Shown in pieces: positions 1 to 64,000 of a stretch of DNA of 64,000 bases. A model generated the notes under the pieces. It was given only the letters and a program-made list of their open reading frames with translations. It was not told the origin of the DNA and searched no databases. The position numbers were made by a program, and so were the translations under genes. The stretch's first letter is position 1. The number at the start of each line of letters is the position of its first letter. The stretch comes from Eucommia ulmoides (lineage: Eukaryota; Streptophyta; Magnoliopsida; Garryales; Eucommiaceae), in the NCBI GenBank assembly GCA_016647705.1, contig JAENRU010000497.1, positions 1 through 64,000 on the forward strand, given 5' to 3'.

Positions 1-529
1 TGAATGTATATATATATATATAAGATGCCTTTCATATTGCCTAGAAGGCGATGTTATATTTTATTTGAATGTCATTTCGTATTCCAACTCAAATATGTTC
101 TACTATACCATTTACTATTTTAATAACGACTTATTAGATGACTTATTGAGTGCTACCGATAGTTATCTCATCATCACCTAATACGCATATAGTTGTTTCT
201 TAATTAAAATCTCACATTTTCCACTATTAGCATTCCCACAATCGCGATCCACCTATTTTCACCACCAACAACACAACACCACTCAAATCCGCCCACTGGC
301 AAAATCACCACCGCTACTTGCCAACAAGACAACCCTCCGTGCACCATGCCAATGCATTAACTAATATAATGAAAGAAATAACACTCACGAACCAAACTAA
401 CTTATTAACATCCTATCTCATGTCCCCTACTGACACGACGACTGACACGTACTCCTATCTTATGGTTTTCTACTGACAAGACCACTGACAAGTCTACAAA
501 ACCTATAACCTAAGCTCTGATACCAAAAT
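1..529 (-). mobile_element. Leader (5' internal region) of a minus-strand LTR retrotransposon
   Basis: Read on the minus strand, this segment follows an LTR and begins with a primer-binding site matching initiator-Met tRNA, so it should be the untranslated leader of an LTR element whose body lies left of the window. No gag or pol reading frame is visible in the piece present. Fossil; family not assignable from this part alone. Confidence 0.4.
514..525 (-). other. Primer-binding site, initiator-Met tRNA type
   Basis: The minus strand reads TGGTATCAGAGC, the 12-base complement of the 3' end of plant initiator-Met tRNA. It lies four bases inside the LTR that ends at 530, the expected spacing for an LTR retrotransposon on the minus strand. 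Confidence 0.75.
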
Positions 530-1194
530 TGTCACACCCCATATAGGACACCCATCATGTGGGGCCGGCGTGACGTAGACATGACACCGCCGAACTCACT
601 AGTCAACCTCAATACGTCAATAACAAAATTGTAAATCTATACAACACATATAATAGTCCTATCTGATAGGGATACACCGTCCCGAATATAAATACAATCA
701 AACAAATCCCCTGAACCTTTCTTAGATTCCATTCCTAATATCTCGTCTCCAAAATTTTCTTCAAATGACTCATTTGCGTGACCCGCATAACTCTATCTAG
801 CGCCAGTAGGAGATCGACCGACTCCTAGCTATTTTACCTGCGAGTGTACTGCCTTCTTAGTAAAAATATTTTTAAAATAATAATTCATTCTACCACATCT
901 AAATGGATCAAGCCTGAGTATAGAAACAACACGTATCTAGTAACATTCTCCATAATATAAGCAGTGAAAATAAAGCAATAAATATAAGTTCCATCCAAGT
1001 TTGTCTAGTATAAAATCATACCCAAACCCATAATAAATAATAAATCACTCAATATAAGTAAAACACCACATCTCAAACACACCACTCCACCACAATACAC
1101 ACTGACTAGCCATAGTGATCATTTTAACCTCACGATCGGGAGTTTGCAACGGTACCGTACCATCTGTAAGATATGCCTTCCTACGAACACCCAT

Positions 1195-1340
1195 TACTCT
1201 ACCGAAGCGGATAATCACTGCGCAGTATAAACGTCTAACATCACTCTGCCGAAGTAAATAAATATCACTTCGCCGAAGCGGATAACATTACTCCGCCGAA
1301 GCGAATAGCCTCACTCTACCGAAACAGATAAATACTATGG
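1195..1340. repeat. Minisatellite with CCGAAGCGGATAA core
   Basis: About five degenerate units of roughly 28-33 bp share the core (A/C)(C/T)CGAAG(C/T)(G/A)(A/G)ATAA followed by a CACT spacer. It is followed by a looser series built on CATCGTCAAATCA (1340-1410). Both lie inside the 530-3283 LTR. Confidence 0.6.
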
Positions 1341-2182
1341 CATCGTCAAATCAAATACAACATCATCGAATCACAACCCAATAAATATCGTCTACTCAAC
1401 ATCGTCAAATCACCACGTCTATCTCTTTTTCTCAAAACCAACTTTTAAATCCAAAAATCATATTTCACACTTTCTTTTAAAGAAAACGTCTCATTTTATC
1501 AAAACCACTTTTCCACCCTTTATTTTCAGAAAACCAGGCATTTTTAGAAAAATAGATGTTTTCTATTCTCTTTTTTTTTTTAAAAAAAAAAAAAAAACAC
1601 CATCTAATTTCACCCAATCCAACAAAAATTCATTTTCAACTTCTTTTTGAAAACTATCGAAATCTTCCGAAAATCCAGTTTACCCACTCACTCCAATCCT
1701 GTTTGATCCATATCATTTATAAATTCATACAGTTTAAATAATTACCTCTTTCATCATATATATTTATAGAAAAATAGTTTGGTAAGAAGACAGTACACTC
1801 ACCTGAATATCCGTTTCCAAAAGTTCCATCGATTCTCTGCTACTGATCCTCTGGAAATCGGGAACCTATTCGTGACAAGGCCTAAATTAATATTTTATGT
1901 AAAAATAACCTAACCATTAAATATAGGCCCTAATTTTCGTAATTTCCTATTCCCCACATTCTATATCACTATTTAATGAGTAGGGTTCCGTTACCGTTTA
2001 CGGTATCGAATTCATTCACGCGAATGGTCTCAATATTTAATATTTCAATCACTTAAGAGACAATTTAAACACAATCAAATGCATATATTAAAAGTGATAG
2101 GAATTTTACCTCTTCCAACTTTTCCGTCGGTCGCAAAAATTAGATTTTTAATTTTTGTTGGGGTGGTTTGTGGAATTTTCCC

Positions 2183-2216
<34 letters not shown>

Positions 2217-2792
2217 CTTCCTGTTTCTTCTTCGTTTTTCTGGTCTACGCCCACTTCTCTGAGCCTCTCTCTCTCTTCCGCCGGCCTGCACCGCCGGCGA
2301 CGGCCACTATTTTCTTTTCTTTTTTCTTTTTCTTCTTCTGTTTTTCGTCTATGCTCCTGGTTCAGCCACCAATACCTCCACCGGCCCTCACTACCGGCGA
2401 CCCACACCTCTCTCTCTTCCTCTGTTTCTGCTTCTGCTTCAAATCAGCCGAGCGAGGCCGACACGCCACACACACGACCGCCTACTTAAATCGAATGGAA
2501 TACATACCCCCAACCCATCAATGATAATGGCGAACGGCACTTCCCAAACTACAGCTATCGACCCCTCCTCCGACCAACCTCCTTCTTTCTCTCTCTACCC
2601 TCCATTCCGGCGATGACGGCAACCACCATGCACACACAAACACACACTGATCACATACATACACATCACCGTTCTCGTACCTACAACGAACACACACACA
2701 TACCCACACACAGCGGTGCACACCCACCCACCCACTTGGTCATCGGACGGACGCACAGCTCACCGCCGGCAGCTTCCCTTCTCTCTCTTCGG

Positions 2793-2793
<1 letters not shown>

Positions 2794-2844
<51 letters not shown>
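2794..2844. repeat. Poly(T) run of about 51 bases
   Basis: Uninterrupted thymine run inside the LTR. It explains the apparent Phe- or Lys-rich ORFs on both strands here, which are not genes. Confidence 0.95.
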
Positions 2845-2965
2845 CTGGACGATTCTTTCCAATTTTCCTATCATTTATATGCATGGATCTAGTGGATCGA
2901 TCATGCTTCCTCTTCAAGCCACGTCGCCACTCTTTCTGCCGGCCAGCTGATCGTCATTGTTGTTT

Positions 2966-2968
<3 letters not shown>

Positions 2969-3003
<35 letters not shown>
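2969..3003. repeat. (TA)n microsatellite
   Basis: Uninterrupted AT dinucleotide run of about 35 bases near the right end of the LTR. Confidence 0.95.
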
Positions 3004-3008
<5 letters not shown>

Positions 3009-3781
3009 ACTACTTCTGGTTAATTTCTCTTTCCTCCCCCCCTAATTTCTATAATTCTCTTTTTTTAGTTCAATTTGTCATTTATGAGTTTCTTAAATTA
3101 TGATTCCACCCAAAAGTTTTAATTCGAAAGTCAAATGCCAATTTTGGCTTGAATGTTTTCTACATCTGCAAATTGACCCCTAAATGTTTGGTTTGAATTT
3201 TAATTAATCTAATTTCTCTCCGAATTTTCACATTCTTTAGAATGCAATTATAAATGACGTACTTACTAAGTCGGGGTCTTACATTTGGTGCTTCGCGATA
3301 CACGGCACCGTGCATCCAGAATACATATATTTGAATGTTACATTCCACACACACCATTCGAATGTTGAATGTAACACCCACACAACTTCATATCAACTCG
3401 ACCAAAAATCACAAATAGTACATCAAATTAACGCTGATTTTTTTATGATTAATATGATGTAAAAAGTTTATTTTTTGAACACAAAAAAAATCACAAAACA
3501 ACCAAGTTTCATGTTATTTTGATGTCCAACAGTCAATGCCCAGGTTTTGTGGAATGCAATTCTTGAACATTAACTACAGCTCCAGTAAAAGAAACAAAGA
3601 ATGCCTAATCTGGACACTTGCAGGGGCAGGATGGTCACGAAAAAACACAAAGGACCTAACAGTGCAAAAAAAAAAAAAAAAAAACTTGGGGTTTGATTGG
3701 TACATGTAATTGTGAAAAGGGACCTATTGGTGTGCGCCCCTATTTTTAATCGAATGGTCCCAGTGTTCCATTCAAAATATT

Positions 3782-3820
3782 AACGGCACATCGCCATTTC
3801 AGAAACGGCGATGTGTCGTT
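3782..3820. repeat. Hairpin in MULE copy 1
   Basis: The arms at 3782-3799 and 3803-3820 pair over 18 positions with one mismatch and one G.T pair, around a 3-base loop (CAG). It sits ~185 bp upstream of the splice donor, the position occupied by the hairpin array in the other MULE copy. Confidence 0.8.
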
Positions 3821-4382
3821 TGCCGAATCTTTCTCATTTCCATATCCCTGCTCCTTTCTCCATTTATACTGAGGAGAGTTTTGTTCATCCTAATTTTTTT
3901 TTTTTTTCCGTTTTAATCAGAGTGTTCATCATTTATTTTGCCGATTTTCTTCATCAAAATTTAACAAATATTACAACTTCACAACTCCTTCCCCCTATTA
4001 CAAAGGTAAGTTTTTTTATTTTATTTTTTGTTTAATTTATTTGTTAGTTTGATTAGTATGTTTTTTACTTATTATTTGTTAGTTTGATTAATTTACATAT
4101 TTGTTAGTTTGATTGGTTACTTATTTTTTACACATTATAATGTACTATTTGAAAAAAGGTTAGTTAGTTAATTAATTAGTTTAGTTGTTAATTTAGTTGT
4201 TTTAAAACATTAAAAAAACATTAGAGGATAGTTTAATTTTAATTTGTTATTTATTTAATTTGTTAGTTAGTTAGTTTGTTTTGTTAGTTAGTTTACTTGT
4301 TTTAGCTAGTTAATTTAATTTGTTGGTTTAATTATTTAATTTGTTAGTTAGTTGGTTAGTTTAATTTGTTAATTTAGTTGTT

Positions 4383-6010
4383 AAATTAAAAATTACACTT
4401 TGGCCCCTTTCACAAGTGTAGGAAAATATAAATTAATATATTATTTAAAAAAAATTAGTTAGTTAATTTAATTTTTGAATTTAGCTATTTAATTAAAAAA
4501 ATATTCAATTAAAAATATGCACTTTGACCCCTGAAAGTTTGACAATTACAAAAATATAAATTTTTAATATATTTTAAAATAAATTGTTAGTTAGTTTAAT
4601 TTTTGAATTTAGTTAAAATTGTTAATTAGTTAGTTTAATTTATGAATTTAGTTATTTAATTAAAAAAATATTTGTTTAATTTATTAATTTAGTTGTTAAA
4701 TTAAAATTACACTTTGGCCCCCTTTCACATGTGTAGGAAAATATAAATTAATATATTATTTTTTTTAAAAAATTAGTTAGTTAATTTAATTTTTGAATTT
4801 AGCTATTTAATTAAAAAAATGCACTTTGGCCCTTGAAAGTTTGACGATTAGAAAAATATAAATTTTTAATATATTATTTTAAAATAAATTGTTAGTTAGT
4901 TTAATTTTTAAATTTAGTTAAAATTGTTAATTAGTTAGTTTAATTTATGAATCTAGTTATTTAATTAAAAAATATTTGTTTAATTTGTTAATTTAGTTGT
5001 TAACTAAAAATTACACTTTGGCCCCTTTCACATGTGTAGGAAAATATAAATTAATATATTATTTAAAAAAACAAATTTAGTTAGTTAGTTTAATTTTTGA
5101 ATTTAGCTATTTAATTAAAAAATGTTTAATTAAAAAATATGCACTTTGGCCCTTGAAAGTTTGACAATTAGAAAAATATAAATTTTTAATATATTGTTTT
5201 AAAATAAATTGTTAGTTAGTTTAATTTTTAAATTTAGTTAAAATTGTTAATTAGTTAGTTTAATTTATGTATTTAGTTATTTAATTAAAAAATATTTGCT
5301 TAATTTATTAATTTAGTTGTTAAATTAAAAATTACACTTTGGCATTTTCACATGTATAGGAAAATATAAATTAATATATTATTTAAAAAAATTGTTTGTT
5401 AGTTAGTTTAATTTTTGAATTTAGCTATTTGATTAAAAAAATGTTTAATTAAAAAATATGCACTTTGGCCCCTGAAAGTTTGACAATTAGAAAAATATAA
5501 ATTTTTAATATATTATTTTAAAATAAATTGTTAGTTAGTTTAATTTTTGAATTTAGTTAAAATTGTTAATTAGTTAGTTTAATTTATGGATTTAGTTATT
5601 TAATTAAAAATTATTTAATTAAATTTGTGCACTTTGACCCCTCAAAATTTTGCAAATTGGAAAAATATAAATTAAAATATATTGGTTTAAAATAAATTGT
5701 AAGTTAATTTGAGTTTAATTTTTTAATTTAGTTGTTTAACTGTCGATTAGTGATGAAGTTGAAACACCTGCATTGGCTACGTATTTGTAACAAAACTTTG
5801 GCCCCCCTAAAGTATGACAATTAGAGAAATAAAAATTTTAATATATTGTTTTAAAATAAATTGTTAGTTAGATTATTTTTGAATTTAGTTAAAATTGTCA
5901 ATTAATTAGTATAATTTTTGACCCATCTAAGTTTGACAAATTGAAAAAATATAAATTAAAACTTGTTAGTTAGTTCAATTTTTTAATTTACTTGTTTAAT
6001 TAAAAAATGT
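4383..6010. repeat. AT-rich tandem array, units about 304-321 bp (MULE copy 1 intron)
   Basis: The marker ACACTTTGGC recurs at 4395, 4709, 5013 and 5334, giving spacings of 314, 304 and 321. Each unit also contains a second CACTTTGGCCC(T/C)TGAAAG half and TTAGTTAGTTTAATTT tracts. The array decays toward 6010. Flanked by a splice donor at 4006 and a conserved tail, it is best read as intron filler. Confidence 0.85.
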
Positions 6011-6610
6011 GTAATTACAGATTGTGCACTTTCATCCCTCAAATTAATTGAATCTATTGAGTTGATATTAACATGACGTGGAATTTATATTTGATTTAGA
6101 GTTAAAGTTAAAATAATTATTGAATAAATTAAAATAAGTAAAATATTAAGGATTGAAAATAAATCACTCAAACCCATAAAAAATGAACACTACAAACATT
6201 GGTATATGAACATAGTTTTGTGATTAAGTATTCCCCCGTCTTACACTCGAGAGAGGTGGCGAGGGAGTTTACGAACTGAGATTGTCGGATAGGATGAGCG
6301 TCATTAATAAAAATAGATTGAAATGAACATGTTTAAGTGAACGATATTAATCCCTAGGCAATAATTCTCATAAACGTCCTACCAATATATTAGTATTATT
6401 AGATAAATTAGTATTGTAGTATTAGTATTTATTAATTAAATACCATTTTTATCGCCTAGATAAAGTCGAGTTATGATAATCGCGGTATTCGACGATATTC
6501 TCAACTAATCCTTGTGAACACGATACCCCTACTCTCCCAACCTATACTAAAACTTAACCCGTACGCTTGCGGTGAAAGTGGCGACGCTAAATTAGTGGCC
6601 ACCAAGTTTT

Positions 6611-6628
6611 TGGCGTCGTTGCTAGGGA
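6611..6628 (+). other. Primer-binding site, tRNA-Asp type
   Basis: TGGCGTCGTTGCTAGGGA, a slightly decayed version of the sequence complementary to plant tRNA-Asp used by Athila-like elements. It lies seven bases after the LTR end at 6604. Confidence 0.75.
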
Positions 6629-6716
6629 TTGTGTTTTAGATTATCGTTGATATTATAAGTAAATAACTTGATTTTAATTTAGGCATTTATTTTGTTTATA
6701 ATTTTTCTTTTTAGTT

Positions 6717-7735
6717 TTGTTTTTGTTTACGAGGTACTCAGAGATGGATCATCAACAAGTCCTCTTTAGATTCTTTCAACAAGATTTCGAACCATTATTT
6801 TGTGCCTGGGAACATTACAAGGTATTACTACTTCGGTTCCCGAATCATCATTTCCCGAGGGAGTGTCAACTACTGAACTTCCTCGATGGGTTACAAGCTG
6901 CAACAAGAAATTGGGTTGAAAGAGGAAGTGGTACCACCTCTTTCGACCAACTAATCGTGAACAAGGCCTATTGGTTATTGGAAGACATGGCGGTATTTGA
7001 TTATCAGAGTTGCAATTCTTTTTCAAGCTACCAAAGCTTGGGGGAGAGTTAAACACTTCGAAGCCATGGATTGACACTTTGGACCATGATGAGGAGTCTT
7101 CCCCCAATCTGGAGGAAATCCTCTCTACTCTCATGGGGGAGACTCAGAGAGTCTTGAGGGAAACAAATGACCGGATCAACGAGCACGAGAATCATCTTGA
7201 TTTCATTGAGACGATCTGCGCTGACATTGATGTGACTGTAACATCTTTGCAGACGCAAATCGGTAAGCTAATTTGCTTCATTGAGATCGAGTCATATACG
7301 GTGCTACTGAGAGATGATCAAGATACATTCGATTGTGAAAGCCACTAGGAGGAACCGGAGATGAGCGGAAGGAGCTTGGGAGCATTCATTAGCGATAAAT
7401 CGAATGAGATGGGAACACAAGCAAGGCTTGACGATGGTGATTCTCAACCATTGGAGATCCAAATATTGATGCCTCCATTGATCCAAGAAGATCACATTTA
7501 TGAGGATCCGATGTAGTTTAATTATCCTTCGTCGCCATTTGCACCTTACATTCAAGCCAACCGTGTACAGAAGAATAAGAAGAATCTTGTTGAGAGCCCG
7601 AGCCAAGTAATGCCATATCTCACCAAGCTTGAGGGCGTTCACAACCAAGACCCGTATGTTGTGTTATTTGACACGTACTATGGGCAGAAGCCACTCTTTA
7701 ACGAGCCCTTCGTTGTGTCAAGTCGACAACCTTAA
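6717..7735 (+). pseudogene. Athila-like gag remnant
   Basis: The first reading frame (6717-7052) shows the gag signature of this family: a tryptophan-rich start, FPNHHFPRECQLLNF, a GLQAATRNW stretch and AYWLLEDMA. An acidic, coiled-coil-like region follows (TQRVLRETNDRINEHENHLDF). The protein would be a capsid-type RNA-binding polyprotein. The frame is broken in several places; this is a fossil. The homologous region of element C is 44866-45870, and both end with a similar PYVVLF(D/N)TYYGQK-like segment. Confidence 0.6.
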
Positions 7736-9298
7736 ATCAGGCGCTTCTTGGGAGGCACCCCAAGGGAAAAAAAATAATAAGTTAAATCCGTCACAACCGA
7801 CTTGATTCGGAGGCGAGATTCTCTCGCCTCCCAGGTACGTGTTCTAAATCCCAGTCTTCATTATAATGCTTTATGTTTCATTGGAATCGCTGACTGGGTT
7901 AATATGGACATTGTCCCATTTTAAGTTGGGAGTGATGTGTAGTATGTAGTATGTTTTAGTTGTAGTTTAAAAGTTATTGTTTTTACGTGTGCATGTTTGT
8001 TTAGGTTAGTTTGTGTTTGTTTGTATTTGTTGTTGCATGCTGAGTTTTGTATTCATCTAGGCCATTACCTGATAATGAAATTACCCCCTAATTGTTTGTC
8101 GTGGTCAAGGATAATACCTATTCATGTGTGTTCTGTGTGCTTGGCATGTCAATTAGGTAAAAATCATTCTGATCCTAAAATGCACAATCGCATAGACTTA
8201 GTGTATAACTATTCGAACGATTTGATGCCGATTATTTAGTAATAAGTTCATGACAAATTTGAGGAATCTAGAAATTGATTGGGGGAAACTTGAGGCGAAA
8301 TTATAGATGAAGTAATTTCGGAGGCATGATTTAGACCTTCATTTTTATCGCTTGATTCCTTTGAAACTACCTTGTAAAATTTTATCCCTCGTTACCTTGT
8401 CGAAACTGATAACCGTTTCAATTCTGAACACGTATAAATACCATATCCAATTAAAAAAATTTCAAACCATTGTCGCTAAGCCAAATATGCAAATTGAGTT
8501 AAATCAAATAGCATTAGTTTATGCTACTTAAAGTGAGCGGTTGGGGTTCGGATGAATTTTTTATTGATTCGGTATTAGTGTACTCACTTGTCATTCTTCG
8601 TTTATATCTCTCACACCCCTTAAATTGTAATAATCGAATAAGTTTGGGGGTGGGGTGGTAAAAAAAAAAAACTATGTGAATAAAGTTTTATTTTCGTTTC
8701 TTTTGACAAGTGAGTGCAAAGTTCTTAAATTCTTATTCAGGGTTGTGTTTTAAATGTTTGGGGTTACGAGAGTGAGATAGCGACAAGCGTTTGTGCCTCG
8801 GGTATCGTTGAATAACAACGATCACCTATTTTCTAATCCTGAGATACCCTTGGCCAATGTCCAAAACCGAACCAAGCCCTATTGATCTCTATGAATTTCT
8901 GAACCTACATTAGTGGATAGTCGAGTCCGGTCAAGCATATGGTTTTCCTAATCCTTATCGGTTTAAGTCATGAGCTTAGTTATTGAATAATCCAATCCGA
9001 TGTTTCGATAGTTATATATTTGATGTCTCACACACACACACTTGATATGGATCTAGAATGGTTTTTACTGACATTGAGTGTCAAAATTCTAGAACACCAT
9101 ATGGTGTGTGTTACTCCTGAACTTGGCAATATTTGGGGGTTGTTGAGGGGAAAATGTGTTGGTCGATAGAAGAATGTAAAACTCGCATAGTGTTATGTTT
9201 AGGTTGTTTGTGTTAGTCATTTCGTTGTGTTTTTTTATTTTATTTTAGTGTGAGTGTTTTGCTCGGGACTAGCAAAATTCTAAGTTTGGGGGTATTTG
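7736..9298 (+). mobile_element. Non-coding 3' internal region of Athila-like element A1
   Basis: No plausible coding. It is alignable by eye to 45900-47490 of element C (shared GGCCATTACC(C/T)GATGATGA region, AACACGTA and TAAGTTTGGGGGTG blocks). It ends in the purine-rich tract TAAGTTTGGGGGTA directly before the right LTR, the expected polypurine tract. Confidence 0.6.
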
Positions 9299-9592
9299 TG
9301 ATAGGTGTAAATTACCTATCTATTTCCAAACCGAACTTGTTAGTTTTCGAGTATGTTTAGTATGTTTTATTACATTTTAATTCGTTTATATTCTTTTTTC
9401 CATAAAACAGGTATTTGGGGTGAAAAGGGACTAAAACGGTCCTTATGCAGTCAAATCGGATCAAGAACGGTGGAAAAAATGTAGAAAAACAAGCAAGGAG
9501 GTAAGATTATGAAAACAGCAGCCCACCGCCTAGGCGTCCAGACCACTGCCTAGGCGGTGAAAATGCAGAGAAGACAAATTCTTGCTGAACAC

Positions 9593-9610
9593 TCACCGCC
9601 TAGGCGGTGA
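9593..9610. repeat. Perfect 18-bp palindrome (CTAG centre) in LTR
   Basis: TCACCGCCTAGGCGGTGA is fully self-complementary. Imperfect copies are next to it at 9526 and 9547, and it lies ~150 bp upstream of the LTR TATA box. Confidence 0.95.
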
Positions 9611-9676
9611 AATGGCAGAATGTTTTCCAATTCCAGTGCCTTCTCCACCGCTGCGGCGATCTCTGAATCGACATAC

Positions 9677-9694
9677 TCACCACCTAGGTGGTGA
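9677..9694. repeat. Perfect 18-bp palindrome variant in LTR
   Basis: TCACCACCTAGGTGGTGA differs from the palindrome at 9593 by one base in each arm, and the two changes are complementary, so symmetry is kept. Confidence 0.95.
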
Positions 9695-10712
9695 ATCTCA
9701 CCGCGTAGGCGGTCACTCTACGGATAGTTTAGGATATTTTGAGATATTTTTGAGCTTATATATATCCTCCATTTGCTTCCAAATAGAGGGTTAGACGTTT
9801 TGGGAACTCTTTAGAGCTCCGGGGCCATTCGACTAAGGGAAGATCACGTTGTGAAGAAGGAGGAAACGTTCTCGAAATGATTTTAGCATCGGATCTTCGG
9901 ATAAATGGCTAGTTTCTTCGTTTCTCTCTTTCTCTCTTAGATTTAGTTGAATGTTTGTATATGTTTAGCTCGTTTCTAGTTGTATATAGGGCTACGAACA
10001 TGTTTAGCTAAACATATATTGTCTAGGGCTTGATTGAATTCATGAAAACGTTGTTTATATAAAATCGATGTTTTGTTAGTGGTTGTTCATGTTTATCTGA
10101 TTGTGTTTGTCATGTTGTATTGTTTATTATGCTTGTTATGATATACCGAGAATACGGGGTTTGACACTCAGGAGAGGTAACCCCGGATTTGAACTAGGGT
10201 AAACATAACGCAACGATCCAATAACACAGGAAGGAGTTGGAAAGTGTGCAATCAACGACGTTGGGGTGAGACTCACATGACCTAGAGTCATTAAGACGTT
10301 GAGGGGGACTTCGACGTTGACACGAAGTCACGTATTCCCCCGTCTTACATTCGAGATAGGTGACGAGTGAGTTTACGAACTGAGATTGTCAGATAGGTAA
10401 GTGCCATTAATAAAAATAGATTGAAACAAACACTTTTAAGTGAACGATATTAATCCCTAGACAATAATTCTCATAAACGTCCTACCAATATATTAGTATA
10501 ATTAGACAAATTAGTATTGTAGTATTAGTATTTATTAATTAAATACCATTTTTATCGCCTAGATAAAGTCGAGTTATGATAATCGCAGTACTCGACGATA
10601 TTCTCAACCAATTCCCGTGAACACGATACCCCTACTCTCCCAACCTATACTAAAACTTGACCCGTACGCTTACAGTGAAAGTGGAGACGCTAAATTAGCA
10701 GCCACCAATTTG

Positions 10713-11302
10713 TCCCGGCGTGAGAGTAAGAGCTCAGAGAAAAAAAAAGGTTATAGAAATGTATCAAGTATGTAAATAGCGTTTGAGCGTTACCTCGGGC
10801 TTGCATAGCCCCTGGTATTTATAGGTGTTGGAACTGATTAGTTTCACCTAATCAGGCTTAGACATGGTTAATTAGGCAAAATCATGTGTTTAGTCGATAA
10901 TCTAGGGCGTTTAGGAGATAATCACTAGATTTGGACTTTTGGGCTCATTTGGAAAAGCCTGCGGGCCTCTGTCAAGCCTGTAGATGTGAGTTAGTGGAGG
11001 ACCTCGGAGATCCGTGAATATTTGGAAGAGAAATGGGCTAAAATAATGTGTTGGTTGAGACAAATGGCTAAGTCCCTGAAATTGGCCGTCTAGAGACACA
11101 ACATAGAGTTCTAGATGGCAACGTTCCTATGAGGCACACTGCTCCTTCTTGGGTGGAAAGGAAATTCTAGGGAATGAGCATTGGTTGGGGTATGCACTTG
11201 CCTGACACTTTAGATTCCTAAATGTGGCCACATCATGGTGATGGTGGACACGTGGCTGGGCCCTTGGTGCTGACTCGGTGACGCCTAAAAACACTTTCGT
11301 CA
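10713..11302 (-). mobile_element. Retand/Tat-type LTR fragment
   Basis: On the minus strand it starts TGACGAAAGTG and shares the order of the LTR at 39773-40563: a GGGCCCAGCCACGTGTCCACC block, GCATACCCCAACC, a CTATAAATACCAGGGGC-like TATA region (minus strand of ~10805-10825) and CTCTTACTCTCACGCC. It abuts the right end of element A1. Fossil, incomplete. Confidence 0.65.
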
Positions 11303-12582
11303 ACCTATATAGATAAAATGTTAAGTGTCACGTATGATATACTAAATGGATGCTTAATATAAATAGGAAAAAAAAATACCAAATAGTCTACTTAAAATTC
11401 TAAAACTACAAGATAGCCCCATTATTTTTTCTTTGCACCAAATAGTCATTCAAAAAATACTGGTTTGCACAAGATAGTCCTAAATATTTTGAATTAACAA
11501 TTTTTCCCTCATTTGACCTCTTTCTTTTTCCCTTTGATGTCTCGTCTTTGTTGTTGCTCTTTAGATTTTACTGTTTGGGGTTTGGCAACAGAGCACGCCG
11601 GTGCCTCGGTGTTTTGTTGGCAGTGGTGATTGATTGTTCATTGGTGATTTTGTTGGTTTCGTTTCGTTTCCTCACCGGTTGTGGGGTTCGTTGTGGCTCA
11701 AAGTTTTCTACTCGTTCATGGAAGATCGCAGACGTAACCGTGATAATCGATTGAAATCGTCGCTTGAATTCCATTTGTTGGATCGTGTTTTGAATAATCA
11801 GGACCGTCGGATCTACAATCGTAAAGTCAAACACCACCAAAGGCTCGTTGCAGAAGAAATCAAAAAACAACCACATCGCCATCAAGGCCACGAACACAAT
11901 CATCGGAATCGAGTGATATCATCGGAGGCCGAGGAACAGAATCAGTCCTCCATTCTCACCACTAAGTGCCGATTGCTCGTCGTCTTCAATCGATCGGTAA
12001 CTCTCAGTCATCTTTGATCGATCGATCAATCATCGTCGTTAATTGTTGAATCACCATTGTGATTCCTTGTTCTTCCTCACAGCAAATGGCATTATGCCTT
12101 TTCAAGAGAATCCCATGCATTTCCAAAAATTGCACTTTGCTCCTTAGGATTTATTTGGTTGGATTGATTTGGTTTGTATTTTGAAAAAATCAAGCATATG
12201 AAGGTAGAGAGAGAATTATTAATTTGGATGAAAAATTATAATGTAACACGATGGCGGTGGCCCCAAACTCGTTTCCCTAAACAAATATGTGTGTGTGTGT
12301 AAGAGAGAGAGAAGGAATTTGATCTACGCACCTGGTGGAGTGGAGTTTATGTTAGGTATATTGTATGATTGTTTTAGTGAGATGAAATAAGTACGGCAAC
12401 TTGGTAAAATTTGAACAACGGTGAAAGTGAGATCGTGTTGAATAATCATTTTGAATATTACACGATTTTGCATTATATTAACGCAATCCCATGTTATATT
12501 CAATACGAAGGGTAAAATATATTTGGTAATATTATCTTTGTACCTGAATTTTTTGGTAACTGTGACATATAAATAATATTAG
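11303..12582. other. Unassigned stretch
   Basis: AT-rich flanks around a more balanced segment (11540-12070). That segment is open on both strands: + strand 11634-12017, 127 codons, rich in His, Arg and Asn; - strand 11568-11903, 111 codons. I recognise neither. Repeats of the phrase ACCAAATAGTC/AGATAGTCC are seen at 11378-11490, and ATCGATCGATCAATCATCG near 12020. It could be a captured gene piece or a decayed element end. No gene is called. Confidence 0.3.
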
Positions 12583-12785
12583 CTAAATGATACAAATGGG
12601 TTTTACTCATCCCTTTCTCTGACCTAAGAACAGGGAAAAAAATTATACTACCTAAATGAAACAAATGGGTTTTAGTCATCCCTTTCTCTACCTAACAAAA
12701 GGAAAAAAAAAAATTATACTACCTAAATGATACAAATGGGTTTTAGTCATCCCTTTCTCTACCTAACAAAAGGGAAAAAATGGGT
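12583..12785. repeat. Tandem repeat, three units of about 70 bp
   Basis: CTAAATGATACAAATGGGTT starts at 12583, 12652 (one change) and 12723. Units are 69 and 71 bp and contain a (T)AGTCATCCCTTTCTCTACC block. High identity suggests recent duplication. It lies just upstream of the MULE hairpin array. Confidence 0.9.
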
Positions 12786-12917
12786 TGAGCGGGTCATTGC
12801 AAGCTGTTCATTTTTTTATTTTCTTAAGTAGTTTTGGAGTTGTTTACCTATTAAATATTAAAAATAAAAAAAATTACTGAATGAGAATAGTTTTTAACTT
12901 ATTTACGTGAATAATGC

Positions 12918-13261
12918 ATTTCGCCCTTGTGAAGGGCGAAATCGAAATTTTATTTTATTTTATTTTTTTTTGATCCCGCGCTTGTGAACAGCGGGATCAA
13001 AAAAAATTAATTTAATTTGATCCCGCCCTTGCGAAGGGCGGGATCAATAATTTATTTTTTTTTTTTTATTTGATCCCGCCCTTCACAAGGGCAGGATCAA
13101 ATGGATTTTTTTTTTTTTTTTAAAAATGTGATCCCGCCCTTATGAAGGGCGGGATCACCAAACGGCGACCAGCCGTTTACACGGCTGGTCGCCGTTTGCT
13201 TTGGCCGGTCAAACGACCGGCCAAAGCTGCAGAGAAGGCAGCCTAAAAAGGCTGCCTTCTC
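12918..13261. repeat. Array of eight consecutive hairpins
   Basis: H1 12918-12942 (11-bp perfect arms, loop GTG). H2 12964-13006 (20-bp arms with 2 mismatches, GTG). H3 13017-13047 (14-bp perfect, GCG). H4 13068-13102 (16-bp, 1 mismatch, CAC). H5 13128-13158 (14-bp perfect, ATG). H6 13159-13198 (18-bp perfect, TTAC). H7 13198-13227 (13-bp perfect, AAAC). H8 13232-13261 (13-bp perfect, AAAA). H2-H5 share the arm GATCCCGCCCTT and H1 has TTTCGCCCTT; H6-H8 have unrelated arms. T/A tracts separate H1-H5. The array ends ~115 bp upstream of the TATA box. Confidence 0.95.
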
Positions 13262-13375
13262 CCCCTTTTTTTTTTTTCGCAGGCTATTTTTTGTTTTTTT
13301 ATAGGTATAGGTATAGGTATAGGTTTAGCTTTAATTTGAAATTTTAAAATCTCGATATATGTGCACAATTTCGCC

Positions 13376-13382
13376 TATAAAT
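13376..13382 (+). promoter_or_regulatory. TATA box of the MULE transcription unit
   Basis: TATAAAT in the context CGCCTATAAATATCAC. It is followed by a pyrimidine-rich leader (13400-13510) without ATG codons and a splice donor CAG|GTTAGT at 13511. A TATA box at this spot upstream of a non-coding first exon fits a plant promoter. Confidence 0.6.
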
Positions 13383-13510
13383 ATCACTTACCGGATTTCA
13401 TTAAAATTCACATTTCTTCATTTACTCCTTCTCTCATTTGTTCTTCATTTTGATATTTTTTTGTTCTAGTTACACTTCTTCTATTCAGACTTCTACTCCT
13501 CTATTCACAG

Positions 13511-16268
13511 GTTAGTATATTTTTAACATTTTTTTAATTTATTTGTTAATTTAATTAGTATATTTTTTATCTTTATTTGTTAGTTAGTTGGTTAGTTTAA
13601 TTTGTTAATTTAATTGTTGAATTAAAAATTATACTTTGGTCATTTTTACATGTTTAAGAAAATATAAAATAATATATTATTTTAAAAAAAATGTTAGTTA
13701 GTTAGTTTAATTTTTTACTCTAGCTATTTAATTAAAAAAATATACACTTTGACCCCTAAAAGTATAACAACTAGAAAAATATAAATTTTTAATATATTAT
13801 TTTAAAATAAATTATTAGTTAGTTTGTTTGTTTTGTTAATTTAATTTGTTTAATTAGTTGGTTAGTTTAATTTGTTAATTTAGTTGTTAAATTAAAAATT
13901 ACACTTTGTCTCCTTTCACATGTGTAGAAAAATATACACTTTGGCCCCTAAAATTTTTTCAATTACAAAAATATAAAATTTTCAACCTAACGTTTTAAAA
14001 TAAATTGTTAGTTAGTTTCATTTTTGAATTTTGTTATTTAATTTAAAATGTATTTATTTAATTTGTTAATTTAGTTGTTAAATTAAAAATTACACTTTCG
14101 CCCCATGTGTACGAAAATATAAATCAACATATTACATTTTTAGTTAGTTTAATTTTCTAATTTAGCTATTTAATTAAAAATACACTTTGGCCACTGAAAT
14201 TTTGATAATTAGAAAAATATAAAATTAAAATACCTATTATTTTGTTTAATTTGTTAATTTAGTTGTTAAATTAAAAATTACACTTTCGCCCCGTTCACAT
14301 GTGTAGGAAAATATAAATCAACATATTACATTTTTAGTTAGTTTAATTTTGTAATTTAGCTATTTAATTAAAAATATACACTTTGGCCCCTTAAATTTTG
14401 ATAATTAGAAAAATATAAAATTAAAATACCTATTATTTGTTTAATTTAGTTGTTAAATTAAAAATTACACTTTGTCTCCTTTCACATGTGTAGAAAAATA
14501 TACACTTTGGCCCCTGAAATTTTTTCAATTACAAAAATATAAAATTTTCAACCTAACGTTTTAAAATAAATTGTTAGTTAGTTTCATTTTTGAATTTTGT
14601 TATTTAATTTAAAATGTATTTATTTAATTTGTTAATTTAGTTGTTAAATTAAAAATTACACTTTCGCCCCATGTGTACGAAAATATAAATCAACATATTA
14701 CATTTTTAGTTAGTTTAATTTTCTAATTTAGCTATTTAATTAAAAATACACTTTGGCCACTGAAATTTTGATAATTAGAAAAATATAAAATTAAAATACC
14801 TATTATTTTGTTTAATTTGTTAATTTAGTTGTTAAATTAAAAATTACACTTTCGCCCCGTTCACATGTGTAGGAAAATATAAATCAACATATTACATTTT
14901 TAGTTAGTTTAATTTTGTAATTTAGCTATTTAATTAAAAATATACACTTTGGCCCCTTAAATTTTGATAATTAGAAAAATATAAAATTAAAATACCTATT
15001 ATTTGTTTAATTTAGTTGTTAAATTAAAAATTACACTTTGTCTCCTTTCACATGTGTAGAAAAATATACACTTTGGCCCCTGAAATTTTTTCAATTACAA
15101 AAATATAAAATTTTCAACCTAACGTTTTAAAATAAATTGTTAGTTAGTTTCATTTTTGAATTTTGTTATTTAATTTAAAATGTATTTATTTAATTTGTTA
15201 ATTTAGTTGTTAAATTAAAAATTACACTTTCGCCCCATGTGTACGAAAATATAAATCAACATATTACATTTTTAGTTAGTTTAATTTTCTAATTTAGCTA
15301 TTTAATTAAAAATACACTTTGGCCCCTGAAATTTTGATAATTAGAAAAATATAAAATTAAAATACCTATTATTTTGTTTAATTTGTTAATTTAGTTGTTA
15401 AATTAAAAATTACACTTTCGCCCCGTTCACATGTATAGGAAAATATAAATCAACATATTACATTTTTAGTTAGTTTAATTTTCTAATTTAGCTATTTAAT
15501 TAAAAATATACACTTTGGCCCCTTAAATTTTGATAATTAGAAAAATATAAAATTAAAATACCTATTATTTGTTTAATTTAGTTGTTAAATTAAAAATTAC
15601 ACTTTCGCCCCTTTCACATGTGTACGAAAATATACACTTTGGCCCTTGAAATTTTTTCAATTACAAAAATATTAAATATCAACCTATTGTTTTAAAATAA
15701 ATTGTTAGTTAGTTTCATTTTTTAATTTCGTTATTTAATTTAAAATGTATTTATTTAATTTGTTAATTTAGTTGTTAAATTAAAAATTACACTTTCGCCC
15801 CTTTCACATGTGTACGAAAATATACACTTTGGCTCTTGAAATTTTTTCAATTAGAAAAATATTAAATATTCAACCTATTGTTTTAAAATAAATTGTTAGT
15901 TAGTTTCATTTTTTAATTTCGTTATTTAATTTAAAATGTATTTATTTAATTTGTTAATTTAGTTATTAAATTAAAAATTACACTTTCGCCTCTTTCACAT
16001 TGGAATATGATGTACAAATTGTGCACTTTCATTCCTCAAATTAATTGAATCTATTTAGTTGATATTAGCTTGACGTGGAATTTATATTCGATTTAGAGTT
16101 AAAGTTAAAATAATTATTGAATAAATTCAAAATAAGTAAAATATTAAGGATTGAAAATAAATTACTCTAACCCATAAAAAATGAACACTATAAACCAACA
16201 TACTTTTGTGATTGAGTTTTAGTTAACGATATTTTTTTCTTGTTTTGTTTTGCCTTGTCAAATGATAG
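13511..16268 (+). other. Large 5' intron of the MULE transposase transcript (inferred)
   Basis: The donor CAG|GTTAGT follows a pyrimidine-rich leader. The candidate acceptor is TGATAG| at 16267-16268, after a T-rich tract and 9 bp before the transposase ATG. The 2.7 kb between is ~75-80% A+T and almost entirely tandem repeat, with no coding. MULE copy 1 has a matching donor (4006) and the same tail, which supports the intron reading. The exact acceptor is uncertain. Confidence 0.55.
13901..15982. repeat. Higher-order AT-rich repeat, period 566 bp
   Basis: The marker ACACTTTGTC occurs at 13901, 14467 and 15033, and its variant ACACTTTCGC at 15599: three intervals of exactly 566 bp. Each 566-bp unit contains three ~187-191-bp subunits (starts at 13901, 14092, 14280, then 14467). 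The first three units look almost identical, pointing to recent expansion. From 15599 only the ~190-bp subunit period continues, to about 15980. Confidence 0.95.
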
Positions 16269-16277
16269 CCGCTTGAA

Positions 16278-19078
16278 ATGGATCACGTTCGATTGTTATT
16301 GTATTGGGGTGGTAGAATATTGGAAGGTACGGAGTTCGGGGTTTGTTATAGTACATCAATTGTAAAATCTTTGGTTGTCCGTAGGGGAACAAGCTTAAAT
16401 GAATTAATTGAGACGCTAAAACCATGTGTTCTTGAAGATGGGGTTACTGGAATTTTGAAACTAAAGTGTAGGATGCCGATGGCTCTTTTCGGGTCGAACT
16501 ATAAATATACCTTGTTTTCTATCGAGGATGACTCAGCATTAAACCAAGTGCTTGAGTTACCTCTTTATATACCCTCCCTTCTTGCTGTTGAAGTATATGT
16601 AGAGATAGAACGGGCATTTGATGATGGTCCAAATTTTTTTCCCCCAAGTGGTCATTTTACCAACTTAATGACCCAGAGTTTAAATCCGTACAGTACCCAA
16701 TCTGACGGACAATTTTTCGGCACCGTTCCCCAAGCAGTCCAATCTAATTACACCATCCCACCCCCTTACAGTCTAGAACAATATCATTCCCACAATACTC
16801 CTATGCTGCACCTCCAATTACTTGAGTCTAATTACACCGTCCCACTCCCCTATATTCCAGAGCAAGATCATTCTCATAGTATGATTGACCGTGGTCATGG
16901 CACCAGCTCTGCTCTTCCACATCCCCATTATTCACCGAGTAGTCCGCCGCAAGATAACATAAGTAATTATGGTGGTGACTTTGATACAATTGATAGTCGC
17001 GACGATGTGTCAGAAGAAGAGTTCGATGCGGATTTAGCGTTTCAGCCAGACGAAGATGTAGATACTGGGCCTAGCGGGCAAGGGGGTGAAAATCAGCAAT
17101 TGGAGTTAGACAATGTAATTTCATTTTTCAATAACTTGGAATGGGGTGACGACGATGACTTGGCGAAATACGAGCCGAAGTTGCGGAAGAATTTTTGGAC
17201 ACCGGAGATGGACGAATTCCGTACTGGTATGGTCTTTAAGGACAAGGAACATCTCCAGCAGGCCGTCAAATTTTACCACTTGAAAAAGAACAAAGAGTTT
17301 TATGTCTCGCAAACGAACAAGAAGCTCTGGTCGATTAATTGTTCGCATGGATGCGATTGGAGGTTGCGGGCGGGGAGGAAAAAAAGTCACGGTATGTTTG
17401 AGATTACACAGTATGAGGGGCAACACACATGTTTCTATAATCATACTGCTGTAGATCATAAAAATTTGGATTCTGCACTCATTTCGAACCTAATACTTGG
17501 ACAAGTAGAACAGGATCCAGAATTGAAGATTGGCGTCATTGTGGCTTACGTGAAGGAGGCTCATGGATACACTATCTCCTATAGAAAAGCTTGGTTGGCT
17601 AGATCTAAAGCCATTGAGACCTTGTTCGGAGATTGGGATGAATCATACCGGAAGTTACCGAAATTTATGGTCGCGTTGCAGCACTACAATGCAGGTACGA
17701 TTGTCGAGTGGCGCACTGTGTCGACTGATATGCCTGACTATAGGATGTTCGACATGGTATTTTGGGCATTCAAAGCTTCAGTCGACGGATGGCGTTATTG
17801 TCGCCCTGTAATCACCATTGACGGGACCCATTTGTATGGTAAATATGATGGAAAGATTTTAATCGCCATAGGAATGACGTCGTCCAACAAGTGCTACCCA
17901 TTGGCTTTTGCAGTCGTACCGACGGAGGATTACCGATGTTGGCGCTGGTTCATCTACATGCTTAAGCGTCATATTGTCGGTGATCGTCCTGAGGTTACAT
18001 TGATATCTGATAGACACGCCGGCATTATTAGTGCAGTTGACAATATTTGGCTTAATCAACATAACGAGCCCCTCCGATATCATCGATTTTGTTTGCGGCA
18101 CCTTTGTAGCAATTTCAATAAGATTGCTAAAAATCAGCATCTCAAAGATCTTGCTTGGAATGCAGGTGCTGCAACACAAATTCGAAAATACGATGCTATC
18201 ATGGAAGAGATCAAAAAGATTGATGTTCAGGCGCATGCATGGTTGAGCAATCATGCACCTTACAAATGGACCAGGGCACACGACAATGGTAAGCGTTGGG
18301 GAGTCATGACGACCAATTATGCAGAGGTATTTAACAATTGTTTAAAGGGTGCAAGAAATGTTCCAATAACTGCAGCCGTCAAGATTACGTTCTACAGGAT
18401 GGTTAAATACTTTGATATTGGTCGACAACAAGCTTTAAAGGACTCAGCTGACGGTTACGTATATGCTAAACACGTCGTTGATAAAATACAGAAATCTCAA
18501 GCCAAGTCTAAAACATACGAGATTCAAATATTCAATCGGTAATTTAGTATTCATTATTATTTTTTCACGTTACATATAATTGTTACGACATAATTTAACA
18601 ACTAAATATTTTTTTTTCTAGAGAGAATATGATCTTCCATGTGAAAACTAGGAAGACCCTTTCTGGGGGCTTGATTCCTCATGAAGTCACACTAGGAGAT
18701 AACCCTGATTGCACATGTGGGAAGTTTAAAATTTGGCGATATCCGTGCTCCCATATGCTTGCGGCCACGGAGTATAGTGGAGTTAATGCATTCCGCTATA
18801 TTGCTGCTGAGTATACAATGACAAACCAATTGATGGCATGGGAGTCTTCGTTTAGGCCGATTCTTCATGAGGACTACTGGCCAGAGACCAATTTTCCGAA
18901 CCTCATTCCAGACCATGATAGACTTCGAGTTGTGCATCGTGGTCGACCCAATTCCACTCGCATTCAAAACGAGATGGATCAGTCGCGCAGAACAATGACA
19001 AATCGTTGCGGTTTATGTTCCCAAACTGGACATGATAGGCGAAAATGTCCATCCCGACCCCGCCATACACCCAATTGA
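16278..19078 (+). CDS. MULE transposase (MudrA-like), two exons
   Basis: Exons 16278-18538 and 18622-19078, joined by a GT...AG intron of 83 bp that keeps the frame; 905 aa. The start is the ATG right after the inferred intron acceptor. Domains: an N-terminal ubiquitin-like/PB1-like region (about 1-110); an acidic, proline- and histidine-rich linker (~120-290); a Mutator DNA-binding zinc domain (~305-400: FYHLKKNKEF, CSHGCDW, GQHTC); and a MULE DDE domain with TIDGTHL (D515), LISDRHAG (D578) and NYAEVFN (E683) as likely catalytic residues. After the intron come a SWIM zinc finger (CTCGKF...YPCSHM) and a CCHC knuckle (CGLCSQTGHDRRKC). It would bind the element's ends in the nucleus and cut and rejoin DNA. 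All key residues seem present, so it may be active. Confidence 0.92.
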
Positions 19079-19250
19079 TCTTATCGGTTTATTGTAATGA
19101 ATGTTTATGCTATTGTTTTTTGTTATGTCAACTGTTATGTATTATAAATTCTATGCACTTGTTGCGCATATTGCCTTTATAATGAATCTTATATTTTGTT
19201 TATAAATATGATTAAATTTTAATTTCGTACTAAAATTAAAAGGATTGAAA
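19079..19250 (+). promoter_or_regulatory. Spacer with possible TATA box before small ORF A
   Basis: AT-rich spacer. TATAAATA at 19201-19208 lies 43 bp upstream of the ATG at 19251. It could be a separate promoter, or chance in AT-rich DNA. Confidence 0.25.
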
Positions 19251-19685
19251 ATGTACACGGTGAGAGATTTGTATCGTTCAATGGGACGTAACTGGCTTTT
19301 GGAAGACGAATTCTCATACTCTTTAGATCCAAGAGTTCGTTACTCTTCACGGTCGGTTGCAAGGATGCGGGAGGAATACACTTATCGTGTCAACCAATCA
19401 GAGGTTATGGTGGACGGATGCAGGCAATATAATATTCCAATAGTGCATCAATTGGCCAGAACAATGCCAACAGATACGCCGCATAATCTTCAAATGGCGT
19501 TGCATCGCTACCGTGAAGAAAATAACCGAATGCAAATTCGAATTTTTCGACATGAGCTTAAAACGACGGCACGTGAGCGTCTTGAACAAGGTTTGTTCGC
19601 CGAATCGCGTACTTACATGAGACATGCAAAGAGTCCTCAATATCAGTCAGATATTGAAATGTCTGATGATGAGAGTAATGTTTAA
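19251..19685 (+). CDS. MULE accessory protein A (unrecognised)
   Basis: 144 aa from the ATG at 19251. No family recognised. Contains a basic/aromatic N-terminus (YRSMGRNWLLEDEF), then REEYTYRVNQS (~40-50), a HRYREENNRM helix-like region (~86-94), a basic segment, and a Ser/Asp/Glu-rich C-terminal tail (EMSDDESNV). It is related to the next ORF: both share (R/Q)E(Y/W)xYRVN(Q/E)S, a proline-histidine segment, ENNRM and an SPxxY before the acidic tail. It sits in the same orientation downstream of the transposase, where MULEs often carry a second gene (mudrB in maize, VANB/VANC in VANDAL elements). Function unknown; an accessory or anti-silencing role is a guess. A clean reading frame and paralogy argue that it is a real gene. 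Confidence 0.7.
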   Translation: MYTVRDLYRSMGRNWLLEDEFSYSLDPRVRYSSRSVARMREEYTYRVNQSEVMVDGCRQYNIPIVHQLARTMPTDTPHNLQMALHRYREENNRMQIRIFRHELKTTARERLEQGLFAESRTYMRHAKSPQYQSDIEMSDDESNV

Positions 19686-19972
19686 TGAAGTAACGTTGGT
19701 GAATTGTAGTTTAATTATGTATTTCCTTTGAAATCTAATGTATCATTTCTACGTTAAATTATAATAACGTTACTTCTCCCAAACAACTGACTTTTTCTCT
19801 TTCAATTGATAGGTGATGTTGGGTTAGTTTTTTTTTTAATTTAAGGCTCGTATACATAAGTTATAAAACATAATTTTTCATTAATTATCTTTTTAAAAAA
19901 CTAATTTTTTTGTGAACTCTTAATTTGCAGTATAATATTTGTAAAGAAACTGTTCAGCCTATTATTTTCGTA

Positions 19973-20479
19973 ATGTCTTCACATATTAATTCAAGTGAAG
20001 AAAGTTCATATGGTTTTTCAAGTGAGGAGAACTCATATGGTGTTTGGGGTTGGCATGGACTGTGGGATCACCAAAGATGTTGGGTTTTAAAACCATATTA
20101 TGATGATTACTGGAGTGATCAAGAGACCAACCCGATAGAGTATCGCATCGGTCTACGCCAAGAATGGGAATACAGGGTGAATGAGTCTAACAACCTTGTA
20201 TTTTGTTTGAGAAATCTTAATGCACCAGTTCCGCATCGTCGAAGTCTTCAGATGCCTCGACGATGTATAATTGATGACACAACCGAGATTGAAGATGCTA
20301 TTACACGAATTCGCCTGGAGAATAATCGAATGTTGTTGCGCAGAAATAGATATTATCTACTACAACTAGCCAATGAAATGGCTGCCGCAAGCAACAGAGC
20401 ACTCTCTCCAAACGAATACCATAACGTGATAAATAACAATGAATATTTGTCTGAGGGGTATATGTCGAATGAAGAATAA
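19973..20479 (+). CDS. MULE accessory protein B, paralogue of A (unrecognised)
   Basis: 168 aa from the ATG at 19973; the frame is open further upstream, without an ATG, to a splice-acceptor-like TTTGCAG at 19924-19930, so an upstream exon is possible. The N-terminus is Ser/Glu-rich with two SSYG/NSYG repeats and a Trp-rich patch (GVWGWHGLWDHQRCW). Then comes LRQEWEYRVNES, a PVPHRR segment, RIRLENNRM, a helix with paired aromatics, SPNEY and an acidic tail (MSNEE). The shared order of motifs with protein A shows tandem duplication of an ancestral ORF, followed by divergence. No known domain is recognised. Confidence 0.65.
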   Translation: MSSHINSSEESSYGFSSEENSYGVWGWHGLWDHQRCWVLKPYYDDYWSDQETNPIEYRIGLRQEWEYRVNESNNLVFCLRNLNAPVPHRRSLQMPRRCIIDDTTEIEDAITRIRLENNRMLLRRNRYYLLQLANEMAAASNRALSPNEYHNVINNNEYLSEGYMSNEE

Positions 20480-20917
20480 TTAATTTTTTGCTCTGGTATT
20501 TTATTTTGGAGTGTTTTTATTGTCACTATTTTTATGATATTATGTACTGTATTTCTTATATACTGTCTTTGTTATGAGTTTTGTAACAAATATCGTTAAA
20601 TTTGTTTTCGTCTATGTAATATTTTTTTAATATAATATTTATGATTATTTTAACTTTAATCGCCTTTAATATTATACCGTTACGAGTTGTTTTGCCTATT
20701 TAAGAATCTTTCCGGAATGTTAGACACATTGCTCGATCTCTCATTCAAATTCTGTATCTATTTGCGAAGCAATATATACGGTACATCAACAACTTTCTAA
20801 ATCTCCAGACGTTACAAAAAAATGTATTTACTAACTACATAAATTACTATATAACTATATATTTACAAAAAAAATGTATTTACATTTCTATAACTAAACT
20901 ATCAACTACATAACTAA
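20480..20917. other. Convergent intergenic spacer
   Basis: AT-rich spacer between the 3' ends of accessory gene B (+) and the PMD gene (-). It should hold both polyadenylation regions. Nothing else is seen. Confidence 0.5.
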
Positions 20918-22635
20918 TTATGTACCGCAAGGCCTCCGACGGACGTTCCTCCGCCCTCGTCGTTGTGCAACAGGAGGTTCCTCAGCCTCCTCATGAACTT
21001 GTGTAACTTGTCCGAAGTTCGTGAACGCCTGATGCATACTCCCCGGGATAGCATCGACGTCGTCCTCGAACCACGGCACCGGCGACACTTGTCTTTGCAA
21101 TCTTGTGGGTTCGGCAAATGCCACCGGAGGAATGACGCCTGAAGTTGAAATAAATTCATCCATCTCCGGAGTGACGAATGACGATGACGGGTGTGTACCT
21201 AGCTGCGATGCGTAATGCGAATAAGGGTCATGCATCTGGTACACGTTGGATGGCCCAGCATCGTCACCCATGCCGTACGAACTAGATGATACGGCATGAG
21301 CGCCCATGCCGTACGTACTAGATGATCCGGCATAAGCGCCCATGCCGTACGATGTAGAAGGTTCGGCATCGCCCACACTACCTGGACGATAGGCATCAGA
21401 AGTCCATGGCTGAGGAGAAGGCTGAGGAGCAGCCTGAGGAGATGAAGGAACGTCAGCTGCCACATGGCGTGGTACTCCTCGATACATCCTCCCAATGGTG
21501 CCATCATTGATGGCATGAGCCAGCTCGATACCCGATTCTGCAGTACCGGACCGTAGGGTTAGATCACTCAAGCGTATCAAGTTTGATACCTCCGTATCCT
21601 ACGAAACACATAAATTGGTTTAATTAATACATGAATAATAACAACATAATCTAACTCATATAACTAAACAGATGGTACAGTCAATGTGATCATACATCTA
21701 ATCCCAGTCGTCCTCCTATTGGTAGATACCCAAATTGAGGTTGGTACGCCGGGTTGACCAAAAATCTTCGTGTGATTCGCCAATACCAATCTATGTATTC
21801 TTGGTCAACCCCTATCCCTTGCTCAAAATTGGCGACATCTGGTGCTTGCCGATTATTCCACGCAACTATATGTGCATGGTGATGGTCAGCCCAGTTTGCA
21901 CGGAAGTATCCTCGCCGAGTAATTTTGTGCAAGTTCCTGTCCCACATTACCGGTTCAGGAACCCCTTGGCGATAACCAAACTGTCGTAGCACGCGGAGGG
22001 GATACGTGTACTCGACAATCTCATAGCATATTAGGGGCAACTTTGCCATCCAAATATCTTCTTCATCTTTAGTATATGGAGGCAAAGTCGGCAAGGTATA
22101 GGGCATCCAAATGACCTGTAAAATAAAATATAAACAAACAAATAAAAAAATTAAAATTTCGATATAAGTAAATAAATAACCTCGTCATTCTTCAAGCGAT
22201 CTAACTGATCGCGATACACCACCAAAATATGCATCGGCAAATTATCCAAATTAAATTGAAGAGTCCACCTGTACACCAAAAATATAAATCATAAGTTTAA
22301 TATCCATAAATAAATATCTATTACATGATAAATGAAATTAAAAATAAAATACTAATTACTTACCAATAACCCCTCGGAGCAGCTGGGAACTTCAAGTCGC
22401 CGCCGTAGTCGAGCTCTCCGAATGATATATTATAGTTGGGGAGAGGGACTACTTCAGGCCGAAGCCTTGGAAATCGCTCCCAAGCCCAACACTCCAACAA
22501 AAATAGGCACCCGGCAATGTGTTTCGTGTTGGGCTTCGTCGCCTTACAGAGCTCGCGGTAGAGGATCGCTAGGGTCGCACTGCCCCAGCTATACTTGACG
22601 AAAGGTGTCAAGTCACGCAGCAGCAGGATGTCACC
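20918..22635 (-). CDS. Plant mobile domain (PMD) protein gene, 5'-truncated
   Basis: Minus strand, four exons with GT...AG introns that keep frame: ~22635-22364, 22268-22181, 22115-21696 and 21598-20918. The encoded protein has PMD-C (aminotransferase-like/MAIN-like) hallmarks: YSWGSATLAILYRELC, GCLFLLECWAWERFP, VVYRDQLDRL, ICYEIVEY, RVLRQFGYRQ, DWYWRITRRF. The C-terminal exon is low-complexity with three 12-aa YGMG(A/D)xA repeats and ends in a basic RRGRRNVRRRPCGT tail. Arabidopsis MAIN and MAIL1 share this domain and act in silencing and genome stability; PMDs also travel in MULEs and Ty3/gypsy elements. The N-terminal part is missing: upstream of ~22635 the sequence changes to an LTR fragment. 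It lies convergent to the transposase, so it was probably driven from the element's right end. Confidence 0.8.
21258..21362 (-). repeat. Three 36-bp repeats inside the PMD C-terminal exon
   Basis: Three in-frame units encode YGMGAYAGSSST, YGMGAHAVSSSS and YGMGDDAGPSNV. On the + strand they appear as CCCATGCCGTACG every ~36-42 bp. Confidence 0.8.
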
Positions 22636-22745
22636 AATTCCACCGCTTCCTTCACCGCCTAAGCGATCAACCAACCGACCTACTCATCGCCGCGGCGGTG
22701 AATCCCACGGCCGCAGCGGTGACCTTTGCACAAATTTAGATATTT
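22636..22745 (+). mobile_element. Athila-like LTR fragment carrying palindromic motifs
   Basis: Matches 52215-52320 and 49935-50045 by eye (CACCGCCT(A)AGCGATCA, AACCGACCTACTCA, CGCCGCGGCGGTGA, TTAGATATTT). It replaces the 5' part of the PMD gene. No TSD is visible, so it arrived by rearrangement, or its ends are lost. Confidence 0.65.
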
Positions 22746-23050
22746 ATTTTAGATATTTATTTCAGTTTATGTTCTCAATTTTCTGTTTCCGTCATCTAAT
22801 TTTATGTTTTTGTTCTTAATTTTTAGTTTATGTTCTCAATTTCTTGTTATCTAATTTTCTATTTTTGTTCTCAATTTTCAGTTTATGTTTTCAATTTTCT
22901 GTTTCTATTCTCAATTTTCAGTTTCTGTTATCAATTTTCTAGTTCTGTTCTCAATTTTTTGTTCTCAATTTTCTATTTCTATTCCCAACTTTTTGTTCTC
23001 TAATTTCAATTTATGTTCTCTAATTTTTGTTTTTGTTCTCAATTTTCAAA
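22746..23050 (+). repeat. Pyrimidine-rich tandem repeat (GTTCTCAATTTTCTGTTT-like)
   Basis: About 14-16 degenerate 18-22-bp units such as TATGTTCTCAATTTTCTG. Strong strand bias (T/C). No coding value despite open frames. Confidence 0.85.
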
Positions 23051-23089
23051 GGCTTAATTACAAGGGCTATCATGTAATTTAAGATATTG

Positions 23090-23262
23090 ATTCCATTAGG
23101 TTGGAATCCCATTCCACCCCATCTCAAATGGAATCCCATTCCATCCAATTTCATTCCAATGGAATCACAAAAGTGATTCTATTGGAGAACCAAACAACGG
23201 AATAGGAATCGAGGGCGGAATGCGATTCTATTCCGCCCTCGATTCCATCCAACCAAACATGC
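23090..23262. mobile_element. Possible small MITE with ATTCC-rich inverted repeats
   Basis: Dense in GGAATGGAATCC/GGATTCCATTCC motifs. It includes a 17-bp perfect inverted repeat (23205-23221 with 23230-23246, 8-base loop) and ends CCAACCAAACATGCC, a phrase common at the ends of plant MITEs that mimic their target. Termini and TSD are not resolved. Confidence 0.35.
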
Positions 23263-23513
23263 CGTTATAATTGAATCTTTGGTTTGACCTTATCTTTGGA
23301 GTCAAATTTACTTAGGCCTTTTAAATTATTTTCCGAAAATATTTCGGTGATATAGCACACCAATTAAGCCCAATATTAGAAGGAGACTCCTTATTTTTAC
23401 GACAGCCTAAGTATCTTTTTCGAGAAAATCAACACTTTGAAAAGTTCATCTCTCCTTTACTACTTTACTATTTCACATTCTTTTCATCTTTTGAAACATC
23501 GGAATATATTAGC
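23263..23513 (+). mobile_element. End of an Ogre/Tat-like LTR (copy 1)
   Basis: Parallels 34965-35178 in order and wording (GAATCTTTGGTTTGAC, CACCAATTAA(G/A)CCCAAT, TCTCTCCTTTA), directly before a primer-binding-site-like sequence. Only the LTR's 3' end is present here. Fossil. Confidence 0.5.
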
Positions 23514-23709
23514 TGACGACTCTGCTAGGGATAGTTAAAGGGTCGAGCCTACAATGTCCATGTCCAAATAATCCAAGTCCAAATATTATATTTACATTGT
23601 TATATTTTCCTTCAATTTTATAAATAAGTGTAAATTGTCTTGGTAGTTTTTTTTTTTTTTTTTTTTTTGTACATATATATGTTTCTCACTTTTCATTTTA
23701 TTTTGTACA
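23514..23709 (+). mobile_element. Ogre/Tat-like internal region, copy 1, first part
   Basis: Begins with TGACGACTCTGCTAGGGA (23514-23531), the counterpart of TAGCAACTCCGCTAGGGA at 35182, both resembling the TGGCGACTCCGCTGGGGA primer-binding site of Ogre/Tat elements. It continues in parallel with 35200-35345 up to GTACA, where LTR B is inserted. Confidence 0.5.
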
Positions 23710-26700
23710 TTTACAGTGGGCGTTTGTTACGCGCTCACATATTGACTACTAGAAATTGTATGAGGTCTGATGGCCGCTAATTAAGCGCTTCGACTTTCAC
23801 CACAAGCGTACAGATCAAGTTTTAGTATAGTGGACCTTTCGGTCAGGTATCGTATCCACAGGAATTGGTGTCATTACTATCGAATATCGCGATTGTCATA
23901 ACCTGACATTATCTAGGCGACAAAAATGGAATATAATTAATTAATACTAATACTAATATAGCCTAATTTAACTATACCATACTAATATTAATATGGGATA
24001 GTTTTGAGAGAATAGGTTGTCTATGAATTAGTTTCGTTTACGAATACGTGTTCAGTCTCGCTTTAGTTTATGTTAACAATGTTTAACTTATATGACAATC
24101 GCAGTTCGTAAACTCATCCGCCACCTTTTCCGAGTATAAGACGGGAGAAAACGCGACTTAGTGTCAACGAAGAAGTCACCCTCAACGTCTTAACGACCCT
24201 AGGCCACGTGAGTCTCGCCCCAACGTCATTGATTGCACACAATCCAACTCTCTCCCAGGTTATTGGATCATCTCGTTGTATTTATCCTAACGACAATCTC
24301 CGTTCTAAAACTCCCTCGCCACCTCTCCCGAGTGTAAGATGAGGGAATACGTGACTTCGCATCAATGCCGAAGTCCCCTCAACGTCTTAACGACTCTAGG
24401 TCACATGAGTCCTGCCCCAACGTCATCAATTGTCCACAATCAAAACCCCGATTGGGTTGTAGGATTGTGGCATTCGTTTATTCTAGTCCGAATTTGGGAT
24501 TTGTCAAACCCTGTATTCTTGATATGTAAACCTAAGTAATATAAACAAATAATATGGCACACACAATCAACATAACGAAGAACAATCGCAAACAAAACAC
24601 AAACTCAATTAAACAACGTTTTCATAAATTATATTAATAATCCCTATACATCCTATGTTTAGCTAATGGCCATAACCACGTATACAATGTAAAATGGCGT
24701 AAACATACTCAACAACTACCAAAATATAGAAAATAAAGAGAAGAAATGAGCGATTTAGACAATATCCGAAGAATAGCCGCTAGAATCGTCCACTGATCGC
24801 TTCCCTCTTCATCCTCCACCTCTGGTTGAGAGCTCTCCCTCAAAAATCCCTAAACCTAACCCTAAAATATGGCCTAAGGCCTTAGGAGCTGAATAAAAAT
24901 GGAAAGAGAGGAGGAGAGAAGGGTACAAATAGGCCAAAAAATATCTAAAACATATCTCACTGTACAGAGGTTTTCGCGTAGGCGAAGTTAGGTCGATTAA
25001 CTTTCTGCCGGATTTCCGCCTAGGCGGTGGAATTTTTCGCCTAGGCGAAGAAATTGCAGGTTTGCATTTTTTTTACTGTAACTTGTTCATCCGAATTTCG
25101 ATTAAGGTGATTCAAAAGCCTATGGAAAGATAAGAAAAATATATACAACTTCCATGTTTTAAGTATTTCTAAAATAGGATTTCATCGTAGTCAAAAATAG
25201 CCTTGAAATTACAACACCTGTATCGACTTTGCAGGTTTGGTGACCGCCTAGGCAAAGAAGTAGGCGGTGGAATTGGAAATGTTCTCAGCATATTCACAGC
25301 CTAGGTGGAGGTCTAGATGCTTAGGAGGTGGGCTTTTTTCACAATGTTGCCTCCTTGCTCATTTATCCACCGTAATTTCGTCCGCTTTGGTTCGATCACA
25401 TCGTTTTCGCTCCGATTTCATACCTTCTCATCCCACGCACCTGTTTTAATACAAAAAAAATAAAAACATATTAAAACACATAAAAATAATTATAAACATA
25501 CTCGAAAACTAACAAAACTGGTTTGGAAATACGTAAGTGTTTTACACCTATCAAGGTCAAAGTTTTAGTACAGTGTGATCATTAAGATCAGGCATCATAT
25601 CCACAGAGATGGGTGTTCGTTATTATCAAGTACCGTGTTTATCATAACCTAACTTTATATAGGTTAAAAACATGTGTATTTAATTAATTAAACTAAACCA
25701 ATTAACTAAATTATCTATACTAATATAATGAGATGTTTTAGGGGAAAGAATTGTCTAGGGATTAACTCGGTTTACAAATACGTGTTTGATCTTGATTGAC
25801 TTAAGTTTACGGTGTTCAACCGATTTGACAATCTCAATTCGTAAACTCTCCTGCCACCTCTCCCGATTGTAAGACGAGGGATATAACGCGACTTCGTGTT
25901 AATGAAAAAGTCCCCCTTAATGTCTTAACGACCCTAGGTCACGTGAGTCTCGCCCCAACATCATTGATTGCACACAATCCAACTCTCGACTAGGTTATTG
26001 TATTGTCGTGTTGTGTTTACCCTATCGACAATCTTAGTTCCAAAACTCCACCGCCACCTTTCTCAAGTGTAAGACAGGGGAATACATGACTTCGAGTCAA
26101 CGAAGAAGTCCCCCCTAAATGTCTTAACGACCCTAGGTCATGTGAGTCTTGCCCCAACGTCATCGATTGGCGTTATGTTTACTTTAGTCCAAATCCGAGG
26201 TTACTTGTCCCGAGTGTCAAACCCGGTATTCTCTGAATATCATTCTAAGCATAATAAATATAACAATACGATAAACACAATCAAACTATGAAGAACAAAC
26301 ATAAATGCAACACTGAAATCATACGAATCACATATTTATAAATATATTGTTAATCCCTATACAATCCATGTTTAACTAATGGACATAACTGTATTTACAA
26401 TAAAGCACAAGCTAAACATGCTCACAAAATCCTAAGTTAAATAAATAAGGGAATAAATCAAAGAACTTAGCCTTGTCCGAAGTTTAGCCGCTAAGAACGT
26501 TCAACGATCGCTTCGCCGTCTTCCTCCACCTCAGGATGTGAGCTTCCCCTCTAAAGCTTTTCTACCTACCCATAGATATATTCTAAGGGGCTCAAAATGG
26601 CCTGAGAGAGGAAAAGGAATGGAGAGAGGAGGGATTTCAATAAGCAAAATATCTAAAAAGAAAAATATCTAATCTATTCAGAGGCCACCGCCACAGCGGT

Positions 26701-27082
26701 GAGTAGGTCGGTTGGCTGATCGCCTAGGCGGTGAAGAAGGTGGTGGACTAGGTGACGATCCTGCATTTTCACCAACGTGGCAATGGATGTTCAGCAAGGA
26801 TAAGTCATTCTCTGTATTTTCACCGCTGTAGCGAAGGTCTGGACGCCGCGGTGGTGGGCTTCTTTCAGAATATTGCCCTCGAGCTTATTTTTCCACTATT
26901 CTTCAACTGTTTTTGGTTTAATCTCATCGTTTACGCTCCAGTTTCCTATATTGTTTTCCCCCACACAACTGATTTATACAAAAAAATATAAAAACTATTT
27001 AAAACATAATAAAATAAATATAAAAACTACTCTAAAACTAATAAAATCAATTCGTAAATATGTAGTTAGATCACACCTATTA
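23710..27082 (-). mobile_element. Solo Athila-like LTR (B type), itself interrupted by another LTR
   Basis: Flanked by GTACA on both sides (23705-23709 and 27083-27087). The paralogous site at 35338-35347 has one GTACA and no LTR, an internal empty-site control. On the minus strand it reads from TAATAGGTGTGATC to a GCGTAACAAACGCC end. It contains the solo LTR 23768-25553 and GC-rich palindromic motifs near 26690-26860. Old: its terminal bases have decayed. No internal region, hence a solo LTR. Confidence 0.8.
23768..25553 (-). mobile_element. Solo Athila-like LTR inside LTR B, TSD AGGTC
   Basis: 1786 bp. On the minus strand it starts TGATAGGTGTAAAACAC and ends GCGGCCATCA. Perfect 5-bp TSD AGGTC at 23763-23767 and 25554-25558. 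Palindrome-rich patches at 24965-25060 and 25240-25330. It must be younger than LTR B, which it splits. Confidence 0.9.
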
Positions 27083-29550
27083 GTACACTCTCCCAAGGCA
27101 TGTGCACAATCGTATTGCATTCACATCGTCCCAAATGATAAACCCCTTAGGACTAGATAGAGGTTTATAGTTGAGACAAAGTCGGGCACTTCATTCACTG
27201 AGACTGATTCCGACAATCGCCTTGCTCGGATCACCAACCAAGGTTGGTTATTCTTTAGAGACTTTGGAAGTTTGAAGATCTGGGAATCGATGCCTTTATA
27301 GGATGTATGTGAAAGCCGAGAGCCTCATATAGTAATCCTAAGTCTAGGTCTTGTCCAAACCCTTGTAGGATACTATAACGTAGGACATGGAAAAGGATAT
27401 TTTTAGGAAACCCTAGAACCAAACAAGTTTAAAGTTTCCAATACCAATGAAAAATCAAGTGACGAAAGAATTTCCGTAAGTCTCATCCGATATGTAATAA
27501 TATGTTAGATCTCTCTAGTTTGGACCGTAATGCTCAAACAAAATGGAAATTCTTCCACGCAATTGTTATGTTTCTTTGAATAGTCATCACCAAAATCGAA
27601 AACTTCAAACTTAAATGGATCTAGGGTCTCCTTTAACTCATATAAACCACTTAGTCGACCTTATATCAATAATTTGAAAAACAATTGATCATCCAAGAGT
27701 AAATCATGCAAAAAGAACAAAAAAATTGAAAAGGCTACCTAAAATATATATCAAGGCTTCTCTCTCGAATGTGATAAAATGTTCGTAAATGGAAAATCAG
27801 ATTGACCCATATCCCCGAACCAAATCGTCCCCTATAGTCTCAACAAAACCAAAACTACCAATCCAAACCATACCCAGTAGATTTATTACCCAACCTTCCC
27901 ACCCAATATCTTAAATTACATACTTGGCGTTGTCCCCAAATCAAGTGGTACACTTGCAACTTCACAAAACTCAAAGACATACTCTACCCTAATACCATAA
28001 ATTGTAGATTGCAGACACCCATCTTTCCATGGTCTAAATCTTTCCATCTACCATCTCGGGATACCATCCTGTCAATACCCTATCTTCCAAGTAAATTCAT
28101 CAACCAATAGGAGAAATTTAAGTTGGATCCACCTTAAGATGGAACTTTAATCACTCCTAAGATTTAGTAGAAGACGTCATCCCATTACAAGCCAAAGCCT
28201 AACCTAAATGTACCACTTGTGAACTTGGTGTTCTAAGATAAATTTCGATAAAATTGGAAAAAAAAAAAAAAAAAAACTACCATCCAACTCTCTCCCTAGC
28301 TGGTCTTCTAGATGATAGATGACTTTCTTCATATATAGTTTTAATATTTTAATAAATTTTATTGTATTGCTTAAGGTATGTCTTAAATATTTAATGCCTT
28401 TTTTTCTTAAATATTCCAAAATTGTTTGTGTGTGATCTATGTGTTGAGAATGAACTTGAGCATAATGGAGATGATTTTGATACTAAAAGAGACTTTGATC
28501 TAAAAGAAAATAAAACAAGATTACACTCATTAGCTAAAGAAGTGAAAATGAGTGTAAAAAAACCCTGGGCATCTTTTGATACAAATTTTCAAACTTCGCC
28601 CACCACCCAAAATCCATCGGCTTGGCAATCTGTCATAAAGTGAAGCCATCACCCCAAAACAATATCACCCGAAAAGACCCACCCATCGGTTAGGCAATCC
28701 GTTATAAAGAAAAGTCGTCACCCAAAAATTTACTACCCAAAAAACTCCATCCATCGGTTTGGCAATCCATTATTCAGCAAAGCCATCACCAAAAAAGTCA
28801 CCACCTAAAAATCCATTGGCTAGGCAATCCGTCATACAACAAAACCATTACCCGAAAATCCCTTGCTCAAAAAGCCATCACCCAAAAAATCCATCAACTG
28901 AAAAATCCATTACCCGAAAATCCATCAACAAAATAATCAATTACCCAAATAACCCATCTAACTGACTAGGCTATCTATTATAGAGCAAAGACACCATCCT
29001 AAAAATCTTTCGATATCGAGTTTTGTCTATTATACATAATACCTTAAAGATGCTTCTAAAAAAAGAGTGAAAAGAAAAACAAAAAAAAAAAAAAAAAGAT
29101 TAGAGGATTGGGATCCAAGGTAATTCGAGTATTAAGCCGTAGGGATGTTTCAACACCTAGTAAGTTGGGTCAACAGGACCAGGATCATTGCCCAAAGTTC
29201 TCTACATGGATTACTAAGGACACCACAATATTAAAAAAGAAAAAAATAATTAGGAACCTTCCTTTTTCAATTACTTAAAAGTCTAATTGGGGAAACACCA
29301 ATTTGAATTCTAGTTAGTTGAAGGTGTCATCTTGTGATATGAATCTTGGAGAAAATGATTATTATCTAAATTATGTTTGTCAAGCTCAAATCAGATCAAT
29401 ATAGAAAATCATATCAGGTGAAAATGTATATTTGAATAAATAAACTTTAATTTGTTGTGCATACTTTGGCTAATTTAGTCTCCAGCTGTTGATTGAAATA
29501 CATAGTATAAAGGAATTTGGATCTGAAGCATCAAAATTATTCTTAGTAGC
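27083..29550 (+). mobile_element. Ogre/Tat-like internal region, copy 1, continued
   Basis: Co-linear with 35345-37600: GCACAATCG..., a broken reading frame with a G-patch-like stretch (near 27300-27460), then a tandem-repeat block, then AGATTAG and GGATCCNAGGTAATTCGAGTATTAAG. No pol region, so a non-autonomous or heavily reduced element. Fossil, many interruptions. Confidence 0.55.
28580..28990. repeat. Degenerate tandem repeat (CCATCACCCAAAAA / GGCTAGGCAATCCGTCATAAAG)
   Basis: Two interleaved short motifs recur: (A)CCATC(A/G)(A/C)CC(A/G)AAAAA about every 15-20 bp, and GGC(T/A)AGGCAATCCGTCAT(A)AA about every 60 bp. The same block occurs at 36840-37290 with different unit numbers. Confidence 0.8.
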
Positions 29551-30911
29551 TGGTAACGGAATATTACATCACTACTTTCACCGCAAGTGTACGGGTCAAG
29601 TTTTAGTAAAGTGAGAAGAGTAAGGGTTGTCGTATCCGCAGGGATTGGATTAGATCATCGCTAAGTACCGCGATTGTCATAACCTAACTTTATCGAGGCA
29701 ACTCAAATGTAGTTTTTGTTAATAAAATATCCTAAACTAAATTAATTATTATAATACTAATATGACGTTTAAGGGATTATATTGCCTAGGGATTAACTTT
29801 GTTCACTTAAACATATTCATTTCAATCTAGTTTACATTAACGGCATTCGAATTTATCTGAGTGTAACGTGAATGAATATGTGACTTCGCGTCAATTCCAA
29901 AATCTTTCTCTAGCGTCTGTACGACACTTGGTCACATGAGTCTTGCCCCAATCTCACGGATTCCACACTTTCTAATACCCACTCGGGTCATTAGATCGTC
30001 GCGTTGTGTTTAAACCCTAGTCCGAATCCAAGGTTACCTCTCCCGAGTGTCAAACCCCGATTTCTCAAACCAACCACAATACCATAACAAGCATATAATG
30101 ATTGTAATAAAATGGCAAACACAATCATATATGGATGAAAAACTGATAACGAAACCAAGATCAAACAAACAACGTTTTTATAAACAAATCGTTCCCTAAA
30201 CAATATATGTTTAGCTACACAGGGCCATAGCCCTATATTCAATAATACACAAGCTAAACATAAACGAAACTATCAACCAAAACTAAGAAATAAAGAGAGA
30301 AACAAGGATACGAACTGTTATTCGAATAACCCACGCTAAAACCGCTCTGAGATCGTTTTCTCTTCTTGGCTTTGAGATCTTCTCTTGGTTTGTTATGTCT
30401 TGGAGCTCTCAAGACTCCCAAAAACGTTCCCAATAATCTTCTCAAAATGGTTGGGAATCAAAGAAAATGGATTTGGGGCGAAAAAATCTAACAAAATATA
30501 TAAAAAACACTTTACAGCAGGGGCTTCATTGCTACAGCAGTGGGTTTGACCGCTGCAGCGGTAGGGATGTTGGTAGGCTCACCGCTGCAGTGGTGGGAAG
30601 TCAGTGAGCATTCTTCCCTTTCATTGCTACAGCGGTAAGAACTACCACTGCAGCGGTAGATAGGCAGAAACTTGATACTTCACTGTTGCAGCGGTAAAAG
30701 CCACTACTGCAGTGGTGAAGCTGCAGTGATGAATTTTTATGTTTTTTAACGTTCCTCTACCGTCTTCCTACCAATTTGCGCATTTTTCGACTGTTTTTGC
30801 TCCTAACCCCTGCTTTAAACAAAAACAAATTAAAGCATAATAAAACACTATAATAATACTTGAAAACTATCAAAACCAGTTTGGAAATATATAGATAAAT
30901 TACACCAATCA
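29551..30911 (-). mobile_element. Solo Athila-like LTR, TSD GTAGC
   Basis: 1361 bp, minus-strand start TGATTGGTGTAATTTATC. Perfect TSD GTAGC at 29546-29550 and 30912-30916. Between 30520 and 30720 it carries at least six TGCA-centred palindromic motifs, including perfect ACCGCTGCAGCGGT at 30549-30562. Confidence 0.9.
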
Positions 30912-31559
30912 GTAGCCGAAGATAGAGAAAAAAATGAAAAGCCAGGCCAAATCTATACCATGAAGGTAAGAGTACACTACTCTATTTTAATCTTATCGAT
31001 AGGTTAAAAGAAAAAATCTCTTTAAATTCAAAGGTAGAGAAAAGGCTGCAAATTGCAAAGGTAGCCTAAAAAAATGTTGTGGATTACCTAAGGATGATCG
31101 ATTTTTCCTTTACTAAAAAAAGAAATGAATGGGTCAATTGTCTTCTTACTATTTGATGAGCATCTCTTCATGACTATTTGTGTCTTGCCCTGAAAGTGGC
31201 ATTTAGGGAACTACGCTAAATATGATCATTGGCATAATGCTAAGCTACATAAGCAAGCTTTTAAGATTTGATCATCTAAGTGCCAACCTCAACCACAAGC
31301 TGGGGCACATTTTATATGTCTAGCCTTTTATTTTTGCCCCAGCCACAGGTTGAGACACATTATGTTTTTTGTACTCATCTCCGGATTTCGACAATTTGAG
31401 CTTGTCAGCTTCAACCACAAGCTGAGCATATTTTATACTTTGTCGTGCAATCCTCGCCCTAGCTACAGGATATGTCACATTTTAGAGATTTATTCCCTTA
31501 TTTTCTCCCCAACGACAAGTTGGGCCACATTTTAGAGATTGCACTTTTTTTGTTTTTAC

Positions 31560-31915
31560 CTTGTCAATCCTCCCCTACCACTAGCCGGGAGGTATGTTGC
31601 TTTTTGTTTCACATCAGTCCTCCCCTATCACAGGGTAGAAGGTATATTAGTTTTTGTTTCATATCAACCCTCTCCTACCACAGGCCAGAAAGTATGTTAG
31701 TTTTATTTTGTGTCAGTCCTTTCCTGCCACAAGCAAGGAGGCATGTTAGTTTTTACTTTGCGTCAGTCCTCTCTTGCCACAAGCCTGGAGGTATGTTAGT
31801 TTTCTTTTTAGATCGATACTCTCTCACCACATGCTGGGAGGTATGTTAGTTTTCCTCTGTGTTAGTTCTCTGCAACCGCAGGCTGGAGGTATTAGTTAGT
31901 CCCATGCAGGTTGAG
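31560..31915. repeat. Minisatellite, about 49-50 bp x 7
   Basis: Units of the form CAGTCCTCCCCTACCACAGGC then GGAGGTATGTTAGTTTTTGTTTCA. Unit starts near 31566, 31616, 31666, 31715, 31765, 31815 and 31863. Open frames across it are a by-product. Confidence 0.85.
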
Positions 31916-32027
31916 GGGGTATGTTTACCATTTATTTTGCATTGTCTTTCCATGAGTGCCTTTATTTTGCATTGCCTCTCCACGAGTGTCAATTTATTTT
32001 TGCATTGGCCTCTCTGTGAGTGCCTTC

Positions 32028-32485
32028 ATTTTCATTCCCTCAAACAATTATCTAAATGAACGTTGTTTGTCATGAGTTCTTCATGAGTCATTTTCATTCC
32101 TCCAAACAATCCTCTAAACAAACGTTGTTCATCATGAGTTCGTCATAAGTCATTTCCATTCCTCTAAATGATCCTCTAAACAACCATGATTTGTCATGAG
32201 TTCGTCATGAGTCATTTGTATTCCTCTAAACGATCCTCTAAATAGACGTTATTCGCCATGAATTCGTCATAAGATATTTTCATTTCTTTAAACGATCATT
32301 TGAACGAACATTGTTCATGATAAGTTTGTCATGAGTCATTTTCATTCCTCTAAACGATATTCTAAATGAACGTTGTTCGTCATGAGTCATTTTCATTCTT
32401 CTAAACGATCCTCTAAACGAATATTGTTCGTTATGAATCTCCTCTAAACGATCCTCGACATTGTTCGTCATGAGTTTGTCATGAG
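32028..32485. repeat. Minisatellite, about 62 bp x 7
   Basis: Units ATTCCTCTAAACGATCCTCT, AAACGAACGTTGTTCGTCAT and GAGTTCGTCATGAGTCATTT. Starts near 32028, 32091, 32153, 32216, 32278, 32339 and 32390. The AACGTTGTTCGTCATGA part contains small inverted repeats. Confidence 0.85.
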
Positions 32486-33354
32486 TACCCTCCTTCTGTG
32501 CATTCGTTTCTTGCCCCACTAAGGGTATATGCCGAACTATGCATAACCTGATTCTAGACACTGTCGAGATACATAGGCAACCCTTCTAGGGTTCGGTTGT
32601 GATTCATCTACATTTTGTTCCCATATTTATCCATCATGCCCTGAAAAGGGTATTTTTGAATTACGTCCTTCGATTATAAATTTCTCAAAAAAAAAATTGA
32701 AAAAGATTTAGAAAATAGAACGACAGTCAAAATAACGTAGTCTCATATCTTTGCCAAGTAAGTGAAACTCGCATAACAAAAAGGGATAGCTGTAAACATG
32801 ACATTTTAACCATCTTTCCCAAAAAAGTAATAATTTTATTTTATAGTTTATTCTATTTTTTTCATTTATTTTGAAAAAACAAATAGAAAATTATAATTCA
32901 AAAAAAATAAGAAAAATAAAAGTAAAAAAGAAATAAAAGAAAAAAGGAAAAAGGAAAAGGAAAAAAAGAAATGAATAAATAAAAAAGAAATTGAGGAGAA
33001 GAGAGAAAGAGAGAGACCGAGTACAAGAGAAAAGGCAAGAAGAGAGAAAAGAGAGAGAGAGTATGAGATAAAGAAGAGATAGTGAGAGGCAGGTTGTGGG
33101 ACTCGCAAATAAAAAAATGAGGTTGCGCACAACCCTTAATAAAAAATGTGTGCTATGCATGGCAGCTGCCACGTGTGGACAAATGCCACGAGGCAGCTTG
33201 TTCTACAAGCAAAAGAGTCTTGCACAATGCGCGCCCCTACTCAAAACTTGCCTCTTTTGGTTTGTTTTCTTTTCCTTGCTAAAATGGGATCAAGTTAGCT
33301 GGCCAATTAGGTCTTTTAGGGTTTTGGAGTAGTTTTTTATTCCTAATCTTTTCC

Positions 33355-33365
33355 TATAAATATAA
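33355..33365 (+). promoter_or_regulatory. TATA box of Ogre/Tat-like LTR
   Basis: TATAAATATAA in CTTTTCCTATAAATATAAACC, followed ~40 bp later by a leader with ACACACAATAATTCAGAGAG, a typical plant LTR promoter layout. Confidence 0.5.
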
Positions 33366-33796
33366 ACCTCATTCACATAGTTCTACACACAATAATTCAG
33401 AGAGAAACCCTTCGGGGACAAAAAAAAAAATTGAGAGAAAAAAATATTTTGGTACCAAAAATTCAAAGAGAAACCCTTTCGGGAATTGAGTCTTTGAGAG
33501 AGAAACCTTTCGGAGAGTCGATTCTTAGATAGATACCCTCCTCAGGGTCGATTCTCATAAGAAAGCTCATTCGGGAAGCCACATTTTGAGAGGAAAAAAA
33601 AAAACGTTTTGGGGATCTTTGCTAGTACAAGTACACTTTCTTCATTTTCAATATTAATTATCTTTCATCATTTTTTTCTATCGCAATTGAAATTTCTACA
33701 AGTTTAATTTGTTGAAATCACCCGAGGAATCGATGAAAATTTCGTGACGAGATTTTCTTTTCAGACTTCACTCCAATCGTTAAATGAGAATTTTTC

Positions 33797-33834
<38 letters not shown>

Positions 33835-33866
33835 TACTATTATTATTATTATTATTATTATTATTT
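33797..33866. repeat. (TTA)n microsatellite
   Basis: About 22 TTA units with one interruption. Produces a poly-Leu frame that is not a gene. Confidence 0.95.
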
Positions 33867-35178
33867 TATTTCATCTTGTTATTTACGTTGTTGCTATACT
33901 TAAATTCATATAAAAAATTAAAACTAATAAAAAAATATAATAAGTTGTTCTGTAGAAATTAATTCTTACAAGCCTTGAGGTGAATTCAACAATTTGGTAA
34001 ATCGAGAGAGAGGTTTCTATACCTTTGATTTGATTCCTCAAATAGAGTGGTATTTAGAAATGGTTGGTTTAGGAAATCACTTCCCTCAGTAAGTCACTTC
34101 GTTAGATTCTGCTCAAGTCTTGGAGGGATTAATTCCAACGAAACTGTTTTCCGCAACATTCCCTTAATTATCATCTCCATAGAATTCAAGGACACTTTTC
34201 ACCACCTACACTTTTTATGTTTTAGACTCCATAATGCATGCCATCAAATCACTTTTTCACCATTTAGTATACGCATGTTTAGGATACGTACCCCACTTAC
34301 ACTTTGCATACTCATTTTTGTATAAGCCATTTAAGTCCATCATATAAGTCATGTTAGACATTAGATATCTTCTTTTCATAAAGCATAATATGTTAATTCA
34401 GTTAGGTCCCTAATTTATTCTTGTCCCATGCATTAACATTGCTTAAATTAGTCTGTTTGCATTAAAAAAATATATAAAAAAAAATTATAAACATATTGTT
34501 TCATCGGCTTAGGTCATTTCATCACAAATATCTATTCTTGCATAAACAAAATTAGATTCATATCATGCTAGTTACATCATTATCCACATGTTTTGTATTT
34601 TGCATCCATATTTTCATAAAAACAATTTGTAATTCACTTAGATTGATTTGCACATTTAAATTAAAGAAATTCATTAAAAACATATATAAAAAATTTCACT
34701 GGGGATCATATTTGCTAATTCCCTTAATATTTTATAAGAGGTCATACCGGGGGAAACATTCCAAAAAATATCAAAAAATTGTCCAATCCTAATTTAGAAA
34801 ACATCGAAAAAGAGTTTATAAGAAGGGAAAAAAATTAAAATAAAATAAAACATTTGAATTTAAAATAATTGGACTTAATTGAACATAAGGTACCATTTTT
34901 GGATGGGCTTCTTAGGGTGACTAATACCTTCCCCGAGCGTAACCAACTCCCAAACTCTTTTAAGTGAATCTTTGGTTTGACTTTGTCTTTTAAATTGTTT
35001 TCCTAAAAAAATTCAGTAACCTATTACACCAATTAAACCCAATGCTTGGTGGCGACTTCTTATTTTCAAAATGACCTAAGTAACGTTTTTTAGAAAACTG
35101 ACACTATAGAAAATCCCTCTCTCCTTTAATCCTTTAATATTTTATATTCCTTTATCTTTTAAAAAATTGGGACATGTC

Positions 35179-37620
35179 AACTAGCAACTCCGCTAGGGAA
35201 AGTTAGAAGGTCAAGCCTGAAATGTCCGAATAAGTCCAAATAAATCTTTTCTTTTCCCTATTTTGTAAATAAGTGTAAGTTGTGATGGATTTTTCTTTTT
35301 GTACACATATATATGTTTCCTACTTCCCATTTTATTTTGTACACTCTTCCAAGGCAGGTGCACAATTGCATTGCATGCACATTGCCCCAAATGATAAACC
35401 TTTTAGGACTAGATCACGCGATTCATCCGCTGAGACCAGTTTCAACAATTACCTCACTTGGATCACCAACCAACGTTGATTGTTTTTTCAGGACACCAGA
35501 GGTTTGAAGATCTAGGAAATGATGCCTTTACAGGATGTATTAGAAAGTCGAGAGCCTTATATAGTAATCCTAGGTCTAGGTCTTGTCCAAACCCTTATAA
35601 CATACCATGATAAAGGATATGGAAGTGGATTTTTTAAAAAAACCCTAGAACCAACCACGTTTAAAGTTTCCAATACCAGTGAAAGATTAAGTGACAAAAG
35701 AATTTATATAAGTCTCATACGATATGATTTCAATAATATGTTACATCTCTTTAGTTTGAATTGCAATGTTCAGACAAATGGAAATTATTTCACCCAAATA
35801 TTATGTTTGTCTGAATAGTCATCACCGGAATTGAAAACTTCAAACTTGAATGGATCTAGTGTCTCCTTTAACTCATATAGACCAATAAGTCAACCTCATA
35901 TAAATAATTTGAAGAAAAAAAATGGTCATCCAAGAGTGAATCGTGCCAAAAAAAAAAAAGGAAAATAAATAAATAAAAGGCTACGTAAAATATCTTTTAA
36001 GGCTTCCCTCCCGAATGAGATAAAATATTCCTAAAAGGAAAATTAGATTGACCCATATGCTTGAACCAAGTGGTTCCCCTATAGTCTCACTAAAACGAAA
36101 ACTACTAATCCAAACCATACCTAATACAAATACCGCCCGACCTCCACCCGCTACCTTAAATTACATACTCGACGTTGTCCCCAAATCAAGTGGTACACCT
36201 GCAACTTCACCAAACTCAGAGCTATGCTCCATCCTAATACCTTAAATTTCCAACTTAAAACACCTATCTTTCCGTAGTCTAAATCTTTCCATTTACCATC
36301 GCGCGATACCATCCTATCCAAATGAACCTAAACCCTTAATACCCTATCTTCCAAGTAAATTCATCAACCAACGGGGGGAAATTAATATAGATCCACCCTA
36401 AGATAAAATTTTAATCGCTCCTAAGTTTTATTGGAAGACACCATCCCATTACAAGCCGAAGCCTAACCTAAGGGTACCACTTGTGAACTTGGTGTTCTAA
36501 GATAAAATTTGATAAAATTGAAAAACAAATCTAAAATCCACCCGTACCCCTAGTTGGTCTTCTAGATGACAGAGGACTTTATTTATAAATGGCTTTTAAT
36601 ATTTCAATAAATGCTATTGTATTTCTTAAAGTATATGTTTAATACTATTTTTTGAAATATTCCGAAATTGTCTGTGTGTGATTTACGTGTTGAGAATGAA
36701 CTTGAGCATGATAATTAAGGTTTTGATACTAAAAAAGACTTTGATCTAAGAGGAAATAAAATAAGATGACTTGTCTTTTCAAAAGAAGTGGAAATGAGTG
36801 TCAAAAAACCCTGGACACTTTCGATACAAATTTTCAAACTTCACCCACCACCCAAAACCCACCGGCTAGGCAATCCATCATAAAGCGAAACCATCGCCCC
36901 AAAAAATTGTCACCCAAATAGACCCACCAATCGGGTAGGTAATCTGTTATAAAACAAAGTCATCAACCAAAAATTTACTACCTACAAAACTCTATCCATC
37001 AATTAGGCAATCTGTCATAAAGCAAAGTCATCACCCAAAAAGCCATCAACCAAGAAGCCATTATGCAAAAATCCCTTACCCAAAAACCCATCGATTAGGC
37101 AATCCTTCAAAAAGAAAACCCATTATCCAAAAAACCACTACCCAAAAATTATTTACAAAAAAATCCATCACCCAAAAAATCCATCAACCGAAAATCATTA
37201 CTCAACAAGCCATTACCTAAAGATCCATCACCAAAATAATCCATTACTCAAATAACCCGTCCAAATGGCAAGGCAATTCATTATAAAGCAAAGTCACCAT
37301 CAATAAACCTTTTGATATCGAGAGTTTTGTCCATTATACATAATACCTTAAAGATGCTTCTAAAACAAATTTGAAAAAAGAAAAGAAAATAAAAGAGAGA
37401 GAGAGAGAGAGAGAGAGATTAGCATGATTGGGATCCTAGGTAATTCGAGTATTAAGCTGTAGGGGTATTTAAAAACATAGTGATTTAGGATAACTAGACT
37501 AGGATCCTTACCCAAAACTCGCTACATGGATTACTAAGGATGCCACGATGCTAAAAAAAAAGGAAAAGAAAATAATTGAGAAGCATATTTCAATTTCACC
37601 AACATTTAAAGGGAAATGAT
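35179..37620 (+). mobile_element. Ogre/Tat-like internal region, copy 2
   Basis: Begins with a primer-binding-site-like TAGCAACTCCGCTAGGGA (35182-35199). Contains a gag-pro-like fossil frame around 35519-35818 with a G-patch-like motif, then the tandem block 36840-37290 and a (GA)n tract (37392-37418). Co-linear with copy 1 (23514-29550) apart from the LTRs inserted there. No reverse transcriptase or integrase. Broken, many interruptions. Confidence 0.5.
36840..37290. repeat. Degenerate tandem repeat, copy 2 of the 28580 block
   Basis: Same motifs as 28580-28990 but a different number and order of units, so the array has changed length since the two copies separated. Confidence 0.8.
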
Positions 37621-39772
37621 CGATTTATGCCTTCCAAGTATTGCACTCAATATTTTCTACTTTGATGCAGTCAGTCTTGATAAATGTATTGTTTCTCATA
37701 CTATTTCTTTCAACGTAAGTACTAAGTAATAGTATTGTGTGTCAATTTTGAGTCATTTATTTAATCCTTTATCTTTTTGAAAATGTACAACAAAGGTATA
37801 TATAGGCTAGTTGTATATGATTTTGGTAAAAATCGGTTGTAATAAAATATATGAATGTTAGGGGCTTTAAATATGTTGATTATCTTATCGTTACAACACT
37901 AATTTGTTTAATTTAAGTAAGAATTCGTTGCGAGACAAGATGCACAAAAAAAATACTACAATTTAGGTTTTAAACCATAGTAACTTTTAAACACTTGATT
38001 TACCCTTTGATCTTGTTCCATAATTTATAATTCTTTATTCAAACAATTCATAAAATGTTTAATTCAAGTTTAAAATAGGTTTCAATCAATTTGGTGTTCA
38101 ATTCCATGTCCAATTTGATTTTCGACTCAAATTCCAAAACAGATACGTGACAATCAGTTAACTGAAGGTTCAATTGACCAATATTCATACTAAGCAATAA
38201 ACAGTGGGCCCCAAATGATTAATTAAAGGATTGGACAAATCAAGATAATCAAGTCCCTAGTCCTATCAGTTGGCCATTTTTGTTTATTAATTCTCAATTT
38301 CATTTCATTCCTATGATTTTTTTGAGTAATCGGTTTATTGGATATAAGGATTAGTCAACTGAATTGTCCTAAGTTTTATTCCAATAAACTTACTATTATG
38401 ATCAATTGACCAAAATAGGGGTTCGGTCAAATATACTCTACATTTTTTAAATTCTGTCTATTTTCCAATCAATTCTAATCCATTTTTCATTATAATTAAT
38501 TTAAACTAATTTTTAACCATATTTAACATTTCAAACATGCATAATCAACACATTAAAGATGCCACATAATATAATGCAACGTGTGTATGTGTTTTCTTAG
38601 ATGAGTCAACAAGTATTAGAAAATAAGGAATGAGTAATTATCTTGTGTTCAAGTATACAAGTTGTTTATTTTAACCCCTAAGCCATTGGATCTTATTTGA
38701 GTCTTTATCTTGATCATCTTGGATTAATTCCCTATCTTAATTCATCTTCTTCCTTGATTTCTTCATTCCTTATCTCGATCTTCATGTACTTGATACTTTG
38801 TCCTTTGAATCAATATTCTTCATCCAAATGGTGTTGTTCTTAACATGTTTTAAATCACTCAACACGCATGTTAAATACCAAAATATCAAATATATTATTA
38901 TCATCAAAACCACATTCTCAGGGATTTAAGCCCTTAGGGTCAACAATAAGTGTGCAGCGGAATAAACAACCAAATAGTTATAAAATCGTAATCGTTACAA
39001 GACATGCAAATAATTTCAATGTATCTAGAAGTGTGGATATAAATGCAACTAATTCAATTCTAGATATGTGTTCAAGTAATCACAAGCGTGCACACACACA
39101 TATAAACACACATATATATACTCACATGTTCCAAACTTAAATAATTATAAGCGACGCAATAGATCAATAAAATGGAACGGATTCACCAAAATGCACAAGG
39201 AGTTACAAGTATCTAGATTACTGTATTGATCAATGTACATCCTTGAACCACAACAATAACTGCAGAGAAATGAACATATTTTTGTTGAAGTCTTTCTATC
39301 AACTTCTCACACTACTTAGTGTACACTCTTTGTTTTTATGTAGCGTTTATCACACTTTATGAGTCCATTATAATCATAGAGTGTATACACACATTTAGTA
39401 TATAAATAACAAGAAACTTGTATGCCAATTCTTGTTCAAAATCGTGTAAAACATATGGTTTATATAGGCTTGAAGGAAAACTAGTTGTTGCAACAACTTA
39501 GGATTGATTTTTGATGAAATATATTGTAATTTGGTTAGTAAAAGTTGTAGGTATGTAATTTAATTAACATTCCTCAATCCTAACATTTGAATTTGGCCAT
39601 AGGGAATAAGAATCAATTGGGAGACTAGATCTTAAGAAAAATAATACATTTTAGAGCTGAAAAGAAAAACTTCAAAACTTCAATTAACCCCTAGATATTA
39701 CTCAATAATTTATGAAAACTAATTAAAACATAAGCTAAAATGCTTAATTGAATATTGGAAAAAGTTTGAATC
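37621..39772. other. AT-rich stretch without recognisable gene
   Basis: Contains a CA/TA microsatellite (39091-39122) and, at 38951-39495, an LTR-like piece. On the minus strand that piece runs from TGTTGCAACAACTAG through TATATAAACC to CCGCTGCACA, as in copia LTRs, but no TSD or primer-binding site supports it. Nothing else is seen. Confidence 0.35.
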
Positions 39773-40563
39773 TGATGAGGGTATTTTCGGGCACCACTGA
39801 GTCCGCATCTGGGACCCGGCCACATGTCCACCCTCTTCGTGACTTGGATGTATTCCGGAATCCACAGTGCTATGCTAGAGCATACACCAACTAAGGCTCC
39901 TCCCTAGAATCTCTTTTGTACCCAGGAAGGAGCAAGGTGCCCTGCAGGGACGTTGCTTCCCAGAGCTCTGTACCGTGCCCTGGACAATCGACTTCAGGGA
40001 CCTAGCCGTTTACCTCTACCGACTCCCCATTCCAGCCCATTTCTCCTCTAAGACTCCACGAATCTCCACTCTCCTCTACCAATTCACCTTCGCATGCCTG
40101 ATAGAGGCTTGGGGCTTTGCCAAATGGGCTCAAAAGGCCAAACCCAGTAATTATTTCTTAAACACCCTAAATTATCGGCTAAACACATGGTTTTACCTAA
40201 TTAACTGTGTTTAGGCCCGACTGATCATCTCCAACGCCTATATATACCAGGGGCTATGCATGCTCGAGGTACACTTTATTATGAGAATGCTTTGAGTTCA
40301 TTTGTTTACTTGATGCATTTATGTACCTCTTCTCTCTAAGCTCTTATTCTCATGCTAGAAGGGCTTCGCATGGAAAAATCTTGGCCCGAGCCTTGTGTAG
40401 GTACCACTCCCTGAAGAGCAAGACTCTAGACTTAGCAAGTTAGTCCCCCCAGGTCCTAGTACAGCTCATATGAAGAACTTTCAACTATCAACTCCAACTC
40501 AGCAAAATGACACATTTTACCTCACTGGACAATACTCAAGGTATTGACAACTTTGGGATACCA
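39773..40563 (+). mobile_element. Left LTR of the Retand element
   Basis: 791 bp from TGATGAGGGTATTTTCGGG to GGGATACCA. Contains TATATATACCAGGGGC (TATA box near 40240) and CTCTTATTCTCATGC. Similar in length and layout to the solo LTR at 62528-63312 and the piece at 10713-11302. Confidence 0.7.
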
Positions 40564-40567
40564 ATAG

Positions 40568-40589
40568 TTTCGCGCCGTCTATGAGAACC
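40568..40589 (+). other. Primer-binding site of the Retand element
   Basis: TTTCGCGCCGTCTATGAGAA resembles the TTTGGCGCCGTCTGTGGGAA primer-binding site common in plant Tat/Retand elements, four bases after the LTR end. Confidence 0.6.
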
Positions 40590-41259
40590 GTGCAAAAAGC
40601 CATCCCCTAATCATTGCTCTCAGCTCAGCTAAACCTGAATGATCACAAGGTCTGGTTAGAAAGACAGACATGGAAATGAAGAACAAGATATGTCAAAAAC
40701 CCTAAGGCCACACCCCCAACTCTTACCAACGAGGAAAATTGCCCCCCCAAGACAAGGCAGGACCATTTACCCTGCCACCTGGTACTATGGGACAAACCTT
40801 GGGAGCTGGAAAAGTATCTCAGATGGATCTCCTTGAGTGCTAGATGGGCGAATTCAAGTAATATGTGCAGATCATCCTCACACGCCTGTCACCACCTCCT
40901 GTCTAGGGAGACCGGCGCTACAGATTGTAGGGCCCGATGAGCGACCCCTAGATCGCAATGTTTATATGAAATCTACGAATAAGCGCATGCCTAAGGACCA
41001 CCCTCCATATCATAACCACAAGTCTGAAAAACTGGAGAGAGGTCCCCAACAACGCCATGATCTATACCTCCTCTACTGTATGGAAATATCGCCAGGGACT
41101 TGTTAGTCTCTCCTAACTATTAAGCTCCCCAACGGCCAATCAGGTCTGATCCTAGGGGATGACGTAAACGTGAAATCAACTTCTACTCGACTTCTTCCCA
41201 TTACACCGTGGCCCGAGTTGCAGGAAGTCATATAGAGAGGAGCCTCAAGCAAGAGAGGC

Positions 41260-42110
41260 TGTTGAATGCTACCTGGCTGACATGGAACCCAGCCTCCAGG
41301 AGTTTAACAGAGGCCAGGCAAAACATGGCGTTATTACGGAGGTGAAATCTTCGTTCGTAGAAGAAGTTCTAGAAGAAGTAGCACCGAGGTGCTTTACTTA
41401 CCCCCAGATGAGTCCGTATAATGGAAGGTTAGATCTCGTTAACCACTTGTCCATGTTAAAGTCTCATATGGACATGAAGGTGGTCTCTGTAGCTCTACGG
41501 TGCAGAGCCTTTCCCATCACCCTCACAAGTCAAACGAGGTCCTAGTTCTAGGTTCCAAGGCTAGCATTCATCTCCACTTTCAAGGAGCTCGAACAGTTGT
41601 TCCTGGCTTGTTTTAGCCACTCTCAGTTAAGGCCTAAGACTTTGGCTCATACCCTTGCTCTTCAGTAGAAGCCTAGTGAATCTTCGGGAGATTACATTGA
41701 ACACTTCAATCGAGAAGAAAAAATATGCAACAACATCCCTGAAAGTGTAAGACTAAACGCCTTTGTTGATAAGCTCTAGCATCAGAGGTTGTCCTATAAC
41801 CTCTGCTCCAATCCTGTTCCCACTCTCGATCAGGCTCTAGACCGTAAGACTAGGTTCCATAGTGTTGTCCTTTGTGCTACAACCAGGAGGGAGAAGAAAA
41901 AAGTGAACAAGCGGAAAGAACCAAGAAATGGGGTTCCAAATCAGGCCCAAGGCTCGAGAAAATTATAAACCGAATGGAGGCTAGGACCCCTACCCAAGGA
42001 CAGGAGACCGTTTCTTCCCCTAGGACATCATCAGCAAGGATTCACTCTACTTACGGCCTCGGTGGTCGCCATATTTGCAAAAAATACAGGGCATGATTTC
42101 TTCTCTCTTT
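41260..42110 (+). pseudogene. Retand gag remnant
   Basis: A frame at 41282-41545 shows family gag words: PQMSPYNGRLDLVNHLSML and CRAFPITL. Downstream, 41570-41870 continues with gag-like content in mixed frames. It encoded a capsid/nucleocapsid polyprotein. Fossil with several breaks. Confidence 0.65.
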
Positions 42111-42362
42111 TCTCCGCCCTTGGGAGAAAAGCCTGTCAAGAGGTCAATGACCAAGTATTGTGAGTTCTACCAAGACATGGGCCACTCTACAAACAACTAC
42201 TTCTAACTCTAACAAGAAATCGAAGCTCTCATTAAAAGAGGTTATCTCAAGAAATATATTCTAAGAGAAAATCAAGAGCGCCCTAATAAAGAGGAACCCC
42301 AGAGAGACCCTCGGGCCCAAAGAAGATGGGGAAACTACAACCGTCCACCACCTCGGAAGGTT

Positions 42363-43277
42363 GTGGCTGGGGACGATCACCAGTATATGGATAGTGAGAT
42401 CAACGTCATCTACGATAAATTCAACTCTGGAGGAAAAATGCCCTCTTCTAGAAAGAGGCATGAGAAGAAGGCTAAAAAGAAAGCTGACCAAGACATATAC
42501 GTACTGAGTGCGATTGGGATTCCTCGCACAACCTCATTTTCTTTAGCAAAACTAACCTCCGAGGAGTATACATGCCCCATAATGATGCCTTGGTCATCAC
42601 GACCCTAGTCAATCACACCCAGATAGGGTGTGTTTTGGTCGACGGAGGGAGCTCGGCTGACATTGTCTTCAAATGCACCTTTGACAAGCTGAAGACCGAG
42701 GCTAGTGCCCTGCAACCTACTAAATCTCCACTAGTCAATTTTGGAGGAGAGATGGTCAACTCCCACGGATGGGTATCTTTGTCCGTCATGATTAGGAAAA
42801 ATCCAAGGTCTTTAACAGTGTAGACCAAGTTCTTAACAGTGGACAAGTCGTCACCCTACAATGCTATCATGGGGTGACCGACAATTTTGGCCTTCAAGGT
42901 TGTCTGCTCTTTGTACCATCAAGTTATGAAATTCCCCACCGACCAAGGGGTAGAAGAAGTCAAAGGTAACCAAGTAATGTAATGAGCTTGTGCCCAGGGG
43001 GCACTGGAGCAAAAGAAATAGCAACCAACGATGGGGCTTGGACCCCGAGGGTCTAAGCTGGTAACTCCTAAGCACATGACCCTGGACGCCGAAGAAGTCC
43101 TAGTGTCAATTGACGACCCCTAGGATAATGAACCAAACCCCCACCTATATGAATATTTAGTTTAAGTATCAACTTACCCAATTCTTAAAGAAAGAACGGT
43201 CAGAGTCGGAGCCAAGCTCACCCCAAAACAACTGGCTGAGCTCACAATGCTATTACAAAAAAATGTTGATGTGCTCG
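42363..43277 (+). pseudogene. Retand protease region
   Basis: Frames at 42363-42608 and 42572-42823 cover the region before and across a retropepsin-type aspartic protease, with HNDALVITTLV, CVLVDGGSSADIVF (active-site-type motif) and PLVNFGG. Downstream (43180-43277) is the start of the reverse-transcriptase lead-in, where element C is inserted. Broken fossil. Confidence 0.65.
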
Positions 43278-44727
43278 TGATGAGTGGTTTTTTACCAAAA
43301 AATCAAGTATTTTTAGGTTAAAATATTTGTGTGTTTTCATGCATTTTTGTTAGTTTAATATATTTTTCTGTTGTTTTATAGGTTTATAAATAAATGGGTG
43401 AAAGATGCAAAATTGGTTCAGGTACAGTAACTTCAAGGAAATTGTTTACCACTATTCAATCCTATTTTGGAAATACTTAAAACATTGAAGTTGTATATCT
43501 ATATCTTATTGTTTTATAGGTTTTTAAATCACATTAATCGGACTTCGGACGAGAAAGATACAGTTAAAAGAAAAACCTAGTATTGGCACTACCTTGAGCA
43601 TCGCTGCAGCGAAATTTCTCATCACTGCAACGATGGTTCTGAGAACCATCGCTGTAGCGGTGATCCAATAATAATTTTCTTCCTTCCCATCATTGCAATA
43701 ATGGTTCCCATTACTACAGCTACTTGACACCAGTTGGCATTGATATTTTGATATATTTTTTAGATATTTTGCATTCTCACTCATTCCCACTCCAATCAAG
43801 AACATTTTTGGGACAATTTTTGAGAGTTCAAGATCATAACCAAGAGGGGGAAAACATATTTGGAGAAGAGGGAACAAGATCGGAGCGGATTTTACGGATG
43901 TGGAACCATCAATTCTTCAGATAATGGCTATTCTCCCTTGTTTTTCTCTTTCATTCTAAGTTCTTGTTGGTTAATTGATCATGCATATATTGTTTTTAGT
44001 TGAATATTTGGTTATAGACATGAGCTAAAAATATATTATTTAGGGATTGATGTAGATCACGTATATGTTGTTTAATTAAATCGTTGTTTCGTTATCGATT
44101 GTTCATCCCTATTCGATTGTGTTTATCATTCTTTTACTTCCATTATATGCTTGTTATGATATTTTGATTGATTTGAGAATACAGAGTTTGACACTCCGGA
44201 GAGGTAACCCCGGAATTGGACTAGGGTTTAAACACAACGCGACGTTCTAATGTTTCAGGAGATTATTAGAAAGTGTGCAATTCGTGAGATTGGGGAAAAA
44301 CTCATGTAATTGTTTAGATTCTAGATAGGGATATCGGTATTGACAAGAATTGCATATTCATTCACTTTACACTCGGGAGAGGTAGTGAGTGTGTTTTAGA
44401 CACCTATATTGTAGGATAGATTAATAACCATTAACGTAAACTAGACAAAATCAAACACGTTTAAGTGAACGAAGTTAATATCAAAATAATTTATTTCCAT
44501 AGACGTTATTCTTAGTATTTCAGTTTAATTATTTATTATTTTAGTTTAGTTTATCTTTAAACAAAAACCCAAAATTTGATTGCCTAGATAAAGTTCGGTT
44601 ATGACAATTGTGGTACTTAACGACAATTTAAACCAATTCCTATGGATACAACAACCCTACTTTTCCTATACTATTAAAACTTGAGCCATACACTTGCGGT
44701 AATGTAGCGACGAATAATTCGCTACCA
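43278..44727 (+). mobile_element. Left LTR of element C
   Basis: 1450 bp from TGATGAGTGG to CGCTACCA. Palindromic motifs of the TGCA/TGTA type lie at 43596-43730 (GCATCGCTGCAGCGA, CATCGCTGTAGCGGTG). Confidence 0.85.
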
Positions 44728-44733
44728 AGTTTT

Positions 44734-44751
44734 TGGCGCCGTTGCCAGGGA
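44734..44751 (+). other. Primer-binding site, tRNA-Asp type
   Basis: TGGCGCCGTTGCCAGGGA, one base from the plant tRNA-Asp complement, seven bases after the LTR. Confidence 0.85.
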
Positions 44752-44865
44752 TTGTTTTTTAGATTGTTGTTGATATTGTGAAAAGTAACTTGAATTTAAT
44801 TTAGGCATTTATTTTATTTTTAATTTTTGTTTTTAGTTTGGTTTGCTTTGCGAGGTACTTGAAAA

Positions 44866-45870
44866 TGTTAGATCAACAAGTGCTATTGCAATTTTCTTAA
44901 TGGGATTTTGAGACGTTCTATTGTGCTTGGGAACGATACAATGAGTTTCTATTTCGGTTCCCCAATCATGGTTTCTCTAGGGAGTGTCAACTACTAAACT
45001 TCCTCAATGGGTTACAAGCAGCAACAAGAACTTGGGTGGAAGAAGGAAATGATACCACCTCTTTCTACCAACTAACCGTGGACGAAGCCTATTGGTTGTT
45101 GGAAGACATGGCGGAGTTTGATTTTCAGAGTTGGAATTATTCAACAAACTACCAAAGCTTGGGGGATGGTTCCAATGTTTCGGCGCCATGGATTGACACC
45201 CCAGGCCAACATGAAGAGTCTTCCCCCACCCTGGAAGTTCGCAGAATTTATGGGGGAGACTCAGGCTTTCTGGAGGAAAAGGCATGACCATCTCAATGAG
45301 CATGAGGATCGTCTTGACAATATTGAGATGACCTACACTGAAATTGATGTGACTGTAAAGTCCCTCGAGATGCAAATCGATCAGCTTATTTGTTTTATTA
45401 AGGCTAAGTCAGAAGTGGTGACACTGAGAGACATATAAGCCACATCCATCCGTGAAAGCCACTATGAGGAACCAAATGGAAATGGAAGGACTTTGGAGGT
45501 GCATTATAAAGACGATTCGAAAGAGGACGAGGCTCAAGAATTGTTCGTTAATGACAAATCAGAAGCTTATTTTGAGTCCTCACCTCTTAAAATCCAATTA
45601 GTATTGCCACCACCGATCCAAGACGATCACATCTATGAGGATCCGATGTGGCTCACTTGTTCTCCATCGCTTCTAGCAACGTTCATTCAGGCTCACCAAG
45701 CACATGAGACGGAGCTGAGTTATGTTGAGAACATGTGTCGATCATTACCAAATCTCGCCAAGCTTGAGGGTGTTGAGAATCAAGACCCGTATATTGTGTT
45801 GTATAACACATACTATGGGCGAAAGTCGCTCTTTGACGAGGCCTTTTCCATGTCAAGCCGAGGATATTAA
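44866..45870 (+). pseudogene. Athila-like gag remnant of element C
   Basis: Parallel to 6740-7735: FLNGLQAATRTW, a DEAYWLLEDMAEF stretch, a coiled-coil-like HDHLNEHEDRLDNIEM, and a PYIVLYNTYYGRKSLFDEAF end. The conserved pairing of a capsid-like start with a coiled-coil/acidic end suggests a family-specific short gag. Fossil with interruptions. Confidence 0.6.
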
Positions 45871-47490
45871 ACCAAGCACTTCTTGGAAGGAAACCCAAGT
45901 TTTTAAATAAATCAATCCATCACTGCCGACTACACACGGAAGCGAGATTGTCTCGCCTCCCAGGAACGTGTTCAAAAACCCCTTCGTTACTATGTTATAT
46001 GTCAATTGTTGAGTTTGATGTTGGGTCACTGTGGACACTGACCAGTCTAAGTTTGGGAGGATGTTGATGTTTTGTATGTTTTTATTGTTTAATAACTTTT
46101 TGTTGGTTAAGTAGTTTAAGTTAAATTGTTGTTTAGTTTCATGCATGTTTAGTTGTTAAATGTTGTGTTGTTTAATTTCATGTATGTTTATTTACTATTA
46201 GTGTAAGTGTGTTTATGTTTGTAGTAGTTGTTTTTGTGTGTTGAGTTTTGTAGTTCTTCTGGGCCATTACCCGATGATGATATTATTCCCTAGTTGTTTT
46301 TCGAGGTCAAGGGTAATGCCCATTCAGGAGTGTTCTGTGTGCTTGACATCTCGTTTTGGTAAAAGTCATTATGGATCCTAATTTGCACGAGCACGTAGAC
46401 TCATTGTACTAGCCATCCAATTGATTCGATGCCAATTATCCAGTATCCAAGTTCATGATAATTTAAGAGATTCTAGAACCTGATCGAGGGAAACTCGAGG
46501 CAAAATCCTAGGCGAAGTAATTCAAGAGATATGATTTAGGCATTTATTTTGATCGCTTGAGCGGTTGAAGCCTTCCATGCAAAATGTTTTACCCCTCGTT
46601 AACCTGTCAAAGCCTGTTAGCCGTTTCAATTCTGAACACGTAACAAATACACTGACCAATTAAATTTTTTCCAAACCACTATCTCTAAACCTAAGGCTCG
46701 ATTTGAGTTGAAATAAAGTTAGCATTTGTTTATATTACTTAAAGTAAGCGGTTGGGTTTTAGGTGAACTTTTGATTGGTTCGGTATTCGAGTACACACTT
46801 GTTATTTTTCTATCGTAGTTCCACACCCGTGAAATTGTATAAATCAAATAAGTTTGGGGGTGTGGTGAGTGAAAAAAAAAATGTAAATAGAGTTTTATTT
46901 TTGTTTGTTTTGACAAGTGAGTACAACGTTTTAAAATGTAAGTTCGGGGTTGTTTCAGATTTATCTTTGTGGGTAGAAGAGTGTTTGAGTGCTAAGCGTA
47001 GTGCCTTGAGTATCATTGATCTAAAGACATTTACCTTTTTATATATTCGATATACCTTTGGCCAAATGTTAAAAACCGAACCAAGTTCTTTTGATCTTTT
47101 TGATTTGCTTAGCCTACATTAGTGGAAAGTGGAACCTAATTGGGCATATGGAAATCCTAGACTTCTTCAATTTTAAGTCATGAACTTTATAATTAGATTT
47201 TCCGCACATACACTTGAACAGGATCTAGAATGACGTTTACCGCTATTGAATGTTGAAATTCTAGAAAATCACATGGTGCGACTTTATTCTTGAACTCGAT
47301 ATGATTGGGGGCCGTTGAGGATAAACTTTTTTGTTGATTAGTTTGAATTCAAAACTCACACATCATTGTTTTTAAGTCATTTGAGTCTTTCATCTTTAGT
47401 ATTTGTGTTCTTAAATTTGTTGTGGTAGTTTATTTTCTTGTTTGTGTATTTTTGCTTGAGGACAAGCAAACGTTTGAGTTTGAGGGTATT
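45871..47490 (+). mobile_element. Non-coding 3' internal region of element C
   Basis: Co-linear with 7736-9298. Ends in a purine-rich TTTGAGTTTGAGGGTA before the right LTR at 47491. No genes seen; short ORFs at 46719-47122 lie on both strands and are not conserved. Confidence 0.6.
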
Positions 47491-48228
47491 TGATAAGTAG
47501 TTTATTTACCAACAAATCAAGTATTTTTAGGTTCAAATATTTGTTTGTTTCCATGCATTTTTGTTAGTTTAATATGTTTTTGTGTTGTTTTATTGGTTTA
47601 TAAATAAATGGGTGAAAAGATGCAAAATCGGTTCAGGTATATTAACTTCAAAGACATTTTTTACCATGATTCAATACGATTTTGGAAAATCTCAAAACAT
47701 GTAAGTTGTAGATATACATCTTACATTTCCATAGGTTTTGAATAACCACAATCGAAGTTCGTACGAGAAAGATACGGCCAAAAGAAAAACCTAGTGCTGG
47801 CACTGCCTTGAGCATCGCTGCAGCGACCCGGCACTAGCGAGCATTGATATTTTGAGATATTTTTGAGATATTTTGCATTCCTACTCATTTCCACTTCAAC
47901 CAAGAATGTTTTTGGGACATGTTTTGAGAGCTCAAGATCAGAACCAAGAGGAGGAGAACACATTTGGAGAAGAGGGAACAAGATCAAAGCGGATTTTATG
48001 GACGTAAAACCATCCATTCTTCAGATAACGGCTACGCTCCCTTGTTTCTCTCTTTTATTCTAAGTTCTTGTTGATTAATTGATCATGTATATATTATTTT
48101 TAGTTGAATATTTGGTTATAGCCAATGGCTAAACATATATTATCTAGGGATTGATTTAGATCACATATATGTTGTTTGATTAAATCATTGTTTCGTTATT
48201 GGTTGTTCATCCCTATTCGATTGTGTTT

Positions 48229-51200
48229 TGACAGGTTGAAAATACCTATCTACTTCTAAGCCGAATTTGGTAGTTTTTGAGTATTTTAGTAATATTTTAT
48301 TGTTTTTTTTTTAATGTAAATCAAGTTTAGGGACATAATCGAGTGATAAACAAGCGAAATAGTGGGAAAACGGTAAAGAAACGATGAAAGAAATAAGGTT
48401 TCAGGACAGCAAACCCGTCGCTGCGGCGGTGGAGTTGCAGGGAGAATTGCAAAAGTCTCACCGCCGCAGCAGTCATTTACCGCCATAGCGGTGAAAGTCT
48501 AGAGAGCTTAGGGCTATTTTCACCACCGCAGCGGTGAAGTTAACCGACTTACTCACTGCCCCAGCGGTGAACCACCACCGCAGCAGTCACTCTGTGTAGA
48601 AAATATATATTTTTCTAGATATTTTGAAGTCTTGTATTTAAGCCCCTTATTCCCTTATTTGTCAAAAATGTTCCTAACATTAGACACTTGATCTTAAGCA
48701 TTTCTTGAGAACTCAAAGATAAGATTCAACATTTGGAGAAGATGAAGCAATTTCAGACCGATATTTGGCGATAGTGGAGTATTCCACTCTAAGATTTGAT
48801 TGTTCTTTTTTTTGTTTTCATCTTTGTAATTAACTTTCCATATCTAATGATGATGAATCCATTTTCTTTTAATATTTGTATGGCTAAGATCATGGTAAGC
48901 TAGATAAATATTATCTAGGGATTTATGTAGTTCAAGTAAATACACGTTTGATTGAATATATGTTTCTTTAATGGTTGTTTGTTTAAATCCAATTTTGTTT
49001 ACCATTTTATTACAATCTTAATATGATTTTCAAGGTATTTGGATTGGTTTTGAGAATATAGGGTTTGACACTCGGGAGAGGTAACCCCGAATTTGGACTA
49101 GGGTTAAACACACTACAACAATCTAACGACCTGGGAAAGCATTAGAAAATGTGCAATCCATGAGGTTGGGTCAAGACTCATGTGACTAAGGGTCGTATAG
49201 ATGTTGAGGGAGATTTCGGCGTTGACGTGAAGTCACATATTCGCTCACTTTACACTCGGGAGAGGTAGTGAGCGAGTTTATGATACCTAAATTATCGGAT
49301 AGGATAAACACCGTTCTTGTTAACTAAATAAAGTCAAACATGTATTAAGTGAATGAAATCAATCCCTAGGTAATCCATTTAATTAGAATTAACTCAATAG
49401 TTGTTAGTTTAACTTAGTTTTTGAATATTCAACTTCAAACAATTCTTGAACCGTCGAGATAATATAAGACTATACAAATTACAGTATTCAATTAATCAAA
49501 CATGTTTCCATGTGGACGATATCTGATCGCAAGGTCCACTATATTAAAACTTGACCTAGTGCTCTTGCGAGTTAAATTAAGACGTGAAAAAGGCACAGAT
49601 AGGTATGTTCTACCTACATATTTCCAAACCGGTTTTTGTTAGTTTTAGAGTAGTTTTTATAGTATTTTATTATGTTTTAATTAGTTTTTATACTTTTTGT
49701 ATTAAATCAGGTGTGTGGGGCAAAAAGATAGAAACCTAGAGTGAAAACGATGAGATCGAACCAAGAACAGTCGAAGAACGGTGAAAAAACGAGCAAAGCG
49801 GCAATATTGTGAAAGAAGCCCATCGCCGCGGCGTCCAAACCTTCGCCTCGGTGGTGAAAATGCAGAGAAGACCCCATTCTTGTTGAAAGCTCATCGCCTA
49901 GGCGGTGAAAATGTAGGATGTTCTTCCTATTCCATCGCCTTCTTCATCGCCGAGGCGATCAGCCAACCGACCTACTCACCACCGCGGGGGTGCATCCCAG
50001 TACCACGGCGGTGGCCTCTGCACAGCTTAGATATTTTTATTAGATATTTTGTGATATTTGGCCTATAAATATCCTCTCCTCTCCTCTCCTCTCCTCTTGC
50101 ACCCCCCCCCCCCCCCCCCCCGGCGTCCATTTGGAGCCCCTTAGAATATATCTAAGGGTAGATAGAGAAGTTTTAGAGGTGGAGTTCACATCCCAAGGTA
50201 GAGAAAGACAGAGAAGCAATCGTTGAATGGTTCTTAACGACAAATCTTCGGACGAGGCTAAGTTCTTCGATTTCATCCCTTATTTCTTTAACTTAGGATT
50301 TTGTGAGCATGTTTAGCTCATGCTTTCTTGTCAATACGGCTATGGCCGTAGTTGAACATGGATTGTATAGGGATTAACAATATATTTATAAATATGTGTT
50401 TCGTATGATTTCGGTATTGCATTTATATTTGTTCTTCGTAGTTTGATTGTGTTTATCATATTGTTTGTTTATTATACGTAGATAGATATTTGGAGAATAC
50501 GGGGTTTGACAAACCCCGAATACAGACTAGGGTAAACAAATGCCACGATCCAACAACCTAGTCGGGAGTTGGATTGTGGACAATCGATGACGTTGGGGAA
50601 AGACTCACGTGACCTAGGGTTGTTAAGATGTTGAGAAGGACTTCTTCGTTAACTCGAAGTCATGTATTCCCCTGTCTTACACTTGAGAGAGGTGGCAGTG
50701 GAGTTTTAGAACTGAGATTGTCGATAGGGTAAACACAACGCACGATCCAACAACTCGATCGGGAGTTGAATTGTGTGCAATCAATAACGTTAGGGTGAAA
50801 CTCACGTAACCTAGGGTCGTTAAGATGTTGAGGAGGACTTCTTCATTAACACGAATTCACATTATATCCCTCGTCTTACACTCGAGAGAGGTGGTGAAGA
50901 AGTTTACGAATTGAGATTGTCAAATAGGTCGAACACTGTAAACGTAAGTCAATCGAGATCGAAAACGTATTTGTAAACCGAGTTAATCCCTAGAAAATTT
51001 TTTCTCCTAAAACATCTCATTATATTAGTATAGTTAATTTAGGTTATATTAGTATTAGTATTAATTAATTAAATATATTTGTTTTTAGCCTAGATAAAGT
51101 TAGGTCATGATAAACATGGTACTCGATAATAATGAACATCAATCCCTGTGGATACAATACCCGATCTTTTAAGATCACATTATACTAAAACTTTGACCTT

Positions 51201-51263
51201 GTACACTTGCCAGTAGTTAATACGCGAGTGCGTAACAAACGGCTTGCCGTACAGGCGCGTTCA
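48229..51263 (+). mobile_element. Composite insertion of two different Athila-like LTRs, TSD TGTTT
   Basis: TSD TGTTT at 48224-48228 and 51264-51268. The left part (48229 to ~49596) starts TGACAGGTTGAAAATACC; the right part (~49597-51263) starts GATAGGTATG and ends GGCGCGTTCA. The two parts are related but clearly not identical, and no internal region separates them. Both carry the palindromic GC motifs (48410-48600; 49820-50030). A TATA box TATAAATATCC follows at 50066, then (TCTCC)n and a C20 run. Confidence 0.75.
50072..50121. repeat. (CTCTC)n tract followed by a run of about 20 C
   Basis: TCCTCTCCTCTCC tract (50072-50097), then TTGCA and an uninterrupted C run to 50121, at the likely transcription start region of the LTR. 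Confidence 0.9.
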
Positions 51264-51861
51264 TGTTTCCATTATATGCTTGTTATGATATTTTGGTTGA
51301 TGTGAGAATACGGGGTTTGACACTCGGGAGAGGTAACCCCGAATTCAGACTAGGGTTTAAACACAACGCGACGTTCTAATATTTCGGGAGATTATTAGAA
51401 AGTGTGCAATCCGTGAGGTTGGGTCAAGACTCATGTAATCGTTTAGATGCTAGATAGGGATATCGGCGTTGACACGAATTGCATATTCATTCACTTTACA
51501 CTCGGGAGAAGTAATGAGTGAGTTTTAGACACCTAAATTGTCAGATAGGTTAATGACCGTTAATGTAAACTAGGCTAAATCAAACATGTTTAAATAAACG
51601 AAGTTAATCTCTAGATAATTTATTCCCATAGACATTATTCTTAGTATTGTAGTTTAATTATCTAGTATTTTAGTTTAGTGTATCTTTAAACAAAAACCCA
51701 AAATTTGATTGCCAAGATAAAGTTCAGTTACGACAATTGTGGTACTTAACTACAATTTAAACTAATCCCTGTGATACGACAGCCCTACTCTTCCTATACT
51801 ATAAAAACTTGATCGGTACACTTGTGGTAATGTAGCGACGAATAATTCACTACCAGTTCAC

Positions 51862-53261
51862 TGATAGGTATGATCTACCTATATATTTCCAAAACGGTTT
51901 TGTTAAGTTTTAGAGCATTTTTATAGCGTTTTTATATGTTTTAATTAGTTTTTATTCATTTTGTATTAAAACAAGTGTGTGGGGCAAAAAAAATAGGAAA
52001 CTGAAGCAAAAACGATGAGATCGAATCAAGAACTGTCGAAGAACGGTGGAAAAATGAGCAAGACAAAAATATTTTGAAAGAAGCCTACCGCCGCGGCGTC
52101 CAAACCTCCGCCGCGGTGGTAAAAATACAGAGAATAACTTATCTTGCTGAATGTCCACCGCCGCAGTGATGAATCCCACCGCCGCGGCAGTGAAAATGTA
52201 GTATGTCAACCAAATCCACCGCTGTCTTCACCGCCTAGGCGATCAACTAACCGACCTACTCACCACCGCGGCGGAGACCTCTACACCAGATTAAATATTT
52301 TTTAGGATATTTTTGAGATATTTCTCCTATTTAATCCCTACTCCTCTCCTTTTCTCTTCCTCTCTCTGGGCATTTTGAGCCCCTTAGAATATATCTAAGG
52401 GTAAGGTAGATGAGTTTTAGAGGGAGAGCTCACATCTCGAGATAGAAGAAGGCAGTGGAGCAATCGTTGAACGGTTCTTAGTGACAAATCTTCAGACGAG
52501 GATAAGTTCTTCGATTTCTTCCCTTATTTATTTAACTTAGGATATTGTGAGCATGTTTAACTCGTTCTTAGTGTAAATGCGGTTATGGCCATTAGTTTAA
52601 CGTGGATTGTATAGGGATTAACAATATATTTATAAATATGTATTTCGAATGATTTTGGTGTTGCGTTTATGTTTGTTCTTCGTAGTTTGATTGTGTTTAT
52701 CGTATTGTTATGTTTATTATGATTAGAATGATATTCGGAGAATACGGGGTTTGACAAACCTCGGATTCAGACTAATGTAAACATAACGCCAATCGATGAT
52801 GTTAGGGTGAGACTCACATGACCTAGGGTCGTTAAGACATTGAGGGGGACTTCTTCGTTGACACGAATTCGCATTATATCCCTAGTCTTACACTCGGGAG
52901 ATGTGGCGAGGGAGTTTTAGAACCTAGATTGTCAAATAGGTTGAACACCGTTAACGTAAGTCAATCAAGATCGAACACGTATTTGTAGACCAAGTTAATC
53001 CCTAGGAAATTCTTTCCTCTAAAACATCTCATTATATTAGTATAGATAATATAGTTAATTAGTTTAGTTAAATTAATTAAATACATTTGTTTTTAACCTA
53101 GACAAAGTTAGGTTATGACAAACATGGTACTCAATAGTAACGAACACCAATCCCTGTGGATACGATACCCGATCTTAATGATCACACTATACTAAAACTT
53201 TGACCTCGTACACTTGCGAGTAGTCAATACGCGAGCGTATAACAAACGCTACGCGCGTACA
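51862..53261 (+). mobile_element. Solo Athila-like LTR (B type)
   Basis: 1400 bp from TGATAGGTATGATCTACC to TACGCGCGTACA. It lies directly between element C and the right part of the Retand element. The flanks TTCAC and ATCGC are imperfect copies of a CTCGC target next to element C's own GCTCG, consistent with insertion at the edge of element C. CGCG- and CTAG-centred palindromic motifs lie at 52080-52280. Confidence 0.75.
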
Positions 53262-53266
53262 ATCGC

Positions 53267-54184
53267 CTAGTCTTATGATGAGCTCCCAGGAATTGATCCA
53301 AAGGTAGCCATGCACAAGCTCCACATAGAGCCATATCATCCTCCAGTCAAGAAGAAGAGAAAGAAGTTTCATCCTGATCACTTGAAAATCATCGAAGAAG
53401 AAATACAAAAATTAATCAAGTCTAGCGTTGTGGAGGAAGTGACGTTCCCAAATGAGTTGTCTAATGTTGTGCTCACTCCTAAGGTTAGAGGTAGGTGGAG
53501 GCTCTGTGTCGAATTTAAGGACCTCAATAAGGCCTGCCCCAAAGACTTCTTTCCTCTTCCAAGGATTGACCTTATTATCGACACCAAGGCAGGTCACGAG
53601 CTCCTTAGTTTTCTAGACGCTTATGCCGGCTACAATCAGATTTTGTCGTTCCTCCTTGACAAAAGCGATATGTCTTTCATCACAGACATGGAAACGTACT
53701 ACTACAAGGTGATGCCTTTTAGCCTGCGCAACGCCGGAGCCACCTACCAGAGGTTGGTCAACAAAATATTCAAGGAGCAGATCGGTAAAACTATGGAAGT
53801 TCACATTAATGATATGCTAGTGAAGAGATCGCAAGCTTCTGATTACCTCGTGCACATCCAAAAATGTTTTAACATGCTAAAGGCCCACCAGATAAAGCTC
53901 AACCCCACTAAGTACATCTTCGACATATCTGCCAAGAAGTTCCTTAGATATATGGTCTCTCAGCACGAAATTGACGTTAATCCTAACCAAATAACCGATA
54001 TACTTGGTATGTCCCCACCCCGCTCGAAGAAAGAAATCCAATGCTGACCGATCGGCTTGAAGCCCTAAACCGGTTCATCTCTAAATCTTTAGAGAGATGT
54101 TTATCCTTTTTCAAGGTGCTCCGCGGGAACAAGGACTTCACCCAAACAAGTGAGTGTGAAGCTACGTTTTGTGATCTGAAACAC
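53267..54184 (+). pseudogene. Retand/Tat reverse transcriptase remnant
   Basis: A 245-codon frame (53310-54047) matches Ty3/gypsy reverse transcriptase of the Tat/Retand lineage: YHPPVKKKRKKF, WRLCVEFKDLNKACPKD, FPLPRID, HELLSFLDAYAGYNQI, YYYKVMPFSLRNAGATYQR, LNPTKYIF. 54048-54184 carries the start of the RNase H lead-in. It encoded the enzyme copying element RNA into DNA. Degenerate fossil; a minus-strand LTR cuts it at 54185. Confidence 0.85.
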
Positions 54185-55019
54185 TAGTTTCACTCGCAAG
54201 TATACGAGGTCAAGTTTTAGTATAGATTGGGAGAGCTAGGGTTATGGTGTCCACAGGGATTGGTTTTGACTATTATTGAGTACCGCATTTGTCATGACCT
54301 AACTTTATCTAGATGAAAATAAATGTGTTTAAAATCAATAATACTAATACTAAGTTAATTAATCTAATTAAATTAACTATACTAATATTATTATGAGATG
54401 TTTAGGGAAAATATTGCCTAGGGATTAACTTTTGTTTACAAAAATGTGTTTGGTCTCCTTTTAGTATACGTTAACGGCGTTCGACTTATCCAACAATCTC
54501 AGTTCGTAAACTTCTCCGCCACCTCTCCCGAGTATAAGACGGGAGAATACGCGACTTTATGTCAACGAAGAAGTCCCCCTCAACGTCTTAATGACCCTAG
54601 GTCATGTGAGTCTCACCCCAACGTCTTTGATTACGCACAATCCAATTCCCAACCGGTTTATTAGATCGTCGCGTTGTGTTTACCCTATCGACAATCTCAG
54701 TACTAAAACTCTCCCACCACTTCTCCCGAGTATAAGACGAGGGAATACATGACTTCGAGTCAACAAAGAAATCCTCCTCCACGTCTTAACGACCCTAGGT
54801 CACATGAGTCTTGCCCCAATGTCATAGATTGTCCACAATCCTAACCCCGACCGACTTATTGAATTGTGGCATTTATTTACTCTAGTCCGAATCCGGGATT
54901 TGTCAAACCTTGTATTCTCATAACATCATTCTAAGCATGATAAACAAACAATATGGTATACACAATGAAAATAACGAAGAACATCCGCAAACGAAACAAA
55001 AACTCAACAAAACAACATT
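54185..55019 (-). mobile_element. Partial Athila-like LTR
   Basis: Minus-strand homologue of the 3' part of the other Athila-like LTRs (AAGTTTTAGTATAG, GTAAGACG, GGGTTTGACAAACC-type blocks). It runs from the Retand break to the LTR piece at 55020. Incomplete, so no TSD. Confidence 0.7.
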
Positions 55020-55202
55020 TTGTAGGTGAGCCAGTCGGATGTGAACCGTGGAAGGTTCAGGTAATTTTGGGAAAAAATAATAACATCTACAGTAGTGCGT
55101 GTATGTATGTATATCTGTATGAATTTAGTTGATTGGGCAGGTAGCGTCATGTCGGTGTCATGCCCGGCCTCAGGTGATGGGTCTTCGGGGTGGGGTGTGA
55201 CA
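55020..55202 (+). mobile_element. LTR end related to the 530-3283 LTR
   Basis: Ends GGGTGGGGTGTGACA. Its reverse complement, TGTCACACCCCAC...GACCCATCA...GGCCGG, resembles the left edge of the 530-3283 LTR. Only ~180 bp, no primer-binding site after it. Confidence 0.5.
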
Positions 55203-55319
55203 AACCTTGTCATTCTTTCTTACCCAATATGACCAAATCTTGCATGCCATGTAATAGATGTAGATGTAATAGATTGATTATCACTAGAAGTTAAATATGT
55301 ATCAAAATATAAAGAATCA

Positions 55320-56583
55320 TCAACATCTAGTACATAAAATCCATCTACTATGTGGTCCACTACCATAAAACACGGAGTATAAATAAAATTGAATAGAGTC
55401 TATAGTGAAACTAAAAGAAAAATCTAGTCCGGCCATGGCTGCAACAGACATCAAGTTTCGTCGAACTTCATGAGCATAGAGAACATCATAGAGAAGCACG
55501 GTGCGTCCAAAACGCATCTTTAATTGATAGGTTCCAATTCCTATCACATATTCGCTAGTGTTATTCCCCATATAAATACATTGACTTCTAACTGGAATTC
55601 TACGATACTCAATGAATGCTACTCGATCTTTTGTGACGTGTCTTGTTGCTCCAGTATCTACAATCCAATCAGGAAATGAATGAGCAACCAAGATATGACT
55701 GCACATAAAGGCGTCATTTTGAAAGATAGAGTTGGTTTGTACCTTCTTCGGCTCAGTGCATTCACGAGTGAAGTGACCAAGTTTATCACAGTTGTAATAC
55801 TTCAGCTTAGACTTGTCCTTCTTTCCTCCAGGCTTGCCTTTTTGATACTTTCTGCCCTTTCTCTTTTTATAATCAGATCCTCTTATTCCTCCTTGTTGCG
55901 CTTTGTCTTGCCACTTTCGCTTGGACCCAAATGTCTGGCGATGGTTAGACTTAGTTACAAACATAGAAGTATTATCATGTGCCTCTAACCTCTCTGCCTC
56001 CAATTCCAAATGACGTTATAATTGGGTAAAATTTTGCACATATTCATTGTGCGTTATTGTGAGCTTTATTTGCTCCCAAGAATCAGGCAAAGAGAGAAGC
56101 ACAACTAGGATCTGTTGCTCATCAGATAAGTTGTTACCAACTGCTTTTAGGTCGCGTATCATAGTCGACATTTTTTGAAGATGACATCTTATAAATTTCA
56201 AACTTAAGTGTCAAGGCTCGCAACCTAGTTACTGATGTACCAATAAATGTCAACTTCAAGGCATTTCACATCTCTAGTGCGCCGGCATAACCTTCATAAG
56301 CACCAATTAGATCATCGTGTATATAGCTTAACATAATGAATTTTGCACTACGATCTTTTTTGGCCCAATTTTGATAAGTTTCCATCTTACGCCGGTGTTG
56401 GGCAGAATTACATTCGGGAGGTGATTCCATGCTATGTGTTAGTGTTTCCAGAACTTCTCGCTCATTTAGGAGATACTGGATCTTACGATACCAAATATTG
56501 TAGTTATTCCCATCCAGTTTCTCAACTTTGGCAAGATCTGCTACTATATTCGTTAAAGTCATTTCACTACATTTTATGCACAT
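55320..56583 (-). pseudogene. Copia gag-protease remnant
   Basis: Pieces in order on the minus strand: gag N-terminal domain with KLDGNNYNIWYRKIQYLL (56266-56583), gag UBN2-like region with LLSLPDSWEQIKLTI (56016-56201), and a frame (55320-56009) with a basic linker, the CCHC knuckle YYNCDKLGHFTREC and the copia protease motif WIVDTGATRHV. It encoded the capsid and the aspartic protease. Fossil. Confidence 0.85.
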
Positions 56584-57317
56584 TTAGGATATTAGCACAC
56601 ACACTAATTATTTTGCCGCAATAATTGAATCTAAAAATAATACATATCTCTATAGTACAAGATCGAAAATTTCGCTATACTCATAATCATCTCTTGTATT
56701 TATAAATTTAATATTATTTCTAGATATATTATGCGCAAAATAAAAAATGAGAAAAATATATCTCAATTCATTATTACCCACAAATTTTAATTTTATGTTT
56801 TTCTAAATAAATATGATATGTATATCATACAGTAAAGCCATTTTTTTGGCCATTTAAAGGATTAAATGAAAAATAAAAAATAACTTTGCAAAGATTCGAT
56901 CCCTAGACTTGGCAAAATAACGACACCACTTTTTAGAAAGGTATCAACAGACCAACACGTCGCTTCAATACAAAAGTGTGTGAATAAATCTGAAAATATA
57001 GACGCTGTATTATCAAATACAACCATAGAAACGAAACAACATCGTTTTACATAATCTTCTTCCTATTCCAGAACCAGAACAGTAATGACAACACGACGAA
57101 TTTTATATTTTCAATCTTGAAAAAATCATATAAAATCAACTCTACGTCCAAATTTTATGAAATTTATATTGTTGAACTCATAATGAAACGTAGAATTTTT
57201 ATATATAAATTTTTTCCAAAAATATCGAACTTTTCAGAAAAAAATATTTCGGGCCATCAACGAGAAAAAACGATTTTCCTTTCATGGACAACATAATTTG
57301 GCAAAATGAGTCTATAA

Positions 57318-57330
57318 GGCTCTGATACCA
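57318..57330 (-). other. Primer-binding site, initiator-Met tRNA type (copia)
   Basis: The minus strand reads TGGTATCAGAGCC, complementary to initiator-Met tRNA, as in most plant copia elements. Confidence 0.85.
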
Positions 57331-57341
57331 ATATAGACAAA

Positions 57342-57734
57342 TGCGGAAATATTAAAACGGAAGTATACCTTTCGGATTCGAAAGATTCGTTTACAACCCG
57401 TTTCTCGTTTCTTCTCTTGTCAACAAGAAAAATACTACTAGAATATTTTTCAATAATATCCACACACTCACTAACAAAGGCCACTCAAATTATTTGTAAT
57501 CTGATGTGATATAGACCTTGATGTATCAACGCATATTTATAGAGAAAATTCCAAAGGTTGTATCTGTTCCAATGGGTACATACCGAAAATGTATATTCAT
57601 TCCAATAGGTGTCTATTGAAAAGACATGATCCTTAAGATCAAGAGGTGCACCCATTCACATGGTGACTCTCCATGAATCATGAGGTCCATGTGGACGCTC
57701 CACGGGTCGACCCAACCCGTTCCATGATCCAACA
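57342..57734 (-). mobile_element. 5' LTR of the copia element
   Basis: Minus strand begins TGTTGGATCATGGAACGGG at 57734 and ends TTTCCGCA at 57342; ~393 bp, a usual size for small copia LTRs. The flanking 5 bp at 57735-57739 is GTTTC; the partner TSD is lost with the other end. Confidence 0.7.
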
Positions 57735-58817
57735 GTTTCTATTCTCACAAATTAAAAGAAGCAATTTCAAGGCAATGATTGTTACTAAATATGTTTATAT
57801 TCCTGTAATACTTCAGAACGAAAACCGAATCCTCGTTCCAGTTTGTTGGAAGTAGAAACAGAAAAGCAGGAACATTAATCTAACGCAAATAAACACCTGT
57901 TCCTCTAACTTTAATCTTCCGAATAATATTTATGCTCATGTTGGAAAATTTTTATCGAGACAATCACCTTTGGTTCCAAGTCTTACCTTGCACGTTTTTA
58001 GCTGAACATTGAGTAAATTGACTCAAATTTAGACATGATCGTATAACCGTTGATATAACATCAATATATTACGATGTCATAAGACTAGAAATTTAAATTT
58101 TAAAATTAATATGATAAAATTGCATAAATTACAAAAGTAAAATGACTTACCAATTATCCTTGTTTTAATTGAAAAATAATATTTAATAGGTTTTTAATAT
58201 ATATTGTTCACAAACTTGTAGTATAGTGGATATTTAATTTATCTTTTTAGTAAAAAGTCTAGAGTTTAATCTTCTCCTCCACCAATATATATATATACTA
58301 GAAAAAAAAAAAAAAACATATGTTTTCTTTATAAAAATAAAACAATAGCAAAATTATATATCAAACCTTTTCAAAGAAGAGATAGTCATGGAAGACAATT
58401 GAACTTCTTCTCATATACAATATATTTAAAAGGGTTTAATATGGTCAAATTTTCGCTATTTTTCATAAAACATGTAAATCGGCAGAAAGGACGATTTTAC
58501 AAAATCGCCATTTCCATTGATGATTTTATACTGTTGGTGCGATTTTAATTTGGAATTAGATTAAGAAAATGAAATAGAAATTAAAATGACAAAACAGTGC
58601 AACAATACCATTCCAATGTTGCGATTTTGTTAAAAATATTTCTTCCTCAGTCGATTTACATTTTTCACAAAAAAAGTGTAAACTTGTCTTTTTCGGATAT
58701 TGAACTTTTAAAAATATATTCTCGATTTAATGGTATGTAAGTTCACTCTTTACTAGGATGTGATGCGTTCAAATTCTCTTCTCTACTTTATTATTACTTA
58801 CTAATTAAAGAAGAGAC

Positions 58818-58849
<32 letters not shown>

Positions 58850-60833
58850 CAAAAAATCACCCTAAAATATTTTAAAATATCATCCTCAAGTTTAGCGTGG
58901 TCACTTCTTTAGTTGAAAATGAAAGGATGCATATAGGATTGTAAGATAAATTACACTTCTAAAACCCATATATTTTGTCTAGTCTATCAATTACACTTCA
59001 CTTAGCTCTCGTATTTTTTTTTTTTTTTTTTTTTTTTTGTTTTTATGGTAAAATATTGTTCGAGTCAGTTTATGTGCACTTCGAATTATCATTTTCCTAG
59101 ACAATCTTAAAAGCACATTTTACCATATCGACCTAATGCATTCATGATTAACTTCAAGATTTAATTCACAGAGTGCTCTGCAAGAGAGTCGAATTTTGGT
59201 TAACAAAGAAAAATAACACATCCTCTTACCAACGGGACTAACACCTCGTGCGTACTTAACCCTTGTACTTTTTCTACTTTGTCTAGTGTGTCAATGGTAC
59301 CCCTTTAATTAACCCTTTGTACTTTTAAAATTGTGTCAATTAAACATTCACTTGAACTACTGGGGGATTTCTTCGGTACTCAAGGTATATGTTATAATTT
59401 TTTTATTTTTTTTTAATATTTAAAATAATATAGATTTTACAATATATATCTACTTATCTAGTATTTGACCTCTATTATTTTAAAAAAAGTTGCAAAATTT
59501 AAAAAATCTCTCTAGGAGTTTATTTACTTATTATTTACGATTTAAAATAAATAAATATGAGTAATGAATATTAATAGTCTTAAAAATTGGTAATAGTTTT
59601 TTAAGTTACAATTTTATTTTTATTTTTTGGTATTAAAATTTATTTATGTTATATTTTCATAAAATATATTAATCATGGGTTAAATAAAAAAAAATATTAA
59701 TATATTTTTTTTTTCAACCCACGTTGGAGTCCAAAACCAATGAATAACAAAAGTAGCCGTAGTTCTACTTTTATTTGAACTCAATTCAATCCATATAATC
59801 TAAATTCTCTTATGTTGATTTAATTTGGATTTATTACCTTTTAATCCTTTGTACTTCAGTCTTATTTCATTTGTACTTTTTTATTTTAAAGATTTACACT
59901 TCACTCCCTTCCACTATGTATTGGAGGGAAAATCACACATTTTATTAAAAAAAAAAAAAAGACTTAATATTCTTTATTTTTAATTTATATATAATATATA
60001 ATATTTAATGCAATAAAATGTAAAAGCTAATATTTTTATCTCTAATTCTCTTTCTCTCACTTCCTATTTTTCCGTTTTTATTAAAGATAAAATAAAATAA
60101 AAATTAAAATCAAGAGTACTTTTATCTATTTCATATAAAATTTAGATTCTATATTTAATTTTAGCAAATTTTTAAATATATTTTCTTAAGTTAAAAAAAA
60201 TATTTCAATTATTTTTATCTATATGTATAGTATAATATAATAACATTATATAAGAGACACGATTCGTCTACCTGCTTGGAGAGGTAGAAATCAGAAATAT
60301 ACATGCAGGAATGAGTTTGACGATTACTAGGCGTATTCCGAAAATTGTAATGGAGTTTGATTTGGAAGAAGCAGTGAACCTGATCAAGGGAAAGTGTCCC
60401 AAGAGCCATGTCTACAGAAGATAGATCGTGGAGCGCAATCATATCATAAACACCCATAATTTCTTGATCCAAGCGACTAGAAATATAAACTATAGATGTG
60501 CATATTACCTAGCCAGGATGGGAACACACGGTAGAACAAAAATGCATTTTCTTGAAGTAAACCCTAGAGGGATTAGAAAGGCTTCTCATAGTTGATATGA
60601 AGAACGAGGCTCGCTCGCGTAGTCCTTAGTTTTATAGTTTCTATTTTTTATACCAAAAATAAATAAAAAATAACATTATATAAGAGACACTTTTAAGGTC
60701 ATTATGGCAATTTTGAAAAATATAATGACACATTTGTAATTCCAAATAAGTTTTGTCCTCATGCATCATTCAATACACCGTATCTATGTACCTGTTTATC
60801 AATTCATATGTTCTACAGTGTAAACTACCCTTA
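57735..60833. other. AT-rich intergenic stretch
   Basis: No gene is supported. Homopolymer tracts at 58302-58317, 58818-58845, 59015-59038 and 59946-59960. A short hairpin CGATTTT-AC-AAAATCG at 58493-58508 lies in a segment with repeated (C/G)GATTTT words. An 85-codon minus-strand frame (60215-60472) is unrecognised; its surroundings (60240-60600) are less AT-rich and could be a gene relic. Confidence 0.4.
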
Positions 60834-60847
60834 TCTCTGGGTAGAGG

Positions 60848-61430
60848 TAGGGATGGTCATGGGCCGGGCCGGGTCGGGTTCGGGCCGGGCTTAGACTAGT
60901 GTATTACAAAAAAATGTTGGGCCCTAGCCCGGCCCGGCCCGGTGATCGGGCCTTAATTCTATACCCAATCCCGGCCCTATAAGAAAATTTTAAGCACAAA
61001 GCCCAGCCCACGGGCCCTCGGCCCTATTTTTTTTTTTTTTAAATTTCAAAAATAAATACAAAAAATTTAACACCAAACCAATAAAAAATATTAAAATTAC
61101 AATTTTTAAAGGTAAATCAATATTCCAAACAAATTAAACCAACAAGAAATATTAAAATTATAATTTTTAAATAAAATTAATATTTCAAATATTATGGTTG
61201 TATTATAACGTGTATATATATATTTTTTTTATTTTTTTAAATATCCTTCCGGCCGGGCCGGGCCGGCCCTAAAATTTTTTAATCTTGCCCAAGCCTGGCC
61301 CTAATTTTGATCGGGCCCTAATACCTAGGCCCTGGCCCGGCCCGTGGGCTTAAACTCTAAGTCCAAGCCCTAAAAAAATAGGGTCGGGCCGTTCGGGCTG
61401 GGCGGGCCCCCAAGCCCATGACCATCCCTA
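60848..61430. mobile_element. hAT-type MITE, inner element, TSD GGTAGAGG
   Basis: 583 bp with inverted ends TAGGGATGGTCATGGGC / GCCCATGACCATCCCTA and a perfect 8-bp TSD GGTAGAGG at 60840-60847 and 61431-61438. It is inserted 6 bp into the left end of a close relative. GC-rich subterminal GGGCCGGGC repeats; no coding. Confidence 0.9.
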
Positions 61431-61681
61431 GGTAGAGGTGGTCATGGGCTAGGCCGAACTCGGGCCGGACTTAGACTAGGGTATTACATAAAATTGCTAG
61501 GCCCAAGCCCGACCCGACACTATAGTCGGCCCTTAATTCCATGCCCAAGCCCAACCCTATAAAAAAACCTAAACCCAAAGTCCGACCCTATACAAAAAAC
61601 CTAAACCCTAGAAAAATAAGCCCAAAACCCTGAAAAAACCTAAGCCCAAAGCCCTATGGTTGAATGTGTGTGTGTAATGTG

Positions 61682-61688
<7 letters not shown>

Positions 61689-61732
<44 letters not shown>
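61689..61732. repeat. (AT)n microsatellite
   Basis: Uninterrupted AT run of about 44 bases inside the outer hAT MITE, preceded by (GT)n. Confidence 0.95.
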
Positions 61733-61735
<3 letters not shown>

Positions 61736-61941
61736 TATTATTATTATTCTTCGGGCCGGCCCGACCCGGCCCTAAAATATTTTGGCCTTACCCAAGCCTG
61801 ACCCTAAAATTGATTGGGCCCTAACACCTAGGACCAAGCCCTGCCCATAGGCTCAAAGCCAAAGCCCAAACCCTAAAAAAAATGGGTCGGGCCGTTCGGG
61901 CTGGGCGGATCCCCGAGCCCATGACCACCCCTATCTCTTGG

Positions 61942-62527
61942 GAATCATTTGCATAGCCTTTCACCCTAATTCCTCCGACTACCCAACGTCGGCAACCTTA
62001 CACCGATGAGCATGATATGATGGAGAGAACGACACAACGACGGTGGTGACTTGCCGACGCACGTCCCTAAATCGCGCACTCACCGACCACCGCCGACCTG
62101 CTACCGGGAGATGATAGAGAGAACGACGAATCAAGGCCAGCAGTGGCGTCGGTGACTTGCCGTCGCACTAAATCGATGACGTTGTCTGTTTAGGTCCAGG
62201 TTCGAATTTTTGACTTTCTTTTTTTGTGTGAAATCAGGCGACAGCAACGATTATTTCTCCAGCATCGGATGGCTACATAACGTCGGTGTTATGAGCAGAT
62301 CCATTACTTACATTTTTCTCCTGCTTCATTTTCTTTTTTAGCAAATGTCATGCATACCCTTGGCTCACTGCCAACTGTGATTCATTCATTGTCCACTTTT
62401 CATGCATTTAGGACTCTTTGCTCCAACATTTGTGCACCCAGACTTGCTAGAAGAAAGAGTCTAGTCTTGACGTCCTAAAAGGCACCTACGATGCACGTAC
62501 CCGTCGATGAAAATGAAGAATAAATTT
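61942..62527. other. Unassigned stretch with a partial duplication
   Basis: Two similar ~60-bp segments, 62017-62068 and 62109-62167, share GATGATGGAGAGAACGAC and GGTGACTTGCCGACGCAC with small changes. No gene recognised. Confidence 0.4.
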
Positions 62528-63312
62528 TGTTGGGGTCGAAAATTGGCCGACCAGCAGTATGGTCCGGACACCCTCAGATCGGGGAGAAGAGATATGGCGA
62601 TTGATCGTCTTTGTGTATCGCAGCTGGGCTGGACAGGTTTGACCCGACCTACATTTGAGCCCGAGTCTTACTTTCCTGGCCTGATGTTCCTAGCTATTTT
62701 CCGGGCCGAGCTCCAATTTGTTACCTGCACACAGGACGGATCGATATTTTCCCCGCGTGTCCCCTCCGGCATGAGAATAAGAGTCCGGGATAGAAATATA
62801 GATCGAAAAGTTATTGTTACCTCGACCTGTTTGAACGACCTATGGTCGAGTTTCTATCTCTAGAATTGCTCTCTAATCCCCTCAAAAGTGTTGGGAAAAC
62901 CTTCTATTTATAGGCAAAAATATGATTAGTGAAAGCAAGATTAAGGCCTTATGCTCGGATTACCGGTAAACAGTTAGGCGCGTGGGCGGTACGACGGATT
63001 AGAGTTATGGGCCTGGGCCTTTGGCCCTTTACTGTAGATGGTAAGGACCGGGGTCCGACCTGTCGAAGAGGCAGGCCAGGCCGGTCAAGAGGGTGCAGGT
63101 CGGTCTAGGCCCGCCGACCTGCCATTGCGTGCTGATTCTTCACAGGGCCTCTAGGGGAGGTCTTCATGTGCTTCTCACTCACCGACCTGAGAAGCCACCC
63201 GGGCTGTCTATACATTGGGCTGACTGAGGTCGTCGATGATGTGGAATCAGTGACGTGGCAGATTTGATCCAGGTGGCTGACAAATGGAGAGAGCCCAATT
63301 TTACCCACATCA
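62528..63312 (-). mobile_element. Solo Retand-like LTR, TSD AATTT
   Basis: 785 bp. Minus strand starts TGATGTGGGTAAAATTGGG and ends CGACCCCAACA. Perfect TSD AATTT at 62523-62527 and 63313-63317. The minus strand contains a TATA box CTATAAATAGAAGG (62908-62921) and CTCTTATTCTCATGCCGG, the R-U5 wording of the Retand LTR at 39773. The + strand ORF across it is incidental. Confidence 0.9.
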
Positions 63313-63317
63313 AATTT

Positions 63318-64000
63318 CAATATAATTAAATATAAAAATATTTACGTTGTTTAAAGAATGGTCTAATACATTAAAGTGAGTGTTTTTTCTTCTTCAAAAT
63401 TGGCATTCGAAAGGGATATAGCAGTGCATGTGGATATTGTGACCATATCCATGTTGTCATCCCAATCGGTAGGGCAAGATAAAAATTGAGTGGAGAAAAA
63501 CAATTATGTTATCGAAATGATTCCTTAAGAAAAAATGGATTTTTATTGTTCATATTTTATCTTACTCCCATAAATTAATTCTTAAAATTAGAAGAACATA
63601 GCCTATCAAGAAATGAGAAGGAATTTGAATAAGGTAATAGTTTTTTTACCAATTCTAACAGTTGGATGAATTTATTGTTTTTGGGTGAAAGTGAGTTGAA
63701 AACTGATAAGGCAGGAAGTCTTCTGTCCTTATCTTTATCAAGATGAATCCTGCATGCACTATTCTTAATCTTCAAAGTGACGGATAAATATCATTCAGAA
63801 GTCCCAGAATTCTTTTCACCTAATGTGGTTTGCAGAATAACACCTGATTGATGTGAGAAAAGAATTAAAATTCTCAGACTGCGTATCAACTTCAAATAAA
63901 TTCCCAAATAGAAATTTTAACAGTAAGGACTCATCTGCCTAGTGATATTGGAATAAGATAGCAAAACTCACTCTCCCTAGATTAATTTTTTTTTATATGT
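63318..64000. other. Unassigned AT-rich end of window
   Basis: No gene, repeat or element is recognised here. Confidence 0.4.

Follow-up and report, generated by a model that had tools for sequence, protein, structure and literature searches.

The ends of transposons are usually described as being recognised through their sequence. Among plant MULEs, for which target duplications of 9–11 bp are reported, MuDR carries promoters in its terminal inverted repeats (TIRs), has convergent genes, and the site bound by MURA is one conserved motif of ~32 bp, as described in the cited portions of PMC3310237. In Aedes aegypti, short subterminal repeats are reported in 10 of 12 MULE families with long TIRs, and Muta1 is classed among the type-2 Foldback elements (PMC5225508), while Tm1 is described as having composite TIRs (PMC3169594). 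Furthermore, element-coded proteins with a plant mobile domain (PMD) have been suggested to be counter-silencing factors (PMC8616336), and the TnpA transposase of IS200/IS605 is reported to recognise subterminal secondary structures (PMC6006769).

In the window analysed here, the whole 64-kb stretch of DNA under study, positions 12918–13261 hold eight GC-rich stem-loops (H1–H8) within 344 bp. This array is a regular TIR module of a young MULE family, hereafter family A. Elements of this family carry it at both of their ends, inward of the terminus and outward of a TATA-like box. The window copy extends from 12837 to a break at 22631 and has the following features.

12837–12864, plus strand: outer terminus of the family-A MULE, GAGTTGTTTACCTATTAAATATTAAAAA.
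12918–12942, no strand: H1, with the ATTTCGCCCTT arm and a loop of 3 nt, perfect, its centre 94 bp inside the terminus.
12972–12998, no strand: H2, a degenerate GAT-type hairpin with 3 mismatches to the pattern.
13017–13047, no strand: H3, a perfect GATCCCGCCCTT hairpin.
13068–13102, no strand: H4, a GATCCCGCCCTT hairpin with 1 mismatch.
13128–13158, no strand: H5, a perfect GATCCCGCCCTT hairpin.
13159–13198, no strand: H6, a CAAACGGCGACCAGCCGT hairpin with perfect 18-bp arms.
13198–13227, no strand: H7, a GCTTTGGCCGGTC hairpin whose loop is AAAC in the window and is inverted to GTTT in 25 of the 61 termini compared below.
13232–13261, no strand: H8, a GAGAAGGCAGCCT hairpin.
13374–13383, plus strand: TATA-like box CCTATAAATA within the TIR, presumably with a promoter role.
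13511–16000, plus strand: probable leader intron, its splice site (donor CAG/GTTAGT) called from the sequence; it contains AT-rich repeats in tandem and lies within the TIR.
16278–19078, plus strand: mudrA-like transposase gene, with DBD_Tnp_Mut and MULE domains at 16278–18539, followed by a SWIM exon that reaches 19078 and closes with a sequence resembling a zinc knuckle; intron and zinc knuckle were assigned by eye.
21690–22631, minus strand: convergent gene with the plant mobile domain PF10536, truncated at the element break at 22631.

The eight stem-loops of the original prediction are thus present. Six of them (H1, H3, H5, H6, H7 and H8, with arms of 11–18 bp) are perfect, as had been claimed, but they do not follow one another strictly, the mismatched H2 and H4 intervening. 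The arm said to be shared by four hairpins matches the GATCCCGCCCTT pattern exactly in two of them and with 1 and 3 mismatches in the other two, and the last three indeed combine unrelated arms with perfect pairing. Chance, which the prediction had discounted, is excluded for the array by DNA folding and simulation. Folded as DNA, the 344-bp array reaches −138.5 kcal/mol versus a shuffle mean of −46.1 (z = −23; none of 100 shuffles equalled it), and in the minimum-energy fold H1 and H5–H8 form separate hairpins and H3 pairs with H4. One thousand order-1 simulations of 344 bp gave a total of one perfect GC-rich hairpin with arms of at least 11 bp, against five in the real array by the same count, which misses a hairpin at the edge of the stretch. 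A scan of the whole window for such hairpins returned seven, six of them inside the array; the remaining one (GAGGGCGGAATGCGATTCTATTCCGCCCTC, 23211–23240) lies ~0.6 kb beyond the element break.

The transposase of the window copy matches PF10551 at 63.1 bits (cut-off 27.6), PF03108 at 31.6 (cut-off 25) and the SWIM profile PF04434 at 29.8 (cut-off 19.6). The genes of the element are convergent, and the minus-strand gene, which matches PF10536, is presumably driven by the right terminal repeat. Two small plus-strand ORFs (19212–19685 and 19916–20479) stand behind the transposase gene and gave no match in a Pfam search; by eye they have a motif in common, and a related ORF starts right behind the TIR of L100, a copy of family C described below. 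From 15997 up to 22631 the window copy is 98.7–98.8% like E1 and E10, and its likeness to E1, E5, E6, E10 and E11 ends at 22631 (E1–E11 are elements found through their hairpins). No reverse-strand terminus with up to 4 mismatches was found within the 64-kb window. When four right-half queries were compared with the whole contig (85,980 bases), the 12 longest matches of each lay without exception in the left repeat or in the fragment of family B. On the left, the 10-bp target duplication would correspond to the flank AGTAGTTTTG, for which no partner turned up. Elsewhere in the window, a 71-bp tandem repeat in three copies (12571–12780) ends 57 bp outside the MULE terminus, repeated CCGCCTAGGCGG-like palindromes occur outside the MULE at 9519–9700 and 25013–25055, and retroelement remnants are seen at 53310–54047 (plus strand, reverse transcriptase PF00078) and 55320–56009 (minus strand, Pol_BBD PF22936). 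A tRNA scan of the window was empty.

Across the genome (946,670,599 bases, with a gene content resembling that of plants), the 27-bp hairpin GATCCCGCCCTT-N3-AAGGGCGGGATC has 434 exact places, and its reversed control none. Among the matches listed (contigs C1 and C2 and the start of C3), we counted 28 hairpin clusters, of which 22 form 11 pairs ~1.5–15 kb apart. All 25 clusters inspected among these 28 lie at MULE ends with the family-A terminus, which in two of them carries 3 and 4 mismatches in 26 bases. The cluster pairs are bounded by inverted repeats of ~0.4–3.6 kb that start outside the hairpins at GAGTTGTTTACCTATTAAATATTAAAAA and span the hairpins and the TATA-like box, the long ones also including the leader and the intron repeats. 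The terminus itself is found at 217 places genome-wide with up to 2 mismatches (control, 0). The array is an inner part of the TIR at both ends, including the end opposite the transposase, and it is also kept in derivatives of 1.16, 2.0, 2.4 and 4.2 kb that lack an intact transposase gene. The shortest complete element (1157 bp, duplication ATCGATTGAG) consists of little beyond two termini with arrays and leaders, the leader being retained besides the array.

Together with the transposase domains, these 25 clusters bear out the assignment of the array to a MULE. They also bear on the question, raised with the original prediction, of whether the hairpin would turn up unlinked to MULEs or as a free satellite, and do not refute the prediction: the inspected hits are MULE-linked without exception, and for them a free satellite is ruled out by an occurrence that is two-ended and bounded by duplications. 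The position given for the array, directly upstream of a MULE promoter, stands as regards the MULE link and the TATA-like box downstream (at 13374, 113 bp past the array, for a predicted distance of ~115 bp), but not as a feature specific to the transposase promoter. Indeed, hits expected always 5' of the transposase occur also at the opposite end and in derivatives lacking an intact transposase gene, and an array serving the promoter only is ruled out by its presence at both duplication-bounded ends.

Thirty-two elements were checked for mobility, 11 reached via the hairpins (E1–E11) and 21 via the terminal 28-mer. The 10-bp target duplication is perfect in 25 of them, has one mismatch in four (E1, E8, E10 and L061/L062) and is degenerate, absent or shifted in three (E3, L045/L046 and L053/L054). 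The window transposase exon is 97.5–99.7% identical to those of E1, E5, E10 and E11 over 754 residues; the match covers 581 residues in E4 and 42 in E9 and, among the copies searched, was absent from E3, E6 and E7. Family A is therefore young and was mobile in the past. CpG depletion, as a mark of old methylated copies, was not seen (observed/expected ratio of 1.0–1.3).

We compared 61 family-A termini, namely both ends of nine elements, the left end of the window copy and both ends of 21 terminus-picked elements, the latter 42 termini being drawn from 100 listed. At least one GAT hairpin with up to 2 mismatches is present in all 61 (one in 7 termini, two in 28 and three in 26). Conservation was measured on the 42 termini picked by the terminal 28-mer alone, leaving out the 18 picked through hairpins; bases 1–28, having served as bait, fall outside this comparison. 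The mean pairwise mismatch per site is 0.031 for the arms of H1, 0.109 for H2, 0.032 for H3, 0.030 for H4, 0.033 for H5, 0.061 for H6, 0.054 for H7 and 0.130 for H8. The corresponding values are 0.323 for the loops, 0.152 for bases 29–80, 0.083 for the AT spacers, 0.231 for the stretch from H8 to the TATA-like box, 0.024 for that box and 0.052 for the leader. The good arms (H1 and H3–H7) hence carry 2.5–5 times fewer differences than bases 29–80 and 4–8 times fewer than the H8–TATA stretch; the arms of H2 and H8 are hardly better conserved than bases 29–80, the AT spacers, which align poorly, differ only 1.4–2.8 times more than the good arms do, and conservation of the leader equals that of H6 and H7. 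Conservation extends to the majority of the arms, though not to every one, and to the TATA-like box and leader as well.

Pairing was followed over H1, H5, H6 and H7, extracted with up to 8 substitutions for H1, H6 and H7 and up to 7 for H5 (H1 of the terminus L061_l is probably a different hairpin). In 3074 of 3200 cells the pair is intact, in 126 it is broken, and only three cells show a two-sided change with pairing kept. Covariation in family A as proof of structure is rejected on these counts and, because it is almost absent, the family-A arms may be conserved as sequence; the within-family data do not prove selection on structure. Arm substitutions are C>T or G>A in 86 of 141 cases, and inserted copies decay without repair, mostly by single changes of this kind. 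The outer pair of H8 is A-T in 35 termini, G-C in 14 and other or unread in 12.

Neither strand is favoured among the broken pairs (43 G.T and 48 A.C), which bears on the proposal that a transcript crossing the array is a source of hairpin or small RNAs. The potential fold is strong, but the TATA-like box comes only after the array, and an Rfam search returned no match at gathering scores. Selection at the RNA level is rejected on the absence of strand bias and of an Rfam match; the small-RNA source put forward in the original prediction is unsupported, and we give it hardly any credence.

The spacers between the hairpins evoke another possibility, in which RNA polymerases arriving from the flank would be stopped by a GC-rich stem and the T-run behind it on the inward strand, shielding the promoter of the element. 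On that strand, the spacers after H1, H3 and H4 contain 83, 78 and 66% T, and a T- and C-rich stretch follows H8. The spacer after H2 is however 69% A, H5, H6 and H7 are contiguous with no spacer between them, and termination at a hairpin with a T-run is a bacterial mechanism. Such a barrier to read-in appears very unlikely.

The loops vary in a particular way. That of H7 reads AAAC in 32 of the 61 termini, and 25 have GTTT, precisely its reverse complement. This loop has changed at least 8 times and the GTG/CAC loops of H1 and H5 at least 3 times each, all counted on a quick tree of the downstream DNA and possibly including gene conversion. Loop inversions require a hairpin or a template switch, or spread via gene conversion, and they document such hairpin-mediated, template-switch or conversion events in the nuclear genome of a plant. 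They could accordingly indicate that the palindromes are functionless by-products of template switching during repair, all the more as tandem repeats abound elsewhere in the TIR. This origin is nonetheless difficult to reconcile with the 2.5–5-fold and 4–8-fold lower divergence of the good arms, with the similar position of the hairpins in three families (see below) and with arm-to-arm homogenisation being hardly seen (3 versus 126 cells), and we consider it improbable.

Two related families were recognised, the first of which, family B, is represented in the window by one fragment.

3744–6180, plus strand: family-B fragment with one remaining B hairpin (3782–3820), a related leader and AT-rich intron repeats; its right limit was set by eye.

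No terminus of this fragment was found at 2000–4200. The stretches 13530–16000 (family A) and 4010–5921 (family B) are leader introns with related tandem repeats, in units of ~170–320 bp by TRF, that carry ACACTTTGGCCCC-like motifs, those of family A inside the TIR. Twenty-five other B places were read over ~0.6–0.9 kb; the array was not seen at two of them (L079 and L092), and further ones are decayed. The B terminus, GAGTTCTTTACCTAATAA, is related to that of family A, and the repeated B hairpin, GGTCCCGGTGTT-N3-AACACCGGGACC, differs from A at 4 of 12 arm positions, each difference being matched on the opposite arm. This hairpin has 46 exact places genome-wide, counted irrespective of their position at B ends (control, 0).

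Within family B, the hairpin B6 shows 18 two-sided changes with pairing kept and 67 broken pairs in 396 cells (shuffle mean 8.3, maximum 14; none of 1000 shuffles reaches 18), an excess due mainly to two neighbouring pairs in one copy set and set against shuffles that ignore relatedness. For B7 there are 7 two-sided and 33 broken in 225 cells (shuffle mean 2.8, maximum 8; 4 of 1000 reach 7), and for the promoter-side B hairpin 0 and 47 in 315 cells (shuffle mean 2.1). These counts follow the exclusion, as other sequence, of L085 and L095 (of 17 rows) for B7 and of L086 and L098 (of 23) for the promoter-side hairpin, before which the two-sided counts were 10 and 5, respectively. Within families, two-sided changes are thus rare, and one B hairpin (B6) is clearly above the shuffles.

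A family-C element adjoins the B copy L075. It has the terminus GAGTTGTTTACA, ACCCGGGG-type hairpins followed by GGGAACGGGCG and ACATGAGATGACCC hairpins, and a perfect 10-bp duplication, CTTATCTGTC. The search for family-C arrays, in which 40 of 361 candidates were scored, gave 88 match rows, and six copies were read. In family A, 55 of 61 termini have their first hairpin centred at a distance of 91–97 bp. In the 17 family-B copies with a recognised terminus, the best hairpin in the 60–130 range is centred at 89–94 in nine and at 107–123 in five, and none was found there in three; in family C, the first hairpin is at 94–97 in four of six copies and was not found in two. A similar layout is apparent in the three families where the terminus is intact, with a first hairpin ~94 bp inside, same-arm hairpins, unrelated hairpins and a leader. 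The arms of families B and C differ from those of A in their letters and retain palindromy. This layout shared with different letters suggests that folding symmetry as such may be of importance to the element.

The array can tentatively be regarded as a cis-acting end module, with docking sites for the element's own proteins as its purpose, a reading drawn from sequence comparison to which we lend slightly less than even weight. The palindromes, whether extruded as hairpins or read as sites of two-fold symmetry, would dock element-coded DNA-binding proteins, candidates being the transposase, the products of the small ORFs or the PMD proteins. Assembly would take place at a set distance from the cut, the first site lying at ~94 bp, a distance near nine helical turns (~94.5 bp) that may be linked to it. 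The same-arm hairpins would form the family-specific part and the unrelated inner hairpins the structural part. Because inserted copies decay unrepaired, selection would act on those that still move.

The same sites might also be read purely as duplex DNA, without any extrusion of hairpins. Each arm would be a half-site for a homodimeric element-coded protein, which could be the transposase, an anti-silencing factor of the VANC type or an activator of transcription. The tandem same-arm copies (1–3 near-exact ones per A end) and the turnover between families would then reflect co-evolution with the binding protein, which fits family-A arms conserved as sequence and the different arms of B and C. 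Parallels are described in VANC targets, which are short tandem motifs variable between related elements (PMC5735166), and in the active mosquito MULE Muta1, with a 12-bp subterminal repeat present nine times per TIR (PMC5225508). A purely duplex reading leaves unexplained, however, the palindromy of the unrelated inner hairpins (H6–H8 and their B and C counterparts) and the loop inversions, foremost those of H7, and strikes us as somewhat doubtful.

The docking module would take its strongest form in a lineage of MULEs, which are eukaryotic DDE-type elements, whose ends are read through hairpin or cruciform DNA, so that the letters of the array turn over while the fold is kept and structure is recognised, not only sequence. 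This possibility is based on one plant genome in which three or more MULE families have several, up to ~8, GC hairpins per end, the first at a near-fixed distance from the terminus; we hold it to be unlikely. Three families sharing layout, spacing and palindromy with different letters nevertheless offer a natural experiment on structure recognition in a eukaryotic cut-and-paste element, and the young copies and short derivatives make the end module amenable to testing.

With regard to known systems, family A displays the hallmarks of MULEs: transposase domains, TIRs of ~0.4–3.6 kb at both ends and 10-bp target duplications. The second gene of MuDR is mudrB, and that of family A matches the PMD profile. 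Foldback-type MULEs owe their foldback to whole TIRs (MuTAnT) or to ~14-bp motifs (Tm1), as far as their cited descriptions go, unlike the discrete hairpins of family A. Composite TIRs are built of subrepeats; the family-A TIR contains tandem repeats besides its hairpin array, although a unique terminus, a TATA-like box and a leader come in between. VANDAL elements are not known to carry long TIRs, and membership of family A among them is rejected, long TIRs being present and the two small ORFs lacking a Pfam match. IS200/IS605 TnpA is a prokaryotic HuH enzyme acting on single-stranded DNA and has, to our knowledge, no kinship with MULE transposases; judging from what is cited of it, its likeness to the array lies in the way of working only, not in descent. 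Arrays in MULE ends are already known from MULE/Foldback ends, and discrete hairpins with family-differing arms were not met in the open-licence literature, in which no description of discrete-hairpin arrays in MULE TIRs was found and to which the original FARE description does not belong; our survey of hairpin families covers one plant genome.

The MULE-related VANDAL21/VANC system resembles the array in having short motifs in tandem that change from one related element to another, and neither 'hairpin' nor 'palindrom' occurs in the main text of that report (PMC5735166). MuDR/Mutator and other long-TIR plant MULEs are, in the cited portions of PMC3310237, like family A in their transposase, long TIRs, duplications and convergent genes, whereas MuDR has the single ~32-bp MURA motif and family A a hairpin array between terminus and TATA-like box. 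The Aedes aegypti MULEs, reported in a paper whose main text lacks the word 'hairpin', are described with 9–15-bp direct repeats and one 10-bp palindromic terminal motif, unlike the family-A hairpins, and with duplications of 8–9 bp, compared with 10 bp in family A, and a FLYWCH finger in most families (PMC5225508). Muta1 and these mosquito elements share with family A, in that same account, the presence of subterminal arrays within the long TIRs of mobile MULEs (PMC5225508).
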